Source of the DNA: Opeltia flavorubescens
Taxonomy: Eukaryota; Ascomycota; Lecanoromycetes; Teloschistales; Teloschistaceae
Direction of reading: 5' to 3'
DNA length: 64,000 nt
Assembly (NCBI GenBank): GCA_000442125.1
Contig: KE546966.1
Coordinates: 1,599,471-1,663,470, forward strand
Below the pieces are notes generated by a model. That model made no database searches, had not been told where the DNA came from, and saw only the letters and a program-made list of their open reading frames with translations. The translations under genes and the position numbers were made by a program. How positions within the stretch are numbered: position 1 is the stretch's first letter; every line of letters begins with the position of its first letter. Of this stretch, positions 1-64,000 are shown piece by piece.

Positions 1-723
1 ATTATCTCGCAGCCCTTTAGTACTAGTATATAAATCCACTAATACTTTATCACTTATTAATCCCGGAAGAAAACAACGGCTAAGCGTAACTATAGTATTA
101 GAGATTCGGAAATACTAGCTATTATTTATATTTATAAATAGTAATAATATTATATTAAAAGGGCCCTCTATAAAATAAAAGTTATTACTAATTATATAAA
201 TCTTTATAACTTTTTTATAAAAAAGGAACTTAACTATAGAAATACTAGATAGTAGAAGCGGCTAGTTAGGTTAGATCTAAATTTAAAGTATAGACTAGGT
301 AAACTAAACCCTATTAATACAGTATTATAAAAAAGTAACTATAAAGTATTTAAAGCCTACGCCGCTTTTAATATTTTAAACTAGAAGTATATCTATTCGA
401 CCCTATATTTTAGGGAGTTTTAGAAGAATTTTAAAAAAAGTATAAAACTAATTATAGGTCCTTTAAAAATTTAATACTACCTATTTAAAACTTTTATAAA
501 ATAAAATAAAAATAAATCCGAGAGCTTATAGAAGACTTTAAATAATACTAGAAAATCGTTAAAAAATAATAAAAAGAGCTATTTTAATAATAAAATATCG
601 TTAATTAACCTTAAAAATACTTAAAAAAACTTTTAAAAGTTGCTTAAAAATATTAAAACCGCTATTAGAAATATTTAAAAAGCGATAATAATATACTATA
701 TAGTAAAAAAGGCGAAGGCTAAT

Positions 724-928
724 TGTTGCGGCTATACCGTATAAGCAGAAGGCTAATAGGGCAGGTAGAGCTAAATAGCTATTATAGCTCGAAGGAAGCC
801 TTTTAAGTATATTTACCCAGTTGGGTTTAGCGCCTCTTAGCGCCTATATTTATTTAGTTATAGATTTTATAGATAAATAATTCCTTACCTTTAATATAAT
901 ACTATTACCCTATATTTATAGTATAATA
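724..928 (+). repeat. 5' LTR of A1
   Basis: This 205-bp direct repeat begins TGTTGCGGCTATACCG and ends GTATAATA, a RIP-altered TG...CA pair. It matches 7717-7921 and the LTRs of A2 and A3 at the same length. The TSD CTAAT precedes it. Confidence 0.95.
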
Positions 929-3900
929 AATAGTAGTAATTAAAGGCAACTTATATAAAATATAGTACTATTAACTTTTATATATATATACTATCGATTA
1001 TTGTATAGTACTAGATCCTTTAAGCAGGTCTAATACTTTTTTATCTATTAAACCACCACTTCCGCACTAATACTCGGTTAATAGAGTTAACTAAAATATA
1101 TCTTGGTTTCTAGTCCTTCTAGTAAAGTTTTAGGCACCTTCTATAATAATTTGGAGGATTTAACTAACCTTATTATTATACTAACTCTCGTTATAACTAT
1201 CTTCTATATTAGAGAGTTCTAAAAGTATATTAAGTGGTTTTTAAAGTAGGATCGGGCCTTTATAGTAATCCTTAAAGCCTATACTAACTATATCTATAAA
1301 AGAAGTCTAGGCTTATATTATTTCTTAATATAGGAATTTTTTAGTAGCCGGGTAATTTAAGCTAATATAATAAAAGCTAGTATAGCTTTTATTACTACTT
1401 ACTCTATAAATTAGAGCGAGTATCCATAAATCTTTATTAAAGCGATAAGCGATTTCTATAATAATGTTATTATAGTCTTTAAAAACGAAGGCTTTTAAAC
1501 TTATATTTAAGAACTAGCTATAAATTTTATTTAGAATAGTTTAAACTTTTACTTTTACCTTTCAAGCTTACTAGAAGACTTATAATAAATCGACGAACTT
1601 ATAAATATTACCGAATTTATTAATATATTTAAATAGCGAAACTATATTTCTAATATTAAATCCAGCCTACCTTATTTAGTAAAATCGGAAAGAAGTACTA
1701 TACCGCCGCTAGATATAATAGGAATTCTACTATAATAATAATAGGGTGGATCTATAGACAACGGTAATCCGTTACAATAGCAGCAAGTTTTTTTAAATAA
1801 ATAACTGCTTATAGACGCCTGTCTAGCTTAACTACTAGGATTTTTTATACAAAACTTCTAAAATCAAATAATTATTATATTGGTAAACCTACCAGCTATA
1901 CTAGCGATTACCAAATTGTAATAAAGGGCTTATAATATTAGTCTATTTTAACTAGATAATAATAAGCCGCTTATAAAATCTATAAAGTTGTATAATATCT
2001 ATTATAATATATACGCTTTCACGCAGCGTATAAAAATTAAATGCGAAATAATAGATATATTATTAATACGTTATAATCTAGATTTTTATTTATAGAGTAA
2101 AGCAGTTATATAGTTTACTACTATAATTAATAAGCTTATCTATAAATCGCTGCGATTAAATAATAGCGTTAAGCTATAATATATATTTTTTAAAAACTAT
2201 TTCAGCGAGCTACTATCTACTATACTAGTATAACTAAAGCAGATACGCTATACTATTAACGATATACAGGCTTAAAAAAACCCTTTGGAATATTTTAATA
2301 ATATTATTATTAAAGTAAAAAATATAAAAATAGTACCTATTGAAAATGCCTAAATAATAATTAGCATTAAGTATTTTAACACCCGGCTATAAATATTAAT
2401 TTCGGATAAAATTATAATAACTACTATTAAAGCCTTCTATAAGTTCCTTTAAAATAAAAAGAATAATTAGTTCGATATTTATAGTAGTAATAAAAACCGC
2501 GAGGTACTAAAACTAAACCCTTTATAGAAGGATAAAGGTAAATAATATAAAGAAGTAGTAGTATACCAGCTACTATAAAATAACCCCTTTTATACGCCTA
2601 GATATCTATTTATATACCCGAACTATATATAAAAAAACCAACCGAATATATTTCCTACTATATACTAATACCGGAATCTTCCTACAACTCCGCAAGCTCT
2701 ATTAATTAAGAGCGAGCTTAATATATAGAATAATTAGCGTACTATTTAAGATACTCGTTAGTAGTTTCCGTTTAAAGCTATTACTCCGCCGTAATAAAAT
2801 TAAGCCGGAAATTAATAAAACTATAGCTATTAATAGTATAATAATAGCCGGAATCTATATAGAAGCCGCTAGACGAATAATTAACGAGCCTACTTCTAAT
2901 AAGAAGCTTCCAGCGAGCAGGTTCTAGGCGATAGAACGGAATAGTATTAGAATTATAAGAATAGCTTCTATTAATCGACGGACTTTATTAAAGCTGAATA
3001 CGTAGTAGATAAAAAGCTTAATAAAGCTTTATATACTGCCGCTAAAAATCCTAACTAGTATAGTAATATAGTGGAATTTTATTTCACTATAATAAAGCGT
3101 ACGGAACCTGAACTTAAACTAGTAAAAATACACTAATATAATAAATATAACGAGATTTTTAAGTTAAATAACGCCTTATATTATTATCTACGCGCTAGCT
3201 ATAATAGAAAACTACTCCTAGCTATAGCTACTACAATTAAACCAACTATTAAGCTAAATATTCTAGTAGTATTAGCGTAAACTCACTTAAAACCAGTTAA
3301 GCTACCTAAAAATACGCCGGAGGTTATTAAGCTAGAGGTTGTTAAGTAGCTGCTATTATAAATACCCTAGTTAATTCGCTCGACTATAAAGAATATACTA
3401 ATAATAGGCTTTACTTTCTAAGGATACTATTATATAACCGCAGATATTCGCTTATAACCTAATGTAAAGAACTATAGCTTTTACTAGAATATAGGCTGTA
3501 CAATAAGTTTAATTAACCGAAAATTTCTACTAAAATAGCTACTGCAGGCTATAATTTAAAAGATACCAGCTCTTATAAATATTAAAAGTATTAGCGAAAA
3601 GCGATATAATACTATTAAATTTATTATTATTAAAATCTTTATATTTAATAAAAAGGCTATAAAGCTTACTATTATTATACGCGAGTTCTATTTAATAGAC
3701 GATTTAAGCGCTAATATATTTATCGGTATTAATATTATAAAGTTTAAAGATATTAATATATACCTATCTACTAATATAATAACTATTAGCTCCTATAATA
3801 ATATAGTAGTACTAATCGCTACTAGTGCTAAAGGTACTAGAATAAGCGTAATCGTCTATAATACTTAACGTATAATAATACCGCTATACGCTAGTAAAGC

Positions 3901-6900
3901 CGTTAAAGTTATAAGTTTATACTAAAACCTATTAAACCTTTTATAAAGTCGTGACTTTATATATAAATTAAGAATACTAAATACCCTTATAAGCTATATA
4001 TATATCGTGGATTATATATTTAAGCGAGTCTATATTTAAAACGATTCGCTATTTCCTATTTAATTAGCTACGAAAACTTAATTAAATATTGTTTAAGAAT
4101 ATAAAACTAATAAATATTATTAAATCAATTCGGAAAACTATAAATTAGCTATTAAAGCGTTAAAGCGAAAGCCCGGATAGTTTTTAAAAAATCTTAAACG
4201 CTATATAGCAGCCGCTATAATAGCTGTTATAGCCTTAAATACCGCCGTTATACTACCTATTAATTTTAACTATTAGATAGAAGTAGTATATTCTATAAAA
4301 GTAATAATTTTTAGAATATAAACTAAATAAGCTATTCTAGCTACCTTGATTAAATACTACCTATATCTATAATAAAATACCGGTAATATAATTAATATAC
4401 CGGAGTTAGAATATATAAATATTCTACTAGTAGAAAATTAGGAGTAAATCTATAAACCTAAACAAACTTGTATATACCCTGTTAGTGCCCGTAATAAAAA
4501 GGTTATTAATAAAGCCTTTAATAAGCTTTACAAGTAAAATTGGATAAAATAAACTATTATAACCACCCTATTTTCGTTTCTTTATTTTATAGTATAAAAA
4601 AATACCGATTAAAGCTTTAAAAGCTATATTATTATTAATATTCAAGTATTTAATAAAATTATAATACTAGATACCTACCCAGTTCTACTATAAATAAAAA
4701 TTCTAGTATAGATTTATAGCGTTAAAGTTCTTTTTATAATTAACTTCGTAAACTTCTTCTACTAATAGTAAATTAATTAATAGTATCGCTACCGCCTAAT
4801 AATAATCTCGTATCAGGGGCAAGAAATATTTAAAGTGCTGGTAATAGGCTACTATAATTTACCAGCTTACGTATAACGGATAATAGATAGGATTTTACAC
4901 CCGTTTCACTCCTTTTATAAAGNCTATATCGATAATATTATAGTTTTTTCCTTTTTAATAGAAGAATATATAGAATATTTTAATTAAATTTTTAGCACGT
5001 TTAATACTATAAATCTATATTTATTACTTATAAAATCGTTTATTAACTATACGTCTATATATCTATTAAACCAGAAGGTTAATACTTTTGGGTTTATTAT
5101 AGTAAAAGATAAGCTAAAGGTAATTTTAAAACTTTTATTTTTACGAATACTCTAATAATTAAAAAAATATTTAGGCTTAATAGGCTACCTTCGGTAGTAT
5201 ATTAGCAATTATATAGTAATTATAAAGCTATTCTAGAAATGTAAAACTTATATAAACCGCGATATTATTGTTAGGAGTAACGCTTATAAAAAGGCTACTG
5301 CCTAAAGTCTACTAATAATATTTATATCTAAAAAGCTTAACGCGTTTTATTATTTATAGAAGTTTTTTTTATTACTATCAATCCTGGTTTATTTTAATAA
5401 AAGTTTAGTACTATATATAAACTTAAATATTAGTAAAGAGTTCGGTTTTACGGCCTATATCTATTATAATATAGACGAAGCCACTTATAAAGCAGGTAAA
5501 AAATCTAAATAGAAATCTAAGCGATTAATTCTATTCTTTAGCCGCTTATTATTAGATATTAAAATACGCTATTAGCCTATAAAATTAAAGGTTGTAGGTA
5601 TTGTTTAAATAGTTAAAAAGATCTATTATATAATCGAAGTAGTTAAATATATTACTATTATTTATATGGACTATTCTACTGTAGTTAATATTTTATACTA
5701 AACCAGCCTAAATATAGTATCCGTAGAAAAGTTTAACTTCTATTTAATATAAGCTTCCGAATATTTTTAACGCTTTAAGCTTAATATCCGTTATAAGCCT
5801 AAGGTTATAAATACGGTTCTAGATATATTATTAAGGCTCGCTAGTTATAAATACTGCCTAGAAACGGATAAATCGCTAGATATAGAGGCCTTTATAGTAC
5901 GTTACTTCCCGGTAAACCTAGTAAAAATATTAGCCGAATTCCGCTAACGATTAATTAATGGATATATAAAAAAAGGCTGCTAGGCTAAAGTTAAGGAATC
6001 TATTAAAGCTAATATAAGGCTAGGTAATAATATTATTAAACTGCCGTATTATATTATCAACACGCTACTCTATTTCGATAATAATAAGCGAGGCCTGCGC
6101 TTAGTAATACCTATAGATATAGAAAAGGAAGTATTCTAGCTGGTATATAATAAAATAGGCCACCCCGGCTATATATATATATATAAACGCTTAATAGAAG
6201 GCCTCTATATATATAATATATTAATAAAGCTGTACGAGTTTATTTATTACTACCTATAGTACTAAGTTAATTAAATACCTTGCTACCGTTTATACGAAGC
6301 TCTACAGCTAGTATTTAGCCCGGCAAGATTATTCTATACGCTTACTATCGATTTTATCTTTATTCTACTAAAATTGTATAAAGGATATAATTATTATATA
6401 TCGATAATAGATAAATTCATTAAGGCAGTCACCTATATATCTAGAAAGACCATCTGAAGCGGTAAATAGTAGGCCGAATAGCTATTAGATAGACTAGTAA
6501 AACTAAATTAGGGCGTATTAAAAGTAGTAATTTTAGATTATAATAGGAAGTTTATAGGTTAGCTATAGCGCTAGATATTTAAAGTATTAAAGGTGGATCT
6601 ATAGTATTCTACTATCTAGTACCCGTAAATTGATAGTATATCGGAACAGTCTAATTAAACTGCTAAAATTACTATATATTATTATATCGCTATATTAGAC
6701 GATTTTAGGCTATAGCCTACTATTCTTTTACGAATATTAATAGCTTTTAATAATTTTATAAATTATAGCTCTACGTTTAAAGTACTTAATTAAGTGCTAT
6801 TCGGATTTAAAACTCGCGAAATATTAGACCTTCTATATCTACTAGACCCTAAGTAAGCTATCTAGCTAGAAGATACGCTAGGCCCTAAAGCTCCCGCTGA

Positions 6901-7716
6901 CGCTCTTATTAAGGAACCAGCTGCTTTTCTAGCTATAATACGGATAGCTCGTCGCTATAACCCGACTACTTTAAAGGCTAGCGAGCCTATAAATATACCC
7001 GCGGCACGGAATATTATAGTACTAGTAATTATAGAAGAATACTGGTCTATATATATTAATACTAAAGATACTATTACCTTTACTATAATAAAAATAAAAG
7101 AATATTATAATATATACTATTAACTAGTTTATTTTAAGGTTGGCGATTTTATAAAAATATATTTATATCGAAGCTATAATATACCGAGGCTTACTTTTAA
7201 AAAGATTAAATAATAGCTAGTAGGCCCTTTTAAAATTATCGAACGTATTAAACTATTAGCCTATTATTTAAAGCTACTACCTATTATAAAAATTTATAAT
7301 ATAATATTAGTAGTATATTTAGAGCCTATTATTAACCCTAGCGATAATTTTTACTAGCGCTATTATATACTTATACTCCTAGTTATTATCGATAGTAATA
7401 AAGAGTTTAAAATTAAATAAATCCTCTGTAAGCGCTATATCTGTAAGAATAGAGGTTTTTTTATTTAATACCTTATTTATTAGGTTAATTATAGATCTAA
7501 AGATAATTAATAGATACCCGAATACCGTTTAGATAATACTAAAACACTAGTAGAAGAGTATAAGCGCCGTTTTAACCTAGAATCGGCCCTAGATTACGGT
7601 AAGGCCGCTAATAATACTAATACTGATATTAAGTAGTAGGAATAAATTAAAGAGCTATTTATCAGCGAGGAAGAGCCTATTATTAAAGGCTAATAGCTTT
7701 ATTTATTACTAGTATC

Positions 7717-7921
7717 TATTATAGCTATACCGTATAGGTAGAAGGTTAATAGGGCAGGTAGGGCTAAATAGCTATTATAGCTTAAAGGAGGCCTTTTAAA
7801 TATATTTACCTAGTTAGGTTTAGCGCCTCTTGGCGCCTATATTTATTTAGTTGTAGATTCTGTAGGTAGATAGTTTCTTACCTTTAATATAATACTATTA
7901 CCCTATACCTATAATATAATA
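7717..7921 (+). repeat. 3' LTR of A1
   Basis: This 205-bp partner of 724-928 begins at the RIP-altered TGTTACAGC (read here as tattatagc) and is followed directly by the TSD CTAAT at 7922-7926. Confidence 0.95.
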
Positions 7922-10900
7922 CTAATATTCCTAATAAAAAAAACGAGCTTTTAGAGAATATCTCTAAATATAGATTTCTAATAAAGAGTCGCGTATTTAA
8001 TACCTATATAAAAGAACGCGATAATATTATATCGTCTATACCTTTTTATAGTTAAGGGATACTTTTAATATTAGTAGAAAAAAAAGATAAAAATATTTTA
8101 AAGAGCGATATAAAAATATTAACTCCGCTTTTTATAATTAAAAGAAAGTCTTTTAAAGTAAAGAAGAGATAGATATTAATAAGAACTTATAGTTCTAGAA
8201 TATATAAGGAGTTAAAGGCTTTTTATAAACCTAATACTATTATATATAATAATACTTAGTCGATTCCTTTAAATAATTCTAATAATTTTAAAAATCTATA
8301 ATCGAGGCGATAAATTATTAAAGAAGCGGCTTTAAAAAATATATATAATATACCCCCGCTATTCTTTTACTATATTATAAAAGGATTCTAAAAACTTAAT
8401 AATACGGCTAGAAAATTAGTATTCCTAAAAAAAAGATTATTTAATAATTTATTAAATATTTATATAACGCTAAAATAATTTAATAAAGACTATAAATAAT
8501 ATTAAAACTAAAAATTACTTTATTATAATAAAAAATAGTATTTACCTTTTAATATAATTAAGTAAAAGGCCTTTAAACGTAATTATAACGATTTTATAAT
8601 AGGTTATTTCGGTTATAAAAAAATATTAGAGTTTATTCGCCGAAAATACTTTTAATTAAATATAATAAAAGATATTAAATACTATATATATACCTATAAT
8701 ATATACTATTAGATAAAATCTATAAAGTATAAACTATATAGCGAAATATAACCGCTAGAAAAACCTCTAAAACTATTTAGCGATTTAACTATAGATTTTA
8801 TTACTAATCTACCCCTATATAAACGCCTCCGCGTTATATATAATTCGATTTTTATAATAGTCGACCGCTATATAAAGTTTACTATATATATCCTATACTA
8901 GATAACTATAACTATAAAAGAGCTAGCGGATACCTTTATTAATAAAGTATACAACCGTTATAATATATTTAAATTACTAGTCTTTAATTAAAAGACTTTT
9001 TTTATTTTATAGTTTTAATCTACCTTTTATTACTATTTAAAGATTAAATACTATTTAAATACCGCTTTTTATTTATAAACCGATAGGTAAATTAAATAAT
9101 AAAATTAAACTTTAAAATAATTTTTAAAGGGTTTTATTAACTATAATTAAAATAATTAAAATAAATAACTACTTTTTATAGAATTTATATATAATAATAG
9201 TAAGTATACTTCTATCGATATAACGCCGTTCTTCGCCGCTACTAATAAATATTCTAATTTAAGAAATAATATCTAAATTAATAATACTAAAAATAATATA
9301 TCTAAAGCGCGATAATATACTAAAATATATATATATATATATACTTAGTTTAAAAGCTAATAAAAAATAATAATAGAAAGATAATTTAAATATTATAATT
9401 AAAAGTATTCTATAAAATCCTTTACTACTAATAATATAATATAACTAAATAGGCGTAATATTAAAATAAAAAGACTATTAAAGAAACTAGATTATAAATT
9501 TTATAAATTTTTTAAAGTAATAAAACTAATAAGTTTATAATTATACCGCCTAGAACTTCTAGCGTTAGTAGATTATATTTATCCCGTTTTTTATATTTCT
9601 CTTCTCAAACTATATATAATAGTAGAAGGAAAAGATAAAAAAAATCTACTACTTTTACTTATTAATAATAAAGAGTAATATAAAATAAAAAAAATATTTA
9701 ATTTAAAATAGTATTATAAGAAATTATAATATTTAATAAAATAGTTTAACTATAACTTTAAAAATAATAGCTAGCTTAATATTAAAGAAATATTAAAAGC
9801 TAGTAAGTATATAAAGGACTTCTATTATATATATTTTAAAAAATTACTAAATAATAGTAAAAAGGGCTTTTTAAAAAAAAGGTAAAAAAAAAAGATAAGC
9901 TATAACTAAACTATATATAAGCGTATAAATAAAGTAATAAGTAAGATAATAAATAATACTAGAAATATAAAATAGTAATAGAAATAAAACTTTATATAAT
10001 TATCGAAGCTTACTAGTAGAATATATACTAGAAGATATATATTATAAAATATATTATTAAGGAAAGTTAAAGTTAAAAGGAGGCTTTATTAAAATATAAA
10101 CCTTAAAGCTATAATTACCTAAAAATAATATAGACTTAAAAATAAAATATAGAAATAAATATATAAAAATAGATACTAAAGATAGATATAAAATATTAAA
10201 TAAATATAAAACTATATAATAGTACTACCCTTTTTTACCTCGCTTTTATTAATAGAGGAAAGATTATCTTCTCTAGTTAAATTTAACTATTCCTCTTTAA
10301 TAATTAAAGGATCTAAACGGTTCTAGTATAAAGTTAGCGCGCGAAATAATATAAAAGGAGTAAATATATAGTAAAATATATTATATTAATATCTATATTA
10401 ATTAATTCTTTTAAAGTATAAATAGTTTTAATAATATTAAAAATATTAATAGTCTTTTTTCGCCGCGTTTTAGCTTTTTTTTAAACCTCGATTTATTTAT
10501 AGCTAAAAAGGATAATAATACGCGAGCGGTATATAATATATCGCTTTTTATTTTTATTAATAACGTTAGTAGTAATAATAGTAGAGATTATTTTATTAGC
10601 TATTAAGATAAATTTCTAAAAAATTTATATAGGTTAGAAAAACTACCGCGATATATAAACTTAATATATTAACTCGTATTTTTTCTAAAATCTAGAATAA
10701 CGCGCGTAATATTTAAAGCTGATACTAGGTTTTATATAATAAATAAGAGTATAATAAATAATAAAGTTATTCTTTAATTATTTCTTATTAAAGGATATTA
10801 AATAATAGTACTAGATAAGTAATATATACTATAATACTAGCTTTAATGTATTAATAGTAGTAATCCTTTTATAAAACTAGAATATTTAATAATATTAGAG

Positions 10901-11564
10901 TATCGGGCGTTTATATATTTTAAAGAGTTTTTTTAACTATAGGAGTTTTAAAAGCTTTAAAACCTATAATAAAAAATATAAAAATTAAAGAAGATTTATA
11001 AAAGAGTAAAGCTAGTAAGTAAAAGTAAAATATAATAAAAATAATAAAAACCTAAATTAAAAAATAGATTTATATTAAAAGAGAAACGTTTATTATATAT
11101 CTATAAATAAAAAATAAAATTATATTATTTAACGCGAGGTTTATAACGCTAATAATATAAATTAAACTATTTAAAATTTAATAACTTTAATTATTTATAA
11201 TTATTATAGCGTAGTATAACTATTAAGTAGAGCTATTAAGTAATATTAATTTCTATAGATATATCTCGGCGCGAGTATTTAATAAATACTAAAAAATATT
11301 AATAATATATTATAGCGCGATAACTAATATTAATATTAATACTAAATAATTCTTAGTATATAAAGTAAAGCTATTTATATATTTTATATATAATAATAAG
11401 ACGCTTTATATATAAACGCGTATTAGCGTCGTGTATTTTCAAATTGTTAATTTAACTAATACGCGTTTAGATACGCGCGTTTTATATAAAAGGATTAACT
11501 ATCTATTATATATATATCGCCTAATTATAGAATAGTAAGGATATTACTATAGAAAAGGGGATAT

Positions 11565-11663
11565 TATTATAATTAATAATAGTCTAGCTTATTATAATAT
11601 CGTAGAGCCNAGACTATTACCTATACTTCTATACAGTTTCCCTGCTATTATATCCTTTTTACA
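11565..11663 (+). repeat. 3' LTR of K1 (incomplete)
   Basis: This matches both ends of the 257-bp K-family LTR seen in K2 and in the solo copy, starting at the RIP-altered equivalent of TGTTACAG and ending TTTTTACA. Only 99 bases are present and an ambiguous base (N) lies inside, so an assembly join is a possible cause of the short length. The polypurine run just upstream (11551-11560) supports this as the 3' end. Confidence 0.8.
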
Positions 11664-12400
11664 ATATAATTATAAAGATTTTTTAAATTAATAGTAATTT
11701 TTTTTATATATATATTAAAAACTTTTAATTAAAATAATATTATATAATAATATAATTATAAAGTATTATATAAGTTTTAAATTTTAATATAACTATTTTT
11801 TATATTTATAATACTATTTTGCTATTTTTTTACTATAAACTCGCTTTATTTTTTTAGTTCTATTATAGAGATTCGACTATATATATCTATATATACTTTT
11901 TATATTATAAATTTTAGATTATTTTAAAAGTTTTTGATTATTTTTAAAATATAAATAAAAAAAAATCTCGCTTTAATATATTAATTTAGATATTTAAATA
12001 TTAAATATAATTATTATAAATTTTATATATAGGTTCCGCTTTTACTACTATATATTTAATTATCTATTTTTTATTTAGAATATCTTATAGGCGGTAATAA
12101 TATATAAACCTATTATTTATTTTAAATTATATAAAATATATTTATAAATTTATTAAAAATAATAATATAAAAATTTACTACTTTAACTATTTAAAAAACT
12201 TTAATATAAATCTAGTTATAAATAAAAACCTCGCGAGTTTATAAATCTAATCTAATAAATTTTAATAAGTAATTTTTCAATTTATTAATTATTATAACAA
12301 ATATAATTTAAATAAAAAACTAAATATATTTAAATAGATAAAAAATTTTTTTTTTTTTCCTTTTAAAGTTTTATTATTTTTTATATCTAATAATATATTA
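11664..12400. other. Gene-free AT-rich stretch
   Basis: Between the end of K1 and B1 I see only AT-rich, TA-step-dominated sequence with poly-T and poly-A runs. No terminal repeat, RNA gene or coding resemblance was found. It is probably the decayed repeat or spacer DNA into which K1 inserted. Confidence 0.6.
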
Positions 12401-12775
12401 TATATATATTGGAAAACGTCCCTTATCGGCTTCCCGACCCGAAATAAGTATAAACCTTATTGGTTAGTATCGAATAAAGGTAGATACGTTTCGGGCCTAG
12501 CGCGTTTTTGTGTTTCGACCACTAAAACAGCTGGTTTTTTTATAGCTTAATAACTCTACTAGTTTCGTGTATAATAGTATATATAGTAGCTTAGTTTAAA
12601 ACGCTTAATAAGTATATTCTAATAATATAAAAATTCTTAAAATCGGATAAAAACTGGTAGCGTTATAGTATATAAAAGTTTTAGGCGTATTAAGCTGGCT
12701 GGGAACTGGCTCCCAGCCCTATTAGCTGCCAGCTGCCAGCAGCAAAATCCCAGTGGAACGGTGGCCCAGTGCTAG
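12401..12775 (-). mobile_element. B1: short GC-retaining element, subfamily 2
   Basis: One of five copies of a roughly 375-bp non-coding element. One end is a TA-rich tract followed by GGAAAACGTCCCTTATCGG; the other end is GCCCAGTGCTAG. Inside are the block TTCCCGACCCGAAATAAG, a TATCGAATAAAGG segment, and a GC-rich end of CAGCTGCCAGC repeats. The strand is given so that the CTAGCACTGGGCC end is the start. B1 and B3 share a variant centre (around the AGGCCCGAAA-like block) and the GGGAGCCAGTTCCCAGCC variant, unlike B2, B4 and B5. There is no coding potential. No convincing terminal inverted repeat is visible, so its class (MITE, SINE-like or other) is open. Confidence 0.85.
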
Positions 12776-15700
12776 TATAATATAAGGATTTTTTTATTAA
12801 AATCCCTACTATTAATAATTTTAACCTTTAATTTTTATTAATTAATATATATAAGTCTTATATAAGTATTATTATATATAATTAAGGCGTTAATATTTAT
12901 TAAAGATATAATAAATATATTAACTTTAAAATAAAGAATATATAATAAAAAAAATTTATTGAAATTATAGAAGTATTTAAAACCGAACTTTTTTTTTAAT
13001 ACCTCCTTTAATATTTAGTTTTGACTATATTTAAAATATAGCTCGCTATTTATTGAATTTATATAATTATTATTAATTTTTAATATATTAATATTTATTA
13101 TAATAAAAATAACTTGTTTTTTTAAATAGTTTTTATTATTATTAAAATTAATAAAATTTAAATAAATAGCTTTAATTAAATTCTTTACAGTATTTTCCAG
13201 AATTAACCTATATTTTTATAATATTTTTTTAATATTAGGTTTACTTATAATAAAAGTATTAGTATTATTTATTTTTAGTTCTTTTTAAGTAAACTTCTCT
13301 ATATTAAAGCGATTCTATATATTTAATAAAAGATTATAAAGCTGTATATTAATTACTAACTATAAAATATAAATATTTTTTTAAAAAAAAAGTTTTATAA
13401 ATATATATAGATTACTAAATCTAAATTTGTATTAAAATATATAAGTAAGTATCAATAAAAATCGCTATAAAAATAAACTACTTTTTTTATAAATAGAATA
13501 TTAAAATTAATTCCTATTAAATTATAAAAAATTTAGATAATAGTTATAAAATTCGATATTCGTTATATTATTAAATTATTTTAAAAGATTAAATCGGCCT
13601 TATAAAAAAGCTCTACTCTTATTATATTTTTTTTAATTTTATAAATATTATTAAATATAAAATCTAGTAGAATCTAAAATATATTATAAATAGTTTGATT
13701 ATTATTAAATAAAGTCGATATAATATTAAAAAAAGTAATAATAAAAATAATTTTATTATTTTTTAAAAACGAGTAGAGTTTAATTATAATAATATTTTAT
13801 ATAAAAGTTTTACTAGTATTATTTAAACTATCTAAAAAAAAGATTAGAGTTTATATTTATATTATTAAGATTTTTATTAAATAATTTATTATTAATAACC
13901 GCTTTTATAATAATTTTAATAGTAGTTTATTAATTATAATTAAATTTAGTTTATTTTATTTTTATTATATTTTATATTACTATTAATTATTTTTTTTATA
14001 TTAGCTAGTTAAACTTTATTAAAAACTTATTAATTTAGATTATTAAGGCTAGTATATCGAAGTCGGTTAATATATAAAGTTCCTTTAATTAAGCTATTTA
14101 ATTTAAAAGGATTTTTATTAAATATAAAGTTAGTTATTTATTATAATTTTAAAAACTATTTAAATTATTATTAAAAATAGCGGGGAGTTTATAATAATCC
14201 CGGGTAAGAATTCTTTTATAGTTTTTTAAAAGCCTAGATTATATATTAAAATATATTAAAAAACGATTTTTAATTATAATTTTATTATAAAATCGATATA
14301 GATTTAATATAGTAATAGACTTATTTATTTTTAAAAAAGTTTTATAAATATATATATTTAATTAGATAATATTTTATAAATATTATTATAAAAAAATTTT
14401 AAAGTATTATTATAATAGTTTAAATTTTTATTATTTTTTAAATCTAATTATACTATTTTTAATTATTATTAACTAGATTAAAAATTATATACGCTTTTTT
14501 CTATCCTTTTAATTCCTATTTAATTCTACTATTTTTTTTATTAAAAATAGGAATAAAAATAGTTTTATAACTTTAAAAAATATTATACTTTTTTTATATA
14601 TAAATAAGTACTATATATAGAAGAAATCGCTAGATTTAAAGTTTATAAAATAAATACGCTTTATTATATACCCTCGTTAATAAATTTTCTACTTTTTATA
14701 GTTTTAATTTTAGGTAAATATTTATAAAAAACTATAATAAAGATATTCGCGCGGGTTAATCTTTTAACTTTTTATTTATTATAGTTATTATAAGCTTTAC
14801 TTTTTTATTTTTTTAATCTATTAATTTATAATAAAGAATTCGGTTAGAATTATTTAATAAAAACTTCTTTTATATATTAAAGCTGCTGTTATTTTTATTT
14901 TAAAATAAAAAATTATATATTATTTATTTTTTAAATAAATTATAAAATATTATATTAAAGGTTTATCACTTTTTATTAATAAATCTAAAATTTTTTAATA
15001 AATTTTATATAATTCTATTTATTTATTTAATTAAAAAAATATAATTTTATTAATAAATATTTTATTATTTTACGCGCTATTAGAATATTATAAATTTATT
15101 TTTTTAGTAAATATAGCTTAATTATTAATAAAGTCGCTTTTTTTATAAATATATTTATAAAGGTAGTTTATTAATTTTAATAAAGTATAAACTTTAATAT
15201 TAACATAGATACAGAACTTTATAATTAGATATTAATTATAAAGTACTATTTATATATTAATTTATAGCGTTCCCTCTATAAATTTCTAGGTAGATTAATA
15301 ATATTAAAAAAAGCTATTAGAATAGTTTAAATTAGAAATATTAGTTTTTAATTAAAAAAAAACTTTATATATTATCTATTTATATTTTTATAAAAGTTCT
15401 TAATCTTATTTTTATAATTTTTATAGATTATATATTATTTTATTTATTTAAAAAGATTGGTATTTTTATTAAAATCGAGGATAATAGTTTAAATAATATT
15501 ATTAATATTATTTAAGTTAGGATAATTAAAAAAACTTAGGATAATTAAAATATAGGCGTAAAAAAAACCTTTTTTCTAAAATTCGATAATATATATATAG
15601 CCGCAGCATTCGCTTATAATATATTTTTTATTAGATTCTATATTAGTTTTTAAAGTTTTAACTAGAATATATAAATAATAAAATCTAACTATTATTTAAG

Positions 15701-18689
15701 TATTTAACTAGGATAAATATCCCTTTTAATTTTTTTTAATTAAAGTTATAAATAAAAGTAATAAAGAAAAAGAATTTATTAAAATTATAAATTAAAATAA
15801 TAATATCTTATTTTTAAGTTTTATATATTATAGATTATTATAGTAGCGAGAAGATAGAATATTTATTTTATTTTTGGTATTATTAAGTTTATATCTTTAT
15901 TTTAAACGATTTATAAAACTATTATAAAGATTAGTATAAAAGTCCTACTAATTTTAATAAATATAATTAAAGTTTCTTAATTTAATATAAATTATAGAAT
16001 TAATAGTAAAATATTAATAAAGCTAATTTAAATATAATAAACGATGAAATTTACTAAAGCGCTTTTAATATATAAATTAGTTATATAGAGTATATATTAA
16101 AATATAGTAATTATATAATAAAATTATTATAAATATATTTTAAAAATATAAATATATTTATATTATATAATAATAAAACTACTTTTAAATAATTTATTTA
16201 AATCCTTTTCTTTTATTTATTAATACCACTTTAGAATTTTTTATTTTTTAATTTTTATTATTTTTATTTTTTTTATTTTTATTATACTAGCTTTTTTTAA
16301 CTTTAATGTACTAGCTTACTTAATTATACTAATCGCTATCGCTAGTAAATTTATTTATTATACTATACTTATCTCTATTATTAAAAAAGTCCTTAGTTTT
16401 ATTATTTTCCAGTCGATTATAAATATATTATTTTATTTATAAATTATAATAGCTTTTAAATCTATAAAAAGGTATATTTTTATTCTAGCTCTACTTATTA
16501 TAAGAAAATATAAAGGGATATTTTAGCGGTATATAAAAGGAATATTAAAAAAAATCTATTATAAAATATTATTATAAATTTATTAAATAAAAATATATTT
16601 ATTAAAACGTTAAAAGATATTATTATTATTAAATATTATTATTAAAATAACGATTTTATTTAATATAAGCTTATTATATATTCTCTTTTAAATTGTAAAA
16701 AAATTATTTTATATTAAATATAAAATTAGATTAAGGTTTATTAATTACTCGATTCGCTGTTTTATATAAATATATATTATAATATATAGGTTAATCTCTT
16801 TTATAATATTTTAAAGCGATTATAGAATTTAAGTATTTATTATAATTTAATTATAATCTACTTCTAAATATTATTTATATACTTTTTAATTAATACTAAT
16901 TATATAAATCTATATAAATTTAAAAATATCGCTTTTTTTAAAAAATATATTTAAAATTAAATACTTTATACCTTTTATTATATAAAAAGTTAATTAGATA
17001 CTATATTTATAATTAATAATAATAGTTTTATTAATAAAAAAAATTATTATTATAACTAATTAAAATATTATAAAATATTAAATTATTTTAATTATATTTT
17101 TTTTTTATTAACTTTATTTATTAATTAATAAATAGCCTTTTTAATTATTTTTTTTTATTATAAAAATATTTTTATTAATTAATTTAAATATACGATTTTA
17201 CTTTTTAATAAAATAGTTCTCTAGAAATTATATATACCGCGGTATAATTTTATTAGAGTAATAATACTAGTATTTCGTTTAAAATTATAGATCTATTATT
17301 ATATATTTTTTAGAATACTAATAAGCTTTATAATAAAAATAAATATTTTCTAATAATTAAAAAGGTTTTAAAAAATAAAATTCTATTTAAATATTTAAAT
17401 TCTTTATAATTATTTAATTATTATTAAGCTTCCTTTTATTATATTAAAAAATGCTTTATAAAGAATCGTAAAGCGTATTATAGACTTTTATTTTAATTTA
17501 TAAAAGCTATATAAAACCTTTTTTATTATTATAAGCTTTTAAATTTTAATTAAATTAATATTTAGATATATTAAACTTCTATTATAAAAAAGGAATATCT
17601 TTATTATTATCTAACTTAGAAGATAATAATATTAGAGCTTTATTTTAACTAAAATCTATTATAAGAATCTTATTAATATTAAAAAATAGTATTAAAGTAT
17701 TATTTTAATTAGAATTTATTAAATAAGTTTTATTATTATTATTTAATATTATTAATTTTTATTTTAAAACTTTATTTTTACTAATATTTATAAAAGTAAC
17801 TTTAATATTATTATCTAATTTTATTAGGTCCTTTATTAAAACCTTCTTCTATTTTAATTTATTTTTAATATTTTTAGAGGTTATATTAAAAGGGTTAAAA
17901 ATATAATTAATTAGTTTTTTAAACCTCCGTAGCTCCGATTTAGCTTATCGGATTTTATATAGTAGATATAATACTAGAGGTATTCAAAATAATATTAATA
18001 ACTAATTTTATTATTTTATCTATTTTTAAATAATTACTAGATTAGGGGCGAGGATAATAAAAAAAAGGGGGAGGAATATTATAAAAGCGTATAATAGATA
18101 GTAATAAATATAATAAAAAGCGGTAAAAATATAATAAAGGGCTTTTACGGAACTTAAAAGGGGGTATAATAAATAAAAAATAGTAAATTTAATAGAGTTA
18201 AGATAATAATTTAAATCTTTTTAAAAAAAGGCGTTTAAAATAGAGAATTTAATTAAATTCTTTTTATTTTAATTATATAGATAATACGATATATATTACT
18301 ATTAATAGAATCTAATAATTTTTATTTTAAAATATCGGTTTAAAGAATTAAATAAAATAAATATTATAAAATAGTAACTAACCTTTAATTAATAATTAAA
18401 ATATATAAATAGTAGTTTAAATAAAAGTTTTTTTAAATATTTAACTATATAATTTATAGCTAGAAAAAAATTATAATATTTTATATATATTATTTTTAAA
18501 AAAGGATTAAAGAAAGATAATAACTTTATATTATTATTTATATTAAAAAACGCGTTATAAAAATAATAAAATCGCTTTATTTAAATAATAAAAGAATAGT
18601 TATTTTTTAAAATTAAGATAGTTATAGATTAAAAAATCTATTAGTTATTAGCTTTATTAATAAACTTTTATTATATTAAATTAAATTAT
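12776..18689. other. Long degraded AT-rich region without identifiable genes
   Basis: About 5.9 kb of TA-rich, RIP-like sequence. Reverse-strand frames around 14400-15000 keep short lysine- and cysteine/tyrosine-like clusters that suggest a decayed transposon protein, but no catalytic motif, terminal repeat or known domain could be recognised. A slightly G-richer, A/G-biased stretch lies at about 18045-18180. I found no RNA genes. It most likely holds one or more old transposable elements older than A2 and C; the class is unknown. Confidence 0.5.
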
Positions 18690-18764
18690 TAATAAAAACT
18701 TTTTATAACTAATAGTTTAATTAATACTATTTTAAAATTTAAAATTTTTATAGTTTTAAAATAC

Positions 18765-18969
18765 TGTTGTATAGTAGGTATAGGGTAATAGTATTATATT
18801 AAAGGTAAGGAATTATTTATTTATAGACTCTATAACTTAATAAATATAGGCGCTAAAAGGCGCTAAACCCAACTGGGTAAATATATTTAAAAGGCCTCCT
18901 TCGAGCTACAGTGACCATTTAGCCCTACCTACTCTATTAGCCTTCTGCCTATACGGTATAGCCGTAACA
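18765..18969 (-). repeat. 3' LTR of A2
   Basis: This 205-bp LTR reads, on the + strand, from TGTTGTATAGTAGG to GCCGTAACA. It is the best-preserved family A LTR in the window, with CpGs still present and a clean TG...CA pair. Confidence 0.94.
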
Positions 18970-21900
18970 GATGCCGGTAATAAATAAAGCTATTAGCCTC
19001 TAATAGTGGGCTCTTCCTCGCCGATAAGCGGCTCTTTAGCTTGTTCCTGCTGCTTAATATTAGTATTAGTATTGTTAACGGCCTCGTATTGACTTCAATA
19101 GATTTCTTGACTTTAGCCCAGCGGCCCTTTTTTGTATACCCATCGATCAATCGTTAGCGGAATTCGGCTAATATTTCTACCAGGTTTACCGGAAAGTAAC
19201 GTACTATAAAAGCATTAGTATTTAGTAATTCGTCTATTTTTAGGCGGTATTTATAGCTAGTAAGCTTTAATAATATATCTAATATTATATTTATAATTCT
19301 AGGCTTATAGTAGATATTAAACTTAAAGTATTAAAGGTATTTAAAAGTTTATATTAAATAAAAGTTAAGTTTTTTTATAAATACTATATTTAAGCTAGTC
19401 TAGCGTAAAATATAAACTATAATAGAATAGTTCGTATAGATAATAGTAATATATTTAATTATTTTAATTATATAGCGGATTTTTTTAAATATCTAGATAA
19501 TACCTATAACCTCTAATTCTATAGGCTAATAGCGTATTTTAATATCTAATAGTAAATAGTTAAGGAATAGAATCGATCGTTTAGATTTCTACTTAGATTT
19601 TTTACCTATTTTATAGGTGGCTTCGTCTATATTATAATAGATATAGGTTATAAAATTAAAATTTTTACTATTATCTAGGTCTATATATAGTACTAAGCTT
19701 TTTTTAAAGTAGACTAGAATTAATAGCGATAAAAAAAGCTTTTATAAATAGTAAAACGCGTTAGATTCTTTAGATATAAGTATTATTAGTAGATTCCAGG
19801 TAGTAGTTTTTTTATAAATATTATTTTTAACGGTAATATTACGATTTATATAAGTTTTACGCTTTTAAAGTAGCATTATAATAGTTATATAATTACTAAT
19901 ATACTACTAAAGATAGCCTATTAAGCCTAAATATTTTTTTAGTTATTAGAATATACGTAAAAATAAGAGCTTTAAAATTATTTCTAATTTATTTTTTATT
20001 ATAATAAGTTTAAAGATATTAATCTTTTAGTTTAATAGATATATAAATTTATAATTAATAAATAATTTTATAAATAATAAATATAGATTTATAGTATTAA
20101 GTATACTAAAAATCTAATTAAAATATTCTGCGTATTTTTTTATTAAAGAGGAAAAAATTATAATATTATCAATATAGGCTTTAAAAAAGAAGTAAAATAA
20201 GTATAAAATTCTATTTATTATCTATTATATATAAACTAGTAAATTATAATTATCTATTACTAGTATTTTAAATAATTTTTACCCTTAATAAAAAACTATT
20301 ATTAGATAATAGCGGTACTATTAGTTAATTTACTATTTATAAAAAAAGTTTATAAAATTTATTATAAAAAAAACTTTAATATTATAACTTTATATTAGAA
20401 TTTCCGTTTATAGTAGAACTAAATAAATATTTAATATTATAATTTTATTAAATATCTAAATAATAATATAGTTTTTAAAGTTTTAATTAGTATTTTTTTA
20501 AATTATAAAGTAAAGAAACGAAAATAAAGTAGTTATAATAGTTTATTCTATTTATTTTTATTTATAAAACTTATTAAAGGCTTTATTAATAACCTTTTTA
20601 TTATAAATATTAATAGAATATATATAGATTTACCCGGGTTTATAAATCTATTCCTAGTTTTTTATTAATAGAATATCTATATACTCTAACTCTAATATAT
20701 TAATTATACTACTAATATTTTATTATAAGCGCGGGTAGCGTTTAATTAAAATAACTAGGATAATTTATTTAATTTATATTTTAAAAATTATTATTTTTAT
20801 AGAATATACTATTTCTATCCGATAGTTAGAATTAATAAATAGTATAATAGTAGTATTTAAAGCTATAGTAGTTATTATAATAGCCGCTATATAGCGTTTA
20901 AAGTTTTTTAAAAACTATTTAAACTTTTATTTTAGTTTTTTAATAGCTACTTTATAGTTTTTTAAGCTAATTTAATAGTATTTATTAGCTTTATATTCTT
21001 AAATAGTATTTAATTAAGATTTTATAGTTAATTAAATAAAAAATAGCGTATTATTCTAAATATAGACTTATTTAAGTATTTTATCTATAATATATATATA
21101 GCTAGCGAGGGTATTTTAAATTTTTAGTTTATAGATAAGATTATAGTTTTATAAAAGATTTAAAAGGTTTTAATATAGACTAGTAATTTTAATAGCTCTA
21201 CTAGCGTATAGCGGTATTATAATATATTAAGTATTATAAATAATAATATTTATTATAATACCTTTAATACTAGTAGCAATTAGTACTATTATATTATTAT
21301 AGGAGCTAATAGTTATAGTATTTTTAAAGAGATATATATTAATAATTTTAGGCTTTATAATATTAATATTAATAAATATCTTAATACTTAAATTATCTAT
21401 TAAATAAAGCTTATATATAATAATAATAAACTTTATAGCTTTTTTATTAGGTATAAAGATTTTAATAATAGTAAATTTAATAGTATTATATCGCCTTTTA
21501 CTAATATTTTTAATAGTTATAAAAGCTAGTATTTTTTAAATTATAGCCTACGGTAGTTATTTTAATAGAAATTTTTAGTTAATTAAATTTATTATATAAT
21601 CTATAATTTAATAAAAATTATAATTCTTTATATTAGATTATAAGCGAATATTTACAGTTATATAACGGTATTTTTAAAAAATAAAGCCTGCTATTAATAT
21701 ATTCTTTACGGTTAAATAAATTTACTAGGGTATTTATAGCGGCAGCTATTTAATAATCTCTAGCTCAATAATTTCTAGTTTAATAACCTCCGGTATATTC
21801 TTAAATAGTTTAACTAGTTTTAAATAAGTTTACGCTAGTACTACTAGAACGTTTAGCTTAATAGTTAGTTTAATTATAATAGCTATAGTTAAAAAAAGTT

Positions 21901-24016
21901 TTCTATTATAATAAACGCGTAGATAACGATATAAAATATTATTTAATTTAAAAATCTCGTTATATTTATTATATTAGTATATTTTAACTAGTTTAAATTC
22001 CGCGCGCTTTACTATAATAAAATAGAATTTTACTATATTATTATATTAAATAAGATTTTTAGCGGTAGTATATAGAGTTTTATTAGATTTTTTATTTATT
22101 ATATATTTAGTTCTAGTAAAATCTATTAATTAGTAGAAATTATTTTTATAATTTTCGTACTACTTTATTTTATCGCCTAGAACCTATTTACTAGAAGCTT
22201 CCTATTAGAAGTAGGCTCGCTAGTTATTTAACTAGCGGCTTTTATATAGATTCCGGCTATTATTATATTATTAATAGTTATAATTTTATTAATTTCCGGT
22301 TTAATTTTATTATAGTAGAGTAATTATTTTAAATAGGAACTATTAATAATTATATTAAATATTATATTAATTATTCTATATATTAGGCTCGTTTTTAATT
22401 AATAGAGTTTATAAAATTATAGAAAGATTCCGGTATTAGTATATAGTAGAAAATATATTCGATTAGTTTTTTTATATATAGTTTAAGTATATAAATAAAT
22501 ATTTAGGCGTATAAAAGGAGTTATTTTATAATAATTAATATACTATTACTTTTTTATATTATTTACTTTTATCCTTTTATAAAGGATTTAATTTTAGTAC
22601 TTTATAGTTTTTATTACTATTATAAATATTAAATAAATTATTCTTTTTATTTTAAAAGATTTTATAAAAGGTTTTAATAATAATTATTATAATTTTATTT
22701 AAAATTAATATTTATAGCCGGGCGTTAAAATATTTAATATTAATTATTATTTAAATACTTTTAGTAAATATTATTTTTATATTTTTTATTTTAATAATAA
22801 TATTATAGAGATATTTTAAAAGGTTTTTTTAAGTTTATATATTATTAATAGTATAATATATCTATTTTAGCTATACTAGCGTAATAAACAGTAGTTTATT
22901 AAAATAAATTTTAAAAAATATATATTATAATTTAAGACTTTTACTTAATTATAATAATTTATAAGTAGATTTATTAATTATAATAATAAACTATATAATT
23001 ATTTTACTTTATAAGTAAGAATTTAGATTATAATATATTAACGAAGTATTTATTATTTTATATTTAATTTTTATACGTTATTTAAAAGTATATTCATTAT
23101 AACAAATCTTATATAACTTTATAGATTTTATAAGCTATTTAGTATTATTTAATTAGAATAGATTAATATTATAAGCCTTTTATTATAATTTAGTAATAGT
23201 TAATATAGTTATTAAATTTACTAATATTATAATTAATTAATTCTAGAAATTTTATATAAAAAATCCTAGTAGTTAAACTAAACGGGCGTTTATAAGTAGT
23301 TACCTATTTAAAAGAGCTTATTATTATTATAATAGATTATTATTATTTATAGGTTTACTTTATTATTATTATAATAGAATTCCTATTATATTTAATAGCG
23401 GTATAATATTATTTTTTAATTTTACTAAATAAAATAGGTTAGATTTAGTATTAAAAAAAATATAGTTTTATTATTTAAATATATTAATAAATTTAGTAAT
23501 ATTTATAAATTTATTAAACTATTATAAATTTTTTAGCGAGTTTAAAAGATAAAAGTAAAGGTTTAAACTATTCTAGATAAAATTTATAGCTAGCTTTTAA
23601 ATATAGATTTAAAAGCCTTCGTTTTTAAAGATTATAATAATATTATTATAGAAATCGCTTATTACTTTAATAAAGATCTATAGGTACTCGCTTTAGTTTA
23701 TAGGGTAAGTAGTAATAAAAGCTATACTAGCTTTTATTATACTAGTTTAAATTATCCGGCTACTAGAAGATTTCTATATCAAGAAATAGTATAGGCCTGG
23801 ACTTTTTTTATAGATATAGTCGGTATAAATTTTAAGAATTATTATAAAGGCCCGATCCTATTTTAAAAATTATTTAATATATTTTTAGAACTTTTTAATA
23901 TAAAAAATAGCTATAATAAAAGCTAGTATAATAATAAAGTCGGTTAAGTCCTTTAAATTATTATAAAAGGTATCTAGAATTTTACTAGAAGGACTAGAAG
24001 TTAAAATATAATTTAA

Positions 24017-24394
24017 CTAGCACTGGGCCACCGTCCCATTGAGATTTTGCTGCTGGCAGCTGGCAGCTGGCAGCCGGTAGGGCTGGCAACTGGTAGGGCT
24101 GCCAGCCAGCGCAGTACGGCTAAAGCTTCTACGCGCTGTAACGCCACCAACTTTGATCCGATTTTCGAAATTTTTACAGCATTCGAATGCGCTCGTCAAG
24201 CGCTTTAAACTGAGCTACTTTACACGTTACTGTACACGAAACAGGTGAAGTTATTTAACTGCAAAAAACCAGCTATTTTAGTGGTTAGGGGCGCTAACCG
24301 GAAATGTATCTGCTTTTATTCGATACCAACCGATAAGGTTTATACTTATTTCGGGTCGGGAAGCCGATAAGGGACGTTTTCTAATATATATATA
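24017..24394 (+). mobile_element. B2: short GC-rich element, subfamily 1, best-preserved copy
   Basis: Starts CTAGCACTGGGCCACCG, continues through GCTGGCA heptamer repeats and a GGTAGGGCTG repeat pair, then a non-repetitive core, and ends GGGACGTTTTCTAATATATATATA. It keeps many CpG and CpA sites although the surrounding A2 is heavily mutated. It therefore arrived after A2 was mutated, or its small size protected it. Core segments such as GTAACGCCACC and the AATGCGCTCGTCAAGCGC block recur in palindrome C. A short open frame across it has no protein resemblance and is not a gene. Confidence 0.88.
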
Positions 24395-24557
24395 ATTAGT
24401 TCTATTTACTAAGTATTAGTATAAAAGCGGTAGTTTAATAAATAGAAAAATATTAAATCTACCCGGAAAATTTAATACTATATAATAGTTAATAATATAT
24501 ATATATAAAAGTTTATAGTACTATATTTTATATAGGTTACTTTTAATTACTATTATT

Positions 24558-24762
24558 TATTATATAGTAGATATAAAGTAATAGTATTATATTAAAGGTA
24601 AGAAATTATTTATTTATAAATTTTATAACTAAATAAATATAGGCGTTAAAAGGCGTTAAACTTAATTAGATAAATATATTTAAAAGGCCTCCTTTAAGCT
24701 ACGGTGGCCATTTAGCTCTACCTGCCCTATCAGCCTTCTATTTATACGGTATAGCCGCAATA
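24558..24762 (-). repeat. 5' LTR of A2
   Basis: This 205-bp partner of 18765-18969 is more RIP-altered, ends GCCGCAATA on the + strand, and is followed by the TSD AATAC at 24763-24767. Confidence 0.94.
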
Positions 24763-25259
24763 AATACATTTACTACGCGCTTTAAACGAAACTATTTTAT
24801 ATATTATTATATATAAAATTAACTGAGTTATCTTAACTATAAAATCCAGCTGAATTTTAGTATTCCTCGCTTCTAGAACGCAGCTTATAGCTAATAGATA
24901 AGCGGGTAAAAATTAATTTCTTTATTAGCTAGACCCTTTATTTATTAATCTATTCTTTATATAAAAGAATAGATAAATAAAAGGTCCAACTAATAAAGAA
25001 ATTAATTTCTACCCGTTTATTTATTAGCTGCAAGCTACGTTTAATAAGCGAGGAATTCCAAAATTCAGCCAGATTTTGCAGTTATAACAACTCGGTCAAT
25101 TTCGTAAATAGTAACGTGTAAAATAACTTAGTTTGAAGCGCTTAACGAGCGTATTCTAATACTATTAAAATTTTGAAATTTGAATAAAAACTGGTGGCGC
25201 TATAAGCTATAGCAGATCTACGCTAGCGATTTTGGATTGTACGCTTACTAAAAAAACTT

Positions 25260-25345
25260 ATAGGGCTGAAATAGCTAGTAGGGCTGAAAAGCCTAATAGG
25301 GCTGAAAAATCTGATAGGGCTAAAAAGCCTAGTAGAGCTGAAAAA
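25260..25345 (+). repeat. Minisatellite of about 20 bp, TAGGGCTGAAAAGCCTAG-like
   Basis: About four imperfect head-to-tail copies of a 20-21-bp unit (TAGGGCTGAAAAGCC plus a few bases). The TAGGGCTG core is also found as a two-fold repeat inside family B (for example 24076-24105), which links this array to the C/B group. Confidence 0.85.
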
Positions 25346-26628
25346 ATAAAAATAATATTTTTTTTAAAAAAAAAATTTTTAAAAATTTTTTTAAAGAGGA
25401 ATAATTAATTTATTAAGTTTTTTAATAATTAATTATTTTTTTAATATATTTAGCAAAAATTGCTAAATATAATAAAAGTTATAATTTAAATAATTTACCT
25501 AATAAATTAATTATTTCGAATTTTATAATTTTTAAAATTTTTAATTTTAAAAATATTAATTAAAATATTAAAAGAATTAAATATAAATATTATAAATATC
25601 GATTTTTTAAAAATTTTTTTGAAAAAATTTCGGGTACTTTTATTCTTTTATAGAAAGAATAAATAACTAATTTTTTCTATATTTATATTATTAATAATAA
25701 ATATAAAAATTTTATTTTTATTTAAATATTAATATAATATAAATTTTAATATTTTTTTAAAATATTAATAAAATTAAAGTTAAAATTTTTGTTATTTTTT
25801 TTTAAATTATATTTTAAATATTAAATTTTTTATAAATTTTTAATATCGCGAAATTTTTTTTAAAATTATATATTTTAGTTTAATTAAATATTTGATTTTA
25901 TAAAATATTAATATTTAATATTTTAATATATTATTTTTCTATTTTATTTTTTATATATTCAATAGTTTAAAAACTTTAAAAAAATTTAAAAATTAAACTA
26001 TTAAAATATTATTATTTTATTAAAATTTTAAACTATTAATATTTTATATATATTTTTTATAATAAATACTATTAAAAACTATTATATTAATAGTTTTCAA
26101 AATTATTTAATTAGAAAAAATAATAAATTATAAATTTGAAATATAATTTTATAAATATATTAAATTATATTAAAATTCAATTTTAATAATACTATTTGAA
26201 ATTTTACTAATAATTAGTTTAATATAAATAGTTTTTTATAATATTTTTATTCTATTATACTTTTAATTTAAAAATTATAAAATTAAGAAATATAAATTTA
26301 TATAAATTTTTATAATTAATATCTTTTAATTTATAGAATAAATAATAATTTAATATTTATATAAATTTTTATATATAAATTGTAATTGATTATTTTATTA
26401 TACTTTTTATTAATATTAATTTTAAAATTACAATATAATAAAGAAATTTTTTAAAAATATATTTATTATAAAATTTGGTTTAATTTTAAATTAAAAAATA
26501 TAAAATTATTTAAAAAATTTATAATAATTTATTTAAAAAATATAGTTATTAATTATATTAAATAAACTTTTGATATTTATTAATAAAAGTTTATTATAAT
26601 AAAAAGTAATTATAAAAAATTATAATAT
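25346..26628. other. Extreme AT-rich stretch with long A and T runs
   Basis: The texture differs from the flanking RIP-type DNA, with long AAAA/TTTT and AATTTT runs rather than TA-step alternation, and G and C almost absent. It contains a perfect 12-bp stem, 3-base loop hairpin at 25445-25471. No coding resemblance, RNA gene or terminal repeat was found. Confidence 0.6.
25445..25471. repeat. Perfect short hairpin
   Basis: The inverted repeat TATATTTAGCAA, loop AAA, then TTGCTAAATATA. It is perfect over 12 bp in a very AT-rich setting. It has no clear T-run context typical of a terminator and is most likely a repeat-end or chance palindrome. Confidence 0.6.
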
Positions 26629-28355
26629 TATAAAGCCGAAGGCCCAACGGGTAGAAAATTCGCAGGAAATAAAGCTATACCTAATATAAATAGCGTTTAT
26701 ATTTAATAAAAACCCTACGGGCTTTAAACTACTAATTCTTTAGTAATTAGTTCTACTATTATTAAGATAAGCGTCTTTTATATTCTATTATATAGCTCTA
26801 TTAATCTAAAATTCGTAGGCTATTTATTTAATAACTTTATAATTTTAATTACTTATTAATTATAAGAAATTACCTAGTAAAATAGTAAAAGAAGTTTAAA
26901 AAGAGAAGCCTCGCGTATAAACTTTAAAATAGCTAGAAACCTTATAAAAGAATCGAATTATAAAGTTTAATAATAGCGAGTAAAATCTATTTAAAAATCC
27001 GGGCGGAGATAATAAAAATAATCTAGTAAACGAATTTTTATCTAATAAAAAAAATATTAAAATAGTAAATAATTAAATAGATAAAGCTTTTAGTAAATTA
27101 ATTCTATTAACAAAAAACTAAAGTATAAATATTATAAGCTCGGTTTTATATTTAGAAATAAAAATTAAAGAAAAAATTATTAAAAACTCGCTTATAAGTT
27201 ATTATATTAAAAGCTAGTATAAACGATTAAAAATAATATAGCGATAATTATTACCGGTTTTTTTTGAATATAAAAAAAAACTAGTAAGCCGAATATATCT
27301 AATAAATAACTATATACTAAATATAAAAATTTAATATAATAGTTTACCGATAATAAAAAATATATTAATATTTTATATAAAGATTTTTTTATTAAAAAAA
27401 ATTTACTAAATAACTTTAAAATTCAATAATAAATCTAAAATTTAATAACGCGATTATATTAAATTTTTAAACGCTAGAAATAAATCGTTTATTTAAGATA
27501 GTTTTATTAAATATTCTAAAAATATATTTAATAACCCGGCGATTTAGAATATATTAATAAAAGCCTAAATAGAATTTATAAAATAGCTAGAATTATAATT
27601 AATATCTATATTCGTATAAAACTTATAATAATAATATAATAATATTAATTATCTAATAAAGAAATTTATAAAAAATTTTTACTTATAAATTAGAATAAAT
27701 AAGTAAATTAATAATAAAGCGCTATAAATTTTTAAAAGATTAAAAATTTATTAGATCTTTTTAATATAAGATATTATATTAGAATAATTATTATAAAAAT
27801 TAGATACTATATTGAAATTTAAATATAAAATTTTTAATAAAAATATTTAATCTTTTAAATAAAATAATTTAGGAAAAGATTTATAAAAAAAAAAGTTTTA
27901 AATCGCGGTAAAAATAGTAATTAAAATTTAATTAAATATTTAAAAAAATATAAAAAAATTACGTTTAAAGGAAAATATTAGATTTCTAGAATAAAAAAAT
28001 ATAAAATAAATAATTTTATCTATTTTAAATTTATAAAAAAGTAGGAAAAATATAATAAAAGAAAAGGAATATAGAAAAAAAATAAATTCTAATATATACC
28101 GCTATTATACTAGAAGTACCTATAATTAAATAGTAAATATTTGTTATAATAGTTTTCTTGAATATTAATACTTTTATAAAAATTTAAATAGTTTATTATT
28201 TAATTAATTCTAATATAAAAAGAAATTTTATTTTATAAGTATTTATTAAAAATTTTTTTTATTTAAAAACCGAATAGCTTTAAAGTAAATTAAGGCGGTA
28301 GATAGTTATCGAATTCCGTCCTATAGTTTCTACCTGCTAAATACGAATTTAATTA
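26629..28355 (+). mobile_element. D1: unclassified 1.7-kb repeat, first copy
   Basis: This aligns end to end with D2 (57407-59145). Both begin TATAAAGCCGRAGGCCCAACGG and both stop at about AATTTAAT after a shared tail (GTAGATAGYTATYRAAT...). Forward frames near the 3' side are lysine-rich, suggesting a decayed coding sequence, but no known domain is recognised and the sequence is full of stops. No terminal inverted or long terminal repeat was found within the copy. It could be part of a larger transposon, a LINE fragment, or one of a pair of long direct repeats. D1 is RIP-like apart from its first 40 bp. Confidence 0.75.
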
Positions 28356-28590
28356 GATTGGTTAGGTCGGGTCGGGTCGAATCGGGTCGAACCCGAGTTT
28401 TTAGTTTAGTAATCGGTTCTAGATTGAATTACTAATAAATTAGGTTAAATTTAAGTCGAGTTATTAATAAAACGGGTTGATTCCAGGTTTTAATTTTTAA
28501 ATCGAAAATTGAATTAGATTATAAAATTTAAATTAATAATCTAACCTAATAACCTAATCTAACCCGACTTTTTTATAGAGTATATTAATA
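28356..28590. repeat. GGGTC/GACCC-rich inverted patch, hAT-like subterminal repeats
   Basis: Opens with GGTTAGGTCGGGTCGGGTCG and further GGGTCGAA repeats, and closes with AACCTAATAACCTAATC and AACCCGAC. The two sides are imperfect inverted complements about 200 bp apart. GGGTCGGG strings of this sort are typical of the subterminal regions of hAT DNA transposons. No transposase or 8-bp target duplication could be confirmed, so it may be a small MITE or one end of a larger relic. Confidence 0.5.
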
Positions 28591-30033
28591 AAAATTTAAG
28601 CTTTAAAATTTAAATAAAACTTTTACTTTATTATTAGTTTTAAATTATATTATTTTTAGTTTTAATATAATTATATTTATTAATAAATATAGTTTTAATT
28701 AAAAAAATTAAATAATTTAAACTTTAAATATATTTTATTATTAATAATAGAAAAAAATATATTTATTTTCTTTATTAATTATTATAATAAATATATAATA
28801 CTATTAAATAATAATAAATTCTAAATATTTAAACTCCCTATTTAATTTAAATATATATTATATCTAATTAATACTAATACCGAATTAATTTTTAAAATTA
28901 AAAAAAAATTATTTATTTTGATTTTAAATAGTTATCTATTTCGCGTATATTATAGTAAGTTAGATATTTATTATATATCAGAGTTATAGTCTTAATAATA
29001 TATAAAGGTAGTATATTAATTTTTAAAAAATATTATTATATAGATTTCTATAGCTATATATAATATATTTAATATATTTAATGAAATATAATTAATTATA
29101 GGAATTTTATAGTTACCGATCTTATAATTCTATATATTAAAAAATAATTCCTATATTAAACGGCTAAAAGGTATTTTTAAAACTTATAATTTAGTAATTT
29201 CTTAATATTAATAGATTTTCTATAAAATAATAGTATCTAAATTAAATAATATTATTATAAATTTTATTTTATTTCGTTATATAAATATTATATTATTATT
29301 TTATATTATTTTATTAATTTCTTTTTAACCGATTTCTTTATTATAATAAATCTTTTTTTATAACCGATTTCTATATTTTAAATAACTATTCTTTTATTAC
29401 GCTTTTTATTCTATATATCTTTTTTATTTTAAATATCTATAGTTTAAAATAATTTAAAACGGTTTTTTTTTAATAAATTAACTTAATTAACTAGAAATAT
29501 TTCTATTATTAAATAGGTTTATATCTAAAAAACTTTTATAGTTTAAAACCCGATTATTATTCTATAATATATAGTTTAGGATATTTTTAAAAATATAACT
29601 ACTTTTACGCGAATATAAAAAAAATAGCTTTTTATTATTTAATAAATAACTATTTTTTTATAGATTTAAATAGGCTAATAAACTACTATTTTTAGCTATA
29701 TATTTTTTATTTTTAAAATTTATTTAAAGTTAGTAGATAATATTATTTTAAATATATTATTATAATATATTACTAATATATTTGTTTTATATTTTAGTAT
29801 CTAATAGTTATATAAATATACTCTTTATTATTATTAATAAAAATACGTAGTAATTTAACTAGTATATTAAATAAAGAAATAATAAATAAAAATAAATATA
29901 TTTAATATAAAATATATAGATATTCTAATAAAATACAAATATATTAAAGCTATTAAATTGTATAGTTTTATAGTATATAGAATAAAAAAAAATTAAATTT
30001 AAATAATTAATTAAAATAAATTTTTATAGTTTA
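28591..30033. other. Gene-free AT-rich stretch left of A3
   Basis: RIP-type AT-rich DNA with no identified gene or RNA. Before A3 inserted it was continuous with 56403 onward, since the A3 TSD GTTTA lies at 30029-30033 and 56403-56407. It may hold the body of a hAT-like relic belonging to the GGGTC patch, but no transposase motif could be verified. Confidence 0.55.
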
Positions 30034-30238
30034 TATTACGGTTATATCGTATAGGTAAAAGGCTGATAGAGTAGATAGGGCTGAATGGCCACCGTGGCCC
30101 GAAGGAGGCCTTTTAAGTAAGTTTACCTAGTTAGGTTTAGCGCTTTTTAGCGCCTATATTTATTTAATTATAAATTTTATAGATAAATAGTTTTTTATTT
30201 TTAATATAATATTATTAATTTATACCTATAATATAATA
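30034..30238 (+). repeat. 5' LTR of A3
   Basis: A 205-bp family A LTR, RIP-altered at both tips. It is preceded by the TSD GTTTA and contains GAATGGCCACCGTGGCCCG, less mutated than the rest. Confidence 0.93.
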
Positions 30239-30603
30239 AATAGTAGTAATTAAAAATAAACTATATAAAATACAATACTATTAACTTCTATATATATATA
30301 CTATTAACTATTATATAGTACTAGATTTTTTAGATAAATCTAGCGCTCCTCCGTTTATTAAACTACTACTTCCGTATTAATATTTAGTTAATAGAGTTAA
30401 CTAAAATATACTCTAGCTTCTAATTCTTTTAGCGAAATTCTAAATATCTTCTATAATAACTTAAAAGACTTAACTAACCTTATTATTATACTAGCTCTTA
30501 TTATAATTATTTTTTATATTAAAGCGTTTTAAAAGTATATTAAATAATTTTTAAAATAGAATCGAGCCCTTATAATAATTTTTAGAGTTTATATTAACTA
30601 TAT

Positions 30604-30860
30604 TGTAAAAAGGATGCAATAGTAGGGAAACTGTATAGAAGTATAGGTAATAGTCTAGCGTTCTACTATCATATATACGGAGCTATATATAGAGAATATA
30701 TATATATTAATATCTAGANAGCTATAAATATTANNGGGAATTNCNNTAACTATATANGCCCCCTTTCCTACTAGTATAATATAGCGATATAACGTCTCGG
30801 CCGAAACTATATAACGGCTCTGCGATATTATAATAAGCTAGACTATTATTAACTATAATA
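30604..30860 (-). repeat. 3' LTR of K2
   Basis: A 257-bp LTR that starts TGTAAAAAGGATGC on the + strand and ends at the RIP-altered TGTAACA. Several ambiguous bases (30719-30757) lie in it. The polypurine tract complement is just to its right (about 30863-30872). Confidence 0.92.
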
Positions 30861-33800
30861 ATATTCCCTTTTCTATAATAGTATCTTTATTATTCTATAA
30901 TTAGGCGATATATATATAATAAATAGCTAAGCCCTTTATATAAAGCGCGCGTATTTAAATACGTGTTAGTTAAATTAATAACTTAAAGGTATATAATATT
31001 AATACGCGTTTATATATAAGGCGTCTTATTATTATATATAAAATATATAAATAGCTTTATCTTATATATTAAGGATTGTTCGGTATTAATATTAATATTA
31101 ATCGTCGCGCTATAGCGTATTATTAATACTTTTTAGTACTTACTAAATACTCGCGCCGAGATATATTTATAGAAATTAATATCGCTTAATAGCTCTACTT
31201 AATAGTTATACTATATTATAATAATTATAAATAATTAAAGTTGTTAAACTTTAAATAGTTTAATTTATATTACTAGCGTTATAAACCTCGCGTTAAATAG
31301 TATAATTCTATTTTTTACTTATAGATATATAATAAATATTTCTCCTTTTAGTATAAATTTATTCCTTAACTTAGGTTTTTATTATTTTTACTATACCTTA
31401 TCTTCGCTTATTAGTTCTATTTTTTTATAAATTTTCTCTAACTTTTATATCTTTTATTATAGGTTCTAAAGCTCTTAAAACTCCTATAATTAAAAAGATT
31501 TTTTAGAACGCGTAAGCGCTCGATACTCTAATATTATTAAGTACTTTAGTTTTATAAAAGAATTACTACTATTAATATATTAAAGCTAGTATTATAATAT
31601 ATATTGCTTATCTAATACTACTACTTAATAACCTTTAATAAGAAATAGTTGAAGAATAACCTTACTACTTATTATACTCTTACTTATTATATAAAATCTA
31701 GCGTCGGTTTTAAATGTTACACGCGTTATTTTAGGCTTTAAAAAAAATATAAGCTAGTATATTAAGTTTATATATTGTAGTAGCTTTTTTAACCTATATA
31801 AATCCCTTAAAAATTTATTTTAGTAATTAATAAGATAATCTCTACTACTATTACTACTAATATTACTAATAAAAATAAAAAGCGATATATTATATATTAC
31901 TCGCGCGCTATTATCCTTTCTAATTATAAATAAATTGAGGTTTAAAAGAAAATTAAAATATAATAAAAAAAGACTGTCGGTACCTTTAATATTATTAAAG
32001 CTATCTATATTTTAAAAGAGTCGATTAATATAAGTATTAATATAATATATTTTACTATATATTTATCCTTTTTATACTATTTCGCGCGCTAACTTTATAC
32101 TAGAATTATTTAGATCTTTTAATTATTAAGGAGGAGTAGTTAAATTTAGCTAAAAAAAATAATCTTTCCTCTATTAATAAAAGTAAGGTAAAAGAGAATA
32201 ATACTATTATATAGTTTTATATTCGTCTAGCGCTTTATATCTATTTTTAATATTTATTCTTATATATTTATTCCTATATTCTACTTTTAAATCTATATTA
32301 TTTTTAGGTAGTTATAGCTTTAAAGTCTATATTTTAATAAAGCCTTTTTTTAATTTTAATCTTTTTTAATAATATACTTTATAATATATATCTTCTAGTA
32401 TATATTCTATTAGTAAGCTTTAGTAATTATATAAAATTTCGTTTCTATTACTACTTTATATTTCTAGTATTATTTATTACCTTATTTATTACCTTATTTA
32501 TACGCTTATATATAGTTTAGCTATAATTTATTCTCCCTTTTCGCCTTTTTTTTAAAAAGCCCTTTTTATTATTATTTAATAGTTTTTTAGGATATATATA
32601 ATAAAAGTCCTCTATATATTTACTAGCTCCCGATATTTTTTTAGCGTTAAACTAGCTATTATTTTTAGGGTTATAGTTAAACTATTTTATTAGGTATTAT
32701 AATTTTTTATAGTACTATTTTAAATTAAATACTTCTTTTATTTTATATTACTCTTTACTATTAATAAATAAGGGTAGTGGATTTTTTTTACCTCTCCTTT
32801 TTACTATTATATATAGTTCGAGAAGAGAGATATAAAAAATAGAATAGATACGATCTACTAATACTAGAAGTTCTAAACGGTATAATTATAAACTTACTAG
32901 TTCTATTATTTTAAAAGGCCTATAAAATTTATAATCTAGTTTCTTTAATAGCTTTTTTATTTTAATATTACGCCTATTTAGTTATATTATATTATTAGTA
33001 GTAAAGGATTTTACGGAATACTTTTAATTATAGTATTTAAATTGTTTTTTTATTACTACTTTCTATTAGCTTTTAAGCTAGGTATATATATATATATATC
33101 TTTTAATATACTAACGCGCTTTAAATATATTATCTTTAATATTATTAATTTAGATATTATTTTTTAGATTAGAATATCTATTAATAGCGGCGAAGAACGG
33201 CGTTATACTAGTAGAAATATATTTGCTATTATTATACGTAAATTTTATAAAGGGTAATTATTTACTTTAATTATTTTAATTATAGTTAATAAAGCCCTTT
33301 AAAAATTATTCTAGAGTTTAGTTTTATCGTTTAGTTTGCCCGTCGGTTTATAGATAAAAAATAGTATTTAAATAGCGCTTAATCTTTAAATAATAATAAA
33401 AGGTAGACTAAAATTATAAAGTAAAAAGAGTTTTTTAATTAAAGACTAGCGATTTAAATATACTATAACAGCTATATATCTTATTAATAAAGGTATCCGC
33501 CAGCTTTTTTATAGTTATAGTTATTTAATATAGGATATATATAGTAAGCTTTATATAGCGGTCGACTACTATAAAAATCGAATTATATATAATATAGAGG
33601 CGTTTATATAGAAGTAGATTAATAATAAAATTTATAATTAGATCGCTAAACGGTTTTAAAGGTCTTTCTAATAATTATATTTCGCTATATAATTTATACT
33701 TCGTAGGTTTTATTTAGTAATATATATTATAGGTATATATATAATACTTAATATCCTTTACTATATCTAATTAAAAGTATTTTTAGTAAATAAGCTTTAA

Positions 33801-36800
33801 CGTTCTTTTATAGCCGAAGTAACCCGTTATAAAATTATTATAATTACGCTTAAGGGCCTTTTATCTAATTACGCTAAAAGGTAAATACTATTTTTTATTA
33901 TAATAGAGTAATTCTTAGTTTTAATACTATTTATAACTTTTATTAAACTATTTTAATATTATATAAACGCTTAATAAATTATTAGGTGATCTTTTTTTTA
34001 AAAATACTAATTTTCTAACTATATTATTAAGCTTTTAAAACCCTTCTATAATATAGTAAAAGGATAATAGGGATACGTTGTACGTATTCTCTAAAGCTAT
34101 TTCCTTAACAACTTATCGCCTTAATTATAGGTTTTTAAGACTATTAGAATTATTTAAAAAAATCAATTAAATATCGCTATATATAGTAGTATTAGGTTTA
34201 TAAAAAGCCTTTAACTTTTTATATACTCTAGAACTATAAGTCTTTACTAGTATCTACCTCTTTTTTATTTTAAAAGACTTCTCTTTAACTATAAAAAGCG
34301 GAATTAACGCCTTTATATCGCTCTTTAAAGTATCTTTATCTCTCTTTTCTACTAATATTAAAGGCATCCCCTAACTATAAAAAGATATAGACGACGTAAT
34401 ATTATCGCGCTCCCCTATATAGATATTAAATACGCGACCCTTTATTAGGAATCTATACTTAAAAGTATTTTTTAAAAGCTCGCTCTTTTTATTAAAAATA
34501 TTAGTTTTTACTTCCTTTACTATATAACGTGTTACTACCGCTTCCTAGATATTTCTAATAGCGGTTTCGATATTCTTAAATAACTTTTAAAGGTTCTCTT
34601 AAATATTTTTAGAATTAATTAATAATATCTTATTATTAAAACAGCTTTTTTTATTATTTTTTAACAACTTTCTAATATTATTTAAAATCTCTTATAAGCT
34701 TTCGGATTTATTTCTATCTTATTCTATAAAAGTCCTAAATAGGTAGCGCTAAATCCCTAAAGAATTTATAATCGGTTTTATACTTTTTCTAAAATTCTTT
34801 TAAAACTCCCTAGAGTATAAAGTTAAATAAATATACTTTTAATTTAGAGTATTAAAAGCGGTATAAATTTTAAATACTTTATAATCGCTTCTTTATAATA
34901 TTATATTAGTAGGGTTTAGCTTNCCTAGCCTATACTTTAAATCTAGATCTAATCTAGCTAGCCGCTTCTACTATTTAGTATTTTTATAACTAAGCTCCTT
35001 TTTTATAAAAAAGTTATAAAAATTCGTATAATTAGTAATAACTTTTATTTTATAGAGGGCTTTTTTAATATAATATCGCTACTATTTATAGATATAAATA
35101 ATAACTAGTATTTCCGAATTTCCAATATTATAATTACGCTTAACTATCGTTTTCTTTTAGAATCAATAAACGATAAAGTACTAGCGGATTTATATACCGA
35201 TATTAAAAGGCTATAAAATAATTACTAAAATAGTATACTTTAAAGTATCTATTTTAATATAAATCTAAAATATATAATCGAATTATTATAGAATAAGCGT
35301 TATTATAAAACGTTTCTTTAACACTTTAAACGCGCCAACTACTTTTTTAATTAAAATAAATTTAATATTAAATTTCCCTTTATTACCGCCCTTTAATAAT
35401 AATATTAGCGGTAGTATTACCCGCGAGAATACTTTAATAAAATATCGGTAAAAGTTTACGAATTTAAGGAAATATTATACGTTATAATACGATTTCGGGA
35501 GGGATTAATTCTTTATATATTCGATATAGGACTCCTCTATTATAACATTACTAGGGCGAATAATAAACTTTATAAACCTAATTTTACGTATATTAAATAA
35601 ATACTTTTCTAATTTAATATATAGCCTATATTATAATAGCCTCGCGAGAACCTTTTATATATATATTAGGTACTCGGCTTTATTTTTAGAGTAGACTAAT
35701 AAATTATTTATATATACTATAATAAAAAGATTTAAAAAGTCTCTAAAAATATTATTAATATACGCTTAAAAAGTAGCTAGGATATTTACTAAGCTAAATA
35801 GTATAATATAATATTCGAAGTGGCTATAATAAGTACGGAACGCTATTTTCTATTTATCGCCCTTCCGGATTCTAATATAATAGTAGGTATTCCGGATATT
35901 TAGGCGGGTAAAAGTTATTATTTTATACAGCCTATTTAAAGCTTTTAATATTAGAGAAAAAAAGTACCGGTTTTTAATAATAACCTGGTTTAGCCCTTAG
36001 TAGTTAATATAAAGGCGAAGGCTACCGTCTTTTTTTTTTATAAATATAATTAGAACGCTAGCTTAGAATATTAAATAATAGATAAATCCTTTTATTAGAT
36101 TCTTATTAATATAGATCTATAAAACCTTTAATTTAGTAATTAAAAGATTATATAAGAGTTTAAACGGTAGATTACCCGTTATTTTAAAAATATAATTATT
36201 TATAAAGTATTTAAGGAGTTTATCGGCTTTTTAAAGATTATAAATCCTTTTTAGGTCGGTGTACTTTTTAAATAAAGTCGTTTCTTCAGCGCTATATAGA
36301 GCAATTATATTATTTTTATTATATAATTCTATATTAAAAAAGTATAATTATTTAAATCCTTCTACCTCTAATAAATATTCTAATTTTTTAGCCGGGATCA
36401 GTTTAATATTTATTCCCGCTAGGATAGCGCCGGGATCGCGCTATATCTATTATATACGTACCTAGTTAATATCTAGATTATATTAATATAACTATAGAAG
36501 GCTAAGTATAATATTAAAGGACTTAATATTCGCTTTAATATATTTATCTATTATTATTTTAGATTCCTTTTTCGAATTAGTAAAGTTGACCGGAAGTTTA
36601 TATTTTTAAAAATAAGTTAAACTCGTACCGTTTAATATTCTAACCAGCGCTTTAATATCGCGGCCGTTATATAACTTTAGCTCTTTTATACGGTATTATA
36701 ATATAAAATTCAGGCTTATATTATAATTAATAAGTATAGCTAATTTAACCTCCTGTTTTTTCTTTTAAATAATTATATTCGTAACTAGATAAAATATTTG

Positions 36801-38029
36801 TAACCTCGTTTATTAGTAACCTAGTAGTATAGAGGCAATATCTACTAGGTTTTATCTTTTTTCTCTTTATCTTTATAAAGGCAATCGGGTTTTTTATAGC
36901 CTTTTTTACTATATTTCTAGTAAGTAATCGTTATTAGTATATCGCTATCCTTATAGAATCCGCGGCTATTATCTAAACTATACTTTTAGAAACTATACTG
37001 GCCTTTATAATTTCTATAATTAGTTATTATTATATTCGCGCTAATTATCGATATAGTAATATTAAATAGACCTTATTTTTCTCGGCTACTTCTATAGCTT
37101 TTAAAACTTAATATTCTAATATTTATATTATTACAACTAGTACGCGCCCGATATTATAATTAAACCGATTTAATCTTAATTACCTAATCGATAATCCCCT
37201 AATATATTTTTAGAGGGTTAGGTATTTTAAATATTTCGTCGGCTATACTGCTTTAAAGGGCGTTTTTTAGGATATTTATCTAAATATAGTCCGGTAAGAA
37301 TTTTTTTATATAATTTTTAAAGTCTTTTAAATATTTAATAAATAAAAAAATATTTTATTTATTATAATATTTCGCGTTAAAGTATTATAACGTTATTTTA
37401 ATACCGCGGATAGTTTAAGGGTCGAGTTAATCTAATAGAAGTTTTAGTTATTCCTTTTAGATTATTTTAAACCTGGTATTTAGGTTCGCTTTTTTAATTC
37501 GGTTTTATATATTCGCTAGATAGCGATCGAGGTAGTTTATACTAAGTAGAATCCTTAAGGCTTCTGTTTTATATATAACCGGATAAGTTTTAAAGACGTG
37601 TTTATATTCGCGCTTAAATAATATATACTTTATATAGTTTTTACTTTTATATTAAATAAGGTTAAAAACTTTTAACTTCGACTTTTTATTTATTTTCTAC
37701 TTTTTAATGCGTTTAGGGTCGTTAATTAGGGTTTTAGAGGCTTACCATCGATATATAATAATAGATAGTTTTAGGAATCCTAGTTCCTTTTCGGCCTTTA
37801 ATATTTCTAACCTTTTTTACTAATAGGCTAGAGTTCGTTCTATCTTAAAAGCTCGAATTTTTATATCTAAAACGTCGCTAATAAGCTTATTTATATCGTT
37901 ATCTTATAATATAACCGTATTCGTTAGCGGTTATAATCTAATTATAGGCGTAGTATTACTATTACTATCTCACGCTATAGCTTCGTAATATAGTCGAACT
38001 GCCTTTTATAAAGAGTAGAAATATTAAGG

Positions 38030-38286
38030 TGTAAAAAAGATATAATAGTAGGGAAACTGTATAGAAGTATAGGTAATAGTCTAGCGTTCTACTATCGCAC
38101 ACACGGAGCTATATATAGAAAATATATATATATTAATATCTAGAGAGCTATAAATATTAAGGGGAATTCCCCTAACTATATAGGCCCCCTTTCCTNCTAG
38201 TATAATATAGCGATATAACGTCTCGGCCGAAGCTATACGACGGCTCTGCGATATTATAATAAGCTAGACTATTGCCAACTGTGATA
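38030..38286 (-). repeat. 5' LTR of K2
   Basis: A 257-bp LTR that starts TGTAAAAAAGATATAATAG and ends GCCAACTGTGATA on the + strand. It is better preserved than its partner (CACACACGGAGC, AACGTCTCGGCCGAAGC) and has one N at 38196. Confidence 0.93.
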
Positions 38287-39267
38287 TATATTTATAAAAG
38301 AAGTCTAGACTTATACCGTTCCTTAATATAAAAATCGTTTAATAACCGGGTAATTTAAGTTAGTATAGCTTTTATCGCTATTTATTCTATAAATTAGAGC
38401 GAGTATTTATAGATTTTTATTAAAATAATAAGTAATTTCTGTAATAATATTATTATAATTTTCAAAAATAAAGACTTTTAAATCTATATTTAAAAGCTAG
38501 CTATAAATTTTATCTAGAATAATTTAAACTTTTATTTTTACCTTTTAAATTCGCTAAAAAACTTATAATAGTTTAAAAAACTTATAAATATTACTAAATT
38601 TATTAATATATTTTAATAACGAAATTATATTTTTTTTAATATTAAATCTAGCCTGTTTTATTTAATAAAATTAGAAAATAGTATTATATTACTATTAAAT
38701 ATAATAGGAATCTAATTATAATAATAATAGGGTAGACCTATAAATAATAATAATCCGCTATAATAATAGTAAGCTTTTTTAAATAAATAACTATTTATAA
38801 ACGCCCGTCTAGCTTAATTATTAAGATTTTTTATATAGAATTTTTAGAATTAACTAATTATTATACTAGTAAATCTAATATTTATATTAATTATTATTAA
38901 ATCGTAATAGAGGGCTTATATTATTAATTTATTCTAATTTAATAGTAATAAATAGTTTATAGAATTTATAAAATTATATAATATTTATTATAATATATAT
39001 ATATTTATATAATATATAAAAGTTAAATATAAAATAATAAATATATTATTAGTATATTATAATCTAGATTTTTATTTATAAAATAAAATAATTATATAGT
39101 TTATTATTATAATTAGTAAACCTATTTATAAATTATTATAATTAAATAAAAATATTAAATTATAGTATATATTTTATAAAAACAATTTCGGCGAGCTACC
39201 GTTTACTATACTAGTGTAGCTAAAATAGATATAATATACTATTAATAATATATAGGTTTAAAAAAAC

Positions 39268-39398
39268 TGTTGAAATCACGTGTATAGAAAGCTTGCTTGA
39301 TTGTTCTAAAGGACGAAAGCCCTAGCTATATACACGGTTTTCGTCCGAAGTGGCTGGGGTCACGTGACGTCAGGATTGATCTGCACACGCATTTTGAC
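39268..39398. mobile_element. 131-bp GC-rich micro-insertion with short inverted ends (MITE-like)
   Basis: This interrupts A3 where A1 is continuous (equivalent to about 2280-2290). The ends TGTTGAAAT and ATTTTGACA are imperfect inverted repeats (TGTTGAAAT against TGTCAAAAT), and GTGTA/GTGTG follow close inside. It contains the self-complementary pairs GGACGAAA with TTTTCGTCC, and CGTGTATAG with CTATATACACG. The flanks are A-rich (AAAAAC and AAAAATC), a possible short target duplication. It keeps normal GC content and CpG sites while the host element around it is saturated with RIP changes. No coding potential. Confidence 0.8.
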
Positions 39399-42300
39399 AA
39401 AAATCTTTTAAAATATTTTAATAATACTATTATTAAAATAAAAAATATAAAAATAATATCTATTAAAAGTACTTAAATAATAATTAATATTAAATATTTT
39501 AATATTTAGCTATAAATATTAATTTCGGATAAAACTATAATAATTATTATTAAAACTTTTTATAAGTTCCTTTAAAATAAAAAAAATAATTAGTTTAATA
39601 TTTATAGTAATAATAAAAACTATAAAATATTAAAATTAAACCTTTTATAAAAGAATAAAGATAAATAATATAAAAGAATAATAATATACTAGCCGTTATA
39701 AAATAACTTCTTTTATATATTTAAATATTTATCTATATACCTAAACTATATATAAAAAAATTAATCGATTATATTTCCTATTATATATTAATACCGGAAT
39801 TTTTTTATAATTTTATAAGCTCTATTAATTAAAAGCGAGCTTAATATATAGAATAATCAATATACTACTTAAAATAATTATTAATAGTTTTTATTTAAAG
39901 TTATTACTCTACTATAATAGAATTAAACTAGAAATTAATAAAATTATAGCTATTAATAATATAATAATAGCTGGAATCTATATAAAAGCCGTTAGCTAAA
40001 TAACTAGCGAGCCTATTTTTAATAGAAAGTTTCTAGTAAATAAATTCTAAATAATAAAATAGAATAATATTAAAATTATAAAAATAGCTTTTATTAATTA
40101 ACGGACTTTATTAAAGCTGAATATATAGTAGATAAAAAATCTAATAAAATTTTATATACTACCGCTAAAGATCCTAATTAGTATAATAATATTATAGAAT
40201 TTTATTTTGTTTACTACCGCTAAAGATCCTAATTAGTATAATAATATAATAGAATTTTATTTTATTATAATAAAGCGTATAGAATTTAAATTAATTAAAA
40301 TATATTAATATAATAAATATAACGAAGGTTTAAATTAAATAACGTTTTATATTAGTCCCTACGCTTTAATTATAATAAAAAACTACTTCTAGCTATAGCT
40401 ACTATAGTTAAGCTATTTATTAAGCTAAATATTCTATTAATATTAGTATAAACTTATTTAAAACTAGTTAAACTATTTAAAAATATATTAAAAATTATTA
40501 AACTAGAGATTATTAAATAACTACCGCTATAAAAACTTTAATTAATTTATTCGACTATAAAAAATACGCTAATAATAGGCTTTATTTTTTAAAGATACCG
40601 TTATATAATTATAGATATTCGCTTATAATTAAACGCTAAAAATTATAGCTTTTATTAAAATATAGATTATACAATAAGTTTAATTAACTAAAAATTTCTA
40701 CTAAAATAGCTGCCGTATATTATAATTTAGAAGATACTAGCTTTTATAATTATTAAAAGTATTAATAAAAAGTAATATAATATTATTAAATTTATAATTA
40801 TTAAAATTTTTATATTTAATTAAAAAGCTATAAAGTTTACTATTATTACGCGCGAGTTTTATTTAATAAACGATTTAAATGTTAATATATTTACTAGTAT
40901 TAATATTATAAAATTTTAAAATATTAATATATATTTATCTATAAATATAATAACTATTAGTTTTTATAATAATAAATATTAGTTTTTATAATAATATAAT
41001 AGTATTAATTACTATTAATATTAAAGGTATTAGAATAAATATTATTATCTATAGTATTTAACGTTTTATAGTATTATTATACGCTAGTAAAATCATTAAA
41101 ATTACTGGTCTATATTAAAAATTTCTAAACCCTTTATAAAATCGTAACTTTATTTATAAGCTAAAAACTTTAAATATTTTTATTAATTATATATATATTA
41201 TAAATTATATATTTAAATAAGTTTATATTTAAAGTATATTATAATTTTTTATTTAATTAACTATAAAAGTTTAATTAGGTATTATTTATAAATATAAAGC
41301 TAATAAATACTATTAAATTACCTTAAAAAACTATAAACTAGCTATTAAAATATTAAAATAAAAGTCTGGATAGTTTTTAAAAAATTTTAAATACTATATA
41401 ATAATTATTATAATAGCTATTATAGCTCTAAATACCGTTATTATACTTTTTTTTAATTTTAACTACCGGACGAAAATAGTATATATTATAAAAGTAATAA
41501 TTTTTAAAATATAAATAAAACAAGCTATTTTAATTATTTTAGTTAAATATTATCTATATTTATAATAAAATACTAGTAACATAATTAATATACTGGAATT
41601 AGAGTATATAAATATTTTATTAATAGAAAGTTAGGAATAGATTTATAAGCCCGGATAAATCTATATATATTCTATTAGTACCTATAATAAAGAGATTATT
41701 AATAAAGTTTTTAATAAACTTTATAAATAAAATCGGATAGAAGAAATTATTATAACTATTTTATTTTTATTTTTTTATTTTATAGTATAAAAAAACATCG
41801 ATTAAAATTTTAAAAATTATATTATTATTAATATTCGAGTATATAATAAAATTATAATATTAAATATCTATTTAACTCTATTATAAACGGAAACTCTAGT
41901 ATAAATCTATAGCGCTAAAATCTTTTTTATAATAGATTTTATAAACTTCTTCTATTAATAGTAAATTAACTAGCAATACTACTATTATTTAATAATAATT
42001 CTATATTAAAGATAAAAAACGTTTAAAATACCGGTAATAGGTTATTAAAACTTACTAGCTTATATATAATAGATAATAAATAGAATTTTACGCCTATTTT
42101 ATTCTTTTTATAAAATTTATATTAATAATATTATAGTATTTTCTTCTTTAATAAAAGAATATATAAAGTATTTTAATTAGATTTTTAATATATTTAATAC
42201 TATAAATCTATATTTATTATTTATAAAATTATTTATTAATTATATATCTATATATTTTCTAAACTAAAAGATTAATATCTTTAGGCTTATTATTATAAAA

Positions 42301-43532
42301 AATAAGCTAGAAATAATTTTAAAATTTTTATTTTTATATATACTCTAATAATTTAAAAAATATTTTAACTTAATAAACTACTTTTAGTAGTATATTAATA
42401 ATAATACAGCTATTATTAAACTATTCTAAAAATATAAAATTTATATAAACCGCGATATTATTATTAAAACTAACGTTTATAAAAAAACGGCTATTTAAAA
42501 TCTACTAATAGTATTTATATTTAAAGAGTTTAATATATTCTATTATCTATAAAAGCTTTTTTTATTATTATTAATTTTAGTTTACTTTAATAAAAGCTTA
42601 GTACTATATATAGATTTAGACGTTAATAAAAAATTTAATTTTATAATTTATATTTATTATAATTTAAACGAGGTTATTTATAAAATAAATAAAAAACCTA
42701 AATAGAAATTTAAGCGATCGATTCTATTTTTTAGCCGTTTACTATTAGACGCTAAAATATACTATTAATTTATAAAATAAAAGGTTATAAATATTATTTT
42801 AATAGTAAAAAAAATCTATTATATAATTAAAATAACTAAATATATTACTATTATTTATACAAATTATTCTACTATAATTAGTATTTTATACTAGACTAGT
42901 TTAAATATAGTATTTATAAAAAAATCTAATTTTTATTTAATATAAATTTCTAAATATTTTTAATATTTTAAATTTAATATCCACTATAAATTTAAAATTA
43001 TAAATACTACCTTTAAGCTCGCTTCTATTATTCTAATAGTATACGAAATTGTTGCTAATAGGAGTATATTATATATCGCATTTAAGCAGACCGTATTTTT
43101 GAATTATCTATATATATATTATAAGTAAATAGTTCGAAGATATAATTATTTAAAACAGTATTATATTAAATTTAAATAAANTATTAATATTTNTANCNCG
43201 NAATATTNAGCTTNTAANAACTTTTATTTAATATACTACTAACGATATAATACTAGATATTCTAGATTAAAATTTCGCCTTTATAAATTGTATATAAATA
43301 TTATATAAAGTATTATTATTAGTAATATTAAATTAATAGGTAATCACGTAGAGTTATACTTATCCTATTATATTTCGGAAAAACCTCTTATTAAAAGGAT
43401 ATCAAAGACCTATTAATAATATTAGTTAGAAGGTATTATATAAACCTATAGATATTATATAATATCGTAAATAACTAGAATATAATATTTCTACTAAACT
43501 TTCCTATCGTATTAGTATAATAAATATAGCAC

Positions 43533-43745
43533 TTATTTTTATACTAAAGCCCGTATTATTATCGCAGTATCTATTACCTTTTATACTAAAGCCGATATTA
43601 TCGTCGCAATCCTTTTTAGTACCTATTATACTAAAACCTATATTATCGTTGTAATCCTATTTAGTACCTATTATATTAAAGCCTATATTATCGTTATAAT
43701 CTTTTTTAGTACCTATTATACTAAAACCTATTTTATTATTATAAA
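43533..43745 (+). repeat. 45-bp tandem repeat array in F
   Basis: About four and a half copies of a 45-bp unit with the core TATACTAAAGCC.ATATTATCG, each ending in TTTTTAGTAC or a variant. Forty-five is a multiple of three, so the array may lie in a former coding frame, but that cannot be shown. Copies differ mainly at C/T and G/A sites. Confidence 0.85.
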
Positions 43746-44760
43746 TATCGGCGTGTTCCGTAGTTTTTTTATACTATAGGGGTAGATACCTACTAACTCC
43801 TAGTTATAATTCGAACCTTAGGCGAAATTGTTCTATAGTATTATTATATAATAGTTTAGTATTATCGAGAAATAATTAGCAATTTATTCTATATCTAATC
43901 TAGGGCCTTATAGTATACCTACCTATTTTTCTACCGCTTCTTATCTATAACTTAATTCTATAGTTTATTCGTTATAACTGTAGGCTTATAGCTTTAATAT
44001 CTTTTAGGGCTTTAAAAGGGTAAAGAATATCTAGTTAGATTACTAAAAATTAGGATATATATATTCCAATATTAGCCTAGTATCTTTTTTAGAATTTAGA
44101 GAAATATACCGTTAATACTAGACTATTAAAATTCGTTTTTTAAATATATACGTAATCGTCGACGACTAGACTAGATTATAAAACTTTATTATTTAAATAT
44201 ATACGTGTTAGTATTTTATAATAGCGAATACTAGCTATAAAATTATACCTTTAATAAAAATTTTCTAATATTATTAATTCTATTCTAAAGTTTAATAGCT
44301 AGATATATAGATTAAAGAATATATATAGACTAAACCAATATTTAAAAGAAAAAAGATAGTATTAAACTATATATATACTATACCTCTTATTTTCCTACCC
44401 TATATAGTACGAATAGAACTTTATCTATAAATAAGCTAAATTATTATTATACTATTATTAAATAAAAAAAACCTTAAGAAATTATAAAAAACTATATAAA
44501 GAGAGAGAAAAAGTATAAAAAAGCTATAAGAGAGGGTATAAAAGAGTATTAGAGAAGCTATAAGAAATAAAAAAAAATTGGACTATTAAATAGAATAGTT
44601 CTAGAGTAGTATAAATAGTAATAAATAGCTATAAAGTTTGTATAAATATAATAGGTATTGAATAGATACTATAGGTATTAGATAAGTAATACTAGATACT
44701 TTAAAAAGAAAAAGAAAAGTTAACTAGCTAGAATATAAATTAAAGGCCTCGTTTTACTAT

Positions 44761-44779
44761 AAAAAAAAAAAAAAAAAAA
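44761..44779 (+). repeat. 19-A homopolymer tract in F
   Basis: Nineteen A residues are followed within a few bases by a second A-run. Together with 48218-48235 it is one of two long pure A-tracts in F. It could be slippage, or the tail of a retroposed fragment. Confidence 0.7.
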
Positions 44780-47700
44780 GTATAAAAAAAGGAAAAAAAC
44801 GAAAGCGCGTGTATAAACTTAGAATTTTTCGCTTTCTTAATACTTTTACTATTAATTAGCCTTTATTATATCTAGTATTTATTATATCCAGTTTATTATT
44901 TCGATACGCTCCTAGTAACGCGTTTAAAGCTTTTTTAACGCGTTAAAAATCGTGCTTTAACGCGAACTAAATATATATAGAATATTAAATAAAGGGGGTT
45001 AATAAGGGGATATATAGTATAGTATATTAATAAGACGCGAAGGACGCGTTTATACTTCCTTTAATATATAGAAACGCGTGTTTTAAACTTATCACAATTT
45101 ATAGTAATATATAAAAAGGGAGTGGTATTATAGATTTTCTGCTTATTAGGGCTTCTAAATAGTATACTATAGTGCCTCTCTTTTAATACTTAGGGGAAAA
45201 ATACTATATAGAGTGGTTTTTTAAATATAAGGCTATTAGTCGTAGGTGGGTATACTATAAATTTTTATATATACAGCCTATTATTTATTTAGATCTATTT
45301 AAACGACTTTAAAAATCGATATATATTAATTAAAAAATTAAACTTTACTAGTCGGATTTAAAAAGAAAATACTCTTATTTTACGTTTAATATATAATCTG
45401 GCTATATCTATAAAATACTTCTAGCTATTTGTATTTTATTGCTTATTCTTTTTATATCTAGGAGTAGTATATTAAAAGGTAATATTATACTATATAAAAT
45501 TAACGGTTTTAAAAATTATATAGATTAGATTCTTTATTAGCTTTAAATACTATTATAATAAAATATATCTGGTTTTAATATTAAGGATAAGGATAATAAA
45601 GCTATAGATAAAATATTTTAAAAGATATTTGTAGGTAGCGGATAAAAAGAAAGATAATAGGGGGAAAAAAGTATAAGATAAATAGGTAGTTAAAGATTTA
45701 AATCTTTATATATCTGGTATATATACCTTTAATATATAAACTACTATTTTTTTTTTACTAAATTAGAGGAAATTAAATTTTATTATAATATTTTCTATAT
45801 AAATTAAATATTATAATTGTAATATAATAAAAGAGAACTCCTTTTATACTTTAAAGAAACCGTTCTAGCCTTTTACTTTTAATATATATAAAGAATATAA
45901 TATCTTTTAACTCTAATAGTAGGTAAGCCTACGATATTTATAACTTTAGAAAACTTTTAGTATAATACATTTAATACTAGATTATAAAAATCGGCTGCTT
46001 TATTTAAAGCCTCGATTATAGTAACCTTTATAAAAAATATCCTCCGATAAGTAGTAAACTTATATAAAAATATCCTATTAATTCTTCCTAGATATCGTCT
46101 ATAAATAGTAATAAAATCCTTAATCTTAAAAGTTATACGATATTTTAATACCCTAGATATTTATAGTTAATATATTAAAAAGATAATAATATAAAATATA
46201 AATAATAGGTATCAGGATCTATATTAGAGGATAAAAAATAGTATTAGGAATAATACAGACTTACGGATTAATAAAGCTGAACTTATTATATTATTAAATA
46301 TAAGTTCAATATAGGATAATATTCGGTTTATAATAATCCTATTTATAGGTATTACGTAATATAATAAAAAAGAGACGATCTTCTATAACTAGTATAATAA
46401 ATATAGGCTATCCGAAAGTTTATTTAATAAAACTTACTTTAAAATATCTAATCGCTATTAAATATAAGTATTAAGGATTATCGACGGTAGTAATCTTAGA
46501 TTTATTACTATCTTTATTTTTAGTATTTAAGTTATATTTTAATTAGGGTAATAAACTTATAAAAAGCGATAGATATATACGGTAGATTAATAAAATATAT
46601 TATAATAAAATTAATTCGTTCTCTAGGTATAAACTAGCTAAGATAAACCGTAGGTATTACTAGAGGCTTTCTTTTTAAAGAAGCGGCTTAATAATATTAT
46701 ATTTATTAGTTTTTAATACGGTAAGTTTATATCCTTTTTAAAAGATTAGTAAAAATAGTATTAAAATAGTATAAAATAGGGGGAATCTATTTACCAGTAC
46801 TTATTTTTATTTATAAAAATAATACAGTTATTTAGCGTAATATATTCGCTTACGACGTCGGTAAAATAGAGTATAGTATAGATATTTAGCCTCGATTGTA
46901 TATTATAATATAAAAAAGCTTTTTTTATATAGTCTTTATCGACTATAAAAATTTCTATTAGCTAATTTATTTTAGAAAAACTAGCGTTTAATCTATTATT
47001 AGTAGTATTAATAGAAAACTTATTTTTAAAATCGATCGAATCTTATTAAAAGGGGATAATTAGGGCAATAAATCTTTAAAAACTTAGGCTTTCTTTATAA
47101 TAAAAGTTTAGTATAAATAATAATAATATATATTTATATAAGCGCTAAAAGGCTTTTCTATTTTATTTAAAATATTAATTTATCTTAATCCTATCTTTAA
47201 ATATTATTTAAAGCGTTAGAATAATTGTATTACTTTTTATAATATTTATATAGTATTAAACGATATAATTAACTAGATTTATCTTTAGATAATAAGCTAT
47301 AATAGCTTTAATAGTATTTAAATAAATAGGCTCGATAAATAAAGGTTTAAGCTATAGCCTTAAAAAAATAGGGTTAATAATTAACAGCCGGGTATATTCT
47401 TATATGCGATAGCTTCGAAGATAATAAAAAGGACTCTATAATATCGCCTACTAGATGGATAAATTAATCAACTTTTTAATATTCTATAAAATACCTAGAA
47501 TAATAAATAAATATTATTTATACCGGGAGGAAATTAAAAGCCTTTTAACGTTATATAATAAACTATTTAGGCCTTAAATATAAGAATAATATTAAATAAA
47601 AGCGTAAAAGATTGTTTTACTATACCGGTATATTTAGAATATATAGTATCTATAGGCCTGAACCGGATAAAATCTAGTAAAGGAGTAATATTGACTAACG

Positions 47701-48217
47701 GAGATTATTTGTTTTTTATACCTATTAAATATAATATTAGTATAATAATAGATTAAATAATCGGGAAAATACTTACCTAAACTATTAAAATATATATCGG
47801 CTTTTATCCTACTAACCTGGCCTAATATATTATTTTTAGCCTTTTTATATAGTAATCGATAATAAACTCTAGTATTAATATAGATATTAAATACTAAATT
47901 TCCTCTTTTTAACTTAGTAATAAAGCATTTTATATATCTATAATTAGCTAGAGGCGATATAAATACAGAATTTGCAGTTTATTAAAATATATTTGCTATA
48001 AAAGTAATAGTATAAATATAAATAAATATCTTCTAGCTATTTATATTTATACTAATACCTTTATCGAGTTATACTAGACCGGGTTATAACGTTTAAATAA
48101 TATTATAAAGGTTACTAGCATATAGTTTTAACGTTAAAAGGAAAATATTTACTTTTCTTTTACGTTCGCGTTAATCTAATACTATACTATAAGGAAATCA
48201 GTATATATACTATATAT

Positions 48218-48235
48218 AAAAAAAAAAAAAAAAAA
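48218..48235 (+). repeat. 18-A homopolymer tract in F
   Basis: Eighteen A residues are followed by GGGGC. No flanking duplication that would mark a retroposed insert was identified. Confidence 0.7.
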
Positions 48236-51200
48236 GGGGCTTATATAGTTATATATATATTTATAAGAAAACGGTATATATTTCTATATAGACTAAAAAT
48301 ATTAATAAAAGTTAATAATAGTATAAATAAATATTTTTTTTTAGAAATATATTATTCTAAATAAGCAGGTTTATAATATAATAATTTAAGCTCCCTTTTA
48401 AACGGGAATAAAAATTATAGGGGATTAAATTCTTTAGTACTAAAGATTATAGTATTTCGTATAATATATTTTACTTCGTATTTTATAGACGGAGAATCTA
48501 GATTCTTATAGCGATAATTAAAATAGACGTTATTAATTTGTTTAAAAATATATTCTAAATTAATATTATAGTATTCGTTTTTTATTAGGTAGAGTTTTTT
48601 AGTAATAATATTAGGATAAAACTATAGTTTTTTTATAGAAATCTTGAAAAAGGAAATTAGAAATAGCTTTTAAATATATAGTATAATACCTCTAGTAGCT
48701 TTTATAGTATAATCTTTTTTAATAGTAAACACCCGCCTAATATAATATTTATTACTAGATTAATATTTATATTTAAAATTAGAATATCTTAGGCTAATAA
48801 TATTAGAAGGAAATATTAGGGACCTATTTTTATACCTTACGAACTCCCTTAAATAGGATAGAATAGATATAGCCTAGGTATTAAAGTAGTAGATTTCTTT
48901 TAATTAGTCTACAAAATATAATATCCTAATATATATTTTTAACCTAAACTAAGCCGACGATAAAACCACGCGAAATAATTCTACTAAATTAAAAAAATAT
49001 ATATTATAACTTAGTGTCGGAGGTATATTAAAAGATATATTATATATTATTTAGTCTTTTTAAGCCTAAACCCGAGCTTTTTCTATAGTATTTATTATAA
49101 AAAGCTTTTCCCCTTTTAAGTCTATTTTCTACCGTTTTATAGGTAGTAATAGTAGCTACTATTTAATATATTTCTTAAAAATAGCTATTAATTTAGGTAA
49201 ATAGCGTAATAGTTTTATATTATCTTTTAATAGCTTAAAAACTTCCAATAAGCTTTAGTATTAATAGCGCGTAATTCCGGTAATATTATACTATATCCTA
49301 AAAATAAAGGTAAAAAATAATAGATATTATTTAGCACGCGTATAAGGAATTAGCTCGGAATTATTAGGGATAGTAGTAGTAGAGCTTTTATAGGTAGGGG
49401 GTATACCCTATAATATTTTAGATAGTACTATTAGTTATATATCTATTTTTTTATTAAAATCTAAGAACTCTACTTAAAATACCTTATTATCGTTAATAGC
49501 GTTATCTTAAGGAAATATATCTTTTTCGGTTTTAAAAAAATCTTCTACAGGATTAATTATATTATAGGAATCGTCGATATCGCCTAGTATTTAAAGGAAA
49601 GAATTATTATTAGGCGTGTTCTCTATAGCTCCGAGTATCTTGTTAATTATAGATATTACGCTTTATTAAAATTACGATTAGAAAGCGTAATTTTAGTACT
49701 AGCGATAATTTATAATAATACCTTTTTCTACTATATTACTAATAAGCTGTACTGATTTTTTAAATATACTAGCTAATTTATCGCTATATTACTCCTTAAA
49801 CTCTTCTCGGTTAAAATTCTGGATATTTTACTATAATAAATATAGAATATATTAGACTTAAAATAGCTAGGTATATAGTTTTTAAAATATAATTATAGGT
49901 AAACTTTAAGTTTATAACTTTAAGGCTAAGCTTTAATATTAATAACAGCCGCTAGAACTTAATTTATTACCTCTATCCCTCCTATATAACTAACGTTTAA
50001 GATTTCGTAATATATTCCTATAAGAATAATAAAAGCCTAAAAGCTTATAAAAAAAAGTTTAGAAGTATATAAAAGAACGTCTAAAAGCCTATAGGAGAAA
50101 ACCTAAAAGCTTATAGAAGCTAATAAGAGAGCTAAGAACGGTTTAGGAAGCCGAATAGATACTATTATTAAAGAGTCGAAATAGTTTAAAAAGCTTTAAG
50201 TAGCTTAAAACGTTTTATAAATTATTTAAACGTTTTTAATTTTATTTTAGATACTTTTTAAAGTATTTATATAGTATTTATATATCTAAAAAATTAAAAA
50301 AAGTACATATTTTAAAATTGAAATTTACTATATTAAAAGGTAAAACGGCTAAAATCTATAGTCTAATATAATTATTTTAGCTTTTATTTAGTATTTAATA
50401 TAGTTGTTTTAGCTTTTAATTAATATTTAATATAATCGCTTAAACTTTCTTCTTTAAATCGTTAGGCTTATAGATCGCGATATAACTAGACTCTAGATTT
50501 TAACTTAACGATAGCTTTTTAAAAATACGCCTATAAAGTTTTTAAATACTTTAAAGCTATATTTAAATATAAATAGATATTAAATAATTCTTTAGAAAAA
50601 ATGGTAGTAGTTAGAATAAAAAAGTTATTTAATAGTCTAAAATTAGTTTATACTTATAATAAGCTTTAATAAACTTTTAAAAAGCTGCTTATAGATATCT
50701 TAAAACACTATAATTAATATTTAAATATTATTAAATATTATTAGAAGACTTAGAAATAAAAAAAAAATAATTTAAAAATATTAAAAAAAAATAAAAATTA
50801 TATTATAGGTTTAAAAGATTTTTTATATTATATAACTAATAATACGGGGTTAATCGACTAAATTCCCTGTTTTCTCTAGTTTTTATCGCCCTCTATTATC
50901 TTTTTCTTCTATACTTTAATTTTTTATATATTTTATCTATTTACGTATAGTATAAATATATTTTTTATCCTACTAAGTAATAAGGCTTTATTTTTTTATT
51001 AGTTTTAAATATTTTAAGTCTTTTAATTTATCGCGCTATAGCGCGTACCTTTAAATCGTTATCGAAATTTTAAAATTAAGATGTATAACGACCTAAAAAA
51101 AAGAATATTAATAGATTTTTTATACTTTAAAAGCTAATTATATATTAGATATTAATATTAAATATTAGAAACGATCGCTAGGTTTTATTTAACGATAGCT

Positions 51201-54200
51201 AATTAAAGATATTCGAGATACTTTAATATTTTATTAATAACGAGGATAATAACGAGTTTATAGTTAGCTTATATAAGCGTAAATTTAAATCTAAATCTAA
51301 TACTAGTCTATTTAAAGTAACTTCTATAAAAAAAAATAATTTTAAGGTTCCTAAAATCCTATAAACCTACTATAATATTTCTTCTAGAGAGTCTTCGGTC
51401 GAAGATAAAAATTTTAAGAATCTTCTTTAGCTTAAGCGTATTCGCTATACTAAACCTTATAAGATTACTATAATATAAATATTATTATCTATTTAAAAGT
51501 AAGCTTTTAAATCTTTAAACTCTAATATTTATAAAGATATAAATTTTCTCCTCTATTACTATATTACGTACTAATCGATTTTTATAGTCTACCTCTATTA
51601 TTAATACTAGCCGTAGAAATAATATTATTATTTTATTAAAGGACGCTTATATTAATCCGTCTAGTAAATAAAATATAAATAGAAATAACTTTAATAATAC
51701 GCCGCCTAAATAAAAGCGTTTAGAGTTACCAAATAAAAATTTAAAATTTATAAATAATATTAAAGCTCGTTTTAAAGAGTTCTAGTTTAAATATTATATA
51801 TATTTTCTCTTATAATTCTACTTTAATAATATATAATAGATTATTATTTCTATTTAAAGCGATTAAATCCGCTATTAATATTAGAAATAAAAGTATTCGA
51901 TAAAATTAATTAGCTAGTATATAAATAATCAAAAGTATATATCTTTTATTAATATATAAATATAGTTTAAATATTTAAATATTCTATTTATATAATATTA
52001 ATAGTTAGGTAGATTAAAATTAATAAATATCTTAAGGCGGATTAGAAAAGCGGAGCTAATATTCTAAATTTTATAGATATCTATTATAATTTAGTTTAGA
52101 TAATAGTAAACTATTATTTAATATTATTATTTACCTATATATTTTCTTTTATAGATAAAGAAATTGATTTAATAAAAACTATCCGGCTTTTTAAAAAAGC
52201 GAATTTTTAATTCTAGAGTATATTATTATAAATAACCCGATATTATTTTTAGTATCTAATTATTATTATAAATATCTTCGTAAACTTTATAGCGAGGATA
52301 AAGCTTATAATAGACTAAAAAGCTAATTTTAAGCGTTAATATAAATATAAATTTAGTTGTTAGAAAGTCTTAAAGTATTTTAATATAATAGTTTAGTCTA
52401 AAAAATTTAAGTTTAATATTATAAGATTAGTTAAAAAAACTAAAAAGATTAATTAATAGAAGTTAGATACGGATAATATCCTAAATCCCGACTATAATAT
52501 AAACTAGGTATAGATTAGAAATATAAGTAATAACGATAACGATAATAATAATACTAATACTGTTACTACTAAGAAGGTATTAGTAGTAAGGATAAGTTCG
52601 TGATTTCTTTTTATTTAGGTAGTTACTATATTTAGCTTTAAATAGTATACTATTTAGTTCACGTTAATAACGAAAGGATAATAATAATAATATTATAATA
52701 TATATAGTATAGTATAGTAAATCCTAATAGTTTCCTTTAAAGGCTGATATATTACTTTATATCTAATTATATCTATAATACCCTATTTACTTTATCTACG
52801 CTATCTAGTTAGGTATTTTCTAATATATAAAGCTTCTTAGATTACGTTTTTATCTAACGTTAAAAGAATTTCTATTTAAAGCCTATATACTAGAAAAATA
52901 TTTTTTTTTATTTAGAAGATATTGGTTCGAGCGATAATTAGAGGCCTATTAAATATAATATCTACTAATATTCCGCTAATATTATACCAACATTCTAGTA
53001 ATATAAAGTCGGAAAAATATATAGTAAATATTCCTTTACGCCTTATTTTAACACGATAAAATAGCTATAAGAATAATAAATATATCTATAATTCTATTAT
53101 AATTTGCTTTAAGTAATACTTATAGCTCGATAAAAAGAGCTTTTCTTAAAAGTATATATACTATATAATATACGCGTTATACACGCGATAGATCGCGTAT
53201 AAATTCTTCGTGGCGTTTAGCGCAATTTTATTATATTATTAATATCAAGTGATTATATTAGTAGAGGCCCTTAAGGTATTTTAAATATATTATTCAAGTT
53301 TACTAGCTATAAATACCGTTTAAAAATAGACGAATTATTAGATATAGATACTTTTATAGTATATTATTTCCTAATAAATCTAGTAGAAATATTAGTTAAA
53401 TTCCGCTAATAATTAATCGATAAATATATTAAAAAAAGTTATTAGATTAAAGTTAAAGAATTTATTAAAATTAATATAAAGCTAAAAAATAATATTATAA
53501 AATTATTATATTATATTATTAATAGGCTACTTTATTTTAATAATAATAAATAAGGCCTATATTTAATAATACTTACGGATATAAAAAGAGAAGTATTCTA
53601 ACTAGTATATAATAAAATAGGCTGTTTTAGTTATATATATACGCACGAACGTTTAATAAAAGGCTTTTATATATATAATATATTAATAAAGCTATATAAA
53701 TTTATCCGCTATTACTCGTAGTATTAAATTAATTAAATATTTTACTACCGCTTATATAGAGCTCTATAGCTAGTATTTAGCCTAGTAAGACTATTTTATA
53801 CGCTTATTATCGATTTTATTTTTATTCTACCGAAATTATATAAAAAATATAATTATTATATATCGGTAATAAATAAATTTACTAAAGTAGTTACTTATAT
53901 ATCTAAAAAGACTATTTAAGGCGGTAAATAATAAGCTGAATAACTATTAGATAGACTAGTAAAGTTAAATCAGAGCGTATTATAGATAATAATTTCAGAT
54001 TATAGGAGAAAATTTGTTAGTTAATTATAATACTAGATATTTAAAATATTAAAAGTAGATTTATAATATTTTACCGTTTAAAACCTATAAACTAATAATA
54101 TATTAGAATAATTTAATTAAACTATTAAAATTATTATACGCTATTATATTACTATATTAGACAATTCTAGATTATAGCCTATTATTCTTTTATAGATATT

Positions 54201-54504
54201 AGCGGCTTTTAATAATTCTATAAACTATAATTTTATATTTAAAATATTTAAATAAATATTATTCGAATTTAAAATTTATAAAATACTAGATTTTTTATAT
54301 TTATTAGATTTTAAGTAAGCTATTTAATTAAAAGATACGCTAGGTTTTAAAACTTTTACCGACGCTCCCGTTAAAGAACTAGCTGCCTTTCTAGCTAGAA
54401 TATAGATAGCTTATTACTATAATCTAACTATTTTAAAAATTAATAAATTTATAAACGTATTTATAATACGGAATATTATAATATCGATAACTATAAAAGA
54501 GTAC

Positions 54505-54761
54505 TGTTACAGTTGGCAATGGTCTAGTTTATTATAATATTGTAGAGCCGTCGTATAGCTTCGGTTAAAACGTTATATCGCTATATTATATTAGTAGGAA
54601 AGAGGGCTTATATAATTAGAGGAATTCCCCCTAATATTTATAGCTCTCTAGATATTAATATATATATATTCTCTATATATAGCTCCGTGTATACGATAGT
54701 AGAACGCTAAACTATTACTTATACTTTTATACAGTTTCCCTGCTATTGTATTCTTTTTATA
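54505..54761 (+). repeat. Solo LTR of family K
   Basis: An isolated 257-bp K LTR, TGTTACAGTTGGCAATGG to TTCTTTTTATA, flanked by the TSD AGTAC at 54500-54504 and 54762-54766. It lies within the integrase region of A3, where A1 is continuous. The perfect TSD with no internal region shows a former K insertion reduced by recombination between its LTRs. Its first 25 bp are unmutated. Confidence 0.95.
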
Positions 54762-54838
54762 AGTACCGGCTTATATATATTAATATTAAAAATATTATTA
54801 CTTTTATTATAATAAAAATAAAAGAATATTATAATATA

Positions 54839-55214
54839 CTAGCATTGGGCCACCGTTCCACTGGGATTTTGCTGCTGGCAGCTGGCAGCTAGTAGGGCTA
54901 GGAGCCAGTTCCCAGCCAGCTTAATACGCCTAAAACTTNTATATANTATAANNCTACNAGTTTTNGTCCGATTTTAAGAATTTTTATACTATTAGAATAC
55001 GCTTATTAAACGCTTTAAACTAAGCTACTATATATACTATTATATACAAAACTAATAGAGTTATTAAGCTATAAAAAAACTAGCTGTTTTAGTGGTTGAA
55101 ACACGAAAACGTGCTAGGCCCGAAATATATCTATTTTTATTCGATACCAACCAATAAGGTTTATACTTCTTTCGGGTCGGGAAGCCGATAAAGGACGTTT
55201 TTTAATATATATAT
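54839..55214 (+). mobile_element. B3: short element, subfamily 2
   Basis: Begins CTAGCATTGGGCCACCG and ends GGACGTTTTTTAATATATATATA, interrupting A3 at the position of A1 about 7111-7116 (target TATAATATA). It shares with B1 the GGAGCCAGTTCCCAGCC segment and the GTTGAAACACG...AGGCCCGAAA centre. Six ambiguous bases lie at 54939-54965. It retains more GC than A3 around it. Non-coding. Confidence 0.87.
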
Positions 55215-55285
55215 AATACTATTAACTAGTTTATATTAAAATTAGCGATTTTATAAAGATATATTTATATTAAAGTTATAATATA

Positions 55286-55664
55286 CTAGTACTGGGCTAC
55301 CGTTCCAGTGGGATTTTGCTGCTGGCAGCTAGTAGTTGGTAGCTGGTAGGGCTGGCAACTGGTAGGGCTGCCAGCTAATATAGTACGGCTAAAACTTCTA
55401 TAGGCTATAACGCTACTAATTTTAGTCCAATTTTAAAAATTTTTATAATATTAAAATACGCTTATTAAGCGCTTTAAATTAAGCTACTATAGATTCTAGT
55501 ATATATAGTATTCGTAGAGCTATTTAACTATAAAAAAACTAGCTATTTTAATAATTAAGGGCGCTAATTAAAAACGTGTCTGCCTTTATTCGATATTAAC
55601 CGATAAAATTTATATTTATTTCGGGTCGGGAAGCTGATAAGGGACGTTTTCCAATATATATATA
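55286..55664 (+). mobile_element. B4: short element, subfamily 1
   Basis: Begins CTAGTACTGGGCTACCG and ends GGGACGTTTTCCAATATATATATA. It inserted in A3 at a TATAATATA target, only 71 bp after B3. It carries the subfamily 1 features GGTAGGGCTGGCAACTGG and AAGGGCGCTAA. It is more RIP-altered than B2. Non-coding. Confidence 0.87.
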
Positions 55665-56197
55665 ATTAGAGTTTATTTTTAAAAAAATTAAATAATAATT
55701 AGTAGATTTTTTAAAATAATTAAACGTATTAAACTATTAGCCTATTATTTAAAGCTGCTATTTATTATAAAAATTTATAATATATTATTAGTAGTATATT
55801 TAAAGCTTACTATTAATTTTTATAATAATCCCTACTAATACTATTATATACCTGTACTCCTAATCGTTATTAATAATAATAAAAAATTTAAAATCGAATA
55901 AATTTTTTATAAACGCTATATCTATAAAAATAAAGGTTTTTCTATTTAATACTTTATTTATTAGGTTAGTTATAAATTTAAAAATAATTAATAGATATTT
56001 AAATACCGTTTAAGTTATATTAAAGTATTAATAGAAGAGTATAAATACTATTTTAATTTAAAATCGGTTCTAAACTATAGTAAAGCCGCTAATAATACTA
56101 ATACTAATATTAAATAGTAGGAATAAGCTAAAAAACCGCTTATTAGCGAGGAAAAGCCTATTATTAGGGGCTAATAGTTTTATTCGTTACCGGTATC

Positions 56198-56402
56198 TAT
56201 TACAGCTATACCGTATAAGTAGAAGGCTAATAGAGTAGGTAGGGCTAAATAGCTACTATAACCCGAAGGAGGCCTTTTAAGTAAGTTTACCTAATTAGAT
56301 TTAGCGCCTTTTAGCGCCTATATTTATTTAATTATAAATTCTATAGATAAATAGTTCTTTACCTTTAATATAATACTATTAATTTATACCTATAGTATAA
56401 TA
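56198..56402 (+). repeat. 3' LTR of A3
   Basis: A 205-bp family A LTR beginning at the altered TGTTACAGC (tattacagc) and followed by the TSD GTTTA at 56403-56407. Confidence 0.93.
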
Positions 56403-57406
56403 GTTTAACTCTAGTTTTTAATAAATATTTTTAAATTATATTTAAAATTTTTACTTTAATATTAAATTATTTATTATATTGTATATAAAGCTCTATTTTA
56501 TTATATATAAAAATTTTTTTTTTATTATATATTATTATATCTCGCTATATAAATTTATTATTAATATATATTATATAACGATTTAATAATATAATATTAG
56601 AAGAAAAATAAATTTTATATATAAGCGAATATAAACTTTTAAACCCGATTTAAAACGGTATAAAAATTTAAAAAAACTACTATTTATTAAATAGCTGATA
56701 AAAAAAAATATTTAAATAAAATTACCGGATTTAAAAAAATAATTTTCGGATTATAAATAACCAATATAATAATATATTATAATAATATAATTTATACTTT
56801 TATTAATTATTTCTAAACGTTCTATTAGAAAATAAAATAATATAAGTTATAAAATAAAAAAAAAATTTAAATTAAAAAAATAGTATTATTATTTAAAAAA
56901 AGGTTAATTAAAATAGTATTAATTTTACTAATAATATAATCTAATAATATAATAAATACAGCCGCTGATTCTAATTAGTATAAAATATCTAAAATAATAA
57001 AAAGCGTATTAATAATAGTATTAATATATATAATATCGACGGTCTAATATATTATATAGCGCGTTATCTATAAAATAGGGCTTAATAAATTAAAGCTTAC
57101 TGGTATTTAAAATTCGAAAAAAAAATAAAATAAATTTATAAAAAAGTTTAGGACCGTTATAAATATAAAAAATAAAGAAATCCTTTTATTATATATTAAT
57201 AATAATAATAAAGTAATTAAAAAAATTAATAAAAAAATAGGAGAAATTATTAGAAGATATACTATATAAGGAGATACGGAGTTTTTAAAAAGCGATTTAT
57301 ATAATAAAAATAGTAATAAATAAAATAGTTTAAAAACCTAGAATATATTATTTTTAAATATTATTTTAATATTATTACTATTTAGTTATTAGTTTTATAA
57401 ACTACT
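56403..57406. other. Gene-free AT-rich stretch right of A3
   Basis: Continuation of the pre-A3 sequence ending at 30033. AT-rich, with a few GC islands (for example around 57035-57070) but no recognised gene, RNA or terminal repeat. It precedes D2. Confidence 0.55.
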
Positions 57407-59145
57407 TATAAAGCCGGAGGCCCAACGGGTGTAAAATTCGTAGAAAGTAGAGCTATACCTAATATAAGTAGCGCCTATATTTAATAAAAATTCTATAGGC
57501 TTTAAGCTACTAATTCTTTAGTAGATCGTTCTATTATTATCTAAATAAACGTCTTTTATATTCTATTATATAGCTTTATTAACCCGAGGTTTATAGATTA
57601 ATTATCTAGCGATTTTATAATTCTAATTACTTTTTAATTATAAAGGGTTGCCTAGTTAAATAGCGAGAGAAATTTAAGGAAAAAAAATTTATATATAAGC
57701 TTCGGAATAGCTAAAAGCTTTATAAAAGGACTAAATTATAGAGTTTAATAATAATAAATAAAATTTATTTAAATATTTAGGCGGAAATAATAAAAATAAC
57801 CTAACGAATAAATTTTCGTTTAATAAGGAAAGTATTAAAGTAGTAGGCGATTAAATAAATAAAATCTCTAGCGAATTAACTCTATTAAAGGAAAAGACTA
57901 GGGTATAAATACTATAAGCTTAATTTTATATCTAAAAATTAGAGTTAAAGAATAAATTATTAGAAATTTACTTATAAATTACCGAATTAAAAGCTAGCGC
58001 GGGCTATTAAAAATAGTATAGCGATAATTATTACTGGTCTTTTTTAAATATTAGGAAAAAAAATAATAGGCTGAAAATATTTAAAAAATAATTATATACT
58101 AAATATAAAAATTTAATATAATAGCTTATTAATTATAAAGAATATATCAATATTTTATAAAAGGATTTCTTTATAAAAAAGGAAATAATTTATTAAAAAA
58201 CTTTTAGATTTAATAATAAATCTAAAATTTAATAGCGCGATAATATTAAATTATTAAATACTAGAAACAAATTGTTTATTTAAAACGATTTTATTAAGTA
58301 TTATAAAACTATATTTAGTAATCTAGCGATCCGGAATATATAAATAAAAGCCCGGTTAGAATCTATAAAATAGCTAAAATTATAATTAATATCTATATTT
58401 AATTAATATTTATAGTAGGAATATAAAAATCTAGATTATTTAATAAATAAGTTTATAAGAATTTTTTATTTATAAATTAAAATAGATAAATAAATTAGTA
58501 ATAAGGCGCTATAAAGTTTTAAAAAATTAAAAACCTATTAAGTTTTTTTAATATAATATATTATATTAAAGTAGTATTTATAAGGAATAAATACTATATT
58601 TAAATTAAAGTATAAAATATTTAATAAAAATATCTAGTTTTTTAAATAAAATAATCGAAGGAGAAGTTTATAAAAAAAAAGGAAAGATTTAAATTATAGT
58701 AAAAGTAATAATTAGAATTTAATTAAATATTTAGAATATAAAGAAATAATATTTAGAATAAAATATTAAATTTATAAAATTAAAAAGTATAAAATAGATA
58801 ATTTAATATACCTTAAATTTATAGAAAAGTAAAAAAAATATAATAAAAGAAAAGGAATATAAAAAATAAATAAATTTTAATATATACTATTATTATATTA
58901 AAATTATTTAATACTAAATAATAACAATTTATTATAATAGTTTTTTTATATATTAATACTTTTATAAAATCTTAAATAGTTTACTATTTAATTAATTTTA
59001 ATATTAAAAAAAATTTTATTTTATAAATATTTATTAAGAAATTTTCTTTATTTAAAAACCGGATCGTTTTAAAGTAAATTAAAATAGTAGATAGCTATTA
59101 AATCCTATCCTATAATTTTTATCTACTAGGTATAAATTTAATAGA
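57407..59145 (+). mobile_element. D2: unclassified 1.7-kb repeat, second copy
   Basis: A direct-orientation partner of D1, with the same start (TATAAAGCCGGAGGCCCAAC) and the same end zone. It keeps slightly more G/C than D1 (GCGGAAATAATAAAAATAAC, GCTAGCGCGGGC). The forward frame near 58830-58870 is K/R/E-rich. The first 30 bp are nearly unmutated in both copies. Without A3 the two copies lay about 2.7 kb apart. No catalytic motif was found. Confidence 0.75.
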
Positions 59146-59200
59146 TAATTATAGAGTAAAAAAATATTAGAAGAATAATTACTATATAATAAATATATTA

Positions 59201-59577
59201 TATATATATTAGAAAACGTCCTTTATCGGCTTCCCGACCCGAAATAAGTATAAACCTTATCGGTTGGTATCGAATAAAGGCAGATATATTTCTAGTTAGC
59301 GCCCCTAATTATTAAAATAGCTGGTTTTTTTATAATTAAATAGCTCTACGAATACTATATATACTAGAATTTATAGTAGCTTAGTTTAAAGCGCTTAATA
59401 AGCGTATTCTAATACCGTAAAAATTTTTAAAATTAGACTAAAATTGGTGGCGCTATAGCACGTAGAAGTTTTAGCCGTACTACGTTGGCTGGCAGCCCTA
59501 CCAGTTGCCAGCCCTACCAGCTACCAGCTACCAGCTGCCAGCAGTAAAATCCCACTGGAACGGTGGCCTAGTGCTCG
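59201..59577 (-). mobile_element. B5: short element, subfamily 1
   Basis: On the + strand it runs from a TA tract and AGAAAACGTCCTTTATCGG to GGTGGCCTAGTGCTCG. The GC-rich end holds four CCAGCTACCAG-type repeats and two GCAGCCCTACCAG units. It carries the subfamily 1 centre (AGTTAGCGCCCCTAA). It lies between D2 and relic E and retains GC. Non-coding. Confidence 0.87.
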
Positions 59578-62500
59578 TATAAATATAATACAATTTTAGG
59601 CTATTTTTAACTAATAGAAATAAATTTTAATATTTACTAGCGAGATTAAAAATAAACTTATAAAAATACTTTTACTATTTATAAAGCGGTATTAAACTAG
59701 GTTAGTATTTATATTATAAAGAAATCTAATAAATTAATAATACTAATAATAAATAAAATAAATAATATAAAAACTATATATTTTTATTCATTAATATTTA
59801 ATCAAAAAATAGAAATAGCTATTTTAAAAATAATAAAATAGAGTATAATATAGGTTAAAGATTTTAAAATTCCGCCGGCCTTATAAAACTTAATAGAGTT
59901 CTTTTTAAAAAAATTTATTAATAGTTTAAATATATATAATTAAATAGAATATCCTAAAAATTTAAAGCTAGATAAATAATTAAAAACCGGCTTAATTTAT
60001 AATATATTACTAGATAAATTAGTAGTAATTTAAAATTACTTTACTAGTATATAAATCAAAAGCTAGATAAAACCTTCGAGTAGTTTAATTAAAATATTAG
60101 TACTATTTATTAAAAAAATAAATAGTAGTTTATAATTATATATAAATTATAAAAATTTTAATAAAATTATTATTAAAAGTAAATAATTTTTACTTCTATT
60201 ATTAAAAACCTTAAATAGGTTTATATATATAAGGTAATTTAATTAAAATTAAAATTAATAATATTTATTATTATATTTAAATTAAATAGAAAAATAAATA
60301 GAAAATTATATTTTAAACTCGCTATAAATAATATAAATATTAAGTGATACCATTTATCTTTATAAATACTTTTATTATATTCTAATTATATATTAATAAA
60401 GCGTTATAATTTTATTTAAATATTTTTTATATAATTTATTTAAATAATATACTAGTTTATTTTAAAAATAAAAAGAAGTACTAGAAATATATTTATATAA
60501 TTATTAAGGTTTTACTAGAGTATTCTTTATATATAAAACTATTAAAGTATATTTTTAATTATATCGAAATTATATTTTTAGGTTTTATAGTAGATTAATA
60601 TAAAATTTATATAGAGTTTTTAAAAATCGAAGTTATAAGCGAATAGCTAGTATTAGAAAATATAAAGGATATTCTAATATTTTTAAAATTTATAAAATTT
60701 TATAAGCGATTTATAAAAGGTTTTTTATAAATAACTATCCTTTTAATCGACTTAATACGAGGTATAAAAAAAAGATAGGCTAAATTTAAATTTATTTAGT
60801 TTAAAAAAGTATAAAAAGTTTTAAAAAAGCTATAAAGATTTTTTATTTTAACTTTTATTTTATAATATTATAATATAAATATTAAAATTAATATAAAAAC
60901 GAATATATTAAAGTATAAAATAGGGGGGATTTTTAATTAAAAACTAAAAGAGAATCTATATTAATATTTAATAGTATTCTTTAATTATAAATTTAAAGGT
61001 ATAGAATTCTATTAAAATAAATATAATAAAGAGTTTTATACTATAATATTAGGTTTTAAAAATTAATAATATTATTTATAAAAAGTTAAAAAGTTATTTA
61101 TATAATTATAAATTATAATAATTCTATAGACTTTATAATTATAAAAGAGTTTATTATAAAGTAAATATAATAAATAAAAAAACTAACTATATTTAATTTT
61201 TATATAAAGTCTTAAAAGGGTTTATTAAATCTAGCCGATATATTATTTAAAAGGTTTAATATTATAAAATTTAATATTAATAAAAATAAAAATAATAATT
61301 TTTTATCTATTTTATAAAATAAACTTTATAATAAAAACTACTAGTTTAAATTATAAAAAGAAAATAAAATATTTATAATAATTAAACTTAAAGTAGTTTT
61401 AGCGGTATAATTAGATAATATAATTATTATAAATATTTTTACTATTTATAAAGATAGAAAAAAATTTAAAAGAATTTATAAATTTTTAAATTTTATAAAT
61501 TTCTAACTTTTAATTTAATAGATTATTAAATAAAAATTTTTTTTTTAAATATATAATTATTTATAGCGAAGTAGCTTTTTAAACTTTAATAAAAGAATAT
61601 TTTTATTATAAAAGAGAAATAGCGTTAAAAATTTACTATTAATTAGAAAAAACTTTTAAAATAAAAAGTTAAAGAAGATAAACTATTTTAAAAAAATTTA
61701 ATAATTTATATATCTAATAATCTAGCGATAAAAAAAAATTTTTTATAAAAATTATAATAATTTTAGAACAGGTTGTTTTATAAAAAAAAAATAAAGAATT
61801 TAATTTATAAAAAATATTATTAGTTAAATATAATTAAAAAAAAAGAAAATTATTATAAAATATACTTTAATTATTAAAAAATATAAATTTATTATTATAG
61901 GCTTTATAACTAGTTAGAACTAATTTTATTAGAAGGTATAAAATTATTTTATACAGTAATAATAGACTTTATTACTAACTTATTATTTATAACTAACTTT
62001 TATATAGAAAGGACCTATAATTTAATTTTTATATTTACAAATAAGTTAGTTAAATATATAATCTATATTCCTACTATTAAAGATATTAATATAAAAAATT
62101 TATAGAACTATTATAATACGAATTTATTAAATATTATAAAGTTATATAAAAAATTATTAATAATAAAGAGTTATTTTTTATAAAAAAATTTTAAAGTATT
62201 TTTTATTATTATTTAAATATTAAAAGTAAATTTAATATTATATTTTAATTTTAAATTAATAGCTATATAGAGTATTAAAATTAAATTTTAAAATATTATT
62301 TTTAAATTTATTATAATTATAAATAAAATAATTAATTAAAATTATTACTTTTAGCGGAGTTTATTTATAAAAATAATAAATATATAAGTACTAATAAACT
62401 ATTAAATAAATCATTTAAATAATTTATTACTATTTTTGAAATTAAATTTAAAAATATTACTTTTAAAAAAAAATATTTTTAATATTTAAAAAAGTAAATT

Positions 62501-64000
62501 AATTGAAAAATTTAAGGGAATATTTAACTAAATTCTATAAAAAAGTTTCTAAATAGTAGATAAAATATTATAATATTTATTATAAAACTATAAACTTTTA
62601 AAAAAATAGTAAAATATTATTATAAAGTATTAATATTTATATTTTAAAATTTAACAAAAAGCTTGATTATAAATAATTAGGGTCTTTTAAAGTCCTAAAA
62701 AAAGTTAATAAATAAATTTATTTTTTTAAGTTATTTAAGTAATATAGAAGGATTTATTTTATATTCTATATTAGTTTACTTCAATTTTAATATTTTTATA
62801 ATAAAAACTTTAAATTTTAGTTTATTTTAATAAAAGGTAAAAAAAAATAAAAAATAAAATAAGTATTTAATAAATATATAATTAAAAATAAGTTTTAATA
62901 TTTAATTTATTAAATTAATATTATATTTTTTAAAAATTTTTAGAAGCTAATTAGTAATTTAAATAATATAAAGAAATTTATTAAAGATTTTAAATAGATA
63001 AAATTAAAAATAAGTACGCTAAAAAGAATAAGGGCTAGAATAAAAAGTATACCTAAAAAAAAAAAGGATAGGCTATATAAAACTTATTAATTACTTAAAA
63101 AATTATTATTAGAAATTTATATATAAATTAAAAAATTTATATTATTATATTAGTTTAAATAATCATTATTTTTATAAACTAGTTTATAATATACTTATAT
63201 TTTTAAGCGAAACTATTAACTATTATATTTAAAAATAATTTATCAGTAAAAATTTTTAAATAAATAGTTAAAGGAATAATTACTAATATATATTTTTTTA
63301 ATAATTTATTTACTATTATTTATTATATTTTATAATAAAATAAAAGCCTTTTTAATTATAAAGGTAGAAGATCTAATTATATTTATTATTATTAAAATAG
63401 TAGTATTAATAAGCCCGTATTTTATAAAAAGTTTTACTTTAAATTTCTAAAAATATTATTATTAAAAAATAAAGGTAATTTTAAAATTCGCTTTTAAATA
63501 AAGGTACTAGTAAAAAATCCTAAATATATATTACTTTTTTAAAGAGTAGATATCCTATTTATATTAATAATTAATAAAAAAATAATAATTATATTTCGTA
63601 GTTTTTTTTATAAATATATAATAAATATATATAAAATTTATTATAAAATATTTAATATATTATATATATTAAATTAAATTTTTATTAACTAGAAGAAATT
63701 ATATTAATATTTAGTTAAAAAAAATTTAAAAATTTAAATAATTATTTAAAAGTATTATTAAAATTATAAATTATAAAATTATAATTTAAATATTTAAAAA
63801 ATCTATTTTTTATATATTTTTAAGCTACGGTTTTTTTATAGTCTTTTTTAAATAAAAGGGTTATAGTAAAGGTTATATAGAGAATTAAAAAAAATTAAGT
63901 TTAAATTTATTTATTTATTAGATTAGCTAAAATTTATAAAATTAAATAAAAATTTTAAAAAAATAAAAAGAATTTATAATTTTAACGCTATAATTTAATA
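59578..64000 (+). mobile_element. E: chromodomain gypsy LTR retrotransposon fossil, running off the right edge
   Basis: Forward-strand gypsy pol parts by faint resemblance: RT (about 60080-60700, with a VLF.KK-like opening, a FLGFIV-like motif near 60570 and a YKRFIKGF-like run near 60700); RNase H (about 60800-61100); integrase (about 61860-62330, core opening near 61970); and a chromodomain (about 62860-63000). It then continues as AT-rich 3' sequence. No LTR is seen inside the window and its left border is uncertain. It is among the most AT-saturated sequences here, with very many breaks, and so probably old. It is distinct from families A and K. Confidence 0.8.

What the first reader, a model, noticed from the sequence alone, without database searches (positions are those of the whole stretch)
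43010..53276. A 10.3-kb inverted-repeat element that fits no family I know
Its borders are clear because the A3 sequence resumes on each side. The ends are imperfect inverted repeats (CCTTTAAG / CCTTAAGG) flanked by TA, and there is no gypsy or LTR signal. It is far longer than the usual TA-targeting Tc1/mariner elements, and its decayed frames give no known transposase domain. It may be a large undescribed DNA transposon or a nested pair.
Basis: partly seen in the sequence, partly recalled or inferred. Interest (0 to 1): 0.75.

Follow-up and report, generated by a model that had tools for sequence, protein, structure and literature searches.

The report
Mutation-riddled CACTA-like fungal DNA transposon
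A 10.3-kb jumping gene that landed inside another mobile element, probably in a fungus, and was then riddled by the host's repeat-mutating defence; its remains look like a large cut-and-paste transposase, so it is most likely an ordinary kind of large DNA transposon rather than a new one.

Summary
The insertion is real and its borders are exact: two uninterrupted copies of the host element (A3, gypsy-like) in the same window show the empty site, where the two flanks of the insert abut. TA lies on both sides, but is weak as a target duplication (a 2-bp match has chance 0.13; the empty copies read GG and AA). The inverted ends are marginal (3.6% of 4000 random pairs score as well). The whole insert carries a RIP (repeat-induced point mutation) signature.

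"No known transposase" does not hold. The motif layout is CACTA-like. Pfam recognises neither the insert nor the recalled text, so membership is not established. Copy number could not be tested: no genome is held. Most likely an ordinary RIP-killed large DNA transposon.

The parts
38287..43009 (+). left part of host A3 element, copy 3 (Ty3/gypsy-like), ending at the insertion point
   Evidence: aligns to 1289-5814 and to 23818-19288 (reverse) in pieces; RT_RNaseH E 0.11 and 0.13
53277..54508 (+). right part of host A3 element, copy 3
   Evidence: 53279-54506 aligns to 5817-7044 of copy 1
43008..43009 (.). TA at the left junction (2-bp target duplication, or the element's own end)
   Evidence: junction alignment; both readings open
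53277..53278 (.). TA at the right junction
   Evidence: junction alignment
43010..43018 (+). left terminal CCTTTAAGC, imperfect inverted repeat
   Evidence: anchored score 9; 3.6% of 4000 random pairs as good
53267..53276 (-). right terminal stretch ending in CCTTAAGG, imperfect inverted repeat
   Evidence: CCTTAAGG at 53269
43010..53276 (.). the 10,267-bp insert, RIP-mutated throughout
   Evidence: composite RIP index 1.20; 0.94-1.37 in the ten 1-kb pieces, 0.82 in the last 267 bp
48250..48318 (-). transposase piece 1 (region of the first catalytic D, which reads N here)
   Evidence: 32.3 bits to recalled family text
47823..48206 (-). transposase piece 2 (region of the second D, which reads N, and the CxxC, whose second C is kept)
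   Evidence: 64.7 bits
47522..47722 (-). transposase piece 3, in a frame not seen before the reference was typed
   Evidence: 43.9 bits; alone E 1.5e-9; best of 1000 shuffles 23.5
47310..47435 (-). transposase piece 4
   Evidence: 35.8 bits; best of 100 shuffles 22.7
46797..46892 (-). transposase piece 5
   Evidence: 32.7 bits; best of 100 shuffles 24.6
46627..46731 (-). transposase piece 6, frame not seen before typing
   Evidence: 23.9 bits, within shuffle range alone; supported only by order and strand
48251..49900 (-). upstream stretch with coding-like codon use, perhaps the same gene's N-terminal part
   Evidence: minus frame 0 best in 9 of 9 consecutive 450-bp windows (starts 48251-49451) of a codon model trained on the A3 and B pol frames
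50951..52600 (+). weak, patchy coding-like signal, possible second ORF, unidentified
   Evidence: plus frames best in 8 of 11 windows (starts 50951-52451), in two different frames, scores 0 to 8; the other 3 favour a minus frame; no Pfam match at E <= 10
43575..43736 (.). 45-bp tandem repeat, 3.6 copies

Best explanation
The insert is a large cut-and-paste (class II) DNA transposon of a RIP-competent fungus. It carried a big minus-strand gene for a CACTA-like transposase (two spaced aspartates, then a CxxC) plus other, unidentified sequence. Inferred: the transposase bound short terminal inverted repeats, excised the element and inserted it into a gypsy copy with a 2-bp staggered cut, or else its CA..TG ends were turned into TA..TA by RIP. 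Shown: the sequence carries the RIP signature throughout, with stops in the readable pieces and frame changes between them, so this copy is dead. Inferred: because RIP acts on repeats and is about as strong in the middle of the insert as near its edges, other copies exist or existed.
For: Empty site in two A3 copies. Six minus-strand pieces match the recalled family; for the first three, which lie in the order of the query, sum E is 2.6e-24, and 200 shuffles of the query reach at most 24.3 bits; against the reversed window the query reaches 19.2 bits. Piece 3 alone, frame unseen before typing: 43.9 bits against a best of 23.5 in 1000 shuffles. The recalled text has D to D 84 residues and CxxC 19 further on, against 80 residues and CXXC in the CACTA/Transposase_21 motifs of PMC1636069 (section 9 read) and C(2)C after the second D in PMC12730594 (passages and part 3 of 7). 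An independent codon model favours the minus strand just upstream. No LTR and no RT match, whereas LTR element B in like condition (GC 0.23) gives RVT_1 at 1.7e-7.
Against: The reference protein is from memory, typed after I had seen translations of four of the six pieces (one of the four only in part); no database record was at hand to confirm it. The recalled text has no Pfam match at E <= 10, no solved-structure match of weight (best E 0.088, an NADH dehydrogenase subunit) and no relative in viral contigs or genome contigs. Piece 6 is not above its shuffles. The last stretch (pieces 5 and 6) was recalled apart, so its place after the rest is my own ordering. The inverted ends and the TA duplication are near chance level. 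The pieces lie in three frames, so indels or introns must be assumed. The H(3-4)H motif and the last E were not examined. About 7 kb of the insert, outside 46.6-49.9 kb, is unexplained.
Confidence: 0.74

Rival explanations
1. Nested or composite insert: a CACTA-like transposon with one or more further elements inside it, which would explain its length and the unidentified left (43.0-46.6 kb) and right (49.9-53.3 kb) parts.
For: About 7 kb has no identified content; A-runs at about 44.76 and 48.22 kb; weak, patchy plus-strand coding signal at 50.95-52.6 kb.
Against: No internal LTR-sized pair or long inverted repeat; RIP index high along the whole insert; a CACTA-related element of 9.2 kb is on record (A. 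aegypti TRC, PMC1636069, passages).
Confidence: 0.13
2. Tc1/mariner-type (or other TA-targeting) element enlarged by captured DNA.
For: TA on both sides.
Against: The transposase reading is of another, much larger type; no Pfam match to short DDE transposases (power limited); the TA may be RIP-altered CA or TG.
Confidence: 0.05
3. Assembly artefact: the N zone at 43181-43218 joins unrelated contigs.
For: Eight single Ns in 38 bp.
Against: Both flanks of A3 copy 3 meet at the same point of the empty site, which a misjoin would restore only by chance.
Confidence: 0.03
4. Tyrosine-recombinase element of the Starship or Crypton kind.
For: Large element in a probable ascomycete.
Against: No DUF3435 match in Pfam (power limited), and a DDE-type reading instead.
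Confidence: 0.03

Closest known systems
CACTA / EnSpm and related transposons (the CMCT clade), including fungal EnSpm, Plavaka and ESTA (PMC12730594: abstract, passages and part 3 of 7 seen)
   Same: fungal cut-and-paste elements; C(2)C after the second D; 2-5 bp duplications, TA in ESTA; mostly 5'-CA..TG-3' ends, which RIP would turn into TA..TA as seen here
   Different: Pfam does not recognise the insert or the recalled text; ends read CC..GG inside the TA; the CACTA-type lineages in the passages I saw are from basidiomycetes
TRC elements (Transposon Related to CACTA; PMC1636069: passages and section 9 seen)
   Same: 2-bp direct repeats, termini beginning CC, up to 9.2 kb, D-D about 80 residues and CXXC
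   Different: termini known there only from three animals, and CCC; inverted repeats longer (10-54 bp); the fungal TRC-like proteins named there come from Rhizopus, Coprinopsis, Phanerochaete and Cryptococcus
hAT element of about 9.5 kb in Pseudocercospora fijiensis (PMC6710886: part 1 of 7 and passages seen)
   Same: similar size, RIP-mutated, in AT-rich blocks
   Different: 8-bp target duplication, 20-bp inverted repeats, hAT domain and captured histone H3; the 8-bp duplication and 20-bp repeats are not present here, the domains were not found by Pfam

Membership tests
CACTA/EnSpm-type (CMC) transposon | DDE transposase with two Ds about 80 residues apart and CxxC after the second | tested here: inconclusive
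   Recalled family text has D-D 84 and CxxC and matches the insert in six pieces; in this copy both D positions read N and the first C reads Y, the second C is kept; reference is from memory; H(3-4)H and last E not examined
CACTA/EnSpm-type (CMC) transposon | recognised by curated CACTA-type models in Pfam | tested here: not met
   0 matches in six frames of 9,990 of 10,267 bases at E <= 1, 0 in 10 pieces at E <= 10, 0 for the recalled text at E <= 10
CACTA/EnSpm-type (CMC) transposon | 5'-CA..TG-3' termini | tested here: inconclusive
   TACC..GGTA seen; compatible with RIP-altered CA..TG or with TA duplication plus CC..GG
CACTA/EnSpm-type (CMC) transposon | 2-5 bp target duplication | tested here: inconclusive
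   TA on both sides; chance 0.13; empty copies GG and AA
LTR retrotransposon | long terminal direct repeats | tested here: not met
   no direct repeat pair of LTR size within the insert
LTR retrotransposon | reverse transcriptase / RNase H | tested here: not met
   no match in the insert; controls: B RVT_1 1.7e-7, A3 copy 1 RT_RNaseH 2.4e-4, A3 copy 3 only 0.11-0.13
Tc1/mariner | TA target duplication | tested here: inconclusive
Tc1/mariner | short DDE/D transposase | tested here: inconclusive
   no Pfam match, limited power on RIP-mutated sequence
Helitron | 5'-TC start and CTRR-3' end (rule recalled) | tested here: not met
   ends read (TA)CCTTTAAG and CCTTAAGG(TA); read by eye on both strands
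Any repeat family | second copy with the same ends | not testable with these tools
   no genome held for the window; none in the window

The most novel reading that the evidence does not exclude
The element is a founding member of an unnamed ascomycete lineage of CACTA-like transposons, with CC..GG termini, TA target choice and a second, plus-strand gene, which Pfam does not yet cover.
Probability: 0.2. Interest if true: 0.4.

Novelty: new member of a known kind. Interest (0 to 1): 0.22.

Why it matters
It takes a supposed 'family-less' element off the list of oddities. It also shows that a null profile search on RIP-mutated DNA says little: the gypsy copy that carries the insert itself scores only E 0.11-0.13. 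If the lineage is unnamed, a study of many copies would fill a gap in fungal repeat libraries.

Tried and rejected
Pfam on six frames of 9,990 of the 10,267 bases with stops as X: nothing at E <= 1. Pfam on 10 chosen pieces at E <= 10: nothing. Solved-structure search of one piece: nothing at E <= 10. Motif scan in six frames: no Walker A; one F-x-D-D string (46105, minus frame 1), one K-Y-x-x-K-Y string (45630, minus frame 0) and seven basic strings, all judged chance. Subterminal shared words: not beyond chance. Relatives of the recalled text in viral contigs and genome contigs: none (14 and 88 pattern matches, none confirmed), as expected for a fungal gene. Papers: nine searches, eight with listings; three papers were seen in part, the rest as listings only. 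'GDMPQQ' is in no held paper, which says nothing about print at large. A DUF2004 match of ORF 47634-47978 (17.3 bits, cut-off 27) was rejected as chance; that ORF overlaps transposase piece 2 in its frame.

LTR, LINE (no tail or longer duplication seen at the borders), Helitron and Tc1/mariner readings were considered and put below the CACTA-like one for the reasons in the table.

Full report
What is there. The window is AT-rich repeat DNA. In the five elements or element parts measured beside the insert, and in the insert, TpA/ApT is 1.27-1.52 and (CA+TG)/(AC+GT) 0.13-0.26, the signature of repeat-induced point mutation (RIP). A3 is Ty3/gypsy-like: RT_RNaseH E 2.4e-4 and SH3_Tf2-1 E 7.9e-5 in copy 1, RT_RNaseH E 0.11 and 0.13 in copy 3.

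The insertion. Copy 3 aligns to copy 1 up to 43007/5814 and again from 53279/5817, and copy 2 runs through the same place without a break. The finding's coordinates, 43010-53276, are therefore right to the base, give or take the two TA pairs. As a check on method, the LTR element at 30604-38290 in the same copy has junctions that fit a 5-bp TATAT duplication, single in copy 1 (bases printed, read by eye). The eight Ns at 43181-43218 look like poor base calls; a misjoin there would not bring both flanks back to one target point.

The ends. Left: ATAAATAC-TA-CCTTTAAG; right: CCTTAAGG-TA-TTTTAAAT. By eye, copies 1 and 2 have GG and AA where the insert has TA. Two readings stand: a 2-bp TA duplication around CC..GG ends, which needs copy 3 to have differed from copies 1 and 2 before insertion; or element ends that were CA..TG and became TA..TA by RIP, with two target bases lost. 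A 2-bp match at a junction has a chance of 0.13. The inverted similarity of the ends is reached by 3.6% of 4000 random TA-anchored pairs, and no subterminal repeats exceed chance. So the ends alone do not identify the element.

Coding content. A codon model trained on the pol frames of A3 picked the pol frame of B in 21 of 26 windows, and one trained on B picked that of A3 copy 1 in 19 of 22. Trained on both and applied to the insert (69 windows), it favours minus frame 0 in the nine consecutive windows starting 48251-49451, more weakly minus frame 2 in the five starting 46601-47201, and in patches the plus strand at 50.95-52.6 kb (8 of 11 windows, two frames). Pfam finds nothing, but A3 copy 3, a known gypsy copy, only reaches E 0.11-0.13, so that silence is weak evidence; element B, at GC 0.23, does give RVT_1 at 1.7e-7, so the absence of RT in the insert (GC 0.21) has some weight.

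The transposase. Reading the frames I recognised, from memory, a family of large ascomycete transposon proteins and typed 275 residues of it. tblastn of this text against the whole window at E <= 10 lists three pieces, all in the insert: 48318-48250, 48206-47823 and 47722-47522 on the minus strand, in order, sum E 2.6e-24, best piece 64.7 bits, best of 200 shuffles 24.3. With shorter words, the last 44 residues of the text add 47435-47310 (35.8 bits; best of 100 shuffles 22.7), and a further recalled stretch of 69 residues adds 46892-46797 (32.7; best of 100 shuffles 24.6) and 46731-46627 (23.9, not significant alone); other matches listed in that call reach 18.9 bits at most. The risk that I echoed what I had seen is real for four of the six pieces. 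Piece 47722-47522 lies in a frame not printed before; alone it scores 43.9 bits, E 1.5e-9, best of 1000 shuffles 23.5; the 275-residue query against the reversed window reaches 19.2 bits. The first 19 codons of the second piece (48150-48206) had not been printed in translation either. The six pieces hold 16 stops in 327 codons and lie in three frames, as expected for a gene hit by RIP and by indels, or interrupted by introns. Both aspartate positions read N and the first cysteine of the CxxC reads Y (alignment), so this copy is broken.

What it works like. In the recalled text the two aspartates are 84 residues apart and CxxC follows 19 residues after the second. PMC1636069 (section 9) gives about 80 residues and a CXXC for CACTA-related transposases, and 2-bp direct repeats with CCC termini for animal TRC elements up to 9.2 kb (passages). 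[quoted passage not shown] I did not examine H(3-4)H or the last E in the insert. The insert fits this picture, but Pfam does not recognise even the undamaged recalled text, so I claim 'works like a CACTA-type transposon', not proven membership.

Copies. RIP mutates repeats; the index is high in all ten 1-kb pieces of the insert, 0.94-1.37, including the middle, 5 kb from either border. That suggests the insert was itself repeated in the genome (inference; spread of RIP from the flanks is not excluded). The finding's own key test, other copies with the same ends, could not be run: no genome is held, the window has no second copy, and the prokaryote and virus collections hold no relative of the recalled text.

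Verdict. A real, exactly bounded, RIP-killed large DNA transposon, most likely of a known general kind; what is left open is its exact lineage, its true termini and whether something else is nested in it.

Noticed in passing
12397-12785, 24016-24396, 54830-55220, 55280-55666, 59197-59581: At least five copies of a 380-390 bp repeat (CTAGCACTGGGCCACCG...) with GC 0.33-0.47 and (CA+TG)/(AC+GT) of 0.59-1.0, far less RIP-marked than the elements around it; two stand in tandem inside A3 copy 3. Its length just under the roughly 400-bp RIP threshold (PMC6710886, part 1 seen) may be why it is spared.
   Followed up: partly
30604-38290: A 7.7-kb LTR element (B) inserted in A3 copy 3, with about 260-bp LTRs (90% alike), RVT_1 on the minus strand and junctions that fit a TATAT duplication (by eye); a solo LTR of the same family in reverse lies at about 54509-54760.
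   Followed up: partly
43539-43744: 45-bp tandem repeat near the left end of the insert; the minus frame reads as a 15-residue repeat with few stops.
   Followed up: no
60000-64000: GC of only 0.105 with a steady GC skew of about 0.24, the lowest GC in the window.
   Followed up: no
43181-43218, 30719-30757, 54939-54965: Clusters of single Ns, perhaps unresolved base calls between repeat copies.
   Followed up: no
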